Below, piece by piece: positions 1 to 64,000 of a stretch of 64,000 nucleotides of DNA. A model generated the notes under the pieces. It saw only the letters and a list, made by a program, of their open reading frames with translations, was not told where the DNA came from and did not search any database. The position numbers and the translations under genes were made by a program. Within the stretch, counting starts at the first letter, position 1; each line of letters starts with the position of its first letter. Source of the DNA: Bacteroidota bacterium (GTDB taxonomy: Bacteria; Bacteroidota; Bacteroidia; Flavobacteriales; Flavobacteriaceae); the NCBI GenBank assembly GCA_947447375.1, contig CANFJB010000001.1:62001-126000 (forward strand). Direction: 5' to 3'.

Positions 1-573
1 GACAAAAATCCGAAAACTGTTTTAGATATTGCAACAGGAACAGGAGATTTGGCAATTTTGATGACCAATACAAGTGCTGAAAAAATTATAGGCTTGGATA
101 TTTCTGCAGGAATGTTAGCAATAGGAAGAAATAAAATTAAAGCAAAAAATCTATCTGATAAAATAGAAATGATTTTAGCCGATTCTGAAAATATGCCTTT
201 TGAAGACAATACTTTCGATGCAATTACAGTTGCTTTTGGTGTTAGAAATTTCGAAAATCTTGAAAAAGGATTAACAGAAATCCTACGTGTTTTAAAGCCT
301 AACGGAATATTTGTGGTTTTAGAAACTTCTGTACCAGATCAAACTCCGTACAAACAAGGTTATACTTTTTATTCAAAAAATATTCTTCCTTTTATTGGAA
401 AACTATTCTCAAAAGACAATTCTGCGTATCAATATTTATCAGAATCCGCCTCTGTTTTCCCTTATGGAGAAGCGCTGAACAATATTTTGAGAAAAATTGG
501 GTTTATAGATGTGAAAGCGATGCCGCAAACTTTTGGAGTTGCAACCATTTATTCTGCATCTAAAAATAATTAG
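1..573 (+). CDS. ubiE: Demethylmenaquinone / ubiquinone methyltransferase, 5'-truncated by the window edge
   Basis: SAM-dependent class I methyltransferase for the last step of menaquinone synthesis, acting in the cytoplasm. The frame is open from base 1, so the gene starts upstream; 190 residues remain and roughly 50 are missing compared with the usual length of about 240. The SAM-binding glycine motif [10 protein letters not shown] lies at visible residues 8-17, then the acidic strand end around GLDISAG and the family signature [13 protein letters not shown]. An internal ATG at 61 lies after the SAM motif and cannot be the real start. The next gene, porT, begins 10 bp downstream, a pairing common in Flavobacteriaceae. 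Menaquinone is also the substrate pool for the respiratory complexes at the other end of the window. Confidence 0.95.
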
Positions 574-583
574 GAGTCCTAAA

Positions 584-1288
584 ATGAAAAAAATAATAAT
601 CCTATTATTAGTTCTAATTTCAAGTATTGGATTTTCCCAAACTAAGGGAATGTTCAGCTATGACCCTTTGGTAAACCTTGAAAACTTTGACAAAGCAAAC
701 GTATATTGGGGTTATTTTTTAGGATTTAATTCTTATGGTTTCAAAATTGACTATAAGAGTTATCAAATGGTAGATGTTCAAGTAGAAAGTACTTCCGGAT
801 TTAATGTTGGTCTTGTTGGCGATCTTAGACTTCATGAATATTTAAATTTACGCTTTGAACCTGGTTTATATTACACCCAAAGAAACCTAATGTTTCCTTA
901 TTTTACTAGACAATTAGATTCCTATAGAGAAGTAAAATCGACTTATATTCACTTCCCATTATTGCTTAAATTTTCCGCATTAAGAACAGGAAATGTGCGC
1001 CCGTATTTAGAAGCTGGAGTTTCTAGGACTTTGAATTTAGGAAGTAATTCTAATTCTATAGATGACAATTTGCAACAGCGATTTAGAGTTAAATCTTGGA
1101 CTTCCAATTATGAATTAGGATTTGGAGTGGATTTGTATTTTGAATATTTCAAATTTTCACCATCAATTAGAGGGGTTTTCGGATTGGAAGACGAGCTAAT
1201 TCGAGACAACGATCCAAATAGCCCTTGGACATCGAATATTGAATCGATGAAAACTAGGGCAATTCTAATTAATTTTACTTTTCATTAA
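584..1288 (+). CDS. porT: PorT-family outer-membrane beta-barrel protein, type IX secretion
   Basis: A 234-residue exported protein. The chosen ATG gives a lysine-rich start followed by a hydrophobic signal peptide (MKKIIILLLVLISSIGFSQ). Frames open further upstream, into the end of ubiE, but would bury that signal. The remainder has alternating hydrophobic and polar strands with many aromatic residues, fitting an outer-membrane beta-barrel of the PorT (OMP_b-brl) family. In Porphyromonas gingivalis and flavobacteria PorT is needed for T9SS protein export. Its position directly behind ubiE (10 bp) is the usual flavobacterial location and supports the call more than sequence alone does. It is probably co-transcribed with ubiE. 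It converges on the SpoU methyltransferase gene, 7 bp away. Confidence 0.85.
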   Translation: MKKIIILLLVLISSIGFSQTKGMFSYDPLVNLENFDKANVYWGYFLGFNSYGFKIDYKSYQMVDVQVESTSGFNVGLVGDLRLHEYLNLRFEPGLYYTQRNLMFPYFTRQLDSYREVKSTYIHFPLLLKFSALRTGNVRPYLEAGVSRTLNLGSNSNSIDDNLQQRFRVKSWTSNYELGFGVDLYFEYFKFSPSIRGVFGLEDELIRDNDPNSPWTSNIESMKTRAILINFTFH

Positions 1289-1295
1289 AGTAAAA

Positions 1296-2018
1296 TTACC
1301 TTCTAAATTCACTTAAAATAATTGCGGTTGCAGAAGCTACATTTAAGCTTTCTGTGAGTTGTAAATCTCCAAATCGAGGAATTGTCAATCTATTCTTAAT
1401 TGTATTTTCAATTTCTGGAGAAATTCCATTCGCTTCATTTCCCATAATTACAATAGCCTCTTTTGGAAGATTTTCCTTATAAACATTGGATCCATCCATA
1501 AAAGTACCAAAAATAGGCAAAGTAGTTTTTTGAAGAAAAGATTCTAAATTCAAATAACTCACATTAACTCTAGAAATGGATCCCATAGTGGCTTGCACTA
1601 CTTTTGGATTGTACAAATCGACCGTTTGCTCCGAGCAAATTACTTGAGAAATACCAAACCAATCGCATAATCTTAATATAGTTCCTAAATTTCCAGGGTC
1701 GCGAATGTCATCTAAGGCTAAAATTATTCCTTTTTCAATTATTGGCGTTGTAACAGGTATTTTAAAAACTGCCAAACAATTATTTGGAGTAGATAATGCA
1801 CTTATTTTCTTTAAATCGGATTCGGATACAATTGATTTTAATATTGGATTAACCTCATCAAATATAGGTTCGGTGCAATACAAATGTTCTAATATAAAGT
1901 TGGATTTCAACAATTCCTGAATTACTTTTACACCTTCAGCAATGAACAATTGATTTGTAATTCTATTTTTTTTTAGATGCAAACTCGATATAAACTTTAT
2001 TTGGTTTTTACTAACCAT
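1296..2018 (-). CDS. SpoU/TrmH-family RNA 2'-O-ribose methyltransferase
   Basis: A 240-residue member of the knotted SPOUT superfamily that methylates ribose 2'-OH in rRNA or tRNA using SAM. The N-terminal third is the substrate-binding (L30e-like) domain. The catalytic C-terminal domain shows all three motifs: the NLGT region in DDIRDPGNLGTILR, the IVIMGNEANGIS stretch, and the closing LTESLNVASATAII, which forms the trefoil knot and SAM pocket. The target cannot be read from the sequence (an rRNA such as the RlmB site is plausible). I start at the ATG of MVSKNQIKF; an upstream in-frame GTG at 2051 would extend it by 11 residues into the promoter zone of divergent tamL. It ends 7 bp from the porT stop. 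Confidence 0.9.
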   Translation of the reverse strand: MVSKNQIKFISSLHLKKNRITNQLFIAEGVKVIQELLKSNFILEHLYCTEPIFDEVNPILKSIVSESDLKKISALSTPNNCLAVFKIPVTTPIIEKGIILALDDIRDPGNLGTILRLCDWFGISQVICSEQTVDLYNPKVVQATMGSISRVNVSYLNLESFLQKTTLPIFGTFMDGSNVYKENLPKEAIVIMGNEANGISPEIENTIKNRLTIPRFGDLQLTESLNVASATAIILSEFRR

Positions 2019-2028
2019 AGAAATAATG

Positions 2029-2036
2029 TACTTTTG
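2029..2036 (+). promoter_or_regulatory. Bacteroidota -7 box TACTTTTG for tamL
   Basis: Exact match to the Bacteroidota -7 consensus TANNTTTG, ending 20 bp before the TTG start of tamL. A TTG at 2001-2003 could be the -33 element, but the 25-bp gap is a little long. The box lies in the short divergent gap with the SpoU gene and supports the TTG start choice for tamL. Confidence 0.6.
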
Positions 2037-2056
2037 AATTAAATATTTCACATCAA

Positions 2057-4618
2057 TTGAGAAACCAGACTACAAAAATATCATTATTTATTCTAATTGC
2101 AGTAATTATCTCTGCTTGTAATTCTTTGCGAAGAGTTCCAAATGGGAAAATGCTATTAACTAAGAATGAAATTTTAGTAGATGGAAAGAAAGAAAGTAAT
2201 GAGGAAATAACCAATCAATTGTATCAAAAACCAAACAGTTCATTGCTTGGTTATCGCCTGAGATTGAATATTTTTAACTTGGCATCAACAAATCCAGATT
2301 CTATTTACAAAGCAAAATTTATAAAAAATCCAGACAAATATACTGCCATGGCTAAATGGCTGTCGAAAAAGCAGGTGGATCGATTGGGTAAATCTTTTTA
2401 TTATTATGGAATTCATAGTTTTCTTAAAAAAACTGGAGAAGCACCGGTTATTTTGGATCAAAAAAGCACCGATCGCTCTTTATCAAGGTTAAAATCATAT
2501 TATTTTGACAAAGGATATTTCAATCTTAAAGGAGATTATAAAATTGATACAGTTAGTGAAAAAAAGGCATTTGTAAAATATACTGTTAGTAAAGGAAGCC
2601 CTTTTGTTCTTGACACCATAAATTTAAATATTAAAACCCCAATATTAGATTCACTTTATAAAACTAAAAAAGATTTGGCGTTTGTAAAATCGGGAAAACA
2701 ATACAACAAAATCGATTTTGATGCAGAAAGAAATAGAATTACAGCCCATTTTAGAAATAATGGAGCGTATTATTTTCAACAAAACTATATTAATTACTCT
2801 ATAGATACATTAAATTCAAATCATAAAGCAAATATCGATTTAAATATTGAAAATCAAGCTATTAGAGTTGGAGATTCAACTAAAATTGTGCCTTTTAAAT
2901 TGTATAAAATTAGTAATGTAAATATTTATACGGATAATATTACTACTAAAGCAAATTCAATTTCTTTAGATAGTGTTGCCTATAATAATTTCAATTTATA
3001 TAGTGTTTCAAAATTAAAATACAAGCCCAAAGCAATCACTGACGCAGTATTTATTTCAAAAGGAAGTACTTTTTCAGATACAAACACTACTTTAACATCA
3101 AGGTCTTTGGGAGGATTGCGTGTTTTTAACTACCCACTAATTCAATATGTAGTTGATCCAAAAGATACTGACGCCAACTCTTTAATTGCAAATATTTATT
3201 TATCCCCAAGGCCTAAATTAAGTTTCGGTTATAACTTTGACTTTACTCATTCAGCGATTCAAGATATTGGTATCACGGCAAGTACTTCTGTATCTATTAG
3301 AAATATTTTTCGAGGTGCTGAAACATTAGAATTATCGGCAAGAGGAAATATTGGTTCATCAAAAGAAGTTTCAAACATAAATAAAAATTTTTTCAATGTT
3401 TCAGAATATGGTTTTGATATGAAACTTCATTTACCTAGGGTGTTTTTTCCTATTAAAACAGACCGAATTATTCCTAAAACAATGTTGCCGTCAACCAGTA
3501 TCGCATTAGGTTATATCAAACAAGAAAATATTGGTTTAGACAAACAAAATTTTACTAGTTCACTGAATTACAATTGGAATCCTAGAGAAAGTGTAAAAGC
3601 AAGATTGGAGTTGTTAAACATTCAATTTGTGAAAAATGTAAATACAAGTAACTATTTTAATATTTACAAATCATCCTATTATGTATTAAATTCATTGGCT
3701 CAAAATACAAGTTATGCAGTTAATCCAAACTATTTTAACAGCAATCACGAATTGATAATTGAGAGTGGAACCAATGGATTTGCGAATGATGTTTTAGGGC
3801 CAAATCCAACAATTATTCCTTCGGCTGAAGATTATAAAACCATTCGAAGTATTGAAGAAAGAAGAAGTAGATTGACAGAAAATGATTTGATAGTTTCCTC
3901 TAGTTACAATTATTCTGAAAATACGAAAAAAGATCAAAATGACAATGATTTTATGATATTTAGAGGGAAAATAGAATCAGCAGGGAACTTATTATCGCTT
4001 CTTGCAAGAGCTTCAAAACAATTGAATAATCAAGAAAATACTAATAACTTTTTTGAAGTAGAATATTCTCAATATTTTAAAGTAGAGGGAGAATTTATAA
4101 AATTATGGGATTTACATAGAAAGAGAATTTTGGCAATTCGAACATTTGCTGGAGTGGCTATACCTTATGGGAATTCCAACAACATTCCATTTTCTAGAAG
4201 TTATTTTGCAGGTGGAAGTAATGATAATAGAGCATGGCAATCTTATGGTTTAGGCCCTGGAGCAAGCGGTGGTATTAATGATTTTAACGAAGCAAATTTA
4301 AAATTAGCATTTAGCGCCGAACTTCGATTTAATATGATAGGCCAATTAAATGGTGCTCTTTTTGTAGATGCTGGAAATATTTGGAATGTACTTGATAATG
4401 TAGAAGATGAAAAATATGTTTTTAAGAATTTTAATTCATTAAGAAACAGTGCGATCGGATCAGGAATCGGATTCCGATATGATTTTAATTTTTTTATTGT
4501 GCGAATGGATTTAGGATTTAAAACCTATAATCCTGCAGAAGAAGATAGTAGAAAATGGTTTAAAGATTATAATTTAGATAAATCTGTAATAAATATTGGA
4601 ATTAATTATCCATTCTAA
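2057..4618 (+). CDS. tamL: TamL, BamA/TamA-like outer-membrane assembly lipoprotein
   Basis: An 853-residue Omp85-superfamily protein. A signal peptide with a lipobox (IISAC, lipid-modified Cys21) is followed by POTRA-like repeats to about residue 400 and a C-terminal 16-strand barrel that ends in the aromatic INYPF, with the Omp85 loop region around AGGSNDNRAWQ. In Bacteroidota, TamL is the lipoprotein form of TamA; with TamB it helps insert outer-membrane proteins and is often essential. No tamB gene is in view. The start is TTG: no upstream ATG exists in frame, and the TTG leads straight into the signal peptide 20 bp after a -7 box. It is divergent from the SpoU gene and followed 50 bp later by fbaA, which has its own promoter. 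Confidence 0.9.
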   Translation: MRNQTTKISLFILIAVIISACNSLRRVPNGKMLLTKNEILVDGKKESNEEITNQLYQKPNSSLLGYRLRLNIFNLASTNPDSIYKAKFIKNPDKYTAMAKWLSKKQVDRLGKSFYYYGIHSFLKKTGEAPVILDQKSTDRSLSRLKSYYFDKGYFNLKGDYKIDTVSEKKAFVKYTVSKGSPFVLDTINLNIKTPILDSLYKTKKDLAFVKSGKQYNKIDFDAERNRITAHFRNNGAYYFQQNYINYSIDTLNSNHKANIDLNIENQAIRVGDSTKIVPFKLYKISNVNIYTDNITTKANSISLDSVAYNNFNLYSVSKLKYKPKAITDAVFISKGSTFSDTNTTLTSRSLGGLRVFNYPLIQYVVDPKDTDANSLIANIYLSPRPKLSFGYNFDFTHSAIQDIGITASTSVSIRNIFRGAETLELSARGNIGSSKEVSNINKNFFNVSEYGFDMKLHLPRVFFPIKTDRIIPKTMLPSTSIALGYIKQENIGLDKQNFTSSLNYNWNPRESVKARLELLNIQFVKNVNTSNYFNIYKSSYYVLNSLAQNTSYAVNPNYFNSNHELIIESGTNGFANDVLGPNPTIIPSAEDYKTIRSIEERRSRLTENDLIVSSSYNYSENTKKDQNDNDFMIFRGKIESAGNLLSLLARASKQLNNQENTNNFFEVEYSQYFKVEGEFIKLWDLHRKRILAIRTFAGVAIPYGNSNNIPFSRSYFAGGSNDNRAWQSYGLGPGASGGINDFNEANLKLAFSAELRFNMIGQLNGALFVDAGNIWNVLDNVEDEKYVFKNFNSLRNSAIGSGIGFRYDFNFFIVRMDLGFKTYNPAEEDSRKWFKDYNLDKSVINIGINYPF

Positions 4619-4631
4619 TTTTATAAATTAT

Positions 4632-4639
4632 TAATTTTG
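4632..4639 (+). promoter_or_regulatory. -7 box TAATTTTG for fbaA
   Basis: Exact TANNTTTG in the 50-bp gap between tamL and fbaA, about 30 bp before the fbaA ATG. No -33 TTG at the usual 17-23 bp spacing is seen, so strength is uncertain. Confidence 0.55.
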
Positions 4640-4668
4640 CAACCTAATAAATAATAAAACAACACATA

Positions 4669-5736
4669 ATGTCACACAACATCAAAGCTGGAGTTGCAAC
4701 TGGCGATTCAGTCCAAGCAATTTTTAGCTATGCAAAAGAAAAAGGATTTGCTCTTCCTGCAATAAATGTAACTGGTTCAAGCACGGTAAATGGAGTTTTA
4801 GAAACTGCAGCAAAATTAAACGCCCCTGTAATTATTCAATTTTCAAACGGAGGATGTATTTTTAATGCTGGAAAAGGTTTGTCTAATGCAAATGAAAAAG
4901 CCGCTATTTTAGGAGGAATTGCTGGAGCAAAACACGTTCATACACTAGCTGAAGCATACGGAGCAACTGTTATTTTACATACTGATCATTGTGCAAAAAA
5001 ATTATTACCTTGGATTGATGGTTTATTAGACGCTAGTGAAGCTCACTTTGCTGCAACTGGGAAGCCACTTTTTAGTTCTCATATGATTGATTTATCTGAA
5101 GAACCAATTGAAGAAAATATCGAAATTTGCAAATCCTATTTGGCTAGAATGAGCAAAATGGGGATGACATTAGAAATTGAACTTGGAATTACAGGTGGTG
5201 AAGAAGATGGAGTGGACAATTCTGATGTTGATAGTTCAAAATTATACACACAGCCTTCAGAAGTGGCGTATGCTTACGAAGAATTATTGAAAGTAAGTCC
5301 GCGTTTTACAATTGCAGCTTCTTTCGGAAATGTTCATGGTGTTTACAAACCAGGAAATGTAAAATTGACTCCTAAAATCTTGAAAAATTCTCAAGATTAC
5401 GTTCAGGAAAAATTCAATACAGGAAATAATCCAGTGGATTTTGTATTTCATGGAGGTTCAGGATCTACATTGGAAGAAATCAGAGAAGCAATTGGATATG
5501 GTGTGGTGAAAATGAATTTGGATACCGATTTACAATTTGCTTACACAGAAGGAATTCGTGATTATGTAGTGAAACATATTGATTACTTAAAAACACAAAT
5601 CGGAAATCCAGAAGGTGCTGACCAACCGAATAAAAAATACTACGATCCTAGAAAATGGGTTCGTGAAGGAGAAATGACATTCAACGCGAGATTAGAACAA
5701 GCTTTCGCAGATTTGAATAACGTGAACACTTTATAA
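4669..5736 (+). CDS. fbaA: Fructose-bisphosphate aldolase, class II (zinc-dependent)
   Basis: Cleaves fructose 1,6-bisphosphate to dihydroxyacetone phosphate and glyceraldehyde 3-phosphate in glycolysis, and makes it in gluconeogenesis; cytosolic. At 355 residues it has the length of the class IIA enzymes. The catalytic aspartate and first zinc histidine lie in LHTDHCAKK (D106, H107). The further zinc histidines sit in GNVHGVYKPGN and in VFHGGSGST, the latter with the phosphate-binding glycine and serine residues. The NLDTDLQ stretch near residue 285 is the family's conserved C-terminal element. It stands alone between tamL and accD and has its own -7 box. Confidence 0.97.
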   Translation: MSHNIKAGVATGDSVQAIFSYAKEKGFALPAINVTGSSTVNGVLETAAKLNAPVIIQFSNGGCIFNAGKGLSNANEKAAILGGIAGAKHVHTLAEAYGATVILHTDHCAKKLLPWIDGLLDASEAHFAATGKPLFSSHMIDLSEEPIEENIEICKSYLARMSKMGMTLEIELGITGGEEDGVDNSDVDSSKLYTQPSEVAYAYEELLKVSPRFTIAASFGNVHGVYKPGNVKLTPKILKNSQDYVQEKFNTGNNPVDFVFHGGSGSTLEEIREAIGYGVVKMNLDTDLQFAYTEGIRDYVVKHIDYLKTQIGNPEGADQPNKKYYDPRKWVREGEMTFNARLEQAFADLNNVNTL

Positions 5737-5797
5737 TTAACAATTGATAATTGACAATTAATAATTATCCATTGTCAATTATCCATTATCCATTAAA
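5733..5797. repeat. AT-rich repeat with perfect 11-bp dyad between fbaA and accD
   Basis: The gap contains repeated ATTATCCATT and AATTGACAATTA words. A perfect inverted repeat, TAATTGACAAT (5748-5758) against ATTGTCAATTA (5771-5781), encloses 12 bases. The last 30 bp are a near-tandem of ATTATCC-type units. It could fold downstream of fbaA, but the stem has no GC core and no clean T-run, so a classical terminator is doubtful. Similar simple intergenic repeats occur in many AT-rich genomes. No -7 box for accD is visible here. Confidence 0.6.
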
Positions 5798-5800
5798 ATT

Positions 5801-6655
5801 ATGTCTTGGTTTAAAAGAACAGAAAAAGGAATTACCACACCCACTGAGGAAAAGAAAGATGTTCCGAAAGGATTATGGTATAAATCTCCAACAGGAAAAA
5901 TTATCGATGCTGAAGAATTAGCAAGAAACCTTTGGGTAAGCCCTGAGGATGGTTTTCATGTTAGAATAGGAAGTAAAGAATATTTCGAAATATTATTCGA
6001 CAATAATGAATTTAAGGAATTAGATGCTAAAATGACATCGAAAGATCCTTTGCATTTTGTAGATACTAAGAAATATTCTGAACGACTAAAAGACGCTATG
6101 GAAAAAACCAAATTGAAAGATGCGGTTCGAACAGGTGTTGGGAAATCTAAAGGAAAAAACTTGGTGGTTTGCTGTATGGATTTTGCCTTTATTGGTGGTT
6201 CGATGGGAGCTGTTGTAGGTGAAAAAATTGCACGTGGAATTGATTATTCTATAAAAAATAAAATTCCATTTGTAATGATTTCAAAATCTGGAGGAGCAAG
6301 AATGATGGAAGCCGCTTATTCTTTAATGCAATTGGCAAAAACATCGGCAAAATTAGCGCAATTAGCTGAAGCTGGAATTCCTTATATTTCATTGTGTACT
6401 GATCCAACTACGGGAGGAACAACTGCTTCTTACGCTATGTTAGGTGACATCAACATTTCTGAACCAGGTGCTTTAATTGGATTTGCTGGACCAAGAGTAG
6501 TGAGAGATACAACTGGTAAAGATTTGCCTGAAGGATTTCAAACTGCAGAATTCTTATTGGAACACGGTTTCTTAGATTTTATAGTTCCAAGAAAAGAATT
6601 AAAAGATAAAATTAATTTATATATCGATTTGATTTTAAATCAAAAAGTAAGATAA
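5801..6655 (+). CDS. accD: Acetyl-CoA carboxylase, carboxyltransferase subunit beta
   Basis: With AccA it transfers the carboxyl group from carboxybiotin to acetyl-CoA, giving malonyl-CoA for fatty acid synthesis. The 284 residues include the crotonase-like core with the oxyanion glycines ([12 protein letters not shown] and [10 protein letters not shown]) and the [11 protein letters not shown] segment. The N-terminal zinc ribbon of the E. coli enzyme is degenerate: where two CxxC pairs are expected, the sequence reads KSPTGK and VSPEDG, with no cysteine. The fold of this region looks kept (conserved spacing), but zinc cannot be bound there. This is probably a lineage trait and not damage, because the rest is intact. 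A terminator follows the stop. Confidence 0.95.
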
Positions 6656-6674
6656 ATTTATATTATAAAGACAT

Positions 6675-6706
6675 AAAAAAACTCAAAGTTAGCTTTGAGT
6701 TTTTTT
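6675..6706. terminator. Bidirectional Rho-independent terminator between accD and the permease gene
   Basis: A perfect 14-bp stem: AAAAAAACTCAAAG (6675-6688), loop TTAG, then CTTTGAGTTTTTTT (6693-6706). The A-run on one arm and T-run on the other give a U-tract on both strands, so it can stop accD (+) and the convergent permease gene (-). Confidence 0.9.
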
Positions 6707-6718
6707 ATATTTATTGAT

Positions 6719-7969
6719 TTACATTCCTGTTCGAATCGCTTCAACAGGATCTAATTTCGATGCTGAAATGGCAGGTAATATACCTGAAATTAAACCGATT
6801 ACGGCAGCTAATCCAGTTCCTAAAAGTACATTTCCAACTCCCAATACAAAGTCAAAATCTAAGGCATTTGTGAGAATTATAGAAATAATCCAAACTAATA
6901 TAAGTCCGATTAAACCTCCAATTACTGAAAGAATTACTGCTTCAAATAAAAATTGGAATAAAATAAAACGATTTTTTGCTCCTAATGATTTCTGAATCCC
7001 AATTAAATTAGTACGTTCTTTAACAGAAACAAACATAATATTGGCAATTCCAAACCCACCAACTAATAATGAAAACCCACTAATAATCCATCCAACAACA
7101 TTCATTTTAGAAATAATACCATCCAATAAATCAGTGAATCCGGACAATACATTAATGAAAAAGTTGTCTATTTCTCCCGTTTTCATTCCACGGTAATTTC
7201 TTAATTTCTGAGTTAATTCTGCCTTATAGGCTTCCATATCAATTCCTTTTTCCGGTTTAATAACTATAACAGGAGTCATAGAATCATTATTATCACCATA
7301 TAATCTTCTAAGGAAATTAACAGGTAAATAAACTGAAGTGTCGTCGCTATCCCCAAAAATTCCTGCTCCTTGTTTTTTCAAAACTCCAACAACAGTAAAT
7401 TTTTGACCGTACATTCTAATTTTTTTTCCAATAGGATCCGAACCTTCAAAAAGCCCCTGAGCCACTTCATTCCCAAGAACAACTAATGCCGCTCCTGAAT
7501 TTGCTTCTGATTCATTATAAAATCTTCCTTCTTGAAATTCTAATCCTTGAATATCAATAAATTCATGTGAAACGGGAACCACATTTACATCACTTACAAT
7601 ATTTGCTTCATATTTTAAGGACTGTCTAGCGGCAAACATTTGAAAACACATTTCTTGAGTATTGTTCATCGAAGATTTTAAATACTCGTATTCATCATAT
7701 TTTACATTAGGAAATTGCTCCCTTTTCCATTGCGGAATTTCCGAAGGTCCAAATGAAAAACGCATCAAGTAAACGGTGTTTTTATCTAAAGTGCTTAAAT
7801 CTTTTTTGATTTTTCTATCTAATGAATCAACTGCAGCAAGTACTGCAATTATGGAAAAAATTCCAATCGTAACTCCTAATAATGAAAGTAAAGTTCGCAA
7901 TTTATTGTTTCGCAAGGCATTCATTGCAAAACTGAAACTCTCTTTTAACAATCGAAAATAAACAATCAT
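6719..7969 (-). CDS. MacB/FtsX-type ABC transporter permease
   Basis: A 416-residue inner-membrane permease of the type VII (MacB-like) ABC superfamily. An N-terminal transmembrane helix (about residues 25-48, GVTIGIFSIIAVLAAV) is followed by a large periplasmic MacB_PCD domain (about 50-285) and a C-terminal FtsX domain with three helices (about 290-310, 335-370, 380-400). It ends with LDPVEAIRTG, typical for the family. Such permeases move lipoproteins, peptides or macrolides, or pass mechanical force across the membrane; the substrate cannot be told here. No ATPase or adaptor gene is adjacent, so the partner must be encoded elsewhere. Its 3' end faces accD across a shared terminator. The 205-bp gap upstream separates it from divergent purH. 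Confidence 0.85.
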   Translation of the reverse strand: MIVYFRLLKESFSFAMNALRNNKLRTLLSLLGVTIGIFSIIAVLAAVDSLDRKIKKDLSTLDKNTVYLMRFSFGPSEIPQWKREQFPNVKYDEYEYLKSSMNNTQEMCFQMFAARQSLKYEANIVSDVNVVPVSHEFIDIQGLEFQEGRFYNESEANSGAALVVLGNEVAQGLFEGSDPIGKKIRMYGQKFTVVGVLKKQGAGIFGDSDDTSVYLPVNFLRRLYGDNNDSMTPVIVIKPEKGIDMEAYKAELTQKLRNYRGMKTGEIDNFFINVLSGFTDLLDGIISKMNVVGWIISGFSLLVGGFGIANIMFVSVKERTNLIGIQKSLGAKNRFILFQFLFEAVILSVIGGLIGLILVWIISIILTNALDFDFVLGVGNVLLGTGLAAVIGLISGILPAISASKLDPVEAIRTGM

Positions 7970-8143
7970 GGCTTTAATTTAGTAGTGTAAAATTCACTAT
8001 TATTTTGTGAAAAACCTAATGAAATTAAGTATAAAAATAAAATAAATAATTGAAGAAAAACGAGTCCATTTATTTATTGAAAAAAAAGGAAAAAAGTTGT
8101 TGTTTTCTAATGATTAAATTATAATTAAATCTAATAAAATAAC

Positions 8144-8151
8144 TATTTTTG
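8144..8151 (+). promoter_or_regulatory. -7 box TATTTTTG for purH
   Basis: Exact TANNTTTG 23 bp before the purH ATG, in the divergent gap with the permease gene. No PUR-type operator or riboswitch structure is evident in the short leader that would result. Confidence 0.6.
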
Positions 8152-8174
8152 CACTTTTAAATCTAACTACAACA

Positions 8175-9701
8175 ATGAACACTACAAAAAAAATTCAATC
8201 TGCTTTAATTTCAGTTTTTTCAAAAGACGGATTAGAACCTATCGTAAAGAAATTAAATGAACAAAATGTTACTTTTTACTCCACTGGAGGAACTGAAGAT
8301 TTTATTAAAAGCTTAGGAATTCCGGTTGTTCCTGTTGAAGACGTTACCTCTTACCCTTCTATTTTAGGTGGTCGAGTAAAAACATTACATCCAAAAATTT
8401 TTGGTGGTATTTTAAATCGCCAAGACAACGAAAGTGATGTTCAACAAATGCAAGAATTTGAAATCCCTCAGATTGATTTAGTTATTGTAGATTTATATCC
8501 ATTTGAAAAAACAGTTGCTTCAGGAGCTTCAGAAGCAGACAGTATTGAAAAAATTGATATTGGAGGAATTTCGTTGATTCGTGCTGCTGCAAAAAATTTC
8601 AAAGACACTGTAATCGTGGCTTCTGTTAATGAATACAGCTCACTTTTAGACATAATTACAGCTCAAAATGGCGCAACAACATTAGAAGATAGAAAATTAT
8701 TTGCTACTAAAGCCTTTCATGTTTCTTCGAATTATGATACTGCCATTTTTAATTATTTCAATACTGACGAAACGTATTACAAACAAAGTATTGCTAACGG
8801 ACAAATTTTAAGATACGGTGAAAACCCTCATCAAAAAGGATATTTCTTTGGAGATTTTGATGCAATGTTCACTAAATTACACGGTAAAGAATTATCGTAC
8901 AATAATTTATTAGATGTTGATGCTGCCGTAAATTTGATATTAGAATTTAAAAATGAAGATCCTACTTTCGCTATATTAAAACACAATAACGCTTGCGGTT
9001 TAGCAACTAGAAAGTCGATGAAAGACGCTTATTTAACCGCTTTGGCTTGCGATCCAACATCTGCATTTGGTGGAGTGTTAATTGCCAATGGAAAAATTGA
9101 TGTCGCTACAGCAAATGAAATAAATTCTTTATTTTGTGAAGTTGTAATTGCTCCAAGTTACGATGAAGAAGCAATTGCTATTTTAGAACAAAAGAAAAAC
9201 AGAATTATTTTAGTACAAAACGATGTTGAATTACCAAAAACACAAGTTAGAACTTGTTTGAACGGACTTTTAGTACAAGATAAAAATAACATTACCGATT
9301 CAAAATCAGATTTAAAAACGGTAACAATTACCGAACCAACATCTCAAGAAATTGAGGATTTGATTTTCGCATCAAAAATTTGTAAAAACACAAAATCAAA
9401 TACGATTGTTTTTGCAAAAAACGGAACATTAATTTCATCTGGAACCGGACAAACCTCAAGAGTGGACGCATTAAAACAAGCTATTGAAAAAGCTGATACC
9501 TTTGGATTTGATTTGCACGGAGCGGTAATGGCGAGTGATGCTTTCTTCCCATTTCCTGATTGTGTAGAAATTGCAAATCACGCGGGAATCACAGCAGTAA
9601 TACAACCTGGCGGTTCGATAAAAGATGAATTAAGTATTGATTATTGCAATGAAAATAAAATTGCAATGGTATTTACAGGAACACGTCATTTTAAACATTA
9701 A
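8175..9701 (+). CDS. purH: Bifunctional AICAR formyltransferase / IMP cyclohydrolase
   Basis: Catalyses the last two steps of de novo purine synthesis: formylation of AICAR with 10-formyl-THF, then ring closure to IMP. The 508 residues fit the family. The N-terminal MGS-like cyclohydrolase domain (about 1-190) has STGGTEDF and GGRVKTLHPKIFGG. The C-terminal transformylase domain has LRYGENPHQKG, the catalytic-lysine/histidine segment LKHNNACGLAT (commonly KHANPCG elsewhere) and the closing GSIKDE and MVFTGTRHFKH. It is a single gene with its own -7 box, followed 56 bp later by the mreB promoter and gene. Confidence 0.97.
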   Translation: MNTTKKIQSALISVFSKDGLEPIVKKLNEQNVTFYSTGGTEDFIKSLGIPVVPVEDVTSYPSILGGRVKTLHPKIFGGILNRQDNESDVQQMQEFEIPQIDLVIVDLYPFEKTVASGASEADSIEKIDIGGISLIRAAAKNFKDTVIVASVNEYSSLLDIITAQNGATTLEDRKLFATKAFHVSSNYDTAIFNYFNTDETYYKQSIANGQILRYGENPHQKGYFFGDFDAMFTKLHGKELSYNNLLDVDAAVNLILEFKNEDPTFAILKHNNACGLATRKSMKDAYLTALACDPTSAFGGVLIANGKIDVATANEINSLFCEVVIAPSYDEEAIAILEQKKNRIILVQNDVELPKTQVRTCLNGLLVQDKNNITDSKSDLKTVTITEPTSQEIEDLIFASKICKNTKSNTIVFAKNGTLISSGTGQTSRVDALKQAIEKADTFGFDLHGAVMASDAFFPFPDCVEIANHAGITAVIQPGGSIKDELSIDYCNENKIAMVFTGTRHFKH

Positions 9702-9707
9702 TTTGTT

Positions 9708-9715
9708 TAACTTTG
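9708..9715 (+). promoter_or_regulatory. -7 box TAACTTTG for the mre operon
   Basis: Exact TANNTTTG 6 bp after the purH stop and 42 bp before the mreB ATG. It would drive mreB-mreC-mreD-mrdA-rodA. No clear -33 TTG is seen at 17-23 bp. Confidence 0.6.
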
Positions 9716-9757
9716 TAAATAATTTATTTTAAACCTAACTAAACCCTTAACTGACTT

Positions 9758-10786
9758 ATGGGATTTTTTGATTTCATGACCGAGGATATCGCTATCGACC
9801 TTGGTACCGCAAACACATTAATCATTCACAATGGAAAAGTTGTAATTGATTCGCCATCTATTGTTGCTCGTGATAGAATTACGGGTAAAATTATTGCCGT
9901 TGGTAAAGAGGCAAATTTGATGCAAGGTAAAACCCATGAAAACATTAAAACTATTCGACCGTTAAAGGATGGAGTTATTGCAGATTTTGATGCATCTGAG
10001 AAAATGATCAGCATGTTTATCAAAAGTATTCCTGCATTGAAAAAAAGAATGTTCACACCTGCTCTTCGCATGGTTGTTTGTATTCCATCTGGAATTACAG
10101 AAGTAGAAATGCGTGCAGTAAAAGAATCTTGTGAAAGAGTAAATGGAAAGGAAGTTTACTTAATTCACGAACCTATGGCTGCTGCGATTGGTATTGGAAT
10201 TGATATTATGCAACCTAAAGGAAACATGATTGTGGATATAGGAGGTGGAACTACTGAAATTGCTGTTATTGCACTTGGTGGAATCGTTTGCGACAAATCA
10301 GTTAAAATTGCAGGGGATGTTTTCACCAATGATATCATATACTATATGCGTACACAACACAACTTATTTGTTGGTGAAAGTACAGCTGAAAAAATTAAAA
10401 TAGAAATTGGAGCGGCTATTGAAGATTTAGAAACTCCACCAGATGAATACTCGGTTCAAGGACGTGATTTATTAACTGGAAAACCAAAACAAGTAGTTGT
10501 TTCTTATAGAGAAATTGCAAAAGCATTAGACAAATCTATTCAAAGAATTGAAGATGCAGTAATGGAAACTTTATCTCAAACTCCTCCTGAATTAGCTGCC
10601 GATATTTACAACACAGGTATTTATTTAGCTGGTGGTGGATCAATGTTAAGAGGTTTGGACAAGAGAATTTCTCAAAAAACAGATTTACCAGTTTACATTG
10701 CTGAAGATCCATTAAGAGCAGTAGTTCGTGGAACAGGAATGGCTTTAAAAGAAATTCCAAGATTTAGAAGTATTTTAATAAAATAA
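9758..10786 (+). CDS. mreB: Rod-shape-determining protein MreB (bacterial actin)
   Basis: An actin-fold ATPase that polymerises along the inner membrane and places the elongation machinery. The 342 residues show phosphate-1 IDLGTANTLI (about 13-22), the MRAVKESCE region, phosphate-2 VDIGGGTTEIAV (about 160-171) and the adenosine motif TGIYLAGGGSMLRG (about 287-300). The N-terminal MGFFDFMTED resembles the membrane-binding amphipathic start seen in other MreBs. It is the first gene of a five-gene rod operon and is followed 12 bp later by mreC. The -7 box upstream suggests the operon is transcribed independently of purH. Confidence 0.98.
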   Translation: MGFFDFMTEDIAIDLGTANTLIIHNGKVVIDSPSIVARDRITGKIIAVGKEANLMQGKTHENIKTIRPLKDGVIADFDASEKMISMFIKSIPALKKRMFTPALRMVVCIPSGITEVEMRAVKESCERVNGKEVYLIHEPMAAAIGIGIDIMQPKGNMIVDIGGGTTEIAVIALGGIVCDKSVKIAGDVFTNDIIYYMRTQHNLFVGESTAEKIKIEIGAAIEDLETPPDEYSVQGRDLLTGKPKQVVVSYREIAKALDKSIQRIEDAVMETLSQTPPELAADIYNTGIYLAGGGSMLRGLDKRISQKTDLPVYIAEDPLRAVVRGTGMALKEIPRFRSILIK

Positions 10787-10798
10787 TAGGCACAATAG

Positions 10799-11623
10799 AT
10801 GCAGCAAATATTCAATTTTATTTTTAAAAACAGCCATCGATTGCTGTTTTTGCTGCTTTTACTGATCTCATTAGTCTTGACTATTCAATCCCATTCTTTT
10901 CATAGGAGTCAGGTGATTTCATCTGCTAATTTTTTAAGTGGCGGTGTTTACGAAAGAATTAATGGATTCAGTGAATATTTAACTCTGCAAAAACAAAACG
11001 AAATTCTTGCCAATGAGAATGCTCGTTTAAAAAGCCAATTATTCAATATTAAAGATTCTACTTTAGTTCCTAGCATTGACAGTATAAAAGGAGTGGACAA
11101 AGTGAATTTGATTGTTTCAAAAGTAATTCATAATTCTTACAATGTTTATGAAAATTATATTACTATAAAAGGCGGTGAAAAAGACGGTATTAAACCAGAT
11201 ATGGGTGTAATTAATAGTTTAGGAATTGTCGGAATAGTAGACAACACTTCACCAAAATACGCTACTGTGATGAGTATCTTAAATAGAAAATCACAAATTA
11301 ACGCTAAAATTAAAAAAACAAATCATTTTGGATCTCTAATTTGGGATGGAAAAAATACTGGTTTTGTTCAATTAATAGATGTACCAAGATTGGCTGCAAT
11401 TAGAAAAGGTGACACCATTGTAACCGGCGGGCAATCGGTAATTTTTCCTGAAAATATTAACATTGGTACAATCGATAAAATATATATTGACGACCAAACT
11501 AATTACTACACTCTTAATGTAAAACTATTTAATGACATGACTAATTTAGGTCACGTTTATATTATAAAGAGCAAAGATCGTGAAGAAATTATCAATCTAG
11601 AAAAACAGAATAAAAATGAATAG
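10799..11623 (+). CDS. mreC: Rod-shape-determining protein MreC
   Basis: Periplasmic scaffold that links MreB, through the membrane, to PBP2 and RodA. The 274 residues comprise a short cytoplasmic start, one transmembrane helix (about 15-33), a coiled coil (about 60-90) and a beta-rich domain holding the family signature GVINSLGIVGIV (about 139-150). A lysine/glutamate-rich tail follows. Its stop overlaps the mreD start by 8 bp (ATGAATAG), which suggests translational coupling. Confidence 0.95.
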   Translation: MQQIFNFIFKNSHRLLFLLLLLISLVLTIQSHSFHRSQVISSANFLSGGVYERINGFSEYLTLQKQNEILANENARLKSQLFNIKDSTLVPSIDSIKGVDKVNLIVSKVIHNSYNVYENYITIKGGEKDGIKPDMGVINSLGIVGIVDNTSPKYATVMSILNRKSQINAKIKKTNHFGSLIWDGKNTGFVQLIDVPRLAAIRKGDTIVTGGQSVIFPENINIGTIDKIYIDDQTNYYTLNVKLFNDMTNLGHVYIIKSKDREEIINLEKQNKNE

Positions 11624-12122
11624 CGCTGTATTAATGAGCTTCGTTCGGTTTTTCTTGTTGCTTGCTGCACAGATAATTATTTTCAATAATATCGATTTAT
11701 TTGGTTACATAAATCCGTTCCCTTATATTTTATTTATCATTTTATTCCCGGTAAACGGTAACAAACAGTTGTTGATTGTTACGAGTTTTTTTCTAGGAAT
11801 TATTATGGATTTATTCAGTAATTCAGGTGGAGTTCATGCGGCTGCCTGTTTGATATTAGCCTATGCTAGACCTTATATTTTCAAGTTTTCATTTGGATTA
11901 AGCTACGAATATCAAACTATAAAAATCAATGATTCTTTGACACCTGAGCGATTTTCATTCCTACTGCTTTCAGTAGTAATTCATCATTTTACATTATTTA
12001 TTTTAGAAGTTTTCCAATTGAGTTCAATATTTGATATTCTATTTAGAACAATTATTGGAACGCTATTTACATTACTTATGTGTATTATATTAATTTATAT
12101 TTTTAAGCCAAGTAAACGATGA
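11616..12122 (+). CDS. mreD: Rod-shape-determining protein MreD
   Basis: A 168-residue hydrophobic inner-membrane protein with five to six predicted helices. It completes the MreBCD complex. The family's PYILFIILFPV and LGIIMDLFSNSGGVHA-like core (about residues 36-75) is present. It overlaps mreC by 8 bp and mrdA by 4 bp (ATGA), so the three are tightly coupled. The call rests on hydropathy, length and operon position, since MreD sequences diverge fast. Confidence 0.92.
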   Translation: MNSAVLMSFVRFFLLLAAQIIIFNNIDLFGYINPFPYILFIILFPVNGNKQLLIVTSFFLGIIMDLFSNSGGVHAAACLILAYARPYIFKFSFGLSYEYQTIKINDSLTPERFSFLLLSVVIHHFTLFILEVFQLSSIFDILFRTIIGTLFTLLMCIILIYIFKPSKR

Positions 12123-14002
12123 GAAAAGCACTACTTCCTCTAATTATTATTATTGCAACATCATTGCTATTAATTAGAATTTTTTATCTTCAAGTAGTCA
12201 ATGATACCTTTAAATTACAATCTGAAAATAACGCGATAAAAATTAAATACGACTATCCTGAAAGAGGTTATATTTATGACAGATATGGTAAATTATTAGT
12301 TGCCAATCAGCCTTCATATGATATCATGGTTATCCCTCGTGAAATAAAGCAAATTGATACTGCTGAATTTTGCTTGTTATTAAATATCACTAAAGAATTC
12401 TTTGATGAGCGTATGGCTAAAGCAAAAGTTTACAGCCCACGACTTCCATCGGTTTTTTTACCCCAATTAAATAAATTAGAATATGCTGCTTTTCAAGAAA
12501 AAATCAGAAAATTCGACGGATTCTATATTCAAAAACGTTCATTAAGAGACTATCAAATTTCGGCAGGAGCGAATGTTTTCGGTTTTATTAGACAAGTAAG
12601 TGAAAAAGAAGTAGCTAAAAATCCTTATTACAATAGCGGGGATTTAATTGGAAAACAAGGTGTCGAAGAAAGTTATGAAAAAATTCTTCGTGGAATTAAA
12701 GGTGTAAAATACATTCAAAAAGACAAATACAATAGAGAAATTGGTTCTTATAAAGAAGGAAGATACGATACAATTGCAGTTCAAGGTGAAGATATAAATT
12801 TATCTATTTCTGCTGAATTACAAAAGTATGGTGAACAATTAATGATCAATAAACGTGGTGGAATTGTTGCTATCGAGCCATCCACAGGTGAAATATTGGC
12901 ATTGGTAACAGCTCCCTCTTACGATCCTGCAATACTTGTAGGAAGACAACGATCAAAAAATTATACCAAATTATATAATGATTCAATAGCAAAACCTCTT
13001 TATGACAGAGGATTATTAGCAGAATACCCTCCTGGTTCGCCATTCAAAATATTGACTGGATTGATTGGTTTGCAAGAAAAAGTAATCGATGAACAAACTA
13101 CTTTCATGTGTAATCATGGATTTAGTTATGCTCGCGGACGATTCATGAAATGTCACGGATCTGGTCCTCATCAATTACACAACGGAATTTACAATTCGTG
13201 TAATGCCTACTTTGGAAATGTGTATATGCGAATTATCAATAAATATTTGAGACCAGAATCGGCAGTGAATATTTGGAGTAATCATGTAAAAAGCTTTGGC
13301 TTAGGCCAATTTATGGGATACGATTTGCCAACGGGTAAAAAAGGAAAAGTGCCAACAGGTAAAACTTACAATAGAATGTATCCTGGCTGGCATTGGGATA
13401 GTAAAACAATTGTTTCAAATGCAATTGGGCAAGGAGAAGTATTAATGACACCAATTCAATTGGCAAATATGATGGCTACTGTAGCCAATAGAGGTTACTA
13501 TTATACCCCTCACATTATTAAAAAAATTAAAGGAGAACAAATTGATCCGAAATTTAGAGTAAAGCATCAAACTACAATTGATAGAAAGTACTTTGAGCCT
13601 ATGATTAGTGGTTTGTTTGATGTTTACAATTTTGGAACTGCAAGTGCTCTTCGAGTTGAGGGAATTGATATTTGTGGGAAAACGGGAACAGCAGAGAATT
13701 TTGCAAAAATTAATGGTAAGAAAACAAAACTCCAAGATCACTCGATATTTGTTGCTTTTGCACCGAAGGATCATCCAAAAATTGCATTGGCAGTATTGGT
13801 TGAAAACGGTCACTTTGGAGCACAAAATGCTGGACCAATTGCGAGTTTAATGATTGAAAAATATTTAAGAGGAAAAATTACACGAACAGATTTGGAAACT
13901 AAAATGTTAAACAAGAGTTTACAAGGAGAATACGACAAATATTATAAAACCAAAGTTGACTCTTTGTTAATACCAAAAACAGAGGAAAGTATAGAGAATT
14001 AA
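12119..14002 (+). CDS. mrdA: Penicillin-binding protein 2, elongation transpeptidase
   Basis: A class B PBP that cross-links peptidoglycan during side-wall growth with the RodA glycosyltransferase. The 627 residues comprise an N-terminal membrane anchor (about 6-24), a dimerisation/pedestal domain starting at YPERGYIYDRYG, and the transpeptidase domain. Catalytic motifs are SxxK at S307-K310 (PPGSPFK), SxN as NSCN (about 357) and KTG as CGKTGTAEN (about 521). It overlaps mreD by 4 bp and is followed 5 bp later by rodA, the normal elongasome order. It is a target of mecillinam-type beta-lactams. Confidence 0.97.
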   Translation: MRKALLPLIIIIATSLLLIRIFYLQVVNDTFKLQSENNAIKIKYDYPERGYIYDRYGKLLVANQPSYDIMVIPREIKQIDTAEFCLLLNITKEFFDERMAKAKVYSPRLPSVFLPQLNKLEYAAFQEKIRKFDGFYIQKRSLRDYQISAGANVFGFIRQVSEKEVAKNPYYNSGDLIGKQGVEESYEKILRGIKGVKYIQKDKYNREIGSYKEGRYDTIAVQGEDINLSISAELQKYGEQLMINKRGGIVAIEPSTGEILALVTAPSYDPAILVGRQRSKNYTKLYNDSIAKPLYDRGLLAEYPPGSPFKILTGLIGLQEKVIDEQTTFMCNHGFSYARGRFMKCHGSGPHQLHNGIYNSCNAYFGNVYMRIINKYLRPESAVNIWSNHVKSFGLGQFMGYDLPTGKKGKVPTGKTYNRMYPGWHWDSKTIVSNAIGQGEVLMTPIQLANMMATVANRGYYYTPHIIKKIKGEQIDPKFRVKHQTTIDRKYFEPMISGLFDVYNFGTASALRVEGIDICGKTGTAENFAKINGKKTKLQDHSIFVAFAPKDHPKIALAVLVENGHFGAQNAGPIASLMIEKYLRGKITRTDLETKMLNKSLQGEYDKYYKTKVDSLLIPKTEESIEN

Positions 14003-14007
14003 TTGAA

Positions 14008-15270
14008 ATGAAAAACCAAAGCGTAACAAGTAACTTAGATTGGATTAGTGTAGCTATCTATATTATTTTAGTAATATTGGGTTGGTTGAACATTTATTCT
14101 TCTTCCTTGGCTTCCTCAGTTGAGGACGCGTCATTATTGGATTTCACTCAAATATATGGTAAGCAAATGTTATTCATTTTCTTTACTATTCCAATGATTT
14201 TTATGATATTGGCCATCGATGGTAAATTCTATGAAAAGTACTCAAGCGTAATTTTTGGAGTCTCTTTAGTTTTATTAGCAGGTTTATTTGTAGCTGGGAA
14301 AACTATTGCTGGACAACGTTGTTGGTATGCAATTGGTGGATTTACATTACAACCTTCGGAATTTGCAAAAGCAGCCACTGCTTTGGCATTAGCAAAATAT
14401 TTAAGTGATGTTCAAGTTAATTTGAAAGATATAAATCGACAAGTTCAAGCTTTAATTATCATCTTTTTGCCAGTAATGTTAATTTTACCGCAACCCGATC
14501 CAGGTAGTGCCTTGATATATAGCGTTTTCTTTTTGGTACTTTATAGAGAAGGTTTGCCTGCATGGTATTTATGGACTGGTTTTGTAGCTATAATTTTATT
14601 TGTATTGTCGTTACTTTTTGAACCTTGGGCAGTAGCAATTATGGCTCTGATTTTTATAGTATTTCACTATTTAAAAAGTAGAATTGGAAACAGAAATATT
14701 ATTGCAAGTTCAATCTTGTTTGTGTTAATTTCAGGTTATGTTTTTTCTGTAGATTATGTTTTTGATCACGTTTTTAAACAACACCATAGAGACCGTTTCA
14801 ATATTTTATTAGGTAAAGAAGTAGACATGAAAGGTATTGGATACAATACCAATCAGTCTGAAATTGCAATCGGTTCTGGAGGTTGGTTTGGAAAAGGGTT
14901 CCTTGAAGGAACTCAAACAAAAGGAGGATTTGTGCCTGAACAACACACCGATTATATCTTTACTACCGTTGGTGAAGAATGGGGATTCCTAGGGTCGCTA
15001 ATTGTAATTGGATTATTTGCTGGACTATTTTTAAGAATAATATATCTCGCCGAACGGCAAAAAACAAAATTCAGTAGGATTTATGGACAATGTGTTGCGG
15101 GTATATTGTTTATCCATTTCTTCGTGAACATAGCTATGGTTGCAGGGATATTTCCAACCATTGGGGTGCCGCTTCCTTTCTTTTCCTATGGAGGTTCGGG
15201 GCTTTGGGGCTTTACCATTTTATTATTTATTTTCTTAAAAATGGATGCCAATAAAGTGAATGAGTGGTAA
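14008..15270 (+). CDS. rodA: RodA, SEDS peptidoglycan glycosyltransferase
   Basis: Polymerises lipid II into glycan strands in complex with PBP2. At 420 residues it has about ten transmembrane helices. Family marks are GFTLQPSEFAKAATAL (about 111-126), QPDPGSALIY (about 161-170, containing the conserved aspartate), the large periplasmic loop with GSGGWFGKGFLEGTQ, and PEQHTDYIFTTVGEEWG. It closes the mre operon and its stop lies 2 bp from the stop of the convergent nuclease gene, with no visible terminator between them. Confidence 0.97.
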   Translation: MKNQSVTSNLDWISVAIYIILVILGWLNIYSSSLASSVEDASLLDFTQIYGKQMLFIFFTIPMIFMILAIDGKFYEKYSSVIFGVSLVLLAGLFVAGKTIAGQRCWYAIGGFTLQPSEFAKAATALALAKYLSDVQVNLKDINRQVQALIIIFLPVMLILPQPDPGSALIYSVFFLVLYREGLPAWYLWTGFVAIILFVLSLLFEPWAVAIMALIFIVFHYLKSRIGNRNIIASSILFVLISGYVFSVDYVFDHVFKQHHRDRFNILLGKEVDMKGIGYNTNQSEIAIGSGGWFGKGFLEGTQTKGGFVPEQHTDYIFTTVGEEWGFLGSLIVIGLFAGLFLRIIYLAERQKTKFSRIYGQCVAGILFIHFFVNIAMVAGIFPTIGVPLPFFSYGGSGLWGFTILLFIFLKMDANKVNEW

Positions 15271-15272
15271 TA

Positions 15273-16058
15273 TTAAAATGCCCAAGCTTTATAATCACTT
15301 TTGCTTTCTAGCTCCTTTTCAATAGTATCATTTAACTGAGGGAAAAAATCAATTCCGGTCATTTTTTCAATTGAATCAACTGAAACTACAAACTTATAAA
15401 TTGATTCTTTACTCTTTATACTTGGAATTAAGAACGCTACCATTCTATTTTTACCTTTATAATTACAATAGAGTATTTTATAAAAATATTTTGGAATTGC
15501 TACTTTTTCTGAGCCAATTGTAGGTAATCCATATTGTAATACTCCTCCCGTAGCAACATAAATACCATTGTATTTGGTTGCCCAAAATCTACATTTTTCT
15601 TCAAGTTTTTTCCAAATTCCGTCATTGAAATTGTGCTTTTGAGGAGATATATTTGAGGTAAAAAAAGTCTCATCGTAGGCGCTTTTTGAAAATCGCATAT
15701 CGGCAGCTGCACATAAATGACCTCTGTCATAACCTGATTTTTTATAATTGTCTGAATCTGCCGATTCGGAGGTAATTTTTGGATCATTGATAAATCTTGG
15801 TCTTTTATAATGTCCAATGCCTTCGCTTTCACTTCTTAAAAAATAAGAAACCCATTCGGCTTGTTCGTATTTTTCATTATAAGAAAGTGCAAAATAACTG
15901 TGTTTAATTACTTGCTTGGTAGTTGAAGTTGGCAAATAAGCAAATGGATTATTGTCTTGTAAAGTTGCCGATTTGGAAGTAAAACTTACAAATGACGTAA
16001 ATATAAATACAGATAGACTTAAAAATAATATCTGACGAAAAGTGAATCCCTTTTTCAT
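15273..16058 (-). CDS. Exported or membrane-anchored DNA/RNA non-specific endonuclease (NucA family)
   Basis: A 261-residue beta-beta-alpha metal nuclease that cuts DNA and RNA without sequence specificity. An N-terminal hydrophobic segment (about 10-27) acts as signal or anchor. The catalytic DRGH motif lies at 111-114, with the metal-binding asparagine of the family in NISPQKHNFN (about 136-145). The domain is a little short but complete, ending with the substrate-side YKAWAF. In flavobacteria such enzymes are usually secreted scavengers of nucleic acid. It follows a holin-like membrane protein gene with a 1-bp gap, so both probably share an mRNA. It converges on rodA. Confidence 0.9.
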   Translation of the reverse strand: MKKGFTFRQILFLSLSVFIFTSFVSFTSKSATLQDNNPFAYLPTSTTKQVIKHSYFALSYNEKYEQAEWVSYFLRSESEGIGHYKRPRFINDPKITSESADSDNYKKSGYDRGHLCAAADMRFSKSAYDETFFTSNISPQKHNFNDGIWKKLEEKCRFWATKYNGIYVATGGVLQYGLPTIGSEKVAIPKYFYKILYCNYKGKNRMVAFLIPSIKSKESIYKFVVSVDSIEKMTGIDFFPQLNDTIEKELESKSDYKAWAF

Positions 16059-16059
16059 A

Positions 16060-16410
16060 TTATTTATTTTTTTCGTCTTTGATCAAACCGTACATAACAG
16101 ATTGTAATAACGATAATACTATACTGAAAATGAATGCCGCAAAGAAGGAATCAACTCTAAAGCCTCCAACAATTTTTGCGCATAATAGAATCAACAAGGC
16201 ATTAATAACAAGTAGAAACAATCCCAAAGTAAATACCGTTACTGGAAGAGTAAACAAAACAAGAATTGGTTTTACAAATATATTTAGTAATCCTAGTACT
16301 ATTGCAACAATAATTGACGTAGTAAAATTTTCAACATGAACTCCATTCATTACATTTGAAAGGAACATTACCAATATTGAACTAAAAACAATTTTCATTA
16401 ATAACTTCAT
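16060..16410 (-). CDS. Phage-holin-4_2-like small membrane protein (YvlD type)
   Basis: A 116-residue protein with four hydrophobic helices, matching the Phage_holin_4_2/YvlD family in size and in its pattern (IVAIVLGLLNIFVKPILVLF followed by TVFTLGLFLLVINALLILL). The family name comes from weak similarity to holins; most members are chromosomal and of unknown role, and nothing here suggests a phage. It sits 1 bp upstream of the nuclease gene and 50 bp downstream of the hydrolase gene's end. Functional linkage with the nuclease is only inferred from spacing. Confidence 0.8.
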   Translation of the reverse strand: MKLLMKIVFSSILVMFLSNVMNGVHVENFTTSIIVAIVLGLLNIFVKPILVLFTLPVTVFTLGLFLLVINALLILLCAKIVGGFRVDSFFAAFIFSIVLSLLQSVMYGLIKDEKNK

Positions 16411-16460
16411 GATCTCTATTTTTTTTATGAATATAAATTTAATAAATAATTGAACGGAAA

Positions 16461-17225
16461 TTACATTTTTAAGAAATTTTTAGTCAGTTCAAAAAAATCT
16501 TGAGGTTTTTCGGCATGAAGCCAATGTCCAACATTTGAAATAGTTTCGATTACAGCCTTGGGAAAATGAAAATGAATTCCTTCAAAATCAGAATCAAGAA
16601 TATAGTTGGAATTTCCACCGCGAATGAATAAGGTTGGATTTTCAAAATGCGCATTTACAGGAAGAGCCGTGCCAATTTGCTCAATTTGGATATTGAAAAC
16701 AGCTAAATTAAATCGGAATGCCAATTGTCCGGGTTCAACCCAATACAAACTTTTCAATAAAAATTGGCGTGTGCCAAAATCAGGAATGTATTTTGAAATA
16801 GTCTCTTCCACTTCGCTCCTACTTGGCTTCAATGAAAAATCTACTACATTTAGACCTTCCAAAATAGTTTGATGGTGTTGTGGATAAAACTTTGGACCGA
16901 TGTCGGCAACAATTAGTTTTTCAACTAAATTTGGAAATTGAGTTGCCAAAAGCATGGCGACTTTTCCACCCATTGAATGTCCGATGCAATCAATATTGGT
17001 TAAATTATTTTCTTTACAATAGTCAACTACATCTTGAACCATAACTTCGTAATTGAAAATATCGGAATGAAAACTGCGCCCGTGATTTCGAAGATCTAGA
17101 ATATGAACTTGAAATCCTTCTTGTACATATTGAGAACCCAGTGTTTTCCAATTGTCTGACATCCCCATAAATCCGTGGAGAATTAAAAGTGGTTTTCCTT
17201 GACCTTCAATTTTTGAATAAAGCAT
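16461..17225 (-). CDS. Alpha/beta-fold hydrolase (YbfF-like esterase)
   Basis: A 254-residue alpha/beta hydrolase. The HGFMGMSDNW oxyanion segment (about 17-26) is followed by the LRNHGRS turn, nucleophile elbow GHSMGGK with Ser84, an acid residue near 210, and the catalytic histidine in VGHWLHAEKP (about 235-244). The closest familiar group is YbfF-type esterases, which hydrolyse short acyl and acyl-CoA-like esters; the physiological substrate is unknown. No signal peptide, so cytosolic. Upstream lies structured repeat A, then pdxJ on the same strand. Confidence 0.88.
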   Translation of the reverse strand: MLYSKIEGQGKPLLILHGFMGMSDNWKTLGSQYVQEGFQVHILDLRNHGRSFHSDIFNYEVMVQDVVDYCKENNLTNIDCIGHSMGGKVAMLLATQFPNLVEKLIVADIGPKFYPQHHQTILEGLNVVDFSLKPSRSEVEETISKYIPDFGTRQFLLKSLYWVEPGQLAFRFNLAVFNIQIEQIGTALPVNAHFENPTLFIRGGNSNYILDSDFEGIHFHFPKAVIETISNVGHWLHAEKPQDFFELTKNFLKM

Positions 17226-17242
17226 AATTATGATTTATGTTC

Positions 17243-17328
17243 GGGGTTGCGTGAGGGATGGCAGTGGAAATCCCACGCTTTTTTGCTTGGATTGCAACGT
17301 ACAGCCCGACCCTTGTGGTCACGCCCCA
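17243..17328 (-). repeat. Structured intergenic repeat A, 5 nt downstream of pdxJ
   Basis: The most diverged and GC-rich copy of a four-member family (B at 29346, C at 36463, D at 54706). Plus-strand core words shared with the others are GATGGCAGTGGAAATCCCACGC, split here at 17257-17278, and GGATTGCAACG. Outer arms GCGTGA (17249-17254) and TCACGC (17319-17324) pair, flanked by GGG and CCC. The inner hairpin AATCC...GGATT encloses a degenerate CACGC/GC-TT stem. Read in the direction of pdxJ, it begins 5 nt after that stop codon, the same relative position as the other copies. It may be a 3'-UTR structure or Flavo-1-like RNA. Confidence 0.75.
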
Positions 17329-17332
17329 ATTA

Positions 17333-18046
17333 TTATTTTAATTTTTGCAAATACATGTTTACCACATTGTCTAATCCGAGATATAAAGCTTCGCAAATTA
17401 AGGCATGGCCGATGGAAACTTCGAGTAAATTAGGTATGTTTTGATTAAAATAGTGAATGTTTTCCAAGCTTAAATCGTGGCCGGCATTGATTCCTAAATT
17501 CAATTCATTGGCTAATTTGGCTGCCGAAACATAAGGATCAATTCCCGATTTATTTCCCAATCCGAACTGATGGGCAAAGCTCTCGGTGTACAATTCGATT
17601 CTGTCGGTGCCAATTTTTGCTGCGCCTTCTATCATTTCTAAAGTAGGATCTACAAATATGGAAGTTCGAATTCCGTTTCGTTTGAATTCTTGGACCATTT
17701 CAGTTAAAAAGTCATGGTGTTTTATGGTATTCCAACCCGCATTTGAGGTAATTGCATCGACAGCATCGGGAACTAAAGTTACTTGCGTGGGCTTTACATC
17801 TAAAACTAAATTCACAAATTGAGGCTCTGGATTTCCCTCAATATTGTATTCGGTGTAAACGATATTTTTCAGATCACGCGCATCTTGATAGCGAATATGG
17901 CGCTCGTCTGGTCTTGGATGAATGGTAATTCCTTGTGCTCCAAATTTTTGAATATCTGTGGCAACTTTAAGTAAATCGGGCACATTTCCGCCGCGTGCAT
18001 TTCTTAAAGTGGCAATTTTATTAATATTTACGCTTAATTTTGTCAT
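17333..18046 (-). CDS. pdxJ: Pyridoxine 5'-phosphate synthase
   Basis: Condenses 1-deoxyxylulose 5-phosphate with 3-amino-2-oxopropyl phosphate to make pyridoxine 5'-phosphate, the last step of the DXP-dependent vitamin B6 route. A 237-residue TIM barrel with signature pieces VNINKIATLRNARGG (about 5-19), GITIHPRPDERHIR (about 43-56), IELYTESFA and the final GINAGHDLSLENI and EVSIGHALICEALYLG. I chose the ATG at 18046; the open frame reaches 12 codons further but that extension is unconserved and nearer to the promoter. A -7 box lies 26 bp upstream. Structured repeat A follows the stop. Confidence 0.97.
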   Translation of the reverse strand: MTKLSVNINKIATLRNARGGNVPDLLKVATDIQKFGAQGITIHPRPDERHIRYQDARDLKNIVYTEYNIEGNPEPQFVNLVLDVKPTQVTLVPDAVDAITSNAGWNTIKHHDFLTEMVQEFKRNGIRTSIFVDPTLEMIEGAAKIGTDRIELYTESFAHQFGLGNKSGIDPYVSAAKLANELNLGINAGHDLSLENIHYFNQNIPNLLEVSIGHALICEALYLGLDNVVNMYLQKLK

Positions 18047-18071
18047 TGACTTTTTGCTTATTAATTCTTGA

Positions 18072-18079
18072 CAAAAATA
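18072..18079 (-). promoter_or_regulatory. -7 box TATTTTTG (minus strand) for pdxJ
   Basis: Exact TANNTTTG on the minus strand, 26 bp before the pdxJ ATG, in the 100-bp divergent gap with the CBS-domain gene. On the plus strand the same gap has only an imperfect TATTTTG near 18116 for the other gene. Confidence 0.6.
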
Positions 18080-18146
18080 CAAAGTAAAACACGTTGATTT
18101 ATGCTAAATTTTGATTATTTTGCAGTCGATTAAACACCAATTCTAA

Positions 18147-18806
18147 ATGTTAGAAATTACCGATTATATAAACAACGATTTTAAGGCAATTAAAAGCTCT
18201 GATTCTATTGAATCGGTGATGGATTTCTTTGAAGAATCTCGCTTTTCCCATTTTCCAGTGGTTGAAGATGGCGTCTATATTGGTTGTATTTCATCTGAAG
18301 AAGTTGAAACTTATGATTCAAGTAAAAAAATATCCGATTATAGTTATTCTCTAAAAGGATTTTTTGTGCGAACAAATTTGTTTTGGATTGATGTTTTAGA
18401 GGTTTTTTCGAGAAATAATACTACTGTAATTCCGGTATTAGACGAAGAAAACAATTATGTAGGATATTATGAAATCACTGAAGTAATTCGAAATTTCTAT
18501 GACACTCCATTTGTAAAAGACTTTGGCGGAGTGATTATTGTGGAGAAATCTATTTTGGATTTTACAATGAGTCAAGTAGTTCAAATTGTGGAAAGTAATG
18601 GAGGGAAAATCTTAGGTTTGTATGTTTCAAATACTACTACTGACAAAGTTCAAGTGACTATAAAAATTGTTTTGGGAGGCATGAATGAAATCCTACAATC
18701 TTTTAGAAGGTATGAATACGATATTATTTCGGAACATAAAGAGGATGTTTTTCTGAATGATTTGAAGGATCGATCGGCCTATTTGGATAAATATTTAAGC
18801 ATATAA
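18147..18806 (+). CDS. CBS-domain-pair protein
   Basis: A 219-residue cytosolic protein. Two CBS repeats occupy about residues 1-130 (first around DSIESVMDFFEESRFSHFPV, second around LEVFSRNNTTVIPVLDEENN), a module that binds adenosine nucleotides and regulates partners. The C-terminal part (about 135-215) looks like an ACT-like fold (ILDFTMSQVVQIVESNGGKI), which would make it an AcuB-like regulator, but no ligand is evident. nadK begins 28 bp downstream on the same strand, an arrangement that recurs in Flavobacteriaceae. A role in sensing AMP, ATP or NAD status would be guesswork. Confidence 0.85.
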   Translation: MLEITDYINNDFKAIKSSDSIESVMDFFEESRFSHFPVVEDGVYIGCISSEEVETYDSSKKISDYSYSLKGFFVRTNLFWIDVLEVFSRNNTTVIPVLDEENNYVGYYEITEVIRNFYDTPFVKDFGGVIIVEKSILDFTMSQVVQIVESNGGKILGLYVSNTTTDKVQVTIKIVLGGMNEILQSFRRYEYDIISEHKEDVFLNDLKDRSAYLDKYLSI

Positions 18807-18834
18807 TAATTAGTTTCCTGTTAATTATCATAAA

Positions 18835-19719
18835 ATGAAAGTAGCAATTTACGGACAATATTATCAAAATAGTACGGAACCAATTATCCGTGACATTTTT
18901 GTTTTTTTCAATGAGAATCAAGTTGAAATGGTCATTGAAGAAGCATTTTTGACGCAATTATATGAAAAGCAAATTGTAAAAAAAGAGTATAAAACGTTTC
19001 AATCTCATACCGAATTAGACGCGAGTTTTGATATTATGATTAGCATTGGTGGGGACGGAACTATTTTAAGAGCGGCAACTTTAGTTCGTGATTCTGGAAT
19101 TCCAATTTTAGGCATCAACGCAGGGAGATTGGGATTTTTAGCGATGGTTCAAAAGGATGAAATTGCAGAATTTTTACAATTAATTATTGAGAAAAAATAT
19201 ACTATTTCAGAAAGAACACTAATCAGTTTATCCGGAACACCTGATATTCCTGAGATTTCCGACATTAATTTTGCAATGAATGAAATATCGGTAAGTCGAA
19301 AAGATACAACTTCGATGATTACGATTGAAACGTATTTAAACGATGAGTTTTTAAATTCGTATTGGGCAGATGGGCTAATAATTTCAACACCTACGGGTTC
19401 TACCGGCTACTCCTTAAGTTGTGGCGGTCCAATATTAACTCCAAACGTTTCAAGTTTAGTAATCACGCCAATTGCCCCTCATAATTTGAACGCCCGACCT
19501 CTAGTAATTCCTGACGACACTGTTATTCGATTGAAAGTTACTGGTCGAGAGGAACACAATTTAGTTTCTTTAGATTCAAGAATTGCATCGGTGAAAAACG
19601 AATCGGAATTAACGATTCGAAAAACACCATTTAAGATAAAAATGGTCGAAATCCACGAAGAGACCTTTTTAAAAACACTTCGCAACAAACTACTTTGGGG
19701 AGAAGACAAAAGAAATTAA
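18835..19719 (+). CDS. nadK: NAD kinase
   Basis: Phosphorylates NAD+ to NADP+ with ATP in the cytosol. At 294 residues, it has the signature GGDGTILRA at 72-80, whose aspartate is catalytic, then GINAGRLGFLA (about 94-104), the conserved TSMITIE and SPTGSTGYSLSCGGP-like segment (here TPTGSTGYSLSCGG) and the C-terminal ITPIAPHNLNARPLV. It lies 28 bp behind the CBS-domain gene, probably in one transcript. The 143 bp before the next gene hold that gene's -7 box. Confidence 0.97.
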   Translation: MKVAIYGQYYQNSTEPIIRDIFVFFNENQVEMVIEEAFLTQLYEKQIVKKEYKTFQSHTELDASFDIMISIGGDGTILRAATLVRDSGIPILGINAGRLGFLAMVQKDEIAEFLQLIIEKKYTISERTLISLSGTPDIPEISDINFAMNEISVSRKDTTSMITIETYLNDEFLNSYWADGLIISTPTGSTGYSLSCGGPILTPNVSSLVITPIAPHNLNARPLVIPDDTVIRLKVTGREEHNLVSLDSRIASVKNESELTIRKTPFKIKMVEIHEETFLKTLRNKLLWGEDKRN

Positions 19720-19835
19720 CCACTATTTTTTGAAAACGGTATACTACAACCGATCTATTTTCGTTTTTTATAATTACAATATGGGAAATTGCCTTTTATT
19801 TCAGAAATCATGGGCGATTTTGAACCTATAATTGT

Positions 19836-19843
19836 TATATTTG
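19836..19843 (+). promoter_or_regulatory. -7 box TATATTTG upstream of the porG-uppS-bamA cluster
   Basis: Exact TANNTTTG 19 bp before the porG-like ATG, after a 143-bp gap from nadK. A TTTTG at 19818-19822 lies only 13 bp upstream, shorter than the usual -33 spacing. It probably serves the envelope cluster. Confidence 0.6.
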
Positions 19844-19862
19844 CAAGCTATTTTTAAAAAGG

Positions 19863-20549
19863 ATGAATAGAAATTATATCTTATTATTTTTACTACTGGG
19901 ATTTACAAGTGTAAATGCTCAAATTCATGAAATAGGAGTATTTCTTGGAGGTAGCAATTATATTGGAGATGTTGGCCCTACAACCTATATAGCGCCAGAT
20001 GAATTTGCTTTTGGACTATTATATAAATGGAATAAAAGTCCACGGCATTCTTGGAGATTTTCCTATAATCAAGCAAAAATTACTTCATCCGATTTAAATT
20101 CAGATTCGCCAGGAAGAACTCCGAGAGGTTTAAATTTTGAAAATAATATAAAAGAAGTATCTTTAGGGCTTGAATTCAATTTTTTTGATTTTAATTTACA
20201 TGTATTTGAGCCAAAAATAACACCTTATATCTATAGCGGAATAAGTTATTTTGCTTATGATGAGTTGTTTTATATAGCCGGAGAACAAAAAACAGATTAT
20301 AGAAACGGAGCTTTAGCAATTCCAATGACGTTGGGAATTAAAGCAAACGTATTTGAACGTATAATTTTAGGTATAGAAGTAGGTGCGAGATACACCATGA
20401 CAGATAACCTAGACGGGAGCAATCCAAAAAATAAAATATTAGCGCCATTGAAATTTGGTGATATAAATAGTAATGATTGGTATGTTTTTTCAGGTATTAC
20501 TTTAACGTATACTTTTGGAAACCAGCCTTGTTATTGTATACACAAATGA
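19863..20549 (+). CDS. porG: DUF6089/PorG-like outer-membrane protein, probable T9SS component
   Basis: A 228-residue protein with a signal peptide (MNRNYILLFLLLGFTSVNAQ) followed by IHEIGVFLGGSNYIGDVG, the typical start of the DUF6089 beta-barrel family. Amphipathic strands run to the C-terminus, which carries the ending NQPCYCIHK with two cysteines. PorG in Porphyromonas gingivalis anchors the PorK-PorN ring of the T9SS to the outer membrane, and the DUF6089 gene next to uppS-bamA in flavobacteria is usually equated with it. I infer this from fold and neighbourhood. The stop overlaps the uppS start (ATGA). Confidence 0.72.
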   Translation: MNRNYILLFLLLGFTSVNAQIHEIGVFLGGSNYIGDVGPTTYIAPDEFAFGLLYKWNKSPRHSWRFSYNQAKITSSDLNSDSPGRTPRGLNFENNIKEVSLGLEFNFFDFNLHVFEPKITPYIYSGISYFAYDELFYIAGEQKTDYRNGALAIPMTLGIKANVFERIILGIEVGARYTMTDNLDGSNPKNKILAPLKFGDINSNDWYVFSGITLTYTFGNQPCYCIHK

Positions 20550-21286
20550 GTTTAGAAGAAACAATAAATAAAGACAATCTGCCGAAACATCTAGCTATTA
20601 TAATGGATGGTAATGGTCGTTGGGCGAAACAAAAAGGGTTTTTAAGAGCATTTGGTCATGAAAACGGAACTAAATCAGTGCGAACAGTTGTTGAGACTTC
20701 AGCTAAATTAGGGATAGATCATTTAACATTATATGCTTTTTCAACTGAAAATTGGAACCGACCAAAATTAGAAGTAGATTTATTGATGGAGTTATTAATT
20801 AATTCGTTGAAAAACGAGTTAAAAACCCTTCAAGAAAATAATATTAGGTTAAATTCCATTGGAAATTTAGATTTATTACCGAAATCAGCTCAGAAAAAAT
20901 TACAGGAAGTGATTGAAACCACAAAAAGTAATTCGAGAATGGTTTTAACATTAGCATTAAGTTATGGTTCCCGTGAAGAACTCATAAATGCTGTTAAAAA
21001 TATAAGCAATAAAGTTAAAAATAATATAATTTCGATAGACAACATAGATGAATCAATAATAAATCAGCATCTTTACACACGTGATTTGCCGGATGTAGAT
21101 TTATTAATCAGAACAAGTGGCGAACATCGAATTAGTAATTTTTTGCTTTGGCAAATAGCATACTCAGAATTATATTTTACTGATGTACTGTGGCCAGACT
21201 TTAAAGAAAATGATTTATATGAAGCGATTATTAGCTATCAAAAAAGAGAACGTAGGTTTGGGAAAACAAGTGAACAAATTAAATAA
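20546..21286 (+). CDS. uppS: Undecaprenyl diphosphate synthase
   Basis: Extends farnesyl diphosphate with isopentenyl units to C55 undecaprenyl diphosphate, the lipid carrier for peptidoglycan and O-antigen. A 246-residue Z-type prenyltransferase with the catalytic IIMDGNGRWAK (about 18-28; Asp21), the YAFSTENWNRP segment, DLLIRTSGEHRISNFLLWQ and the closing YSELYFTDVLWPDF. I chose the ATG at 20546, which overlaps the porG-like stop by 4 bp and lies where UppS proteins begin; the frame is open 23 codons further upstream. Its 3' end overlaps the likely bamA start. Confidence 0.97.
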   Translation: MSLEETINKDNLPKHLAIIMDGNGRWAKQKGFLRAFGHENGTKSVRTVVETSAKLGIDHLTLYAFSTENWNRPKLEVDLLMELLINSLKNELKTLQENNIRLNSIGNLDLLPKSAQKKLQEVIETTKSNSRMVLTLALSYGSREELINAVKNISNKVKNNIISIDNIDESIINQHLYTRDLPDVDLLIRTSGEHRISNFLLWQIAYSELYFTDVLWPDFKENDLYEAIISYQKRERRFGKTSEQIK

Positions 21287-23969
21287 AGTATTAGTGTTAA
21301 ATAAAAGCATAAAATTATTGCTTACGATTATATTTTTCGGAAGTATTACTCAAATAGCAGCTCAAGAAAGAATCCCTTTTGACCAAGGAAAAAAATATAT
21401 ACTTGCCGATGTTGAAGTTACAGGAAAAATTAGTTTTAATAAACAAACAGTTGTAACATTTGCTGGACTCGAAAAAGGACAAAATATTACAGTACCTGGA
21501 GAAGAAATCAGTAATGCAATCAAGAAATTAGGCAAATTAGGTCTTTTTAGCGAAATAGATTTTTTTGTTACTAAAGTCAAAGCCGATAGTATCTTTCTAG
21601 AATTAAATATTAATGAACTTCCAAAATTAACAAAAGTAAAATTCACCGGAGTTAAGAAGAATAAAATTGAAGATTTAATCAAAGAAAATAGTTTGACCCC
21701 AGGAAAAGTAGTTAATGAGAACCTGCTAACTACTACAAAAAATTACATCGAAAATAAATACAAAAAGGACGGATATTACAACGCCAAAGTTAATATCAAT
21801 GTAGTTAATGACACTACAGAAAATAACAGAGTAAAACTTGTTGTAGGTATTGATAAAGGAGAGAAAGTTAAAATTGGAAGTATTACTTTCACAGGAAATT
21901 CTAAATTTTCAGACAAAAAACTTCGAAGCGCAATGTCTGATACCAAACAAATAAATCCTATTAGAATTTTTAAAGCTTCTAAATTTATAAAAGATAAATA
22001 CAAAGCCGATTTAGCTAAAATTATTGACAGTTATAAAGAAAAAGGATTCCGTGATGCCAGAATTGTTTCTGACAGCGTTTACTTTAACAAAGAAAAAAAT
22101 AAACTTGCCATTAATATTAAAGTTGAAGAAGGAAATAAATATTACTTCGGAAATATTAAATTTTTAGGAAACACCGTTTATTCTGACCAAGGATTAAGAA
22201 GTATCTTAGGAATAAGTAAAGGAGATGTTTATAACGGTGTATTACTTGAAAAGAGAATATCTGATAAATCTAAACCAGACGGAGAAGACATTACCAATCT
22301 TTACCAAAATAGCGGTTATTTATTTTCAAATATTAATGCTGTAGAGGTTAAAACTGCCAATGACACCATTGATTTTGAAGTTAGAGTTGTAGAAGGTCCT
22401 GTTGCCTATTTCAACAAAATAACGGTTGTAGGAAATGACAAAACTCATGACGAAGTAATTTATCGAGAACTAAGAACTAAACCAGGAGAAAAATACAGCA
22501 AAGAAGACTTAGTGCGAACCATCAGAGAAATTGGTCAATTAGGATTTTTTGATCCAGAAGCTATCGATCCAAAATTTAAAAACGTAGATTCCTCAGCTGG
22601 AACTGTTGATATAGAATTTAATTTGGTTGAAAAAGGATCTAGCCAAATAGAACTACAAGGTGGTTATGGCGGAGGTGGTTTTATTGGAACTTTAGGATTG
22701 TCATTTAACAATTTCTCATTAAGAAATATCTTTAACAAAAAAGCCTATACTCCACTTCCAATGGGAGACGGACAAAAAGTGTCTTTAAGATTACAAGGAA
22801 GTACTTACTTTCAAACCTACAGTATGTCGTTTTCTGAACCTTGGTTTGGAGGTAAAAAACCAGTTCAATTTAGCACTTCACTTTCTTATAGTAAGCAGTT
22901 CCTAAATAATTATGCTACCGGTTCTGTAGATAAAAGCAAAAGCTTTAATATTCTTTCGGCCTCAATTGGAATAGCAAAAAGATTATCAGTTCCGGATGAT
23001 TCATTTGTACTTTCTCATTCTTTAAGTTTTCAATTTTATGATTTAAATAATTATAACACTGGATTATTTACTTTTGGAAATGGAGCTTCAAGAAATTTTG
23101 CTTACACAATTGGATTAAGTAGAAATAACAAAGGGGTAAACCCAATATTCCCTACTTATGGATCTGAATTTAGTGTATCAGCTAAAATAACGCCTCCCTA
23201 TTCATTGTTTAATAAGATAGATTATGCTAATTTAAGTAATGAAGCTGAATATAAATTAACCAATTCAGGAACTGGATATTTTGATATAAATAATACATGG
23301 GTTGCTCCTGGAGATTATATAGCTACACAAGTTGTCAACGGGACAGCGTACCAAGTTAGAGCGACTAGTTATACAACAGCTGACACAGATCAAGGTAAAG
23401 TTGACCAGAAAAAATTTGATTGGTTAGAATATTATAAAATTAAATTTAAAGCCGATTGGTTTACCAAAATATATGGAAAATTAGTTCTTCGCTCTTTAGG
23501 AGAATTTGGATTCCTTGGTTCTTATAATCAAGCACGCGGTATGATTCCATTTGAAAGATTTTTCGTAGGTGGTGATGGATTAGCAAACTACGCTTTAGAC
23601 GGACGTGAAGTTATCGGTTTAAGAGGATATCCTAATCAATCTCTAACGCCTACAGATAGTCGTGGCGCTCAAAATGGAGCAACAGTGTACAATAAATTTT
23701 CATTGGAATTAAGATATCCACTTACCTTAAAATCATCTGCATCAATATATGCACTTACATTTGCTGAAGGTGGAGCTGCTTATGACTCATTTAAAAATTA
23801 TAATCCTTTCATTTTACGGCGTTCAGCAGGATTTGGATTAAGAGTGTTTATGCCTGCATTTGGTTTATTAGGTATTGATTTTGGATACGGTTTTGATGCC
23901 CTTCCAATTCAAGGTTTAACAAAACCAAATGGTTGGGAAACCCACTTTATTATTGGTCAACAATTTTAA
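21270..23969 (+). CDS. bamA: BamA, outer-membrane protein assembly factor
   Basis: The essential Omp85 insertase of the outer membrane. After a signal peptide ending near TQIAAQE come five POTRA domains (about residues 40-430) and a 16-strand barrel with the conserved ERFFVGGDGLANYALDGRE loop (near the VRGF/VRGY-equivalent GLRGYPN) and a final aromatic (IIGQQF). The start is uncertain. The frame is open from 21183 inside uppS, but this would place some 30 extra residues before the signal. GTG at 21270 (used here, 899 aa) or GTG at 21294 fits a signal peptide better. Two skp-family genes follow at once, a conserved Bacteroidota order. Confidence 0.93.
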   Translation: MNKLNKVLVLNKSIKLLLTIIFFGSITQIAAQERIPFDQGKKYILADVEVTGKISFNKQTVVTFAGLEKGQNITVPGEEISNAIKKLGKLGLFSEIDFFVTKVKADSIFLELNINELPKLTKVKFTGVKKNKIEDLIKENSLTPGKVVNENLLTTTKNYIENKYKKDGYYNAKVNINVVNDTTENNRVKLVVGIDKGEKVKIGSITFTGNSKFSDKKLRSAMSDTKQINPIRIFKASKFIKDKYKADLAKIIDSYKEKGFRDARIVSDSVYFNKEKNKLAINIKVEEGNKYYFGNIKFLGNTVYSDQGLRSILGISKGDVYNGVLLEKRISDKSKPDGEDITNLYQNSGYLFSNINAVEVKTANDTIDFEVRVVEGPVAYFNKITVVGNDKTHDEVIYRELRTKPGEKYSKEDLVRTIREIGQLGFFDPEAIDPKFKNVDSSAGTVDIEFNLVEKGSSQIELQGGYGGGGFIGTLGLSFNNFSLRNIFNKKAYTPLPMGDGQKVSLRLQGSTYFQTYSMSFSEPWFGGKKPVQFSTSLSYSKQFLNNYATGSVDKSKSFNILSASIGIAKRLSVPDDSFVLSHSLSFQFYDLNNYNTGLFTFGNGASRNFAYTIGLSRNNKGVNPIFPTYGSEFSVSAKITPPYSLFNKIDYANLSNEAEYKLTNSGTGYFDINNTWVAPGDYIATQVVNGTAYQVRATSYTTADTDQGKVDQKKFDWLEYYKIKFKADWFTKIYGKLVLRSLGEFGFLGSYNQARGMIPFERFFVGGDGLANYALDGREVIGLRGYPNQSLTPTDSRGAQNGATVYNKFSLELRYPLTLKSSASIYALTFAEGGAAYDSFKNYNPFILRRSAGFGLRVFMPAFGLLGIDFGYGFDALPIQGLTKPNGWETHFIIGQQF

Positions 23970-24001
23970 TTAAAGTAATAATTTTCTAATAAAATAAAGT
24001 T

Positions 24002-25144
24002 ATGAGAAAACAATTTTTACTATTTTTGGCAATTCTATTTACAAGCTTAACTTTTGGTCAAACAAAAGGGGTGAAAATTGGTTATATAGATATGGAGTAC
24101 ATTTTACAAAATGTCCCTAGCTATGCTGAAGCAAAAAACCAATTGGAGCTAAAAGCTCAAAAATGGAAACAAGAAATTGAGGTTAGAAATAATGAAATAA
24201 CAAAACTCAAAGACGCTCTAAAAGCGGAACGAGTTTTATTGACAAAGGAACTAATTGCTGAAAAAGAAGAAGAAATTACTTTTCAGGAAAAAGAATTATT
24301 AGAATATAACCAAAAAAGGTTTGGTCCAAACGGAGATTTAATAATACAAAAAGGAATATTAGTTAAACCTATTCAAGATCAAATTTTTACAATCGTTCAA
24401 GATCTTGCGGATTCTAAAAAATATGATTTTATTTTTGACAAATCTTCTGATTTAACAATGTTGTTTGCTTCTAAAAGATATGATTTAAGTGACCTAGTTA
24501 TTCGAACTTTAACAAGAGCTGAACTTAAAGAGCAATTAACAAAAAAACAACTTAAATTACAGCAAGAAAAAGATGCAAAAGAAGATGCTATAAGAGAAAA
24601 TCCTGAAATGCTCGAAAGACAGAAAATTCTGGATGATAAGAAATTAGCAAGGCAAAAATTGGCTGCAGATAAAAAAGCTGAAGCAGAAGAAAAGAAAAAA
24701 TTGGCTGAAGAAGCTAAAAAGAAAGAGCTTGAAGAAAAAGCCGCTGTTTTAAAAGCACAAAATCAAGCTGCTGCCGATGCAAGAGCAAAAGCGATAGAAG
24801 ATAAAAAGAAAGAATTGGATGGAAAGGCAGCAATTCTAAAAGAACAAAATCAAATAGCTGCTGAAGCAAAAAAGAAAGAGCTTGAAGAGAAAGCTGCGAA
24901 AGCGAAATTAGCAAATGAAGCTGCAGCTCAAGCTAGAGCTAAAGCTATAGAAGATAAAAAGAAAGAATTGGAAGAAAAAGCTGCTGCTTTAAAAGCGCAA
25001 AATCAAGCTGCTGCTGAAGCCAGAGCTAAAGCAATCGAAGATAAAAAGAGAGAATTAGAAGACAGAAATAAAAAAATTCTAGAAGAACGAGAAGCTGCTA
25101 AAAAAGCACGAGAAGAAAAATTAAAAGAAAAACCAATAAATTAA
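24002..25144 (+). CDS. OmpH/Skp-family periplasmic chaperone with long repeat-rich coiled-coil tail
   Basis: A 380-residue exported protein. The signal peptide (MRKQFLLFLAILFTSLTFGQ) is followed by a Skp-like domain to about residue 180 (VKIGYIDMEYILQNVP, long helical arms, then KPIQDQIFTIVQDLADSKKYDFIFDKS). Unlike normal Skp of about 160-170 residues, it carries some 200 more residues of Lys/Glu/Ala-rich coiled coil made of tandem repeats (residues 239-347). Skp chaperones hold unfolded outer-membrane proteins on the way to BamA, whose gene lies 32 bp upstream; a short paralogue follows 15 bp downstream. The tail may reach peptidoglycan or bundle with partners, but this is inference. Confidence 0.9.
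   Translation: MRKQFLLFLAILFTSLTFGQTKGVKIGYIDMEYILQNVPSYAEAKNQLELKAQKWKQEIEVRNNEITKLKDALKAERVLLTKELIAEKEEEITFQEKELLEYNQKRFGPNGDLIIQKGILVKPIQDQIFTIVQDLADSKKYDFIFDKSSDLTMLFASKRYDLSDLVIRTLTRAELKEQLTKKQLKLQQEKDAKEDAIRENPEMLERQKILDDKKLARQKLAADKKAEAEEKKKLAEEAKKKELEEKAAVLKAQNQAAADARAKAIEDKKKELDGKAAILKEQNQIAAEAKKKELEEKAAKAKLANEAAAQARAKAIEDKKKELEEKAAALKAQNQAAAEARAKAIEDKKRELEDRNKKILEEREAAKKAREEKLKEKPIN
24716..25042 (+). repeat. In-frame tandem repeat encoding the Skp-like coiled-coil tail
   Basis: Four in-frame units: three of 87 bp (24716-24802, 24869-24955, 24956-25042) and one shortened to 66 bp (24803-24868), which lacks the seven-residue end of the unit. Each full unit encodes KKKELEEKAA, a short variable part, then AAxARAKAIED. 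Because units are near-identical in protein and similar in DNA, copy number may vary between strains. Confidence 0.9.
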
Positions 25145-25159
25145 TAATTAATACTTAAA

Positions 25160-25660
25160 ATGATGAAACAATTAAAATGCTTATTAATAGCTACCATTTT
25201 TTTCCTAGGGGCTAACCAAATTTTTGCTCAATCAAAAACTGCTCACGTAGATGTAAATGAAATTATGTCTAAAATGCCAGCAATTCTTGAAGCTCAAAAA
25301 CAATTAGAAAAATTAGGAGTTGAGTACCAAGCAGTATACAAAACAATGGGTGAAGAATACCAAGCTAAAGTAAAAAAATACGAAGGTGAGGTTGCAACTG
25401 TATCTGAAAAAATGAACATCGAGCGTCAAAAAGAAGTTCAAGATATGGAAAAAAGAATCCAAGAATACGGTCAAACGGCTCAAAAAGAATTACAATCTAA
25501 AGAAGCTGAATTAATGAAGCCTATTCAAGAAAAAATTAAAGCAGCGATTCAAAAAGTAGGAAAAGCTAAAGGAATTCAATACATTTTGAACTCTGAAAGT
25601 TTATTATTAGCTGACGGTCCAAACTTAACTGCTGATGTAAAGAAAGAATTAGGTTTCTAA
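25160..25660 (+). CDS. skp: OmpH/Skp-family periplasmic chaperone
   Basis: A 166-residue exported chaperone of normal Skp length. Signal peptide to about residue 24 (ending NQIFAQ), then KTAHVDVNEIMSKMPAILEAQ, the two long helical tentacles rich in Lys/Glu/Gln, and the C-terminal strand region IQYILNSESLLLADGPNLT. Trimers of this fold cage unfolded outer-membrane proteins. A second ATG one codon later (25163) is an equally good start. It is the last gene of the porG-uppS-bamA-skp-skp cluster and is followed by a strong terminator. Confidence 0.93.
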   Translation: MMKQLKCLLIATIFFLGANQIFAQSKTAHVDVNEIMSKMPAILEAQKQLEKLGVEYQAVYKTMGEEYQAKVKKYEGEVATVSEKMNIERQKEVQDMEKRIQEYGQTAQKELQSKEAELMKPIQEKIKAAIQKVGKAKGIQYILNSESLLLADGPNLTADVKKELGF

Positions 25661-25681
25661 TCTTCACATAATAAAATATTT

Positions 25682-25714
25682 AAAAACTGCTCCTAATATG
25701 AGCAGTTTTTTTTT
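25682..25714 (+). terminator. Rho-independent terminator of the bamA-skp cluster
   Basis: Stem AAAAACTGCTC (25682-25692), loop CTAATAT, GAGCAGTTTTT (25700-25710), then further T residues. A perfect 11-bp stem with a long T-run, 22 bp after the skp stop. Confidence 0.92.
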
Positions 25715-25721
25715 ACATTTG
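25714..25721 (+). promoter_or_regulatory. -7 box TACATTTG for murI, giving a leaderless start
   Basis: Exact TANNTTTG that begins at the last T of the preceding terminator and ends only 5 bp before the murI ATG. With a normal -7 position the mRNA would start at or beside the ATG, so murI should be translated from a leaderless message. Confidence 0.55.
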
Positions 25722-25726
25722 TTTCT

Positions 25727-26503
25727 ATGTTTAATAATAATCCCATCGGTTTGTTCGACTCAGGAATTGGAGGTACTTCCATTTGGAAAGCCATCCATGA
25801 ATTAATGCCGAATGAAAATACCATTTACCTCGCCGATAGCAAAAACGCTCCCTATGGAGTGAAATCCAAAGAAGAGATTATCGCCCTTAGTAAAAAAAAT
25901 ACCGAATTATTATTAGAAAATAATTGCAAAATAATTGTGGTGGCTTGTAACACCGCTACCACAAATGCAATAAAAGAACTTAGAGCTACCTATGATGTTC
26001 CCTTTATTGGAATCGAACCAGCTATTAAACCTGCAGCAACCCATTCTAAAACTCAAACTATTGGCATTTTAGCCACAAAAGGAACCTTAAGTAGTGAATT
26101 ATTTAATAAAGCAGTTACGCTTTACCAGGATGTTAATATCGTTGAACAAATAGGATTTGGATTAGTAGAATTAATCGAAAATGGGGAAATCAATTCTCCT
26201 AAAATGGAAGAACTATTACAATCTTACTTAAATCCAATGATCGAAAAAAACATTGATTATTTGGTTTTAGGATGTAGCCATTACCCCTATTTAATTCCAA
26301 AAATTAAGGATATCCTTCCTAAAACAATTCAAATAATAGATTCAGGTGAAGCAGTTGCAAGACAAACTCTTTCCGTTCTACAAAACCAAACCGGAACCAG
26401 CAATTTAGAAAAAGGAAAATGTGAGTTTTATTCCAATATCGATCCGAAAGTACTTAACGATATTCTGGAAAATAAATATTCTGCATTGAAAAAAGACTTT
26501 TAA
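25727..26503 (+). CDS. murI: Glutamate racemase
   Basis: Interconverts L- and D-glutamate to supply the D-Glu of peptidoglycan; cytosolic and usually essential. The 258 residues include GLFDSGIGG (about 8-16, with Asp11), the first catalytic cysteine Cys74 in VACNTATT and the second, Cys183, in LGCSHYPYL, so the two-base active site is complete. Its stop codon overlaps the stop of the convergent carbonic-anhydrase-like gene by 4 bp, with no room for a terminator. Confidence 0.96.
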   Translation: MFNNNPIGLFDSGIGGTSIWKAIHELMPNENTIYLADSKNAPYGVKSKEEIIALSKKNTELLLENNCKIIVVACNTATTNAIKELRATYDVPFIGIEPAIKPAATHSKTQTIGILATKGTLSSELFNKAVTLYQDVNIVEQIGFGLVELIENGEINSPKMEELLQSYLNPMIEKNIDYLVLGCSHYPYLIPKIKDILPKTIQIIDSGEAVARQTLSVLQNQTGTSNLEKGKCEFYSNIDPKVLNDILENKYSALKKDF

Positions 26504-27018
26504 TTTTCTTCTTTAAACCAACTAGAATACATAATATAATTATTGGATATTCTTTCGATTTCCCCTGCAAAATCCGATTGGTCAATGTCTTTGACTTTTT
26601 TAGCTGGAACTCCAGCCCAAATAGTACCAGATGGAACCACAGTGTTTTGAGTAATAACTGCACCTGCTGCAACAATTGAATTACTTTCAATTATACAATT
26701 ATCCATTACAATAGCTCCCATTCCTATTAACACATTATCTTGAATTGTACAACCATGAACAATAGCATTATGTCCTATTGAAACGTTATTCCCTATTATT
26801 GTTGGATGCTTCTGGTAAGTGCAATGAACTACTGCACCATCTTGAATATTAACTTTATTACCTATTTTAATGAAATTAACATCGCCACGAATTACGGCAT
26901 TAAACCAAACGCTGCAAGATTTTCCAAAAGTAACATCGCCAACAATAGTGGCATTTTCAGCAACATAACAGTCTTCAGGGATTGAAGGTGATTTTCCGTT
27001 TACAGCTTTTATCAACAT
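26500..27018 (-). CDS. Gamma-carbonic-anhydrase-like left-handed beta-helix protein (PaaY/YrdA type)
   Basis: A 172-residue hexapeptide-repeat protein. Repeated [IV]G-type hexads run from about residue 18 to 140 and form a left-handed beta-helix trimer. Three histidines at positions expected for the interfacial metal are His65, His83 and His88 (in VVHCT, GHNA and VHGC), as in gamma carbonic anhydrases. Members may have carbonic anhydrase, acyl-CoA thioesterase or no known activity, so the exact reaction stays open. It lies downstream of nothing on its strand for 50 bp, where a terminator closes the porP-like gene. It overlaps the murI stop by 4 bp. Confidence 0.88.
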   Translation of the reverse strand: MLIKAVNGKSPSIPEDCYVAENATIVGDVTFGKSCSVWFNAVIRGDVNFIKIGNKVNIQDGAVVHCTYQKHPTIIGNNVSIGHNAIVHGCTIQDNVLIGMGAIVMDNCIIESNSIVAAGAVITQNTVVPSGTIWAGVPAKKVKDIDQSDFAGEIERISNNYIMYSSWFKEEN

Positions 27019-27023
27019 AGTCT

Positions 27024-27051
27024 AAAAAAATAGTCCCGACTAATCGGGACT
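27024..27051 (-). terminator. Rho-independent terminator of the porP/sprF-like gene
   Basis: On the minus strand: AGTCCCGA, loop TTAG, TCGGGACT, one A, then seven T residues (27024-27030). A perfect 8-bp GC-rich stem 18 bp beyond the stop at 27070. It separates this gene from the downstream carbonic-anhydrase-like gene, although the T-run lies only about 6 bp before that gene's ATG. Confidence 0.92.
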
Positions 27052-27069
27052 GAATATTTAATATGATAT

Positions 27070-28068
27070 TTAATTAATTGCAGGGCAATTACAGTGGTAT
27101 CTTTCTGGCTCACAGAATAAATTAAGTCCAATTGTAATTTGATGATAACCAGGGTTGTCAAATTTAATGTCACCAATAACTTGTGAGTAAGTATAAGAAA
27201 ACATGAAGTTTTTATAATTCACACCTAAAATTGGAGTAAAATATTGTAATTTTTGCTGAGCTATACTATTACCTCTCATGTATTGTGCACCATCAAAACT
27301 TCTTCTGTAAGATAATCCACCCCAAATTTTTCCATCTTCGAAATTTTTGTAAGCTTTCAAGTTAAAATCCATTGAACTTTCTTTCGTTTTTTCAACAGAT
27401 TGAAACATTATTGAAGGTTCCCAAAGTACAACATCTGCATCTCCAAAAGTATATCCTGCACTTACAATAAATTTTCTAAGATTATCACTTTCATAGGCAG
27501 TGTAGATATTACGTCTTGTTTCAACAGCATTTTTAACTGTAAAATGAGAGAAAAATTCTAAATAATTGTAAGAAGCGCCTATATCAAAATTTACATAAGA
27601 CTCCTTTTGAACTATTGTTCCATCAACAATTGGGTCGTAATTTCCTGAATTTCTAAATTGTGTTTCATCCAATTGACTTTGTATAAGAACTCCGCTAATA
27701 CCGAAAGACAATTGATTCAAATCTGATTCGTCTCTTGAAAACATCAAGTGATGCGCATAAGTAAATTTAACTCCTTTTTGAGAATGATATCCGTTAACAT
27801 CATTAAAAATGATCATCCCAACACCTGATTTTTCGTTCAATCGACCATTGATACTCAACGTTTGTAATTGTGGAGCATCCTGTTGTTCAAACCACTGTTT
27901 GCGTGCTGTTAATCTTATTTTAGTACAACTTGAAGCGCCCGCCATTGATGGGTGAATCAAATAATAATTGTCGGATAAATAATCTGAATATACTGCTACA
28001 CCTTCTTGTGAAAAAGTAAATTGCGCAATAAACATCAAACCTAAAATGTATAATTTCTTAATATTCAT
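27070..28068 (-). CDS. PorP/SprF-family T9SS outer-membrane protein
   Basis: A 332-residue outer-membrane barrel. The signal peptide (MNIKKLYILGLMFIAQFTFSQ) is followed by the family start DYLSDNYYLIHPSMAGASSCTK, RKQW, and alternating beta strands ending in ITIGLNLF. PorP/SprF proteins work with the T9SS; many are paired with the huge adhesin-like substrate they help to secrete or attach. No such partner is adjacent here: it stands alone with its own full promoter and terminator, so it may serve a distant substrate. The C-terminal EPERYHCNCPAIN adds a small cysteine-containing tail beyond the barrel. Confidence 0.87.
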   Translation of the reverse strand: MNIKKLYILGLMFIAQFTFSQEGVAVYSDYLSDNYYLIHPSMAGASSCTKIRLTARKQWFEQQDAPQLQTLSINGRLNEKSGVGMIIFNDVNGYHSQKGVKFTYAHHLMFSRDESDLNQLSFGISGVLIQSQLDETQFRNSGNYDPIVDGTIVQKESYVNFDIGASYNYLEFFSHFTVKNAVETRRNIYTAYESDNLRKFIVSAGYTFGDADVVLWEPSIMFQSVEKTKESSMDFNLKAYKNFEDGKIWGGLSYRRSFDGAQYMRGNSIAQQKLQYFTPILGVNYKNFMFSYTYSQVIGDIKFDNPGYHQITIGLNLFCEPERYHCNCPAIN

Positions 28069-28216
28069 TTTTTATAATTCTTTATGAATTGGAATATAAT
28101 GGTTATAATAAAACAAAATAAATTCTTCAATGTTTATAATTCTTGAGAGAAATATGAAAATCGAAAAACGACTCCTTTTTTTTATTAAAATCTAAGGTAC
28201 TCTTTTTTATATCGGT

Positions 28217-28248
28217 CAAATATATAAATTTTTAAGTTACATATCAAA
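28217..28248 (-). promoter_or_regulatory. Full-consensus Bacteroidota promoter (-33 TTTG, 20 bp, -7 TATATTTG) for the porP/sprF-like gene
   Basis: On the minus strand TTTG (28245-28248), a 20-bp spacer and TATATTTG (28217-28224) match the -33/-7 consensus fully. Transcription would start near 28210, leaving a leader of about 140 nt. A second isolated -7 match lies at 28276-28283. The remaining 358-bp gap (28069-28426) is very AT-rich; on the plus strand only an imperfect TACCTTTA at 28380-28387 precedes the Nfu gene, and I see no RNA gene in it. Confidence 0.65.
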
Positions 28249-28426
28249 TACAACCTAATATATTTATAGTAATAACAAATATAATAACGTTTTTAGTTCG
28301 TAATTTATTGTTAGCCTATAATTACAAAAATTCATCACAATCATTTTCAAAATTACCTTCAATATTTAATGAATTTATTTACCTTTACATCTCCTAATTT
28401 TAAAGGAATTAAACGGCATAAATAAG

Positions 28427-29323
28427 ATGAAAATAGCAATAAAAAGCACTCAAAATCCTACAATTTTAAAATTTGAATTCCCCGATTTTATTACTCAAAA
28501 CGAGAACTTTGAGTTTAAAAATATCGATGAAGCAAAAGCTTCTCCTTTAGCGCAACAATTGTTTTATTTGCCTTTTGTGAAAACAGTTTACATTTCAGGA
28601 AATTTCATTGCAATTGAAAGATATTCTATCGTAGAATGGGAAGATGTTCAAGATGCTGTTGCCGAACAAATCGAAGAATTTGTAAATAATGGGGGTGTAA
28701 TTGTCAAAGCTGACGAAAACAAACTCAAAAAACAACCCATAACCGTTTATGGCGAAACAACTCCAAATCCTGCAACTCTTAAATTTGTTGTAAGTAGAAT
28801 GTTGACAAAAAACGGAGTGGAATTTAAAAATATTGACGAAACTAAACCGTCTCCTTTAGCGAAAGAACTTTTCAATTTTCCCTATGTCAAAGAAGTATTT
28901 ATCGATGAAAATTATATTTCGGTAACCAAATATGAAGTCAATGATTGGAACCAAATTACGCTAGAATTACGTTCTTTTATTAAACTTTTCATTGAAAATG
29001 GAGGCACTGTTTTAGATGAATCTTTAATCGAAAATACCGAAAAATTAGAGAAGCAACAAATTAGCAATTTTGATAATTTAGACACTACTTCTCAACAAAT
29101 TATAAATATTTTAGAGGAATATGTAAAGCCAGCTGTAGCCGCAGATGGTGGAAATATCCTTTTTGATTCCTATGATGAAACAGAAAAAAGAGTAAAAGTG
29201 GTCCTTCAAGGTGCATGCAACGGCTGTCCTTCGTCTACATTTACTCTAAAAAGCGGAATTGAAAACATGTTGAAAGACATGCTAAATGATGAAAATATTA
29301 AAGTGGAAGCTATCAACGGATAA
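28427..29323 (+). CDS. Nfu-type Fe-S scaffold protein with duplicated N-terminal domain
   Basis: A 298-residue cytosolic Fe-S cluster carrier. Two successive Nfu N-terminal domains (about 1-92 and 105-195) each show the pattern NPxxLKF, FKNIDExxxSPLA and FPxVKxVxI. The C-terminal NifU domain (about 222-298) has the cluster-binding CxxC at C264 and C267 (GACNGCPSS). It would take a [4Fe-4S] cluster from the SUF scaffold and deliver it to clients. Two N-domains are more than in the standard Nfu protein, which has one. Structured repeat B follows 22 nt after the stop. Confidence 0.92.
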   Translation: MKIAIKSTQNPTILKFEFPDFITQNENFEFKNIDEAKASPLAQQLFYLPFVKTVYISGNFIAIERYSIVEWEDVQDAVAEQIEEFVNNGGVIVKADENKLKKQPITVYGETTPNPATLKFVVSRMLTKNGVEFKNIDETKPSPLAKELFNFPYVKEVFIDENYISVTKYEVNDWNQITLELRSFIKLFIENGGTVLDESLIENTEKLEKQQISNFDNLDTTSQQIINILEEYVKPAVAADGGNILFDSYDETEKRVKVVLQGACNGCPSSTFTLKSGIENMLKDMLNDENIKVEAING

Positions 29324-29345
29324 TTCCTAAATTAAAATAGCATTA

Positions 29346-29429
29346 TTTTTTTTAGGAGCTATTTCCAGCTGTTCGCTACAATCCACGCCCAAAAGCGTGG
29401 GATTTCCACTGCCATCTGGGCTAAAAAAC
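29346..29429 (+). repeat. Structured intergenic repeat B, just downstream of the Nfu gene
   Basis: Outer arms TTTTTTAG (29348-29355) and CTAAAAAA (29421-29428) pair perfectly. The inner hairpin is AATCCACGC (29380-29388), loop CCAAAA, GCGTGGGATT (29395-29404). Conserved words are GGAGCTATTTCC near the start and CCACTGCCATCTGGGCTAA near the end; these are the reverse complement of the plus-strand words of copies A, C and D. It starts 22 nt after the Nfu stop in that gene's direction and ends 6 nt before the next start codon, so it is also the 5' leader of the DUF255 gene. Confidence 0.85.
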
Positions 29430-29435
29430 GTTACC

Positions 29436-31448
29436 ATGAACCAATTAATTTCAGAGACCAGTCCCTACCTTTTGCAACATGCAAATAATCCGGTGCATTG
29501 GAAAGCATGGAACAAAGATTCATTAGCTCAAGCTCAAAAAAACAACATACTAATCGTTATAAGTATTGGCTACTCTGCTTGCCATTGGTGCCATGTAATG
29601 GAACACGAAAGCTTTGAAGATAATGAAGTGGCAGAAACGATGAATCGCCATTTCATCAATATCAAAGTGGATCGAGAAGAACGCCCCGATGTAGATGCTA
29701 TTTACATGAAAGCAATTCAAATAATGACTGGTCGCGGCGGTTGGCCCTTAAATGTGGTTGCGCTTCCCGATGGAAGACCAGTTTGGGGAGGAACCTATTT
29801 CCGAAAAGAAGAATGGATTTCTACACTTGAAAAATTGCAATACATTTACGAGTCAAGCCCTGAAAAAATGATTGAATATGCCGAAAAATTACAACTAGGC
29901 ATAAATAGTTTGAATTTTTCAAACACCGAAACAACTACAGATGAATTGAATCAAAATTGTATTGAGCCACTAATTCAAAAATGGCAAAAAAGTTTCGATT
30001 TAGATTTTGGAGGTATGGCTCGCGCACCCAAATTTATGATGCCAATCAATTACAAATTTTTAATGCGTTATGGACATCAAAAAAACAATCATGCTATTCT
30101 AGATTTTGTAAATTTAACATTGACAAAAATGGCATTTGGCGGATTGTTCGACACTGTTGACGGCGGATTTTCACGCTATTCAGTAGATTTAAAATGGCAT
30201 GTTCCCCATTTTGAAAAAATGCTTTACGACAATGGTCAACTCGTTTCTTTATATTCAGACGCCTATAAATTAACCAAAAATCCGTTGTACAAAGAAGTCA
30301 TTGAAAAAACACTTCAGTTCGTTTCTAGAGAATTAGTAAATGTTGAAAACGGATTCTATTGCGCGCTCGACGCCGATAGTTTGGACAAGGATGGACATCT
30401 AGAAGAAGGCACATTTTATGTATGGAATAAATCCGATTTAGAAAAAATCATAAAAGAAGATTTTCCTTTATTTAGTCAGGTTTTTAATATCAATGAATTT
30501 GGTTATTGGGAAAATAACAATTACGTTTTAATTCAAAATCAAGAATTAGAAACAATTGCAAAAACAAATAATTTAGAACTTTCTGAGTTAATAACTAAGA
30601 AAGAAAATTGGGAAAAATTACTTTTTATTGAAAGAGAAAAAAGGAGTAAACCAAGGTTAGACGACAAGTCATTGACTTCCTGGAATGCGCTAATGTTGAA
30701 AGGATTTGTTGATGCCTATAAAGCATTGGGCAACGAAAATTATTTGGAAATCGCATTAAAAAACGCTCATTTTATTATTGATAAATTATGGACTCCTGAA
30801 GGGAACTTGTTGCACAATTACAAAAATGGAACGGCAACAATAAATGGCTATTTAGAAGATTACAGTTTTGTAATTGAAGCCTTTATTTCACTTTATGAAG
30901 TTACCATGGATGAAAAATGGCTTCACCATTCCAAGCAATTAACCGATTATTGCTTCGATAATTTTTATGATGAAACGACACACTTTTTTTCCTTTACTTC
31001 AAAAAAAGACGATCCATTAATTGCCACTCATTTTGAAACGGAAGACAATGTAATTCCTGCTTCAAATTCGGTTATGGCTAACAATTTGTTTCAACTTAGC
31101 CTCTATTTTAATAATCCGTATTACGAGTCTATTTGCATGAAAATGCTAAAAAAAATAATTCCAAATATTGATTATCCGTCGGCCTATTCCAACTGGCTTA
31201 ATCTTCTATTGAACTATTCTGAACAACAAAAAGAATTGGGTATTTGTGGTGAAAATGCAATGGAATATCTATCGAAAATAAATCGGGAATACCATCCTAA
31301 TTTACTGCTTGCTGCTGCAAATAAAAATTCGGAATTGCCATTTCTAAAAGACCGATTTGTTGAAAATGAAATGCTGTTTTATGTTTGCCAAAACCAAACT
31401 TGTCAGCTTCCAACCTCAAATTTTGATGAAGTAAAAAAAATGATTTAA
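29436..31448 (+). CDS. DUF255 / YyaL-type protein: thioredoxin-like domain plus glycosidase-like barrel
   Basis: A 670-residue protein. The N-terminal thioredoxin-like DUF255 domain (about 1-165) has YLLQHANNPVHW and the CxxC in SACHWCHVMEHESF (Cys49, Cys52). The remainder is an (alpha/alpha)6 barrel like N-acylglucosamine epimerases, with VDGGFSRYSVD and HVPHFEKMLYDNG. The family (YyaL in bacteria, SPATA20 in animals) has no firm biochemical role. I start at the ATG of MNQLISETSP; the open frame extends into repeat B but those codons come from the repeat. The stop abuts the stop of the convergent tsaB gene, with no spacer. Confidence 0.92.
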   Translation: MNQLISETSPYLLQHANNPVHWKAWNKDSLAQAQKNNILIVISIGYSACHWCHVMEHESFEDNEVAETMNRHFINIKVDREERPDVDAIYMKAIQIMTGRGGWPLNVVALPDGRPVWGGTYFRKEEWISTLEKLQYIYESSPEKMIEYAEKLQLGINSLNFSNTETTTDELNQNCIEPLIQKWQKSFDLDFGGMARAPKFMMPINYKFLMRYGHQKNNHAILDFVNLTLTKMAFGGLFDTVDGGFSRYSVDLKWHVPHFEKMLYDNGQLVSLYSDAYKLTKNPLYKEVIEKTLQFVSRELVNVENGFYCALDADSLDKDGHLEEGTFYVWNKSDLEKIIKEDFPLFSQVFNINEFGYWENNNYVLIQNQELETIAKTNNLELSELITKKENWEKLLFIEREKRSKPRLDDKSLTSWNALMLKGFVDAYKALGNENYLEIALKNAHFIIDKLWTPEGNLLHNYKNGTATINGYLEDYSFVIEAFISLYEVTMDEKWLHHSKQLTDYCFDNFYDETTHFFSFTSKKDDPLIATHFETEDNVIPASNSVMANNLFQLSLYFNNPYYESICMKMLKKIIPNIDYPSAYSNWLNLLLNYSEQQKELGICGENAMEYLSKINREYHPNLLLAAANKNSELPFLKDRFVENEMLFYVCQNQTCQLPTSNFDEVKKMI

Positions 31449-32117
31449 TTATTTTTTTGAAACCGTAGCCATAAAATCCTTTAGGTAATAAGGCTCAAAA
31501 TAAGCTACATCTTCCAACTTGTTTTCTTGGAATTTATTATAACTCAATTCACTCATTTCATTTGCCGAAGGATAAATAATTTCCTCGTGAAAAATAAAAT
31601 TAGATTTGGTTAAAACAGTTTTAGCTTTTTCAGCACAATCACCAACAAAGTGAATTGTTTCAGAAATTTCTTCAAATGAACTTTCAGTAAGTATTTCAGC
31701 TTGAACTTCTCTAATTTTTTCCAATTTAGAATTGAAAATCGCAGAATAAACCTCCATCCTTCTCGCATCAATCATTGGAATAATTACTCCATCGGAAATT
31801 GATAACTTCGAAGCTAAAACCTGCAAAGTATCTACCGCAATTAACGGTAAATCCAATGCAAAACAAAGCCCTTTTGCTGCAGAAACGCCTATTCTTAAAC
31901 CAGTATAAGATCCTGGCCCTTGACTAACTGAAATTGCAGATAAATCTTTAAATGAAATATTTGATTCTTTGATGCATTCCTCAATAAAAACATGCAATTT
32001 TTCAGCGTGAGAATAACCTGCTTCTGCCATTTCTTTGCACAAAATGGTTTGTCCATTTTGCGAAATTGATACAGAACAATTTTTGGTTGCCGTTTCTAAA
32101 TTGAGAATGTAAGTCAC
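31449..32117 (-). CDS. tsaB: tRNA threonylcarbamoyladenosine biosynthesis protein TsaB
   Basis: Scaffold partner of TsaD and TsaE in making t6A37 on ANN-decoding tRNAs. A 222-residue ASKHA-fold protein with ILNLETATKNCSVSI (about 4-18), SHAEKLH, the hallmark SVSQGPGSYTGLRIGVSAAKGL (about 63-84, split by family variation) and AVDTLQVLA. It lies 16 bp behind the adaptor gene on the same strand and may be the last gene of that transcript, although the functions are unrelated. Its stop directly touches that of the DUF255 gene. Confidence 0.95.
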   Translation of the reverse strand: MTYILNLETATKNCSVSISQNGQTILCKEMAEAGYSHAEKLHVFIEECIKESNISFKDLSAISVSQGPGSYTGLRIGVSAAKGLCFALDLPLIAVDTLQVLASKLSISDGVIIPMIDARRMEVYSAIFNSKLEKIREVQAEILTESSFEEISETIHFVGDCAEKAKTVLTKSNFIFHEEIIYPSANEMSELSYNKFQENKLEDVAYFEPYYLKDFMATVSKK

Positions 32118-32133
32118 TCGCTACTATTGAAAG

Positions 32134-33435
32134 TTATTTCTTTTCTGGTTTATCAATTCCAGAACTCACCACGACTCTATCTCCTGAATTCAGGTCTTTT
32201 GTTACAGTAGTATAAGGACCTACAATTACTACGTCGCCTTTTTTAAGTCCAGAAAGTACTTCAATATTGGTATCGTCTTGAATACCAGTTTTGATGATTC
32301 TGATTTTAGCTTTATCACCCACTTTTAAGAACACACATTCAAATTTCTTATCACTTTTTGGAGCAATTTTATTGTCTTTATCCTTGGTGTCTTCAACAAC
32401 AATTTTTGAGGTTGCTGTAGTATCCGATTTAACCACAATTGAACTAATAGGCACACCAATAACATTAACTTTTCTAGTTGTAATAATATCAACAGTAGCT
32501 GTCATTCCTGGTCTAAATGGAGAATAAGTTAAAGGTTTTCCTTCTAATAAATCCAAGTAAGATTCTTTCAAAATTCTAACTTTAACTTTAAAATTAGTTA
32601 CTTGATCGGCAGTTAAAGCAGTGCTCGCAGAATTTGAAATACTGGTTACTACACCTTTGAATTCTTTTTTCAAATAGGCATCCACTTCCACTTTTGCGGT
32701 ATCTCCAACATTAATTTTTACAATGTCATTTTCATTAACATCAACTTCAACTTCCATAAAATTCAAATTGGCTACACGAAGAATTTCAGTTCCTGCCATT
32801 TGTTGGGTACCCAAAACACGCTCTCCTAATTCTACATTTAACATAGAAATAGTTCCGTCAGCCGGTGCATAAATAATCGTTCTTCCCAAGTTGTCTTTCG
32901 CTTCATTTACAGTTGCTGCAGCACTTTGAACATTATAATATGCCGATTCTTTGGATGCTTTTGCCACTTCAAAAGAAGCAACAGCTTTATCCCAATCTGA
33001 TTTAGAAATTATGCCTTTATCATATAATGTTTTGCTTCTGTCAAAGTTGTTTTTTGCTTCTTTAAAAGAGGCATCTGCCTGACTTAAACCTGCTTTTGTT
33101 CCAGATAAATTCGAAACAGTTCGGTTCAATCCAGAAGTGTATAAATCAGGATTAATTTTTAATAATAAATCTCCTTTCTTAACCACTTGACCTTCCTTAA
33201 TTGGCAAATCAATGATTTCTCCTGAAACCATAGAAGCTATTTTAACTTCAGATTCAGGTTGGATTTTACCAGTTGCAGAAACAGTTTCTACAACAGTAAT
33301 TTCATTCACAGTTGCTATTTCAACTTCTGTTCCTTTGTCTTTTTTTCCAATGACACCTGTTTTAGAAAGTGTTACTAAAATGGCTATTAGTGCAACAGCT
33401 GAACCTAATAAAATATAAATTGTTTTCTTTGACAT
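32134..33435 (-). CDS. MacA/HlyD-type periplasmic adaptor of a tripartite efflux system
   Basis: A 433-residue membrane-fusion protein. An N-terminal membrane anchor (about 5-23) is followed by a biotinyl-lipoyl half around VSGEIIDLPIKEGQVVKKGD, a long helical hairpin (about 110-185), the second lipoyl half (DGTISMLNVELGERVLG), a beta-barrel and a membrane-proximal domain ending in GLKKGDVVIVGP. It would connect an inner-membrane ABC or RND pump with the TolC-family channel encoded 7 bp upstream. The pump gene itself is not adjacent; the MacB-like permease at 6719-7969 is a possible but distant partner. The direction of transport and substrate are unknown. Confidence 0.92.
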   Translation of the reverse strand: MSKKTIYILLGSAVALIAILVTLSKTGVIGKKDKGTEVEIATVNEITVVETVSATGKIQPESEVKIASMVSGEIIDLPIKEGQVVKKGDLLLKINPDLYTSGLNRTVSNLSGTKAGLSQADASFKEAKNNFDRSKTLYDKGIISKSDWDKAVASFEVAKASKESAYYNVQSAAATVNEAKDNLGRTIIYAPADGTISMLNVELGERVLGTQQMAGTEILRVANLNFMEVEVDVNENDIVKINVGDTAKVEVDAYLKKEFKGVVTSISNSASTALTADQVTNFKVKVRILKESYLDLLEGKPLTYSPFRPGMTATVDIITTRKVNVIGVPISSIVVKSDTTATSKIVVEDTKDKDNKIAPKSDKKFECVFLKVGDKAKIRIIKTGIQDDTNIEVLSGLKKGDVVIVGPYTTVTKDLNSGDRVVVSSGIDKPEKK

Positions 33436-33442
33436 GATGGTT

Positions 33443-34816
33443 TTATTTTTTAATTATTGGAATTCCAAAATAGTATTCAATTACTTTAACTCTAAAAATA
33501 TAGTCGTATTTAGTGCGAACCACTTCTGATTGCGCATTTACAAATAGCGACTGAGATTGATTTAAATCGAAGGCGTTTAACATTCCAACAGCAAATTTTT
33601 CTTTTGCATAATTGTAGGCTTCTTGTCTTGCTTCTAAAGTTATGATTGCCGACTCGTAGGCTTTCATGGCTCCTTTTGCGTCAGTAAAAGCGGTATAAAT
33701 ATTTCTTTCTAAATCCAATTCTTGTTGGCTAAATGCAATTTTAGATCGGTCTAAAGCTATTTTTGATCTCGCGACATTATTTTTAGTTGCAAAACCGTTA
33801 AGCACCGGAATATTCATTTTTAATCCAAACGAATGTCCCTTATTTAAATCAAATTGTTTCAATACAGAATAAGGAGGTTGAAAACTTGGATTTCCAGATT
33901 GATCAAATACTACTCTGTCGGCATATCCTGCTCTTGTGCTCAAACTATAAAACCCTTGAATAGAGGGTTGATAAGCCCCTTTTGCAATTTTTACATCGCG
34001 CTCAGCAATTTCTAAATTGGTTTTTGCAATTTTCAATTCTACACGTTCTTCCTTTGCTTTTGCATAAATTGCAGCTGGAGTTTGAAGTAAAGTTGCACTT
34101 TCTGTTACTGGATAATTGACATCAACAATATCAAAATCCTGAAAATTCTCTAGTTGTAATAATTGTGCTAAACTTAATTTAGAAATTAACAATGCATTTT
34201 GAGCGTTTACAATCGCTTGGTTATTTGAGGCAACAGTCGCTTTTATATCCAATAAATCGCCGCGTGGCACTACTCCTGCGTTCACTAATTCTTGTGAACG
34301 TTGTAGTTGTTTCTCATTATTGGCTAATTGTTCTTTTTGAACTTTTAGGTTTTCCTTATTAAATAATATTTGCAAAAAAGCGTTGGCGATATTTAAAGAA
34401 ATATCATCTTTCATTTTTGAAAGCTGGTATTTAGTTGCTATGATTGATAGGTTCGCTCTTCGTAAACGGTTTTGATTTTGCATTCCGTTATAAACATCAA
34501 TATTTGAATTTAATCCAGCGGCAGTAAATTGTGTGGTTTGGTTTTCTAATAAACCTGTGGTTATGTTTTGGTTCAAACCAATATTCCAAGAATGCGAACC
34601 ATTGATATTTAGTGAAGGTAAAAAGCCGCCAATAGCAGTAGATTTCTCTATTGCAGCCGATTTTGCATCTAATTCCGATTGTTTAATTGAAATGTTATTT
34701 TTGATGGCGTAGTCAACACATTCTTCCAAAGTCCATTTTTTAGATTGTGCTTGTGAAAGCACACTTAAAAAAAGTAAGGTTAAAAATGTGATTTTACTAA
34801 TAATTGTTTGTTTCAT
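33443..34816 (-). CDS. TolC-family outer-membrane efflux channel
   Basis: A 457-residue exported protein. A signal peptide ends near LSVLSQAQS, followed by two OEP repeats (about 25-230 and 240-450) of long helices with beta segments, starting with KKWTLEECVDYAIKNN, the usual beginning of the family. Trimers form the channel-tunnel of tripartite efflux pumps. I start at the ATG at 34816; an in-frame TTG three codons upstream is possible. A -7 box lies 34 bp upstream, and the adaptor gene follows after 7 bp, so tolC-like, adaptor and perhaps tsaB form one transcript. Confidence 0.93.
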   Translation of the reverse strand: MKQTIISKITFLTLLFLSVLSQAQSKKWTLEECVDYAIKNNISIKQSELDAKSAAIEKSTAIGGFLPSLNINGSHSWNIGLNQNITTGLLENQTTQFTAAGLNSNIDVYNGMQNQNRLRRANLSIIATKYQLSKMKDDISLNIANAFLQILFNKENLKVQKEQLANNEKQLQRSQELVNAGVVPRGDLLDIKATVASNNQAIVNAQNALLISKLSLAQLLQLENFQDFDIVDVNYPVTESATLLQTPAAIYAKAKEERVELKIAKTNLEIAERDVKIAKGAYQPSIQGFYSLSTRAGYADRVVFDQSGNPSFQPPYSVLKQFDLNKGHSFGLKMNIPVLNGFATKNNVARSKIALDRSKIAFSQQELDLERNIYTAFTDAKGAMKAYESAIITLEARQEAYNYAKEKFAVGMLNAFDLNQSQSLFVNAQSEVVRTKYDYIFRVKVIEYYFGIPIIKK

Positions 34817-34850
34817 AGGATACAAATTTCTAAATCGATGGATACAACTG

Positions 34851-34858
34851 CAAAATTA
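34851..34858 (-). promoter_or_regulatory. -7 box TAATTTTG (minus strand) for the efflux genes
   Basis: Exact TANNTTTG on the minus strand 34 bp before the TolC-family ATG, in the 174-bp divergent gap with the DUF4403 gene. Confidence 0.58.
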
Positions 34859-34956
34859 ACTTTTTTTAGCAATTTATACTAAATTTAACTTAATCTTATA
34901 AGACGACTTATGTGAATTAATGTTACCTGGATTTAGTATTTGCGGAAAATTAAAAT

Positions 34957-34964
34957 TATTTTTG
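34957..34964 (+). promoter_or_regulatory. -7 box TATTTTTG for the DUF4403 lipoprotein gene
   Basis: Exact TANNTTTG 26 bp before a TTG start. TTTG at 34939-34942 lies 14 bp upstream, shorter than consensus spacing. It supports the TTG start, as no in-frame ATG lies near the signal peptide. Confidence 0.58.
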
Positions 34965-34990
34965 CACTTTAATTAAATACTATAATCCTT

Positions 34991-36385
34991 TTGAGAACAA
35001 TTTCAAAAATCAGCCTTCTATTTGTGCTAACTCTTTTTTACAGTTGTGGCACTACTTCAAAAATTACTGCGTTAAAACCTGAACCGGACGATGCTTTGCC
35101 ATTAGTGTACGATAATACGCCTTCATTTATAAGTATTCCAATAGATATTAAACTGAAAGATATTGAAAATCAGACAAATAAATTAATGAATGGTTTGATT
35201 TATGAAGACACCAAAATTGAAGACGACGATATTCAAATATCAATTTGGAAGTTGGCTCCCATTTCTATTACCAATTTAGACGGAAAGATTAAAACTGTTT
35301 TACCTTTAAAAGCGGCCATTAAATATAGAATTGGTACTGACAAATTAGGAATTGCATTGTACAGCACTCAAGAATTTAATTTAAACGGGAATATCACTTT
35401 ATTGAGTGACGTGAAATTATCCAATTGGAAGTTGAGCACCAAAACGGAGTTTAAATCTTTGGATTGGAATGAAAGCCCAACGACAGTAGTTATGGGAAAA
35501 TCGATTCCGATTACTTATGTAATTAATCCCACTATAAAATTATTCAAATCGAAAATTGAGAGAACCATCGACGAAGCAATTGAAAGTTCCATGGATTTTA
35601 AACCAAATGTGCTTGATGCCTTACAGAAAATATGTACACCATTTCAAATGAATGAAGCATTTGAGAGTTGGTTGCGAATTGTTCCAATAGAATTGTACGC
35701 CACAGACGCTCGATTTGTAAAAGACAATATTTCGTTGGCAATGGGATTGAAATGCAATATGGAAACATTAATTGGGCAAAAGCCATTGACTAAATATGAC
35801 AAAAACAAAATAGTTTTAAAATCGGTTACCCAAATGCCAGATAATATTTCGGCTAATATTGTTGCAGTTTCAAGTTATCAAGATGCCTCAAAAATAATCA
35901 CTAAGAATTTTGCGGGACAAGAATACGGCTCTGGAAGTAAAAAAGTAACCGTTCAAAATGTAGCTGTTTGGCACAAAAACGGTAAAATGGTGATTGCTTT
36001 AGACCTATTGGGCTATATTAATGGGACGATCTATTTAGCGGGAGTTCCAAAATATAATGAAACTACAAAAGAAATTTATTTTGACGAATTGGACTATGTT
36101 TTAGATACGAAAAGCAAATTGATGAAGACTGCAAATTGGTTGGCTCAAGGTGTTATATTGAAAAAAATTCAGGAGAGTTGCCGTTACTCAATTCAATCCA
36201 ATTTAGAGGACGGGAAGAAAAGTATGATGGCTTATTTGAAGAATTATTCTCCGATGCCAGGAATTGTTATTAATGGCAAAATTGATGCGGTTGATTTTCA
36301 AAAAATACAATTGACCAACAAAGCAATTATTGCCTTTATAAAAGTGAATGGTAATGTGAAAGTTGCTGTCGATGGTTTGAAGTAG
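34991..36385 (+). CDS. DUF4403-family lipoprotein
   Basis: A 464-residue predicted lipoprotein. A signal peptide with lipobox ends at Cys19 (LFYSCGTTS); the mature part is two similar alpha/beta-rich halves typical of DUF4403, a family mostly of Bacteroidota with unknown function and some likeness to lipid-binding SMP/BPI folds. SISIPIDIK-like and ALKAAIKYRIG segments recur in the two halves. The start is TTG, 26 bp after a -7 box; starting at any later ATG would delete the signal peptide. It is alone on its strand and converges on the cox assembly genes; structured repeat C lies in the gap. Confidence 0.82.
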   Translation: MRTISKISLLFVLTLFYSCGTTSKITALKPEPDDALPLVYDNTPSFISIPIDIKLKDIENQTNKLMNGLIYEDTKIEDDDIQISIWKLAPISITNLDGKIKTVLPLKAAIKYRIGTDKLGIALYSTQEFNLNGNITLLSDVKLSNWKLSTKTEFKSLDWNESPTTVVMGKSIPITYVINPTIKLFKSKIERTIDEAIESSMDFKPNVLDALQKICTPFQMNEAFESWLRIVPIELYATDARFVKDNISLAMGLKCNMETLIGQKPLTKYDKNKIVLKSVTQMPDNISANIVAVSSYQDASKIITKNFAGQEYGSGSKKVTVQNVAVWHKNGKMVIALDLLGYINGTIYLAGVPKYNETTKEIYFDELDYVLDTKSKLMKTANWLAQGVILKKIQESCRYSIQSNLEDGKKSMMAYLKNYSPMPGIVINGKIDAVDFQKIQLTNKAIIAFIKVNGNVKVAVDGLK

Positions 36386-36462
36386 GTTCTTAAACCTGAC
36401 AGGTTTTTAAAACAGGTCAGGTGTATTTAACCAAATTAAAAACAACCAAATCAACTAATTCC

Positions 36463-36533
36463 TAGCCCCGATTGCAATGGAAATCCCACGCTTTTTTGCG
36501 TGGATTGAAATGGAAAGCGGGAATTGCATTTCC
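36463..36533 (-). repeat. Structured intergenic repeat C, downstream of the cox assembly cluster
   Basis: On the plus strand TAGCCCCGATTGCAATGG is followed by the hairpin AATCCCACGC (36482-36491), loop TTTTTT, GCGTGGATT (36498-36506), and then GGAAAGCGGGAATTGC, similar to the other copies. Read on the minus strand it starts about 32 nt after the stop of the small CxxC protein gene. The 180-bp gap also contains, next to the DUF4403 stop, an imperfect dyad of ACCTGAC and GTCAGGT at about 36393-36422, too weak to call a terminator. Confidence 0.82.
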
Positions 36534-36565
36534 TGAAACAGACGGACAATTCGCTTCTAAAAAAA

Positions 36566-36835
36566 CTACTTGATTTTCTTTTTATACATTTTATAGACAG
36601 CAAAAAAGGCCAATCCTATCAAAATATATGGGAAAACCATTAGGTAGACGATTCCGTCGTTAATTCCTTTGGCTTTGGCGGTGTTGCCTTCGCTTTCTAG
36701 AGCCGCTCTACACATGGCGCATTGAGCATTTGCAGTGACGGAATAGAAAAAAGAGAATAGAAAAAGGAGTGCAGAGGTATTTAAATTCCTGCGACTTATA
36801 ACATTCAACTTTTGACTTTCGCCTTTAATTAGCAT
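36566..36835 (-). CDS. Small membrane protein with exported CAMC motif, in the cox assembly cluster
   Basis: An 89-residue protein of unknown function. A hydrophobic signal-like segment (about 21-37) ends in VTANAQ, directly followed by CAMCRAALESEGN with Cys39 and Cys42; a second transmembrane helix lies at about 64-83 and a lysine-rich tail ends the protein. If the first segment is cleaved, the CxxC sits at the N-terminus of the mature protein on the periplasmic side. It overlaps the DUF420 gene by 11 bp and is the last gene behind SCO1, so a role in copper or thiol chemistry of oxidase assembly is plausible but inferred. I recall close relatives at the same place in other Bacteroidota. Confidence 0.75.
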   Translation of the reverse strand: MLIKGESQKLNVISRRNLNTSALLFLFSFFYSVTANAQCAMCRAALESEGNTAKAKGINDGIVYLMVFPYILIGLAFFAVYKMYKKKIK

Positions 36836-37367
36836 AATAAGGAGAGATCATTAGGTAAACCAAAACTCCTGTTACAGCAACGTAAAGCCAGATTGGAAAG
36901 GTGATTTTTGCAATTTTTTTATGCTTATCGAATTTTTCAGCTAAGGCGCGAACATACGTTATTAAAACTAGTGGAATTGTTGCAATTGAAAGCGTGATGT
37001 GAGAAATTAATATGAAAAAATAAACATATTTTAAAGCACCTGTTCCGCCATAAGGAGTTGAATCGGTGGTCATGTGATACACGATATAAAGCACTAGGAA
37101 TACTAGTGAGCACCCAATTGCAATTTTCATAAGTAACTCATGTAACTTGCGATTACCGTTTTTGATTGCCATTACAGCAGAAACTAATAAAACAGCAGTA
37201 ATTCCGTTTATAGTTGCGTAGATTGGAGGTAATATTGGCATTGGAGAAACGTTAAAACCTAAATCTTTAAGTTTTACTTTGAATAATACTGCTACAGCAA
37301 CAGGAATTATTATTGATAAAGCGATGATCCAGTTATTGTATTTTTTTTCGATGTTATTCGTTTCCAT
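36825..37367 (-). CDS. DUF420 membrane protein, cytochrome oxidase assembly
   Basis: A 180-residue integral membrane protein with five helices. It matches the DUF420/CtaM family: TINGITAVLLVSAVMAIKNGNRKLHELLMKIAIGCSLVFLVLYI contains the family's H-x-x-L-M element (given in parts: GNRKLHELLMK), VYHMT follows with a second histidine, and YVYFFILISHITLSI a third. In Firmicutes, CtaM is needed for heme A-containing oxidases. It lies 2 bp behind SCO1 and overlaps the CxxC protein gene by 11 bp, consistent with an assembly role. The four conserved histidines could bind heme or copper. Confidence 0.85.
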   Translation of the reverse strand: METNNIEKKYNNWIIALSIIIPVAVAVLFKVKLKDLGFNVSPMPILPPIYATINGITAVLLVSAVMAIKNGNRKLHELLMKIAIGCSLVFLVLYIVYHMTTDSTPYGGTGALKYVYFFILISHITLSIATIPLVLITYVRALAEKFDKHKKIAKITFPIWLYVAVTGVLVYLMISPYYAN

Positions 37368-37369
37368 AA

Positions 37370-38059
37370 TTATTCTTTTAATAAAATTGCTATGTCTTGT
37401 TGTAGGGCTCTAACTCCTTCTTTTTCAATTCCATCATAGTAAAGAATTGGATTTCCGAAGTTGTCTTTTCGACAACGAATATCGCCATTTTTATCTATTA
37501 ATGCAAATAATCCTGAATGTTCGAAACCACCATTCACTTTTGAATTTTGACCAACATAAACATTGAAGCCTTTATTTGCTAGGTCAAAAATTTTAGTTTT
37601 ATCGCCTGTAAGAAAATGCCAATTTGACGATTTAACTCCTAATTTTTGGGCGTGTTCTTTAAGCACTTCAGGAGTATCATTTTCAGGATTTATGGTAATT
37701 GATGCTATTGCAAAATTAGGATTTCCAAAAAAATCGTTTTGAATAGTCAGCATATTCCTATTCATTTTCGGACAAATGCTTGGACAGGTAGAAAAGAAAA
37801 ACTCTAAAACGTATACTTTACCAGAATAGTCTTTATTGGAAATTAATTTGTTATTTTGATCGGTAAGTTCAAATTTTGGCGCTGGCCCGATGGTTAATAG
37901 TTTTGGGTTTTCACTAGAAGAATGATTGGAAACATTATCCAAGCGATCGCCTTTAACTACTTCGCCGTTTTTGATTCTATCAATAATTTTCGGAATGGCA
38001 AAGATTCCAAAAACTAAGATTACAAAGAAGATTCCGATGTATGATTTATTTTTTATCAT
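37370..38059 (-). CDS. SCO1/SenC-family copper chaperone for cytochrome oxidase
   Basis: A 229-residue thioredoxin-fold protein anchored by an N-terminal helix (about 7-23). The copper-binding CxxxC is at Cys92 and Cys96 (STCPSICPKMN) and the third ligand at His181 (GFEHSGLF). SCO proteins load or reduce the CuA site of subunit II, whose gene lies about 20 kb away in the ACIII operon. It lies 8 bp behind a paralogue-like gene without the cysteines and 2 bp before the DUF420 gene. Confidence 0.93.
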   Translation of the reverse strand: MIKNKSYIGIFFVILVFGIFAIPKIIDRIKNGEVVKGDRLDNVSNHSSSENPKLLTIGPAPKFELTDQNNKLISNKDYSGKVYVLEFFFSTCPSICPKMNRNMLTIQNDFFGNPNFAIASITINPENDTPEVLKEHAQKLGVKSSNWHFLTGDKTKIFDLANKGFNVYVGQNSKVNGGFEHSGLFALIDKNGDIRCRKDNFGNPILYYDGIEKEGVRALQQDIAILLKE

Positions 38060-38067
38060 TTTTGAAA

Positions 38068-38709
38068 TTAGATTTGTCGTTCAGCGTTGTGATTTTTCTT
38101 CAATGCCGCTCTGTATTCGTATAAAATAATTTTAAAGTCGTCCAACATTATATTTCCTAATTCAGCTGGTGAAGAAGTGTCGTAACCTTCTTTGTATTCG
38201 CTTTTTTTCTTTCTACCACGAAGGTTTCTTTTTTTGTCTACTATAAACACGTTTGAAGTTCCAAAATCGGCATTAAGTTTGTTTTGCAATTTCATTTGAT
38301 TGTAAAATTCTTGAATTTGATCGGTTGATGCAAATACAAATTGCCACTGGGAGACATCGGTAAATTTTGAAAATTGCTCTACAATATACTTGGCGTCTTT
38401 TTCTGTTCCTAATGGGCATACAACCACAAATTGCAGGTCTTTGAATTCATGATATTGTTGGTAAATTTTTTGATTAAGATTGAAATAATTTCCTCTATTT
38501 TTCAATAAATCAGTTCCTGAAAAACTAAGAATAGTAATTTTATTGTTCAGGGTAATTTTCTTTCCATTCAAAGAATTCCAATTCCCTAAATCAGAAATTT
38601 TCGGAGTTAAAGTTGGTAGAGTTGTAAAACTATTTACTCCTGACGCGAAAAATAGGTAAGCAACAATTGGTAGAATAAACAAGACAAATAGAACTATATT
38701 TTTTTTCAT
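38068..38709 (-). CDS. SCO/thioredoxin-like membrane-anchored protein lacking the CxxxC motif
   Basis: A 213-residue protein with an N-terminal anchor (about 4-20). The order of elements, including KITILSFSGTDLL, QFVVVCPLGTEKD, SQWQFVFAS and TSNVFIVDKKRNLRGR, resembles the SCO/AhpC thioredoxin fold. At the place of the metal-binding CxxxC it reads SFSGTDLLKNRGN, with no cysteine, so it cannot bind copper in the SCO way. It precedes real SCO1 by 8 bp. It could be a structural partner or a chaperone with another ligand. The start at 38709 is the ATG of MKKNIVLF; the frame is open 15 codons upstream, into the promoter and terminator. Confidence 0.7.
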   Translation of the reverse strand: MKKNIVLFVLFILPIVAYLFFASGVNSFTTLPTLTPKISDLGNWNSLNGKKITLNNKITILSFSGTDLLKNRGNYFNLNQKIYQQYHEFKDLQFVVVCPLGTEKDAKYIVEQFSKFTDVSQWQFVFASTDQIQEFYNQMKLQNKLNADFGTSNVFIVDKKRNLRGRKKKSEYKEGYDTSSPAELGNIMLDDFKIILYEYRAALKKNHNAERQI

Positions 38710-38731
38710 TCTTTCTATGAGATAATTTGTA

Positions 38732-38739
38732 CAAAAATA
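38732..38739 (-). promoter_or_regulatory. -7 box TATTTTTG (minus strand) for the SCO-like gene, overlapping a terminator tail
   Basis: Exact TANNTTTG on the minus strand, 22 bp before the ATG at 38709. Its TATTTTT is part of the T-rich tail of the terminator at 38740-38768, so the end of one unit and the start of the next share bases. Confidence 0.55.
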
Positions 38740-38768
38740 AAAAAAGGTACGCAATGCGTACCCTTTTT
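38740..38768 (-). terminator. Rho-independent terminator after the subunit IV gene
   Basis: The minus strand reads AAAAAGGGTACGC, loop ATT, GCGTACC, then a T-run (complement of 38738-38745). It lies 17 bp after the subunit IV stop and divides the ctaB-cox3-cox4 unit from the SCO/DUF420 unit. Confidence 0.9.
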
Positions 38769-38784
38769 ATGAATTAATATGTTG

Positions 38785-39135
38785 TTAAAAATTCCATTTG
38801 ATGGTAGAATTTTTGAAAACTTCAAAAATATAATCTGCTTCGGTTAATAGAATAAACAAAAGGTAGATTACTAAGAAAATTACTGGGATTACTACCACTC
38901 TTCTAAGTATTGCTTTTTCTCCTTCCATGTGCATAAATGCCCATACAATATAATAAGCTTTAAAAATAGTTAGAATATAGAAAATCCAATTTAACAAGTT
39001 CATTCCTAGAAAACGCGTTAAATGTAATGCTTCTGGTTTTACAATTCCTAAGAATACTTCAACAGTTGTTACTACTGATAACAATCCGAAAACAAACCAA
39101 ATTCTTTTTGTGTTAGAAACGTGAACGTCTGACAT
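38785..39135 (-). CDS. Cytochrome c oxidase subunit IV (CyoD/caa3 type)
   Basis: A 116-residue membrane protein with three helices, the size and layout of the COX4-type small subunit of bacterial oxidases (VWFVFGLLSVVTTVEVFLG at the first helix, then FKAYYIVWAFMHMEGEKAILRR). FMHxxGE-like elements recur in this family. It lies 18 bp behind a subunit III gene and is the last gene before a terminator. It likely stabilises the oxidase; its catalytic subunits are encoded in the operon at 55880 and beyond. Confidence 0.85.
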   Translation of the reverse strand: MSDVHVSNTKRIWFVFGLLSVVTTVEVFLGIVKPEALHLTRFLGMNLLNWIFYILTIFKAYYIVWAFMHMEGEKAILRRVVVIPVIFLVIYLLFILLTEADYIFEVFKNSTIKWNF

Positions 39136-39153
39136 AATATAAGTTTTGAAAAA

Positions 39154-40182
39154 TTAAACTAGATAGAAAACTGTAAATACGAATACCCAAACAAGATCGA
39201 CAAAGTGCCAATAAAGTCCTACTTTTTCTACCATTTCATAGCTTCTTCTTTTCTCGTAAGTCCCAAGTAGAACGTTAAAGAAAATAATGATATTAATAAT
39301 TACTCCTGAAAATACGTGGAACCCGTGGAAACCAGTAATAAAGAAGAAGAAATCGGCAAATAATTTACTTCCGTATTCGTTTCTTTTTAGGTTTGCCCCT
39401 TCTACAACTAAAACAGCACTTTGTAATCTATGTTCAGATTCTGCTCTTGTAAGAATTGTTTTGTGTTTTATTTTATTTAAAGTAGGGTTATTTTTTGGAT
39501 CTGCTTTAGAAGCAGCATTATCTTCATAAATAACCTCAGTTCTGATTAATAATTCAGGGTGCGCTTTGAAACCGGCTTGAACCTCAGCGACAGTATAGGT
39601 TGGCAAAGAACCTTCTTCCATAAACCATTTTCCTTTGTTTCTTTTTAATTGCTCTCTTTCTTTAGGAAGAGAAGCAGCAAAATCAGAAAGTTTCACTCTG
39701 TGACCGGTATTGTCAACAAATTGAAGTAGACTTCCTCCTTTCGTTTCGATAGCTCCGTATTCACCACGAATAAAGTTTGACCATTCCCAAGCTTGTGAAC
39801 CTACGAATATTAAACCTCCAATAATGGTTAAAAACATGTAAAAAGTAACTTTTGCTTTATTTAGATGATGTCCTGCATCCACGGCTAATACCATTGTTAC
39901 AGAAGAGAAAATCAAAATAAAAGTCATTAATGCTACATAATACATTGGTGCTGAAACACCGTGTAAAAATGGAAAGTGTGTAAACACTTCATCGGCTAAA
40001 GGCCAAGTTTCAATAAATTTAAATCTAGAAAAACCATAAGCAGCTAAAAATCCAGAGAATGTTAAGGCATCTGATACGATAAAAAACCACATCATTAATT
40101 TACCATAACTTGCTCCCATTGGCTCATTTCCGCCACCCCAAGTATTTTCTTCACTATTTGCAGTAGTAACTGTCGATCCCAT
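39154..40182 (-). CDS. Cytochrome c oxidase subunit III with a large soluble insertion
   Basis: A 342-residue heme-copper oxidase subunit III. Helices at the N-terminal side (about 28-50, 78-100, 112-132) and the C-terminal FHGFHVFSGVIINI and GLYWHFVDLVWVFVF are typical. Between QAWEWSNFIRGEYG and LFADFFFFITGFHG lies a charged insertion of about 128 residues (about 145-272; 39367-39750) that is absent in standard subunit III of about 200-260 residues. The insertion is in frame, has no stop and uses codons like its surroundings. A second, shorter subunit III gene is directly upstream (42 bp). Confidence 0.9.
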   Translation of the reverse strand: MGSTVTTANSEENTWGGGNEPMGASYGKLMMWFFIVSDALTFSGFLAAYGFSRFKFIETWPLADEVFTHFPFLHGVSAPMYYVALMTFILIFSSVTMVLAVDAGHHLNKAKVTFYMFLTIIGGLIFVGSQAWEWSNFIRGEYGAIETKGGSLLQFVDNTGHRVKLSDFAASLPKEREQLKRNKGKWFMEEGSLPTYTVAEVQAGFKAHPELLIRTEVIYEDNAASKADPKNNPTLNKIKHKTILTRAESEHRLQSAVLVVEGANLKRNEYGSKLFADFFFFITGFHGFHVFSGVIINIIIFFNVLLGTYEKRRSYEMVEKVGLYWHFVDLVWVFVFTVFYLV

Positions 40183-40224
40183 ATTAGTTATTCATTAAAA
40201 AGTTCCCAAATTTAAGCATTTTTC

Positions 40225-40806
40225 TTATTTAAAGAAATATAAAAACAAAAACAAATATACCCAAAGGAAATCTAGAAAGTGCCAATACATTGCACCAAGC
40301 TCAATACCAAGGGTTTGTGTTGAATTGTATTTTTGTTTAAAATGATTATAAATTATAATTAAAAGTGAAATTAGCCCTCCAGCAAGGTGAGCAAGGTGCA
40401 CGATTGTTACAATATATAAAAAAGTGGTTGTTATAGAACTCGCACTTCCAGTAAAAAAATAACCGCTATCTACAATTTGACGAAAACCTACAAACTGAAG
40501 AATTACGAATACAATTCCGAGTGCAAAAGTAGCTAAAAGAAATGAAGTTGTAGCACTTCTTTTATCTTTTTGTATCGCTTTTTTTGCTAAATGAAAAGTG
40601 ATGCTACAACAAAGTATTGCAGCGGTACTAAAATAAAAAGCGGTTGGTAGCTGAAAGTCTTTTACCCAATCTGCTCTAGATTTACTAACAACAAATGCGC
40701 TTGTTAATCCGGCAAACATCATAAACATACTTACCATTGCAAACAACAAAATCAATTTATATGATCTTGCGTTTCTTTCTTTAACTTCATTGCTTGAACT
40801 ATCCAT
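40225..40806 (-). CDS. Cytochrome c oxidase subunit III, short form
   Basis: A 193-residue membrane protein with five helices. The end MYWHFLDFLWVYLFLFLYF is the characteristic last helix of subunit III, and VTIVHLAHLAGGLISLLIII the preceding one, but the first two helices of canonical subunit III are absent, as in the five-helix forms. It lies 2 bp behind ctaB and 42 bp before the long subunit III gene; the two may form one split or heterodimeric subunit III. It is called heme-copper oxidase subunit III in general terms because its exact position in the complex is not proven. Confidence 0.88.
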   Translation of the reverse strand: MDSSSNEVKERNARSYKLILLFAMVSMFMMFAGLTSAFVVSKSRADWVKDFQLPTAFYFSTAAILCCSITFHLAKKAIQKDKRSATTSFLLATFALGIVFVILQFVGFRQIVDSGYFFTGSASSITTTFLYIVTIVHLAHLAGGLISLLIIIYNHFKQKYNSTQTLGIELGAMYWHFLDFLWVYLFLFLYFFK

Positions 40807-40808
40807 AA

Positions 40809-41711
40809 TTATCTTAAAAATTTATCTAAAATATAAACCAATTGTAATAATGTAATATAAGAAACACTAACTAACATTAGCGTTCTAGCTGATTTTGCAG
40901 TTCTTGTTTGATATAATTTAACAGCGTAAAACAACATCCAAAGCCCTAATAAAAGCACGCCAATTGCAGTGATTTTTGTAATAAAAAATTGTCCTGTAAA
41001 ACCTAAAACTGGCAGTAAAGAAGCTATTATCAACCAAAGAGTGTACAATATTATTTGTAGTGCTGTAGAATTATCTTTTTTTCCTGAAGGCAACATAAAG
41101 AAACCTGCCTTTTCATAATCTTCATATAAAAACCAACCTATTGCCCAAAAATGAGGAAACTGCCAAAAGAATTGTATTAAAAATAAAGTTCCCGCTTCAA
41201 TACCAAAATTTCCAGTTGCCGCAACCCAACCCAACATAAATGGAATTGCTCCTGGAAAAGCGCCAACAAAAACGGCTAAAGGAGTAATGGTTTTTAATGG
41301 AGTATAAACACAAGTGTAAATAAATATTGAAATGGCACCAAACATGGCCGTTTTTTCATTGATGGTATATAAAAGTACAACCCCAATTATAGTTAACAAA
41401 AAAGCAATTGTTAATGCAGCATTTGGAGACATCCTTTTAGAAGGAACTGGACGATTTTTGGTGCGATCCATTAATGCATCTAGCTCTTTTTCAATTACTT
41501 GATTGAATGCATTTGAAGCTCCCACCATGCAATATCCGCCAATTGCAAGTTTCAATAAAACCATCCCGTCTAAAGAATGAATTGAAGTAATTCCTAACAT
41601 AAATCCAGCTATAGATGAAAAAACAACACTTACGGCCAATCTGGCTTTCGTGATTTCTAGAAAATCAGTGTAAATAGATTTAAAGGAAAGTTTGTTTATT
41701 GTAGCGTTCAA
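40809..41711 (-). CDS. ctaB: Protoheme IX farnesyltransferase (heme O synthase)
   Basis: A UbiA-superfamily membrane enzyme that adds a farnesyl group to heme B to give heme O, the precursor of heme A for the aa3 oxidase. About 300 residues with nine helices; the prenyl-diphosphate site is DALMDRTKNRPVPSKRM, preceded by the first motif NAFNQVIEKELD. I start at the TTG at 41711 (LNATINKLSFKS), which lies about 30 bp after a full-consensus promoter; a GTG at 41768 would extend the frame across that promoter, and no ATG is available. It is the first gene of a unit with two subunit III genes and subunit IV. Confidence 0.92.
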   Translation of the reverse strand: MNATINKLSFKSIYTDFLEITKARLAVSVVFSSIAGFMLGITSIHSLDGMVLLKLAIGGYCMVGASNAFNQVIEKELDALMDRTKNRPVPSKRMSPNAALTIAFLLTIIGVVLLYTINEKTAMFGAISIFIYTCVYTPLKTITPLAVFVGAFPGAIPFMLGWVAATGNFGIEAGTLFLIQFFWQFPHFWAIGWFLYEDYEKAGFFMLPSGKKDNSTALQIILYTLWLIIASLLPVLGFTGQFFITKITAIGVLLLGLWMLFYAVKLYQTRTAKSARTLMLVSVSYITLLQLVYILDKFLR

Positions 41712-41739
41712 AGCTGATTTGTTGGTTTTAAAACTGGTG

Positions 41740-41771
41740 CAAAGATACTTTAAAAAATAGCATTTCACAAA
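41740..41771 (-). promoter_or_regulatory. Full-consensus promoter (-33 TTTG, 20 bp, -7 TATCTTTG) for ctaB
   Basis: On the minus strand TTTG (41768-41771), a 20-bp spacer and TATCTTTG (41740-41747). The predicted start near 41733 excludes the upstream GTG at 41768 as the translation start and favours TTG at 41711. Confidence 0.7.
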
Positions 41772-41824
41772 AGTAAAACTATATAAAAAATTGCTAAAAT
41801 TTTATTTTTATAAAAGTATAGAAA

Positions 41825-42568
41825 TCAATAAGAAACCGAGTCAGATTCGCCACTTGAAATAAGTTTTGCTGCAGAAGTTCCAATTCTTTTTACCCCTAAA
41901 CGAATCAAATTTATCGCTTCTTCATGATTTCTTACACCACCCGCCGCCTTTATTGGTAAGGGCGATGCGTTTTCAAGCATCATGATAATAGATGGAAGAG
42001 TTGCGCCGTTTGGCAAATTGTCTTTGGTTTTATAAAACCCTGTTGATGATTTCACAAAAACATTCGGATAAACGTCTTCTTTGAAATTGGAAATAACAAC
42101 ATTTTTAATCAATGTTGAAAGCTGGATTATCTGTTGGTTGTTTAGGGCTGCAACTTCTATAATCCATTTGATTACTTTATTGTTTTGGGTTGCAAATTCA
42201 GTGCATTTTAGAATTTCTTCTTTTACAAGAAGTGTATTTCCTTTTTTAAAAGCTTCATAATTACATACAAAATCCAAGTCGTCAGCACCATCAATAATGG
42301 CTTGTTTTGCTTCTTTAATTTTTTTTAAGTAATTGGAATTGCCTTTTGGAAAATCGATAACAGTTCCAATATTGACTTTTGAATTTTGATCCAAAATCAT
42401 TTTCCTGGCTAGTGATACCATTTCTGGTCGGATCATAACGAGCTTGAATTTCTCATCAATTGCTTCTTGAATACAATTTACGATCAGCTTCTGATTTTCA
42501 ATCTCGCTGATTCCTGCTTGCTCAGCGGTTTTTAAGTAGGTAGAATCCAAAAAAGATTTTATATCCAT
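41825..42568 (-). CDS. deoC: Deoxyribose-phosphate aldolase
   Basis: Cleaves 2-deoxyribose 5-phosphate to acetaldehyde and glyceraldehyde 3-phosphate in nucleoside salvage. The 247-residue TIM barrel has the Schiff-base lysine in NVFVKSSTGFY (about 170-180) and the second active-site lysine in PIKAAGGVRN (about 202-211). The N-terminal part, with FLDSTYLKTAEQ, shows the expected D/T residues. It lies 24 bp behind a VanZ-like gene on the same strand and may share a transcript with gcvH and vanZ-like; no exact -7 box precedes it. Confidence 0.96.
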   Translation of the reverse strand: MDIKSFLDSTYLKTAEQAGISEIENQKLIVNCIQEAIDEKFKLVMIRPEMVSLARKMILDQNSKVNIGTVIDFPKGNSNYLKKIKEAKQAIIDGADDLDFVCNYEAFKKGNTLLVKEEILKCTEFATQNNKVIKWIIEVAALNNQQIIQLSTLIKNVVISNFKEDVYPNVFVKSSTGFYKTKDNLPNGATLPSIIMMLENASPLPIKAAGGVRNHEEAINLIRLGVKRIGTSAAKLISSGESDSVSY

Positions 42569-42592
42569 AGCTTCGAAATATTTAAGTATGAA

Positions 42593-42973
42593 TTAGATTT
42601 CGCTCTTTCTTCTGAAATATTGAAACAATACCAACGTTATTAAAGCTGTAAAAGCTCCTGAAACATTTGAAATTACGTCTAATATATCTCCTTTTCTGGA
42701 AGTGGTAAAAGCTTGTTGCGAAAACTCGATTACAATTCCGAAGACCATTGAAACAAAAAACAAAATTACAGGAGCCTTATAGTTAGTTATTTTAGTGTTT
42801 GAATTAAAATACAAATACCAAAGTATAATAAACCCAAAGTGAAATGCAAAATGTGCCAGTTTATCAATGTTATTAATTTCAACTTTAGGCAATTCACTTG
42901 CTGGTTCTAAACATAGAAGCAAAATAGAACAAGTCCAAATTAGCGCTATTGATAAATAGATATTTTTACGCAC
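42593..42973 (-). CDS. VanZ-family membrane protein
   Basis: A 126-residue protein with four transmembrane helices and the VanZ pattern: [32 protein letters not shown] and the acidic [13 protein letters not shown] (about 100-112). Members of this broad family are found in many genomes; only the Enterococcus VanZ has a teicoplanin link, so no resistance should be inferred here. It overlaps the gcvH 3' end by 8 bp. Confidence 0.85.
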
Positions 42974-43346
42974 CTATTAGTGCTTTATAATCATCACTTG
43001 ATAATAAATCATCCATTTCTGAAGCGTCAGAATATTTAACTTTAACCATCCATCCTTTACCGTAAGGATCTCCATTTACAGTATCAGGGTTGGATTCTAA
43101 ATCGTCATTAAATTCAATAATTTCTCCTGATAATGGTAAGAATAAATCAGATACGGTTTTTACCGCTTCAACCGTTCCAAAAACTTCGTCTTTAGCTAAG
43201 GTTTGGTCTAAAGTTTCCACTTCTACATATACAATATCACCCAATTCTTTTTGAGCAAAATCAGTGATTCCCACTGTTGCAATTTCACCATCAATACTAA
43301 CCCATTCGTGGTCTTTTGTGTACTTTAAATTTGAAGGAATATTCAT
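42966..43346 (-). CDS. gcvH: Glycine cleavage system H protein
   Basis: A 126-residue lipoyl carrier that shuttles the aminomethyl group from P- to T-protein. The lipoylated lysine is Lys63 in [13 protein letters not shown], and the start [20 protein letters not shown] is canonical. The other glycine cleavage genes are not in the window. It has its own -7 box in the 65-bp gap after sprA, and its 3' end overlaps the VanZ-like gene by 8 bp, a coupling seen in flavobacteria. Confidence 0.97.
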
Positions 43347-43381
43347 TTTTAATTTTAATTATAATTTATAAATAGTTTTTA

Positions 43382-43389
43382 CAAAGGTA
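43382..43389 (-). promoter_or_regulatory. -7 box TACCTTTG (minus strand) for gcvH
   Basis: Exact TANNTTTG on the minus strand, 35 bp before the gcvH ATG and 22 bp beyond the sprA stop. No -33 TTG at the usual distance is seen. Confidence 0.55.
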
Positions 43390-43411
43390 TTATTTACAAT
43401 TCTATTATTTA

Positions 43412-46400
43412 TTAATTTCCGAAATTATATCTAAGTGTAAATCCAGCTCGAATATTTGTCATAGGAAATGAAGTTGAAACCACCGCTTTTGAGAACGAAT
43501 GGTCATAATAAAATATAGTGGTTAAATTTTTGCTTAATGAATAATCAGCAGTTAATTTAGCTGACCATAAATTCTGCCCTCCCGCCAATTGATTGTTATC
43601 GTAATCTAAATAACGAACAATTGTTTGGTTATTTCTATAAGAGAAATCGGCTTTAATATTAATATCTCCTTTTAAAACCCCTTGCGCATTATCGGCAAAT
43701 TTTGAAGAAATAGCTACGTCTTTAAATCGATATCCCATTCCCACAACATATTCTACACCGCTAACTTCGGTCAATAAATTATTATCAAAACTCATAGACA
43801 AGGCTCTGTCTTTTTTCATTTCTGCTAAAAATTTCATTGAATTTTTAAGTTCAAAATCAACTCTAATTAAAGGATTGAATTGTTCTACCAAATTCACATT
43901 GGCAATAATAGTTTTATTCAAGAAATTTCCACCTTTATCAACTCCATTTGGATTTAGATTGTATTCTAAATTAGATCTAAATGAATTTATAGTGTAAGAT
44001 GCTCGGTAACTATGTTGAACTGAGAATCTTTTGAAGTTTTCTTTAAAAAATTCATACCTCATTAAACCGTTATATTTTGCAGTCCAGTTCGGAATTGGAA
44101 AATCTCTAAACGCAGATAGAGATACTCCTTTTGCAGATTCTCCAATTTTATCACTTATAGCTCCTGTGTAAGCCGCAAGGAATGACGGAAGTAAAACCGC
44201 TTGACTGTTTTTTCCAAATCCAACAGGATATCCTTCAAGATCCAATGGATAAGTTGTAGAATTATAATATTGCTGTGCTAAACGATTGGCAACAATAATT
44301 CTATTTCCTCTGAAATCATTAAATGCCGATGATTCATTAATGTCACTATTTCTAAAAGCAGTTTTAATCATTATTGTCGAAATGGCAAAATTACCGGTGC
44401 TATAAGGTGATCTAGAATTATATTGACCTGCAGAAACATCAAATTGTTCTGAAAAATTATCGGCATAAGTTCTATCTGCAGTTAAATCAATTTTAAAATC
44501 TGGGAACAAATCCATATTCGCAGTTACGTTCAATGTTTTATTAGTTACTTGCGTAAAATTCTGATTGAATTCAGGGTAATTTGTTAACCAACCGTTTTTG
44601 GCAGCTTCATATCTCACATCGTCCTGGGATCCAAAAACGAAACCTAATGTAGGCTTAGAAGTTCCTAAAAATCCTAATCCTGGGAGATATCCAGGAAGTG
44701 CCGTTCCTTTGTTTTCGGTGTAATTAATTTGTATATTTTTTACGCTTGTTAGAATTCCTTTAAGACCAGAGATAAATAAATTATCGTCAGAAACATTTTG
44801 TTGCTGTTGATTATTTACCACTTTTTGACCAGGAATAGGAGCTGTTTTTGGCGCTTGTTGAACTGGTTTTTTGGTATTTTTTACCAATCCTATATATCTG
44901 TAAAATGACTCCATATTAAATGAAGTATTTAATTTCTGAGCCGCAGAATTTTGAATTGTATTCCCTAAATTATAGATAGTTCCATCTGTTGCTTCTATTG
45001 ATGTTAAAGCCGCTGATGATTTTTGCCAACTGTAATTTCCGGTGTAGGAATAGGTCGATTTTATAAAACTAAACAATGGGATTTTATTGATTGGTAAATC
45101 ATAATTCATTGTCAATTGTTGTGTGTGCTGATTTGGATCTCCCACATCCCAGTATTTGTCCCAAATAGTTACTGTATTATCGGGCATGTTATTGTCATTA
45201 ATATAATTTCTAACAATATTATTTGATGATGCCGTAAAGTTTAATTTCAATGCTTTGGTCAAATTATAATTGAACCCATATTGGTAATTAAATAAATAAT
45301 TTCTTCTGTATAATGGATCTAATCCTATACCTGCCACTTCCACCTGACGGAATTCTTGACGGTTGTATTGTCTAATAATATTGGTGCTAAATGAAATATT
45401 TGACGGTAAATAATTAAAATTGAATTCACTTAACAACCTCCAATAATCACTTTTCTTGAATAGTTTTGTTTTTTTGAATGGCTCAAATGGTTTTGGTTGA
45501 AATGTATAAGCATAATCAACAGTTGTATTTACTTGCTTATCTTGATAGCTTTCTATTTCAAAATTATGACGTTGAACTTCATTGTAAGAATACGATAATG
45601 TTACGTTTTCAGGGTCATAAATATGAGGTTTTTGTTTTTCACCTCTTTCTTTTTTTACTCCAATAAAGTTAATACTTCTTCTTTTTGTAAAATCAATTGC
45701 TCTGTCTCTAATGTTGTCTCTTTCCGCTTGATTAGAAGTTACATCTAAAAGTTGTTGCAATCTAATATCTTGATTGAACGGATCGTATTCTGGAGTAATC
45801 GTTTCTTCTCCAATTGCATAATTAAATGGCAAATTGATTCCCCATTTTTTTGGTAATAATTTTCCAATACTTAAATTGGTAACCAAATTATATTGGAATA
45901 AATCTTCACGACTTCTTTCATTCGGACCTTGTTCTAAAGACCCAAAACCAACGGTACTTTTCTTAGTAGATGCTGATATGGTTGCTAAATCAGCTAAATT
46001 GGTGTCTAAATTAGCCAAGGCCGCCATACCACCTTTGTTGTCCATTTCGGCTATTCTAAGTTCGTTAAACCAAACCTCACCACGAATATTACTTGTATTT
46101 GTTGATTTGTTTTTAATACCAACCATTAAGGTTCTAACCAATCCAAAATTAGGATTACCTCGAATTCCAATTCTTAGTTTCCCTCTACTTGTATTTGTTG
46201 CCAATGTAGGATCTAAAACATCGTCATTAATAAATCGGATTCCATTGATATCTTCAGCCGGTGCATTTCCGCTTAATGCTAATACTTTTAACTGAGTTAG
46301 TAAATCCAATGGCAAGTTAATTTCATTTAATTCAGGCCATACTTCAGATGGTGAAGACGCACCTTCTGGTGTCACTTTTAAAGGTATTTCAACTTGATAG

Positions 46401-49400
46401 AAATTCTGTGTGAAGTCATTTCCAAATCTTATAAAACCAACCATTTGATCATTTTGAAGCGGAGTTGGATCTGAAGGTGAAGGAAGTGCTTCAGCATGTA
46501 AGAACATTTTTAATTTTTTAAACTGACGCATGTCAACACTGACATTTTTAAACACAGCTCTTGAATCTCCTGGTTGCAATCCGGCGCCGCCAACTCTCAT
46601 AGCTAGAGATTGTTCGTTCTGATTGATAACAGAATTATTACTATATAATTGTTCTCTTACAACTCCAGGAGGAGACACGTAACGAATAGGACTTCTATTT
46701 CCATTTTCTTGAATATTAACAGTAAGAACGTCTAAATCAGTGTTGTCATCAGAAGGATTAATATCAGAAGCATCAAGTGTATTCGTGTAACGTCTCCATT
46801 CACCACGAACTAAATCTAATGCACCAAAACGAACGGTCATTTTATCACTAAAACCAGTCATAAACATACGCATGTAACCAATAGATCTGAAATCTGTAAT
46901 TCCACCAATAACATTTTCTGGTTGTGAAATTGGAATTTTAAATTGTATCCATCTTGCACGAGTTGGATTTGCTCCAGTTGGTAAATTGGCAGCATCAGTT
47001 TCTCTAATATCCGTAACATATCGGTCTACGCCAATGGTCATGTTTTTATGTAAATCGATGCTGTATTCAAAATAAGCATTGATTGTGTTCATGGTGTTAT
47101 CGCGGTTAATATCTTCAACATCAGGCAACGTTGTTGAACCTCTGTTTGCATCAGTTACATCTACAGGAGAGTTTCCTTGTGTTCCATTATAGTTTTTATA
47201 TCTTTCTTGAACATTTCCTTCTGCAGCTAAATAATACTCATAATCATCGGCAGATGGATCAGGATATCCAGAGAAATTTGGAAATTTAGTTGCTTCTTCA
47301 TTATTATTTAAACCGTCTAATCCAATATCTTGATTTGATCTATTGGCAGGATTGGTATCAAATGCATAAATTAAAGATTGTGATGCTGGCACATTACCCC
47401 AAATAGGCTGGGGAGTGACTAAAACTTGGTCAGCACCAAGTCCGTTTTCAAATTGCTTTCTACCATCTTTTAATACGTCTTCAGAAATTGACCCTAGGTT
47501 AAAATAAATTCTTCCCGTGTTGGTAATCGGAGCTTCACTAGATAAATTTCCCGGATCATAATACGGATCCATTAACCAAAATTGTAAATACTCTACATTG
47601 CTTTGTTCAAAATTTGTAGAACTCAATGACCTCATTATCCCTCCAAAATTACCCTGTGGATTTGGCAATTGATTTGTAGCTGCAGCAGCAGGATTATAAT
47701 TATAGGCTCCTCTTTCTTTTGGATAATAAGCTAGGTCTAATGTATTTACAACTTGCGTTTGTCCAACAGCAATGTCGGTAACTGGATAAAGTTCTTCGCT
47801 GTAAATTCTTCTTGTTGAATTGTAAGATATGTCTTGAATTGAAACTCCCGATGGTCTTGAAGCATAAAATGAAGGATCAATACTATACCAAGATAATTTT
47901 GCTCTTTTAAAACCGTAGCTTAAATCTGTTGCAGAAGCATTAAAATCATAATTACTTCTAGCTGACTTTTCAGGCGTTGATGATAAACTCCATGAAAATG
48001 GGGATCTCATGTCGATTGATGTTTGTGAACCTTCAAAATCATCAACATAAATTGTAGATTCTCCTTGAAATTTATCTGCACTTGGAGTATCTGGTTTTAG
48101 GAAGGCAACTTCGCCTCTGAAAGATAAATTTGAGGCTACATCAGTATCAACATTTGGCAATTTATTTACTAATCTTGTGAAAAATGGAACTTCAGTAGAA
48201 AAATTAGTATTGAAACCAAAAATAGTATTATTCACAGATTCTTGTCCGTAACTCGATTTTTGAGTAAACGGTTTTTCTGATAATTTTAAAAATGTAGCTC
48301 CAACTAAAAATTTATCAGAAATTTTATGTTCCACATTGAAGCCCATGAATCTTCTGGTTTGTTGACCAAAAACAGCATTGTTTTCTAATGAAACATTAAT
48401 TGGGGTATTCGATGCTTGAAGTGAAGGGTCTAAAATTTGAACTTTACCCAATTGATAATTTACGCTATAATCAACTCCTTCAACCAAAACACGACCACCA
48501 GCGGTAACTACCACCGATCCTTTTGGCACATTGAAAGCCCCAATTGAAATTCCATCGCCACCTGAAGATTTAAATTTTCCTTTTAATTGAAATTTATTTT
48601 TGTCGCTATCTTGCAATGCCGTCGCTTGAGTTTGGCGATACATATTTCTGTAAACATATTTAGTTTGGTTGGCATTGTAGTTCCCAATATTATAATCTTC
48701 AGTGCTATTATTTCTTAATTTTTCAAATAAGTGTTTTCCAAAAGGTTCTACTGTTGTAAATATGATTCTTCCATTTTGTGAATCAACTGTAAGTCCCGGG
48801 ATAAAATCAAAAAAACCATCACCACCAGTTTGCGGATCGTTATTATAATTTAATTTATCTACATTAAATACTTTCAATAATGGCGTGCTTGTTACTAAAT
48901 CTTGAGGCTGAGGAAGTGGAGATACTAAATTAATGTAGTTTAAAGGGGAAGGATCTGTGTATAAAATATTGAATTTAAAATCGGCTTGTTGCAATTGAAA
49001 AGCACCTGGAATTTGATAAATATTTTTCATCATCAAGTTCCAAATTGGCGTTGTAACATGTGTTGTAGGATTTTCTACGCTTGTCAAATTACTTTTCAGC
49101 ATTTTCAAAATTAAACTCTGCGTTGAAACAGAAGTTGGTTGATTAGTCCCAGGTGTTACACTTCCCGTTTCAGTCGCTTGAACTCCATCAGTTCCAAATT
49201 CACCCACTTGGTAAACCACATCGCCAATTGTATATTGATAAGCTACGGCTAAAACTTCATCGTTAGCCAATTTTTGTTGTAACGAAATATATCCTAATTG
49301 AGGGTGAAATGTAAATTCTGAAGAAGTCAATTTTCGAGCATTTTCTAATTTAGAATAATCTAAACCTTCACTAACAGTTACTCCGTTAAACCCTGAACTT

Positions 49401-50665
49401 GCAGTTACAATTTCTCTAATATTTCCATTTAATCTACCGCCATTATCTATTAATGCAGGGTCATATTTATTATTTTTATTATCGGAAGGACTATTTGGTG
49501 GAGCAATAAAAAATCCTGTTGAAGGGTTGGCTACAACAATTTCGTTATTATTTAGACCTGTAATTTGCGATTCACCTAAATCTTGAAGCGCAATAATATT
49601 TCTTAAATTATTGTTGGTTGTTGTTACTCTATTCTGTCTATTAGTGATCCAAGCTTCAACTCTAGTTATTTGAACTCTACTATTTATAAAAGGGTAGTTT
49701 TTTAGTGATTCGTCGTATTTATTTCTGAAATATTGTGAAAGAAAAAAGTGACGATCAGCATCATATTCTAATGCAAATAATTCAAATTCTTGAATGGTTC
49801 CTCCGCCCTGAGAAGTTACCGATTTTGTTTGAGACTTTTGTTCAGAGAAAACTCCCGTTACTGTAGTTTTACCAAATTGAAATTGCGCTTTTACTCCAAA
49901 TAAACTCTGAGCTCCCCGAATTAATGAAGTATTTAGTGGCATACTTACATTTCCAACTTCAATTTTTTGGATAATATCATCTTCATTGGCTTTGTAATCT
50001 GGGTTGTATTCTAACTTAATTAAATTTTGAAATGCAAATGTAGATTGAGTGTCATAATTAGCATTTACATTTAATCGAGTCCCTACTTTACCCATTAAAC
50101 TCATGCTTATTCTTTGATTAAAATCAAATGTTGTGGTTGAACTATTTTGAGTAGAAAAGGAAGGGTTATCCTGTTTTGTATAACGAACTCCCAAATCCAT
50201 TTCAACAGAACCCGTTGGTTTTACATCGATGGTGTTTCCTCCAAATATAGTTTCAAAAAAACTATTGTTCACATAATATTTAGGCAATAAATCTTTTTTA
50301 GCTTCTTCAGAACCTTTCTTAACTCCATCAATTGCATCCAGTTTTTTCTTATAATAATTTCGAATCGATTCCTTCAAAACCATTGATTCGTATTCTTTTG
50401 GAGTTAGAAATTTTGGATAATTTATGGAGTAACCAGCTATAGTACTTGTAAAAACATACCGATCGGTTTTTGGGTCATAAACATATAAATTTACAACACT
50501 TGGTGGATTGCTCATGCCAATTTGCCCCACCGAATAACCCATTTTGGTTGAGTCTTGAACGGCGGTATTGTCTTGAGCTTGAAGGTTAAACCCAGAAATT
50601 AATACAAGCAATAGAATACTTGTTTTAAATATGAAATTTCTGTTTTTTATATATATTGTTTTCAA
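43412..50665 (-). CDS. sprA: SprA (Sov), giant T9SS outer-membrane translocon
   Basis: A 2417-residue outer-membrane protein. In Flavobacterium johnsoniae, SprA forms a 36-strand beta-barrel, the pore through which T9SS substrates leave. A signal peptide (TSILLLVLISGFNLQAQ) is followed by the family start (NPPSVVNLYVYDPKTDRYVF) and a long series of beta strands with large loops, ending with the aromatic strand AGFTLRYNFGN. Its length matches known SprA proteins (about 2400). ruvA lies 3 bp upstream on the same strand, the typical ruvA-sprA arrangement, so sprA is probably transcribed from the ruvA promoter. The gene shows no frameshift and a uniform AT-rich composition. Confidence 0.97.
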   Translation of the reverse strand: MKTIYIKNRNFIFKTSILLLVLISGFNLQAQDNTAVQDSTKMGYSVGQIGMSNPPSVVNLYVYDPKTDRYVFTSTIAGYSINYPKFLTPKEYESMVLKESIRNYYKKKLDAIDGVKKGSEEAKKDLLPKYYVNNSFFETIFGGNTIDVKPTGSVEMDLGVRYTKQDNPSFSTQNSSTTTFDFNQRISMSLMGKVGTRLNVNANYDTQSTFAFQNLIKLEYNPDYKANEDDIIQKIEVGNVSMPLNTSLIRGAQSLFGVKAQFQFGKTTVTGVFSEQKSQTKSVTSQGGGTIQEFELFALEYDADRHFFLSQYFRNKYDESLKNYPFINSRVQITRVEAWITNRQNRVTTTNNNLRNIIALQDLGESQITGLNNNEIVVANPSTGFFIAPPNSPSDNKNNKYDPALIDNGGRLNGNIREIVTASSGFNGVTVSEGLDYSKLENARKLTSSEFTFHPQLGYISLQQKLANDEVLAVAYQYTIGDVVYQVGEFGTDGVQATETGSVTPGTNQPTSVSTQSLILKMLKSNLTSVENPTTHVTTPIWNLMMKNIYQIPGAFQLQQADFKFNILYTDPSPLNYINLVSPLPQPQDLVTSTPLLKVFNVDKLNYNNDPQTGGDGFFDFIPGLTVDSQNGRIIFTTVEPFGKHLFEKLRNNSTEDYNIGNYNANQTKYVYRNMYRQTQATALQDSDKNKFQLKGKFKSSGGDGISIGAFNVPKGSVVVTAGGRVLVEGVDYSVNYQLGKVQILDPSLQASNTPINVSLENNAVFGQQTRRFMGFNVEHKISDKFLVGATFLKLSEKPFTQKSSYGQESVNNTIFGFNTNFSTEVPFFTRLVNKLPNVDTDVASNLSFRGEVAFLKPDTPSADKFQGESTIYVDDFEGSQTSIDMRSPFSWSLSSTPEKSARSNYDFNASATDLSYGFKRAKLSWYSIDPSFYASRPSGVSIQDISYNSTRRIYSEELYPVTDIAVGQTQVVNTLDLAYYPKERGAYNYNPAAAATNQLPNPQGNFGGIMRSLSSTNFEQSNVEYLQFWLMDPYYDPGNLSSEAPITNTGRIYFNLGSISEDVLKDGRKQFENGLGADQVLVTPQPIWGNVPASQSLIYAFDTNPANRSNQDIGLDGLNNNEEATKFPNFSGYPDPSADDYEYYLAAEGNVQERYKNYNGTQGNSPVDVTDANRGSTTLPDVEDINRDNTMNTINAYFEYSIDLHKNMTIGVDRYVTDIRETDAANLPTGANPTRARWIQFKIPISQPENVIGGITDFRSIGYMRMFMTGFSDKMTVRFGALDLVRGEWRRYTNTLDASDINPSDDNTDLDVLTVNIQENGNRSPIRYVSPPGVVREQLYSNNSVINQNEQSLAMRVGGAGLQPGDSRAVFKNVSVDMRQFKKLKMFLHAEALPSPSDPTPLQNDQMVGFIRFGNDFTQNFYQVEIPLKVTPEGASSPSEVWPELNEINLPLDLLTQLKVLALSGNAPAEDINGIRFINDDVLDPTLATNTSRGKLRIGIRGNPNFGLVRTLMVGIKNKSTNTSNIRGEVWFNELRIAEMDNKGGMAALANLDTNLADLATISASTKKSTVGFGSLEQGPNERSREDLFQYNLVTNLSIGKLLPKKWGINLPFNYAIGEETITPEYDPFNQDIRLQQLLDVTSNQAERDNIRDRAIDFTKRRSINFIGVKKERGEKQKPHIYDPENVTLSYSYNEVQRHNFEIESYQDKQVNTTVDYAYTFQPKPFEPFKKTKLFKKSDYWRLLSEFNFNYLPSNISFSTNIIRQYNRQEFRQVEVAGIGLDPLYRRNYLFNYQYGFNYNLTKALKLNFTASSNNIVRNYINDNNMPDNTVTIWDKYWDVGDPNQHTQQLTMNYDLPINKIPLFSFIKSTYSYTGNYSWQKSSAALTSIEATDGTIYNLGNTIQNSAAQKLNTSFNMESFYRYIGLVKNTKKPVQQAPKTAPIPGQKVVNNQQQQNVSDDNLFISGLKGILTSVKNIQINYTENKGTALPGYLPGLGFLGTSKPTLGFVFGSQDDVRYEAAKNGWLTNYPEFNQNFTQVTNKTLNVTANMDLFPDFKIDLTADRTYADNFSEQFDVSAGQYNSRSPYSTGNFAISTIMIKTAFRNSDINESSAFNDFRGNRIIVANRLAQQYYNSTTYPLDLEGYPVGFGKNSQAVLLPSFLAAYTGAISDKIGESAKGVSLSAFRDFPIPNWTAKYNGLMRYEFFKENFKRFSVQHSYRASYTINSFRSNLEYNLNPNGVDKGGNFLNKTIIANVNLVEQFNPLIRVDFELKNSMKFLAEMKKDRALSMSFDNNLLTEVSGVEYVVGMGYRFKDVAISSKFADNAQGVLKGDINIKADFSYRNNQTIVRYLDYDNNQLAGGQNLWSAKLTADYSLSKNLTTIFYYDHSFSKAVVSTSFPMTNIRAGFTLRYNFGN

Positions 50666-50668
50666 GAA

Positions 50669-51250
50669 TTATAAGTTTTTTAATGCTAATTTGATGATGT
50701 TTTCTACGGTAGCATCTGGGTTCTCCTTTACAATTTTTTCTACCACTCGTTCGCTAGTTTTTCTAACAAATCCCAAAACTTCCAAAGCAGATAACGCTTC
50801 ATCTTTATTTGTATTGTTTTGCATCATGGAAACTTCGTCCAAATCATACAATTTTAACACTTTATCCTTTAAATCTAATATTACTCTTTGCGCTGTTTTA
50901 CCTCCAATACCTTTAATTTTTTGTATTGTATTAACGTCAGCTGTCGCAATTGCTTGAATAATTTGTTTTGGTTCTAATGAAGAAAGCATTGTTCTAGCAA
51001 TACTTGCTCCAATACCAGAAACTGAAAGCAACATTTTAAAAATCTCGCGTTCTGATTTTTCTACAAAACCAAAAAGAGTGTGTGAATCTTCCTTTATTTG
51101 AAGGTAAGTAAACAGTTTAATAGCGTCTGAATTTGGTAAAAGAGAATAAGTATGTAAAGATATATTTACATGGTAACCCACCCCATTACAATCTATAATT
51201 ACTTCGGTTGGATTTTTCTCTACTAATTTTCCTTGTAAGTGTGCTATCAT
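50669..51250 (-). CDS. ruvA: Holliday junction branch-migration protein RuvA
   Basis: DNA-binding subunit of the RuvAB complex that drives branch migration of Holliday junctions. The 193 residues have the start MIAHLQGKLVEKNPTEVIIDCNG (OB fold), two helix-hairpin-helix elements (LLSVSGIGASIARTML and KIKGIGGKTAQRVILDLKD) and the C-terminal regulatory domain (ALSALEVLGF) that binds RuvB. ruvB is also in the window at 54780-55802. It lies 3 bp before sprA and has a -7 box 16 bp upstream. Confidence 0.97.
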   Translation of the reverse strand: MIAHLQGKLVEKNPTEVIIDCNGVGYHVNISLHTYSLLPNSDAIKLFTYLQIKEDSHTLFGFVEKSEREIFKMLLSVSGIGASIARTMLSSLEPKQIIQAIATADVNTIQKIKGIGGKTAQRVILDLKDKVLKLYDLDEVSMMQNNTNKDEALSALEVLGFVRKTSERVVEKIVKENPDATVENIIKLALKNL

Positions 51251-51266
51251 TTTTTAAAGTAATTTC

Positions 51267-51274
51267 CAAATATA
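51267..51274 (-). promoter_or_regulatory. -7 box TATATTTG (minus strand) for ruvA-sprA
   Basis: Exact TANNTTTG 16 bp before the ruvA ATG. Because sprA follows ruvA by 3 bp with no other promoter in view, this may also be the main promoter of sprA. Confidence 0.6.
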
Positions 51275-51333
51275 AGAAAAATCTTCTACACTATATTTGC
51301 TATTGTTTTATAAATCTGGTGAATATTAACTTA

Positions 51334-53619
51334 TTACTTTAATCTATTTCTTTTTTCCTTTTCTTGAGCATCAACAACAGCTACAGCAACCATATTTACC
51401 ATTTCTTCAACACTTGCTCCTAATTGAAAAATATGTACGGGCTTATCCATTCCTAACATAATTGGTCCAATTGAATCTACTTTGTACAATTCTTTTAGCA
51501 ATTTATAGGTGATATTTGCAGATTCTAAATTTGGGAATATTAAGGTATTTACTTTTTTTCCTGCCAACTTAGAAAATGGAAATTTATTTTTTAACATCTC
51601 AGAATTCAAAGCAAAATCAGCTTGTATTTCTCCATCTACTTGAAGTTCAGGATGATTGTCATGTAAGAATTTTACCGCATCTCTAACTTTATTAGTGCTT
51701 GGATTAGAAGAAGAACCAAAATTTGAAAATGATATCATCGCGATTACCGGTTCAATACCGAACATTCTAACTGTTTTAGCAGTCATCAAAGCAATTTTTG
51801 CCAAATCATCAGCTGAAGGATTTGGATTAATCGCAGTATCTGATAAAAACATTGGACCACGATTGGTCATCATCATATTTGTAGTTGCGACTAATGAAAT
51901 ACCAGGTGCTTTATCAATTAATTGTAAAATTGGTTTTATAACTGAGGCATAACTTCTAGAATATCCTGAAACCATAGCGTCAGCATGCCCTTGATTAACC
52001 ATCATTGCAGCAAAATAATTTCGCTCACGCATCCACTTTTGAGAATCTAAAAGAGAAATTCCTCGTCTTTGTCTCGAATTCCAGAAAATATCAGCATATT
52101 CATTTCTCCTTTTATCTTCCTCATTCGTTTTAGGATCATAAATAGGAACTTCAGCAAAAAATCCAATTTCTTCTTTTAATTCTAATATTATTTCTTTGTT
52201 TCCTAATAAAATTGGGAAGGCAATATTATCTTCAAATGCTATTTGAGCTGCTTTTAATACATCTAGATGATCCGCTTCCGCAAATACCACTCTTTTAGGT
52301 TCTGTTTTGGCTCTATTTGCAAGAAGACGAACCATTTTATTATCAGATCCTAATCTGTCCAACAATTCCTCTTCGTATTTCTGCCAATCTAAAATGGGAT
52401 TTAATGCCACTCCCGATTCCATCGCAGCTCTTGCTACCGCTGGCGCTACAGTTGAAATTAATCTAGGGTCAAATGGTTTTGGAATGATATAATCTCGCCC
52501 AAATATTAATTTTGTTTCACCATAAGCAATGTTTACTTGCTCTGGAACCGACTCTTTTGCTAATGCTGCTAATGCTTTAACGGCGGCCATTTTCATAGCT
52601 TCATTTATTTTGGTAGCACGAACATCTAAAGCTCCTCTGAAAATATAAGGGAACCCAAGTACATTATTTACCTGGTTAGGATTGTCCGACCTTCCCGTCG
52701 CCATAATTATATCTTTTCGAGTAGAAATAGCTAAATCATAATCTATTTCTGGAATTGGATTTGCCATTGCAAAAACTATCGGGTCTTTTGCCATTCCTAG
52801 CAACATATCTGGCGATAAAATGTTACCTGCAGAAAGGCCTAAAAATACATCGGCACCTGAAAGAGCTTCTTTCAAATTCGTATTTTTTTGACCGTGAGAA
52901 TATCTTTTTTGTAAGTCAGATAAATCTGTTCTATCGCTAGACAAAACTCCATCTTTATCAAACATGATAATATTTTCGGGTTTCACACCCAATAAAACAT
53001 ATAAATTAGCACAAGCTAAAGCTGCAGAACCTGCCCCAGAAATAACAATTTTTACCTTGTCGATTTTTTTCTTGGCTAATTCTAATGCGTTCAATAATGC
53101 CGCGGATGATATAATTGCCGTTCCGTGTTGATCATCGTGCATCACAGGAATATTCAATTCTTCTACCAATCGTCTTTCAATTTCAAACGATTCTGGCGCT
53201 TTTATATCTTCTAAGTTAATTCCTCCGAAAGTGGGAGCGATATTTTTAACCGTTTCTACAAAGGCGTCAATATCTTTGGTATCCACTTCAATATCAAATA
53301 CATCAATGTCGGCAAATATTTTAAACAATAAAGCTTTACCTTCCATTACCGGTTTTGAGGCTTCAGGACCAATGTCTCCCAATCCTAAAACGGCAGTTCC
53401 GTTGGTAATTACAGCTACTAAATTTCCTTTTGATGTATATTTATAGACGTTATTTACGTCTTTGGCAATTTCCAAACAAGGTTCAGCAACTCCTGGGGAA
53501 TAGGCTAAAGATAGATCTCTTTGAGTAGCATATTTTTTTGTAGGTACCACCTGGATTTTTCCTGGTGTAGGTTTTGCGTGATATAATAGGGCTTCTCTTC
53601 TTTTATTGTAATTCTCCAT
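51334..53619 (-). CDS. maeB: NADP-dependent malic enzyme with C-terminal phosphotransacetylase-like domain
   Basis: Decarboxylates malate to pyruvate, making NADPH; the 761 residues match the long two-domain form. The malic enzyme part (about 1-430) shows LAYSPGVAEPC, NGTAVLGLGDIGP, PVMHDDQHGTAII and the nucleotide-binding VISGAGSAALACANLY. The rear third (about 440-750) is phosphotransacetylase-like (VFAEADHLDVLKAA, ADAMVSGYSRSYA); in the E. coli homologue it acts as an allosteric domain sensing acetyl-CoA. It sits between ruvA and queG and has its own -7 box 21 bp upstream. Confidence 0.96.
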   Translation of the reverse strand: MENYNKRREALLYHAKPTPGKIQVVPTKKYATQRDLSLAYSPGVAEPCLEIAKDVNNVYKYTSKGNLVAVITNGTAVLGLGDIGPEASKPVMEGKALLFKIFADIDVFDIEVDTKDIDAFVETVKNIAPTFGGINLEDIKAPESFEIERRLVEELNIPVMHDDQHGTAIISSAALLNALELAKKKIDKVKIVISGAGSAALACANLYVLLGVKPENIIMFDKDGVLSSDRTDLSDLQKRYSHGQKNTNLKEALSGADVFLGLSAGNILSPDMLLGMAKDPIVFAMANPIPEIDYDLAISTRKDIIMATGRSDNPNQVNNVLGFPYIFRGALDVRATKINEAMKMAAVKALAALAKESVPEQVNIAYGETKLIFGRDYIIPKPFDPRLISTVAPAVARAAMESGVALNPILDWQKYEEELLDRLGSDNKMVRLLANRAKTEPKRVVFAEADHLDVLKAAQIAFEDNIAFPILLGNKEIILELKEEIGFFAEVPIYDPKTNEEDKRRNEYADIFWNSRQRRGISLLDSQKWMRERNYFAAMMVNQGHADAMVSGYSRSYASVIKPILQLIDKAPGISLVATTNMMMTNRGPMFLSDTAINPNPSADDLAKIALMTAKTVRMFGIEPVIAMISFSNFGSSSNPSTNKVRDAVKFLHDNHPELQVDGEIQADFALNSEMLKNKFPFSKLAGKKVNTLIFPNLESANITYKLLKELYKVDSIGPIMLGMDKPVHIFQLGASVEEMVNMVAVAVVDAQEKEKRNRLK

Positions 53620-53640
53620 TTCATTCTTTGTTTTTCAACA

Positions 53641-53648
53641 CAAAGATA
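53641..53648 (-). promoter_or_regulatory. -7 box TATCTTTG (minus strand) for the malic enzyme gene
   Basis: Exact TANNTTTG, 21 bp before the ATG at 53619. There is no -33 TTG at the usual distance. Confidence 0.58.
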
Positions 53649-53745
53649 AAAGTTAGAATTGAATAATAACCTTTTTACGCCGTTTAGTTTTATTAAAATT
53701 CAGTAAAATAATGGTTAAATTGACAATTTATAACTTTGAAAAAGT

Positions 53746-54666
53746 TTACTTAATAAAGTCAATATTGCGTTTTAAACCTTCAAATTTGGTTCTTTTGACC
53801 GCGGAATTTTTGAATACCATTTTAAAAGTTTCCTCTGTAATTTCTTCCCAATCTTTTTTGGTCATTGATAACAGCTCCGGATTTGGATTAAAAAGTGGTT
53901 CGCTATGGGATTTTGAAAATTTGTTCCAAGGGCAAACATCCTGACAAATATCACAGCCGAAAGCCCAATCATCAAATTTTCCTTTCATTTCAGCAGGAAT
54001 ATTTTCTTTGAGTTCGATGGTGAAATAGGAAATGCATTTACTACCATCAACAATATAGGGCGCTACAATTGCTTCGGTAGGGCACGAATCGATGCAAGCG
54101 GTGCAAGTTCCACAATGATCGGTGGTTGCGTGATCGTATTCTAATTCTAAATCAATTATGAGTTCTGCAATAAAATAAAACGAACCGACTTGCTGGGTCA
54201 ATAAATTACTGTTTTTTCCAATCCATCCTAGGCCACTTTTTGCCGCCCAAGCCTTGTCAAGAATAGGTGCAGAATCAACGAATGCTCTTCCGTCAACAGC
54301 TCCAATATTCTCTTGAATTGAAAATAACAATTCATTCAGTTTTTCTTTGATAACCGAATGATAATCTTGTCCATAAGCGTATTTGGAAATTTTATAGCTT
54401 TCTTGATTTTGAAGTTCCGATGGGAAATAATTCAGCAAAAGGGAAACCACACTTTTTGCTCCGTCTACCAATAATGTTGGATTGAGGCGTTTATCAAAAT
54501 TGTTCTCCATGTAGGACATTTGTCCGTGTTGGTTTTTATTCAACCAATTTTCCAATCTTGGTGCTTCTTGTTCTAAAAACCCAGCTTTGGATATCCCACA
54601 AGACAAAAACCCGAGGCGTTTGGCTTCGGATTTGATGTAACTTGTATATTTTGATTTTGGTTCTAT
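53746..54666 (-). CDS. queG: Epoxyqueuosine reductase, start codon unclear
   Basis: Reduces epoxyqueuosine in tRNA to queuosine with cobalamin and two [4Fe-4S] clusters; cytosolic. Motifs are the catalytic-acid region [16 protein letters not shown], the ferredoxin cluster [14 protein letters not shown] and the second cluster [10 protein letters not shown]. The homologous N-terminus ([17 protein letters not shown]) lies in frame upstream of the only canonical start, a TTG at 54606, and before it there is no ATG, GTG or TTG down to a stop at 54673-54675. I give 54666, an ATA codon 7 bp after a near -7 box, as the tentative start; if TTG at 54606 is used, about 20 conserved residues are lost. 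Repeat D lies upstream. Confidence 0.85.
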
Positions 54667-54705
54667 AGGTCTCTAAAAATAAAATGTTCTTGTGAAATCT
54701 AACCG

Positions 54706-54776
54706 TTTTTAGCCCTGATGGCAGTGGCATCCCTCGCTTTTTAGCGAGGATACAACGGACAGCAGGAAATAGCTCC
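54706..54776 (-). repeat. Structured intergenic repeat D, directly behind ruvB
   Basis: On the plus strand TTTTTAGCCCTGATGGCAG is followed by the hairpin ATCCCTCGC (54729-54737), loop TTTTTA, GCGAGGAT (54744-54751), and then ACAACGGACAGCAGGAAATAG and CTCC (given in parts). The stem carries CTCGC/GCGAG where B and C have CACGC/GCGTG, a compensatory pair change. In the direction of ruvB it begins only a few nt after the stop codon at 54780. Confidence 0.88.
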
Positions 54777-54779
54777 AAA

Positions 54780-55802
54780 CTAAAAGAGTCCTCCTTGAAT
54801 ATTGCCTTTGATTTTACCCAAATGCTTATAGGCTTTTTCGGTAACTTCTCTCCCACGTGGGGTTCGCATGATAAAACCTTCTTGTATCAAAAAGGGTTCA
54901 TAAACTTCTTCTATTGTTTCGCTACTTTCGGATACGGCTGTTGCCAATGTTGATAAACCGACTGGGCCACCTTTGAATTTATCGATGATTGTATTTAATA
55001 TTTTGTTGTCCATTTCGTCCAATCCATGGGCATCAACATTCAATGCTTTTAAAGAATATCTTGCAATTTCAATATCGATACTTCCGTTACCTTTTATTTG
55101 AGCAAAGTCACGAACGCGACGCAAAAGGGAATTGGCAATTCTAGGTGTTCCTCTGCTTCGACCAGCAATTTCTATTGCGGCTTCCATGGTAATTGGCATT
55201 TTTAATATGGACGAACTTCTTTCTACAATTGTGGTTAAAAGTTCGGTGGTGTAATATTGCAAACGGCTTTGAATTCCGAAACGGGCTCTCATCGGTGCGG
55301 TTAATAGACCTGATCTTGTGGTTGCTCCAACTAATGTAAATGGATTTAAATTAATTTGAACCGAACGAGCATTAGGACCCGATTCAATCATAATATCGAT
55401 TTTAAAATCTTCCATTGCAGAATATAAATATTCCTCAACAATTGGACTTAAACGATGAATTTCATCTATAAATAAAACATCTCTTTCATCAAGATTTGTC
55501 AATAATCCTGCTAAATCTCCTGGCTTATCTAAAACCGGTCCTGAAGTAATTTTAATTCCTACGCCCAACTCATTGGCCAAAATATTAGCCAAAGTAGTTT
55601 TTCCTAAACCTGGAGGCCCATGAAAAAGAGTATGATCTAAAGCTTCATTTCTTTGGTTTGCGGCTTCAACAAAAACTTTAAGATTTTCTAGTATTTGATC
55701 TTGACCGGCAAAATCGTCAAAAGAGAGCGGCCTTAATCTTTTTTCAAGATCAAGTTCTTCGGGATTAAAATTTTGGTTGGTAGGATCTAGATTTTCGTTC
55801 AT
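54780..55802 (-). CDS. ruvB: Holliday junction branch-migration helicase RuvB
   Basis: The AAA+ motor of RuvAB. The 340 residues have [12 protein letters not shown], Walker [12 protein letters not shown] (about 62-72), Walker B with FIDEIHRL, sensor 1 [18 protein letters not shown], and the C-terminal winged helix ending [16 protein letters not shown]. ruvA is on the same strand 3.5 kb further. A terminator and an exact -7 box lie immediately upstream; the box ends 4 bp before the ATG, so the mRNA is probably leaderless. Repeat D abuts the stop codon. Confidence 0.97.
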
Positions 55803-55806
55803 ATTA

Positions 55807-55814
55807 CAAATATA
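55807..55814 (-). promoter_or_regulatory. -7 box TATATTTG (minus strand) for ruvB, giving a leaderless start
   Basis: Exact TANNTTTG ending 4 bp before the ruvB ATG (55802). TTTG lies 13 bp further upstream, shorter than the consensus spacing. Confidence 0.55.
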
Positions 55815-55833
55815 GGAAAGTTATAAGCAAATA

Positions 55834-55861
55834 AAAATGCCTTTCATAAGAAAGGCATTTT
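55834..55861 (-). terminator. Rho-independent terminator of the ACIII-cox operon
   Basis: The stem AAAATGCCTTTC (55834-55845) and GAAAGGCATTTT (55850-55861) is a perfect 12-bp match with a 4-base loop. On the minus strand it ends with T residues, 18 bp beyond the cox1 stop, and insulates ruvB from the respiratory operon. Confidence 0.9.
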
Positions 55862-55879
55862 ATATTTAATATTTATATT

Positions 55880-57682
55880 TTAATGATGAAGCACTTCTTC
55901 TCCTTCTTTCATCGGAACGTTTTGAGGAACAAAATCATCATCATGACCTGGTTTACTGTAATCGTAAGGCCATCTGTGAACTTCAGGGATTGCTCCTGGC
56001 CAGTTTCCGTGGATGTGTTCGATAGGCGCTGTCCATTCTAATGTATTCGATTTCCATGGGTTTTGCACTGTTTTCTTACCGTAGAAAATACTACTAAAGA
56101 AGTTGTACAAGAACACTAATTGGAATACTCCACCGATTAAAGCGAAAGTTGTAATTAAAACGTTTACGTTTTGTAAATCATCAAATAATGGGAAGTTTGT
56201 GTTAGTGTAGTAACGTCTTGGTAAACCAGCCATTCCTATAAAGTGCATTGGGAAGAAAACTCCGTAAGCACAAATTGCTGTTACCCAAAAGTGAACATAT
56301 CCTAAATTCTTGTTCAACATTCTACCAAACATTTTTGGGAACCAGTGATAGATTCCGGCAAACATTCCATAAAGTGCCGAGATACCCATTACTAAGTGGA
56401 AGTGAGCAACAACAAAATAAGTATCGTGAACATTAATATCTAAAGTGCTATCTCCAAGTATAATTCCTGTTAAACCACCTGTAATAAATGTAGAAACCAA
56501 TCCGATTGAGAATAACATTGCTGGATTTAACTGTAAATTACCTTTCCAAAGAGTTGTAATGTAGTTGAAAGCTTTTACTGCGGATGGAATTGCAATTAAC
56601 AACGTTGTAAAGGTAAACACCGATCCTAAGAATGGATTCATTCCTGAGATAAACATGTGGTGACCCCAAACGATTGTTGATAAAAATGCAATTGCAAGAA
56701 TTGACATAATCATCGCTCTGTAACCGAAGATCGGTTTACGAGAGTTGGTAGCAATTACTTCAGAAGTGATTCCTAAAGCTGGTAATAATACGATGTATAC
56801 TTCAGGGTGACCTAGGAACCAGAATAAGTGTTCGAATAAAACTGGAGAACCACCTTGATTGTGTAAAACTTCACCAGCAATATAGATATCTGACAAGAAG
56901 AAAGAAGTACCAAAACTTCTATCCATGATCAATAATAATGCTGCAGATAATAATACAGGGAAAGATACTATACCAATAATTGCTGTAATAAAGAAAGCCC
57001 AAATTGTAAGTGGCAATCTTGTCATTGACATCCCTTTTGTTCTTAGATTAATAACTGTAACTACATAGTTCAAAGATCCTAATAAAGAAGATGCGATGAA
57101 AATAGCCATAGAAACTAACCATAAAGTCATTCCCATTCCTGATCCAGGAATTGCTTGTGGAAGTGCACTTAAAGGGGGATAAATTGTCCAACCAGCGGAT
57201 GCAGGTCCAGCTTCTACAAATAAAGAGCAAACCATAACCACACTTGAAAGGAAGAACAACCAATAAGATATCATATTTAATGTCCCCGATGCCATATCCC
57301 GTGCACCAATTTGAAGTGGAATTAAGAGGTTACTAAAGGTTCCACTCAGAGCTGCCGTTAATACAAAGAATACCATTATGGTACCATGAATTGTTACCAA
57401 AGCCAAGTAGATATCATTAGTCATTACTCCATTTGGAGCGAATTTTTCTCCTAAAAAGAAGCTAAATACTTTGAATGATTCTTCTGGCCATGCCAATTGC
57501 ATTCTGAAAAGCATAGATAAACCCACACCAATAACTCCCATTACAATACCAGTTAACAAGTATTGTTTAGCAATCATTTTATGATCAATACTAAAGATGT
57601 ACTTAGTTACAAAAGTATCTTTATGGTGGTGTTCGTGTTCGTGATCGTGTTCTAAATCGTGTCCGTGACCTTCTGCTGACAT
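55880..57682 (-). CDS. Cytochrome c oxidase subunit I (aa3 type)
   Basis: The catalytic subunit, with low-spin heme a and the heme a3-CuB site. The 600 residues form 12 helices. Ligands visible are the heme a histidine in TIHGTIMVFF, the CuB histidine cross-linked to tyrosine in WFLGHPEVYIVLLP, the CuB pair in WGHHMFISGM, and the heme histidines in VAHFHLVMG. The D-channel region and the ending FYGKKTVQNPW are as in type A oxidases. Residues 6-20 hold eight histidines (HGHDLEHDHEHEHHH), a possible metal-binding tail. It is the last gene of the ACIII operon, 25 bp behind subunit II. Confidence 0.97.
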   Translation of the reverse strand: MSAEGHGHDLEHDHEHEHHHKDTFVTKYIFSIDHKMIAKQYLLTGIVMGVIGVGLSMLFRMQLAWPEESFKVFSFFLGEKFAPNGVMTNDIYLALVTIHGTIMVFFVLTAALSGTFSNLLIPLQIGARDMASGTLNMISYWLFFLSSVVMVCSLFVEAGPASAGWTIYPPLSALPQAIPGSGMGMTLWLVSMAIFIASSLLGSLNYVVTVINLRTKGMSMTRLPLTIWAFFITAIIGIVSFPVLLSAALLLIMDRSFGTSFFLSDIYIAGEVLHNQGGSPVLFEHLFWFLGHPEVYIVLLPALGITSEVIATNSRKPIFGYRAMIMSILAIAFLSTIVWGHHMFISGMNPFLGSVFTFTTLLIAIPSAVKAFNYITTLWKGNLQLNPAMLFSIGLVSTFITGGLTGIILGDSTLDINVHDTYFVVAHFHLVMGISALYGMFAGIYHWFPKMFGRMLNKNLGYVHFWVTAICAYGVFFPMHFIGMAGLPRRYYTNTNFPLFDDLQNVNVLITTFALIGGVFQLVFLYNFFSSIFYGKKTVQNPWKSNTLEWTAPIEHIHGNWPGAIPEVHRWPYDYSKPGHDDDFVPQNVPMKEGEEVLHH

Positions 57683-57707
57683 ATTCGTTTACTTTAAATT
57701 ATAAATA

Positions 57708-58877
57708 TTATTTCATGGCAACTTTTACCTCTTTTGCAGGGGTAATTACTGCGGTATCTTTTGCTTTAGCTTCTGTTTTAGCTCCTTCTGCAGGGGCTTG
57801 ACTTGCTAATTTTTCTGCTTTTACTTCTTGAGTAACTGTAGTTTGTTTTTTCAACCATTTAGCATAATCTTCAGGAGTATCAACTACAATTTTCATTTGC
57901 ATGTTGTAATGAGAAGCTCCACAAATTTTGTTACAAAGTAATAAGAAATCAAATTCATATGGGTCTAAAGCGGTTTCCCCATTAGCAACTAATTCAGCAC
58001 TTTTTTTAGTACGAATTGCGTTGATATTAGCAACCTTAGCAACCATATAAGGTAATTCTCTATATTCGGCTGTAGTGTAAGTTGGTTCAAAAGCAAACTC
58101 AGTAACCATTCCTGGCACACAGTTCATTTGAGCTCTAAAATAAGGCATATAAGCAGAGTGCAAAACATCTTGAGAACGCATTTTGAAGTGTACTTTTTTT
58201 CCTTTTGGGATGTGTAGCTCTTTGGAAACTACATCATCATTAGAATAAGGATCTTCCACATCAACACCTAAAGTATTTACACCTTCAATGTATCTTACAT
58301 TTGCTTTTCCTAATACATTATCGTGTCCAGCATAACGAGCAGTCCAGTTGAACTGTTGTGCATACAATTCAATTGTTACGGTATCTTCATCGTCTTCAAT
58401 AAACATAATATTTGTCCAAGCATACAATCCGAAAAGGATTAATCCAGCCAATACAATTGCAGGAATAACTGACCAAATTACTTCTAATTTATTATTATCA
58501 GCGAAATACAATGCTTTATTACCTTCTTTACCTCTGTATTTAAAAGCGAAATAATGTAATAATACTTGTGTAATTGCTTGAACTATAAAAATCAATACCC
58601 AAGTAACATTCATTAAATCATCAATTAATGGACCATGAGCAGATGCCGGAGTATGCAATACTAAAGGTCCCCATGTAATCAATCCATATATTGTAAAAAT
58701 ATAGATGAATGCTAAAAAACCAAACATTAAATACCCTTGCGTATTATTATCTTTGTCATCTGCAACTTGAGTCTTATTTCTATATTCACCTACTTGAGAT
58801 AAATCGAAAATCTTGGTCAATTGCCACAATGCAATAGCTAATAAAACTAAAACTATAATTACCAACAAACTTGTCAT
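57708..58877 (-). CDS. Cytochrome c oxidase subunit II (CuA subunit)
   Basis: A 389-residue subunit that takes electrons from the cytochrome of complex III into CuA. Hydrophobic helices lie at about 3-21, 50-70, 92-112 and 133-155, the last two being the canonical pair; the first two are an N-terminal extension. The cupredoxin domain contains the CuA ligands His240, Cys315, Cys319, His323 and Met326 (CNKICGASHYNM). The usual Glu between the cysteines is Lys317. An insertion of about 40 residues precedes the ligand loop, and an Ala/Lys/Thr-rich tail follows it. It is flanked by actF (19 bp) and cox1 (25 bp). Confidence 0.95.
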   Translation of the reverse strand: MTSLLVIIVLVLLAIALWQLTKIFDLSQVGEYRNKTQVADDKDNNTQGYLMFGFLAFIYIFTIYGLITWGPLVLHTPASAHGPLIDDLMNVTWVLIFIVQAITQVLLHYFAFKYRGKEGNKALYFADNNKLEVIWSVIPAIVLAGLILFGLYAWTNIMFIEDDEDTVTIELYAQQFNWTARYAGHDNVLGKANVRYIEGVNTLGVDVEDPYSNDDVVSKELHIPKGKKVHFKMRSQDVLHSAYMPYFRAQMNCVPGMVTEFAFEPTYTTAEYRELPYMVAKVANINAIRTKKSAELVANGETALDPYEFDFLLLCNKICGASHYNMQMKIVVDTPEDYAKWLKKQTTVTQEVKAEKLASQAPAEGAKTEAKAKDTAVITPAKEVKVAMK

Positions 58878-58896
58878 CTGTTTACTTCTTTAAATA

Positions 58897-60216
58897 TTAA
58901 TAATGAAAATGTTTACTTTCTTCGATAAATGGATTTCTCTTAGGCACTAAAGGTGCTTTTGTTAATGCAGTAAATACTACAAAAAGGAACAATCCAAGGA
59001 AGAAAAATACCGAGCTAATTTCTGGAATACCAATGAACCATTGATCACCTACAGATGATGGCATAATCATATTAAAGAAATCTACATAGTGCCCTAATAA
59101 TATAACTGTTCCAGCCATAACTAACACCCATGAAATTCTCTTGAAATCAGTGTTGATTAAAATTAACAATGGGAATAAGAAGTTCATAGCAACAGCTCCA
59201 AAGAATGGAAGATTGTACAACTCAATTCTTGTTACGAAGTAAGTTACTTCTTCTGGAATATTTGAATACCAAATCAACATGAATTGTGAGAACCATAAGT
59301 AAGTCCAAAATACACTGAAACCAAACATAAATTTAGCTAAGTCGTGAATGTGGCTTGTGTTTACATGTTCTAAATATCCTTTAGATTTTAAATATAAAGT
59401 GATTAAACAAATGGTAGTAATTCCACTTACAAAGAAACTTGCAAATACATACCATCCAAATAAGGTACTAGACCAGTGAGGATCGATAGACATAATCCAG
59501 TCCCAAGACATAATAGACTCAGAAACGATAAAGAATACTAAGAACATCGCTGAGATATTGAAGTTCTTTTTGTAGAAACTATTGTCTGATGCTTCGTCTT
59601 GAGCCAAGCAATTTTTTCTTGAGAAGTAACGGTAAGCGTTCCATCCTAGCAAGAAAACAGCTGCTCTTATAATCCAAAAAGGAAAATTCAAATAACCATG
59701 TTTATTTGCAATAATTTTATCTGCAGCTACTACTTCAGGATCTAACCAAATAAATAAATGATTATAATGAAGTCCACATAAAATTAATATTACAAAAAAG
59801 ATGATAGAACCTACTGGTAAATAAGCTGTAATTCCTTGCATTACTCTAAACAATAATGGCGACCATCCTGCTTGTGCCACTTGTTGAATAGCATAAAATG
59901 CTAAAACTCCTAATGAAATAAGCATAAAGAAAATACAAGCTACATATAAAGCTGCCCATGGCTTATTTTGCAATTGGTGCAATACATGCTCTAAATGTTC
60001 TTTATGTTTTTCAGCAGCAACGGCATCGTTTTCTCCAGCAACTGCATGAGCTTCGTGAGCGTTACTTCCTCCTTCGTGATGTGATTCAGCTGAAAGCATT
60101 GTTTCAACTTCTTGAATATCTTTTGGTGCAGTTAAAAAACCATAACCTATTCCAAGTGCTCCTAGAAGTATTAGAATTAGAGAGAATGTTTTTAATTTAC
60201 TTGAAAATGTGTACAT
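58897..60216 (-). CDS. actF: Alternative complex III subunit ActF, quinol:cytochrome c oxidoreductase
   Basis: A 439-residue inner-membrane protein with about ten helices. In ACIII, ActF is a membrane subunit related to the N-terminal half of ActC/NrfD that holds part of the quinol-side path. The N-terminal segment with ESHHEGGSNAHEAHAV is His/Ala-rich and soluble. Family-typical parts are LPVGSIIFFVILILCGLHYNHLFIWLD, given as two halves: LPVGSIIFFVILILCG and LHYNHLFIWLDPE; also SIMSWDWIMSIDPHWSSTLF. It lies 27 bp behind actE and 19 bp before the subunit II gene in one operon. Confidence 0.9.
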   Translation of the reverse strand: MYTFSSKLKTFSLILILLGALGIGYGFLTAPKDIQEVETMLSAESHHEGGSNAHEAHAVAGENDAVAAEKHKEHLEHVLHQLQNKPWAALYVACIFFMLISLGVLAFYAIQQVAQAGWSPLLFRVMQGITAYLPVGSIIFFVILILCGLHYNHLFIWLDPEVVAADKIIANKHGYLNFPFWIIRAAVFLLGWNAYRYFSRKNCLAQDEASDNSFYKKNFNISAMFLVFFIVSESIMSWDWIMSIDPHWSSTLFGWYVFASFFVSGITTICLITLYLKSKGYLEHVNTSHIHDLAKFMFGFSVFWTYLWFSQFMLIWYSNIPEEVTYFVTRIELYNLPFFGAVAMNFLFPLLILINTDFKRISWVLVMAGTVILLGHYVDFFNMIMPSSVGDQWFIGIPEISSVFFFLGLFLFVVFTALTKAPLVPKRNPFIEESKHFHY

Positions 60217-60243
60217 ATCTATAAAGATGATTTTGTTCTACAA

Positions 60244-60795
60244 TTATAATTCGCTTTTAAGTTTCATTACATAAGCTGCAACTAACCAACGTTCGTGTGG
60301 GTTTAATTGATTCGCATACGAACCCATTGAATTTAAACCATACGTTTGAACGTGAAAAATACTTCCTTGGTTAATTACTCTATCTTTATAACTAGGAACA
60401 CCTAAAAATTTACCTTGAGTAACTAATTTTCCTTGTCCGTTTCCACCATTTCCATGGCAAATAGCACAATAAATTTCGAAAAGTCCTTTTGCTTTATCCA
60501 TATCTTCAGTAGATAAAGTATCTATTGGAGATTTTAGATCAGCAGCTTTTACAGCGACTAAAGCCTCTGGAGTATTTGGATAATCATATACTTCATAACC
60601 TCTGTTGATTGTTCCTTCAACAGGAAGTTGACCTTCTTTACCGTTTTTGAAAGCGTCAGACTCTGAGTAAGTATTATAACTTACTGGTTCATACATATTA
60701 GGCATGTACTGATAATTTGGTTTTGAATTATCGTGACAAGAAGTTACTAATGCAGACAAACCTAATAAAATGGTGATTTTATATATCGTTTTCAT
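60244..60795 (-). CDS. actE: Alternative complex III subunit ActE, monoheme cytochrome c lipoprotein
   Basis: A 183-residue lipoprotein. The signal peptide ends in a lipobox with Cys20 (ALVTSCHDN), the heme-binding CxxCH is at Cys110-His114 (CAICHGNGG), and a likely axial methionine is in LNSMGSYANQL. Mature ActE passes electrons from the multiheme ActA towards the oxidase in the ACIII-aa3 supercomplex. The gene lies 8 bp behind actD and 27 bp before actF. Confidence 0.93.
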   Translation of the reverse strand: MKTIYKITILLGLSALVTSCHDNSKPNYQYMPNMYEPVSYNTYSESDAFKNGKEGQLPVEGTINRGYEVYDYPNTPEALVAVKAADLKSPIDTLSTEDMDKAKGLFEIYCAICHGNGGNGQGKLVTQGKFLGVPSYKDRVINQGSIFHVQTYGLNSMGSYANQLNPHERWLVAAYVMKLKSEL

Positions 60796-60803
60796 ATCTT
60801 CTA

Positions 60804-61328
60804 TTAATGCTTTTCTATTACTTTAACTTCTACTGCTCCTGTACTTTTGAAGAAAGAAACTAATTCTTTTTCATTATCGTGTATGGCAACTTCCATTAAA
60901 AAATGGTCGTCAGTAGTTCTAACATCCGGATTTTCTGCTTCTTTGAATGGCCATAATCTACTTCTCATATAGAAAGTAATAACCATTAAGTGAGCTGCAA
61001 AAAATACAGTCATTTCAAACATAATTGGCACGAATGCAGGCATGTTTTGCAAATAACTAAAACTTGGTTTTCCACCAATATCCTGTGGCCAATCTTGGAT
61101 CATAATGAAATTCATCATAGCGGTTGCTACAGAAATTCCAATACATCCATAAATGAAAGCACAAATTGCTAATCTTGTCGGAGCCAATCCCATTGCTTTA
61201 TCCAATCCGTGAACTGGAAAAGGGGTGAAAACTTCTTCTATATGATGATGAGCAGCACGTGTTTTCTTTACGGCATCCATCAAGATATCATCGTCGTTAT
61301 ATATAGCGTAAATAACTTTATTACTCAT
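60804..61328 (-). CDS. actD: Alternative complex III subunit ActD (DUF3341)
   Basis: A 174-residue membrane subunit. The cytoplasmic N-terminal part (KVIYAIYNDDDILMDAVKKTR) is followed by PFPVHGLDKAMGL, the conserved sequence of DUF3341, and by two helices (about 54-76 and 99-121). The C-terminal region FLMEVAIHDNEKELVSFFK completes it. It overlaps actC by 8 bp. ActD is a structural part of the membrane domain; no cofactor is expected. Confidence 0.93.
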   Translation of the reverse strand: MSNKVIYAIYNDDDILMDAVKKTRAAHHHIEEVFTPFPVHGLDKAMGLAPTRLAICAFIYGCIGISVATAMMNFIMIQDWPQDIGGKPSFSYLQNMPAFVPIMFEMTVFFAAHLMVITFYMRSRLWPFKEAENPDVRTTDDHFLMEVAIHDNEKELVSFFKSTGAVEVKVIEKH

Positions 61329-62724
61329 GATGTGAATCTTTATTTGCTTGTCTATCGTTAATATAATTTTGTCCTGTAGCCTTCAATATTGTTTTTACCT
61401 CTGCTTGAGCAATTACTGGGAATGTTCTAGCATATAATAAAAATAATACGAAGAAGAATCCTATTGTTCCAATGAAAATTCCAATATCTACGAAAGTAGG
61501 AGAAAACATTGTCCATGAAGATGGAAGGTAATCTCTATGTAAAGAAGTTACAATGATCACAAATCTTTCAAACCACATTCCGATGTTTACCACAATAGAG
61601 ATGATGAAAGAGAACATGATACTTGTTCTTAATTTTTTGAACCACATGAATTGTGGAGAGAAAACGTTACAAGTCATCATTGACCAATAAGCCCACCAGT
61701 AAGGTCCAGTTGCTCTGTTTAAGAAAGCATATTGTTCGTATTCTACTCCAGAATACCAAGCAATAAATAACTCTGTAATATACGCAACCCCTACAATAGA
61801 ACCTGTAATCATGATTACGATGTTCATTAATTCGATGTGTTGAATAGTTATATAAGCTTCTAAATTAGAAACTTTTCTCATAATAATAAGTAATGTGTTT
61901 ACCATTGCAAAACCTGAGAATACCGCTCCAGCAACGAAATAAGGAGGGAAGATTGTGGTATGCCATCCTGGAATTACTGATGTAGCAAAGTCCATCGATA
62001 CAATAGTGTGTACAGAAAGTACCAGTGGAGTTGCTAAACCTGCAAGCACCAAAGAAACTTCTTCGAAACGTTGCCAATCTTTAGCTCTACCGCTCCATCC
62101 GAAACTTAATATAGAGTAAATTCTTTTTGTAAAAGGAGTAATAGCTCTGTCTCTTAACATAGCAAAGTCAGGTAATAAACCTGTCCACCAGAAAACAGTT
62201 GATACCGATAAATACGTAGAGATTGCAAATACGTCCCAAAGTAATGGTGAGTTAAAGTTCACCCATAATGATCCGAATTGGTTTGGAATTGGTAATACCC
62301 AATACGCTAACCAAGGGCGACCCATGTGAATAATTGGGAATAAACCCGCTTGAATTACTGAGAAAATGGTCATTGCTTCTGCAGAACGGTTAATTGCCAT
62401 TCTCCATCTTTGACGGAACAACAATAATACTGCTGAAATCAAGGTTCCAGCGTGACCGATACCTACCCACCAAACGAAGTTAGTGATATCCCAAGCCCAA
62501 CCTACAGTTTTATTTAATCCCCAAGTACCAATACCTGTTGAAATAGTATAAATAATACAACCTATTCCCCAAAGGAAGGCAGCAAGAGCGATTGAAAAAA
62601 CAATCCACCAGTGTTTATTTGCTTTACCTTCTACAGGCGCAGCTACGTCTACGGTAACATCGTGATAGGTTTTATTTCCTATAACTAAAGGTTTTCTAAT
62701 ACTTGAATCGTGTATATGAGACAT
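61321..62724 (-). CDS. actC: Alternative complex III subunit ActC (NrfD-like)
   Basis: A 467-residue polytopic membrane protein with ten helices, of the NrfD/PsrC family. In ACIII it forms the main quinol-binding membrane subunit next to the iron-sulfur protein ActB. Family elements are WVGIGHAGTLISAVLLLFRQ (about 91-110), FPIIHMGRPWLAYWVLPIPN (about 130-149) and SVHTIVSMDFATSVIPGWHTT. The N-terminus is cytoplasmic. It overlaps actD by 8 bp and lies 80 bp behind actB, a gap without an exact -7 box, so the operon is probably one long transcript from upstream of the window's edge. Confidence 0.95.
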   Translation of the reverse strand: MSHIHDSSIRKPLVIGNKTYHDVTVDVAAPVEGKANKHWWIVFSIALAAFLWGIGCIIYTISTGIGTWGLNKTVGWAWDITNFVWWVGIGHAGTLISAVLLLFRQRWRMAINRSAEAMTIFSVIQAGLFPIIHMGRPWLAYWVLPIPNQFGSLWVNFNSPLLWDVFAISTYLSVSTVFWWTGLLPDFAMLRDRAITPFTKRIYSILSFGWSGRAKDWQRFEEVSLVLAGLATPLVLSVHTIVSMDFATSVIPGWHTTIFPPYFVAGAVFSGFAMVNTLLIIMRKVSNLEAYITIQHIELMNIVIMITGSIVGVAYITELFIAWYSGVEYEQYAFLNRATGPYWWAYWSMMTCNVFSPQFMWFKKLRTSIMFSFIISIVVNIGMWFERFVIIVTSLHRDYLPSSWTMFSPTFVDIGIFIGTIGFFFVLFLLYARTFPVIAQAEVKTILKATGQNYINDRQANKDSHHE

Positions 62725-62804
62725 ATCCTTTTTAATTTTATTAATTTATTTTTACTTATAAAGTTAGAATTGCAATAGTAATTCACTTTTGCAATGTTCT
62801 AAAT

Positions 62805-64000
62805 TTATGAATTTCTAACTTTTACGTGATAGACTACATTTGGTTTTGTACCAACATGTTCTAATAAATGGTATGATCTTTCGTCTTCTACTAATTTAGC
62901 GATTGGACTTTCTTTCACATTTATATCTCCAAATGTCATTGCTCCAGTAGAACAAGCTTTTGAACAAGCAGTTTGGAATTCGCCTTGAGCAACTTCTCTA
63001 CCTTCGTTTTTAGCTTTCAAAATAGTTGCTTGTGTCATTTGAATACACATAGAACATTTTTCCATAACCCCTCTTGAACGAACGTTTACGTCTGGATTTA
63101 AAACCATACGACCTAAATCATCATTCATGTGGTAATCGAATTCACTGTTTTTGTTGTATAAGAACCAGTTGAAACGACGCACTTTATAAGGACAGTTGTT
63201 TGCACAATATCTAGTACCAACACATCTGTTGTAAGCCATTTGGTTTTGACCTTGACGACCGTGAGAGGTTGCAGCAACAGGACAAACTGTTTCACAAGGT
63301 GCGTGATTACAGTGTTGACACATTACTGGTTGGAAAGAAACTTGTGGATTATCCGCTGCTTTTTCCATTTCTCCAAATCCACCTAAAGAACCTTTATCTC
63401 CAAATAGACCGTCGAAATTTTCTTTTTTCTCGTTGTCATGAGCGAAAGTATCTTCAGAAGAATAATATCTATCAATACGCAACCAGTGCATATCGCGACT
63501 TCTTCTTACTTCAGATTTTCCAACAACAGGAACGTTATTTTCTGCGTGACAAGCAATTACACATGCTCCACAACCAGTACAAGCATTTAAATCGATAGAA
63601 AGGTTAAAATGATGTCCTACTGAACGATCAAATGAATCCCATAAATCAACTTTTGTTGCATCTACTTCTTCGTGGTTTAAAGATACTTTTGGTTGTGGAT
63701 TCCAAACCTCAGCTTCTTTAGTGTTGAATATTTCTAATGTAGTTTCTTTGATAATATCACCTCTACCCATTAACGTTTTTTGACCTTGAACACATGCAAA
63801 TTCATGTACTCCGTCACCTAAAGCTAACTGTGCAGATTGAACATTATTGAAACCATTATATAGAGAGTAAGCATTAATACCTACCATCATTTCTTCTTTC
63901 ATAGCCGCTTTACGACCGTATCCTAATGCCAAACCGATAGTTCCTTTTGCTTGTCCTGGCTGAACGATTACTGGAACATTTTCTAGTTTTACACCGCCAA
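62805..64000 (-). CDS. actB: Alternative complex III subunit ActB, iron-sulfur C-terminal part (truncated by the window edge)
   Basis: The last 398 residues of a large protein whose upstream part lies outside the window; the frame is open to the edge. ActB normally combines an N-terminal molybdopterin-oxidoreductase-like domain without cofactor and a C-terminal ferredoxin-type domain. Here the latter is seen with its cysteine groups CTGCGACVIACH, CQHCNHAPCETVCP, CVGTRYCANNCP and CSMC...CSKAC, which can hold four Fe-S clusters. It would pass electrons from the quinol site of ActC to the heme subunits. The TTG at 63932 that starts an open frame in this part is internal, not a real start. Confidence 0.93.
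   Translation of the reverse strand, partial: GGVKLENVPVIVQPGQAKGTIGLALGYGRKAAMKEEMMVGINAYSLYNGFNNVQSAQLALGDGVHEFACVQGQKTLMGRGDIIKETTLEIFNTKEAEVWNPQPKVSLNHEEVDATKVDLWDSFDRSVGHHFNLSIDLNACTGCGACVIACHAENNVPVVGKSEVRRSRDMHWLRIDRYYSSEDTFAHDNEKKENFDGLFGDKGSLGGFGEMEKAADNPQVSFQPVMCQHCNHAPCETVCPVAATSHGRQGQNQMAYNRCVGTRYCANNCPYKVRRFNWFLYNKNSEFDYHMNDDLGRMVLNPDVNVRSRGVMEKCSMCIQMTQATILKAKNEGREVAQGEFQTACSKACSTGAMTFGDINVKESPIAKLVEDERSYHLLEHVGTKPNVVYHVKVRNS

Follow-up and report, generated by a model that had tools for sequence, protein, structure and literature searches.

The window, a stretch of 64,000 nucleotides from a Bacteroidota genome, encodes a small protein with a CAMC motif. Judged from its sequence and distribution, this protein is likely to be dedicated to assembly of the heme-a/CuA (aa3/caa3) oxidase in many Bacteroidota, probably as an unnamed helper in preparing the copper site of this oxidase. 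The open reading frame (36566-36835, minus strand) extends from an ATG to a TAG and its product has 89 residues (MLIKGES...TANAQCAMCRAALES...KGINDGIVYLMVFPYILIGLAFFAVYKMYKKKIK). Homologues were present in 34 of the 40 genomes searched, the genome of the window counted, which confirmed that the frame given in the preliminary description is real. The closest named relatives belong to the Flavobacteriaceae, most of them to Flavobacterium.

The order of elements read from the sequence pattern was a signal peptide, QCAMC, a linker, one transmembrane (TM) segment and a basic tail, in agreement with the exported membrane protein proposed before. The C-A-M-C codons (residues 39-42) are located at 36710-36721 (minus strand). 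In the alignment of the homologues, the Gln was preceded by Ala or Ser and, two positions further back, by small or aliphatic residues. This pattern fitted cleavage by signal peptidase, and the mature protein would probably start with Gln-Cys-x-x-Cys after removal of the signal peptide. The earlier proposal that the mature protein opens with the CxxC is supported by these small residues and stands as a prediction from the pattern. Basic residues of the homologues averaged 3.2 before the signal core, 4.7 in the tail and 1.8 in the linker, which held on average 3.0 acidic residues. We read the CxxC as lying on the periplasmic side and the basic tail on the cytoplasmic side, with one C-terminal helix as the anchor; because the pattern is positive-inside, the CxxC would be periplasmic even with an uncleaved signal. 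The predicted structure, with two helices, was too weak to use (mean pLDDT 72.9, pTM 0.35).

The start of the CAMC gene overlaps the end of a DUF420 gene of the CtaM/YozB family by 11 bp (36825-37367, minus strand; PF04238, E 2.6e-46), and ctaM is preceded by a gene for a SCO1/SenC copper/thiol chaperone (37370-38059, minus strand; PF02630, E 6.6e-28) with a CPSIC motif and a later His. A Sco-like neighbour (ScoL, 38068-38754, minus strand) without a convincing family match or a CxxxC lies between COX4 and SCO1, a position found in the window's own family; its similarity to SCO1 reached only E 0.016, and it may be a non-catalytic assembly partner. The same strand carries oxidase subunit IV (COX4_pro, 38785-39135), a long form of subunit III (39154-40182, 342 aa), a short form (40225-40806) and heme O synthase CtaB (40809-41768; TIGR01473, above cut-off), the subunit IV and short subunit III genes being assigned by family matches. 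In the long form, the COX3 match is interrupted by an inserted soluble part of some 100-odd residues and so falls into two stretches. Subunit I (55880-57682, minus strand), for which the genome gave a single COX1 match, and subunit II (57708-58877, minus strand), with the CuA-type motif CNKICGASHYNM, are located about 19 kb from the CAMC locus (55880-58877 together), beside ACIII-type genes (ActB-F, named by eye). A search of the window's genome for FixO, the marker of cbb3, gave no match.

Terminator-like hairpins were observed just 3' of the CAMC gene (36485-36504, minus strand) and between COX4 and the Sco-like gene (38740-38768, minus strand), among 10 such sites found versus 4.9 expected. 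Given these flanking hairpins, ScoL-SCO1-CtaM-CAMC could be a transcription unit of its own. Further upstream, before ctaB, are genes for DeoC, VanZ-like, GcvH and SprA-like proteins (41825-50665, minus strand; names by eye). They recurred at this place in the named loci, all four in order in 36 of 80.

A sample of 296 genomes of the phylum, each at least 90 percent complete and including that of the window, was searched for homologues. The CAMC profile matched 71 of them; one match (L158 in G112) was spurious, as it had no CxxC and lay inside a 620-residue frame, and it was dropped before homologues were counted. Downstream of ctaM in other classes a CPxC form was met that is similar in size and layout. 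Comparison of the CAMC-like and CPxC-like alignments showed them to be related (hhalign probability 96.1, E 3.4e-9). In 12 genomes of the window's class, CAMC loci were matched by the CPxC profile as well. Members of the joint family were detected in 88 of the 296 genomes, or in 86 without two weak carriers (G043, E 2.3e-4; G246, E 1.6e-6). The joint family is defined by a signal, a CxxC and one TM segment with the pattern I-x-[YF]-[LM]-[ML]-x-x-P, and the two groups agreed with this definition; the Pro of the pattern was kept in 175/175 CAMC-like proteins (as P69) versus 14/19 of the CPxC group.

The 205 loci encoded 194 distinct proteins, 175 CAMC-like and 19 CPxC. Both cysteines, whose loss among homologues had been named beforehand as a result that would speak against the proposal, were kept in 194/194, a figure that is partly self-selected since the searches favour sequences with CxxC. 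From the motif onward, 193 of the 194 contained no third Cys and 169 contained no His. The exact CAMC spelling, which the preliminary description had put forward as the motif, occurred in only 151 of the 194; elsewhere I, V, Q, A, N, G or S stood in place of the Met (for example CSIC or CPNC). Because the Met varies among homologues, the conserved motif is CxxC. Within the CAMC-like group the Gln before the motif was found in 174, Met in 163, N59 in 171, G61 in 174 and I62 in 173, and the CPxC group had Met in one member. In family f18 the Met was lost in 9 of 10 members, which spelled the motif C-[SA]-[IV]-C.

Two loci stood apart. A distant CPVCFG relative with a weak score (L220 in G043, 10298-10495, minus strand) is located in a cox cluster between COX2 and COX3, and may point to a wider family. 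The locus L055, on a contig labelled as a Bifidobacterium breve MAG, was of flavobacterial type (60% identity match) and is probably a contaminating contig. A plasmid collection gave no match to the CAMC protein or to a distant CPVC relative.

The gene order in relatives bore out the tight linkage to SCO1 and DUF420 described earlier. In 79 of 80 named loci ctaM was directly upstream of the CAMC gene (78 by the automatic test), the exception being L054 with no ctaM in the 3.6 kb upstream. With the first ATG taken as start, the spacing in these 79 loci ranged from -67 to +116 bases; 58 overlapped, 42 of them by exactly 11, as in the window. The 11-bp overlap was the commonest spacing, therefore start and coupling are conserved. 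The order CtaB-Cox3-Cox3-Cox4-ScoL-SCO1-CtaM-CAMC was found in at least 76 of the 80 loci.

Gene order was then compared across the phylum, a check suggested by the preliminary description. Among the 65 carriers of the window's class, ctaM neighboured the CAMC gene in 51, including G102 where it faces the other way, was 7 kb off in one, and in the remaining 13 was at another site or on a different contig; ten of these 13 genomes belonged to f18. In G196 the separation may be a contig break, because both genes lie near contig ends and are convergent in its genus-mate G102. Among the 23 carriers of other classes, ctaM was next door or within 0.7 kb in 13, and the other 10 had the gene within about 6 kb of COX2. 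The family gene was thus near ctaM or COX2 in 75 of 88 carriers; its most widely shared partner is the oxidase cluster, and ctaM is its usual close neighbour. The order Cox2-Cox1-Cox3-Cox3-CAMC-SCO1 was found in L153 and L156 with ctaM elsewhere, therefore the oxidase linkage is independent of ctaM. The gene also followed Cox3 (L154, L157, L218, L219) or SCO1 (L213, L214, L216). In f18 (L142-L151) it was unlinked yet kept in 10/10 genomes, with no cox markers within about 5-7 kb around it. The commonest f18 neighbour, present at 5 of 10 loci and directly upstream of the CAMC gene in four, has roughly 600 aa and looks by eye like a translation GTPase. The CAMC gene of L150 has VanZ and GcvH as neighbours and is away from cox genes.

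The occurrence of the family followed that of the heme-a oxidase genes. Among the 296 genomes ctaM was detected in 149, ctaA (heme A synthase) in 176 and the COX2 domain in 219. Both ctaM and ctaA were present in 88/88 carriers of the CAMC family, and of the 147 genomes that lack ctaM not one had the family gene. As the genomes are related by descent, the counts do not represent independent events. Within the window's class (73 genomes in the sample), 65/65 genomes with ctaA and ctaM carried the gene and 8/8 without them lacked it. Among these 65 carriers, one (G091) gave no COX2 domain match, the domain having been missed, and nine gave no match for cbb3. The COX2 domain alone was no predictor, for many genomes of other classes had COX2 without the CAMC family.

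A cbb3 oxidase contains CuB and has neither CuA nor heme a. Six of the eight class non-carriers possessed cbb3 and lacked ctaM, ctaA and COX2; these relatives were also without the CAMC gene, and therefore the protein is no general CuB factor. The tie to an oxidase proposed earlier thus holds for the heme-a/CuA type. Against a universal need for the protein, 61 of the 149 ctaM genomes had no detectable homologue, 35 of them from family f37. Ten cox/act stretches of non-carriers, five from f37, contained no convincing candidate, and the few short CxxC frames in them were judged by eye to be chance.

No known family accounted for the protein. The window protein gave nothing above the curated cut-off in Pfam and NCBIfam. 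The widest Pfam match among 14 CAMC members covered six, the lowest E was 5.1e-4 (SCAMP, one member), and the lowest E for seven CPxC members was 0.01; all were taken as chance. In the PDB the best matches were a designed protein (E 0.25) and a RING finger (E 0.016). For the FeoB-associated Cys-rich membrane protein family (PF12669), 6 of 14 members matched with a best E of 0.0032, and the window protein scored 13.8 bits versus a cut-off of 27, so that membership was rejected. A lipobox has the pattern [LVI][ASTVI][GAS]C at the first Cys. The homologues did not fit it, the residue before the first Cys being Q in 174/194, and a lipoprotein was rejected; a few CPxC members come near the lipobox by eye. 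No paper on the protein was found in the openly licensed literature, outside which most subscription journals lie, and the motif letters as a query returned only unrelated words among the matches listed.

Comparison with known systems set the protein apart from each. SCO1/SenC (PF02630) is likewise periplasmic, membrane-anchored and oxidase-linked and has a Cys pair, but it has a thioredoxin fold, a CxxxC and a His ligand and is encoded by a separate gene alongside, whereas the CAMC protein has about 50 mature residues, a CxxC and no conserved His; there was no profile match, and the CxxxC with His is missing. CcmH of cytochrome c maturation System I (PF03918) is exported with a CxxC near the mature N-terminus and a C-terminal TM segment, a layout that recalls the CAMC protein, although the CAMC protein is much shorter. 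The CcmH profile matched one of 14 members without significance (E 0.093), and membership was rejected. ActG of the Rhodothermus ACIII is also small, with one predicted TM segment and a place near act/cox genes, but the available part of its description gives it as being without redox cofactors (PMC5928083); this sets it apart by description and not by sequence. CtaM shares with the CAMC protein a common cluster, presence in every sampled carrier and a part in oxidase assembly, but has four or five TM segments according to part of PMC9145763, also the source of the name CtaM for the DUF420 protein, and the window's CtaM gave no match to the CxxC family.

Other copper factors were sought in the window's class in a separately drawn sample of 99 genomes, of which 12 were known carriers, three known non-carriers and 84 without oxidase typing. 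Cox11/CtaG, PCuAC and Caa3_CtaG were each detected in 0/99, and the 14 control genomes gave one, three and two matches, respectively. Cox11_CtaG and, tentatively, Caa3_CtaG resemble the CAMC protein as copper-site factors for heme-a oxidases, but the CAMC protein has no family match to them. PCuAC and CtaK resemble it in its proposed role of small periplasmic copper donor, but these donors for CuA use His/Met ligands (PMC9145763, in part). According to the same partial source, CtaM is required for active aa3/caa3 oxidase and acts late in its assembly. Hemes a and a3 are still made in its absence, and a role at CuB or at some other late step was suggested (PMC9145763). In 2026 CtaM was put forward as a copper exporter (PMC13344008, in part).

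Our best explanation as a whole, which we put forward with some reserve, is an exported dithiol assembly factor that acts with CtaM and SCO1 by copper relay. After export the signal would be cut off and Gln-Cys-x-x-Cys exposed on the periplasmic face, while one C-terminal helix and the basic cytoplasmic tail would tether the protein to the membrane. The two cysteines would bind Cu(I) at the outer membrane face, the copper probably coming from the CtaM side, and the protein would pass it to SCO1 or straight to the oxidase, covering part of the job done elsewhere by PCuAC and Cox11. The relay step itself, with copper binding, direction and partner deduced from context, is quite possible. With less confidence, these proteins could be an undescribed family of minimal copper-relay proteins, with a bare periplasmic CxxC and a single anchor, that would carry Cu(I) from CtaM to SCO1/CuA (or CuB) and replace PCuAC and Cox11 in the window's class and, as the CPxC form, in some other classes.

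Copper relay is favoured here over a thiol reductant, in which the tethered CxxC, supplied with electrons by a CcdA-like donor, would hold cysteines of SCO1 or of the CuA site in the reduced state and carry no copper. The reductant reading is rather unlikely, but the absence of His and the loss of Met (9/10 in f18, 18/19 in CPxC) weaken the copper reading and bring the reductant close behind. In its favour are the two invariant cysteines, the near absence of other metal ligands, the unconserved Met and the CPxC spelling of one subfamily, which fits redox motifs; TlpA does this job in Bradyrhizobium. CuA assembly needs reduced cysteines (PMC9145763, in part). However, a mature part of about 50 residues is too small to hold a thioredoxin fold, and the matches to Thioredoxin_4 (3/14 members, best E 0.078) and CcmH were insignificant.

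Small single-TM proteins are common accessory subunits, and some family members sit inside the cox cluster. The protein might belong to the oxidase itself or to an ACIII-oxidase supercomplex, as a structural or accessory subunit in which the CxxC forms a structural disulfide. The window COX2 reached at best 55.6 bits against the PDB and no close solved relative of this oxidase was seen, therefore the absence of the CAMC protein from structures says nothing on this point. The overlap with ctaM nevertheless fits an assembly factor better, and the gene was kept while unlinked in f18, although a subunit gene could be unlinked too; we regard a subunit as improbable. If the protein served CtaM instead of oxidase assembly, by sensing copper or by helping to store or export it, this would agree with the copper sensitivity of a Bacillus ctaM deletion, reported in part of PMC13344008, and with ctaM in all carriers, but ten genomes of other classes have the gene near COX2 and not adjoining ctaM, and such a role appears very improbable.

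Copper relay, if it is the role of this protein, would bear on the copper route to the heme-a oxidase of the class, which is not explained by the factors found beyond SCO1 and CtaM in a search that covered Cox11/CtaG, PCuAC and Caa3_CtaG. Deletions of act genes in Flavobacterium johnsoniae are described in part of PMC8552683. With an unnamed, co-inherited dithiol protein encoded in overlap with ctaM, the copper route becomes directly testable in this tractable species, and the CAMC protein may help to tell what CtaM itself does.
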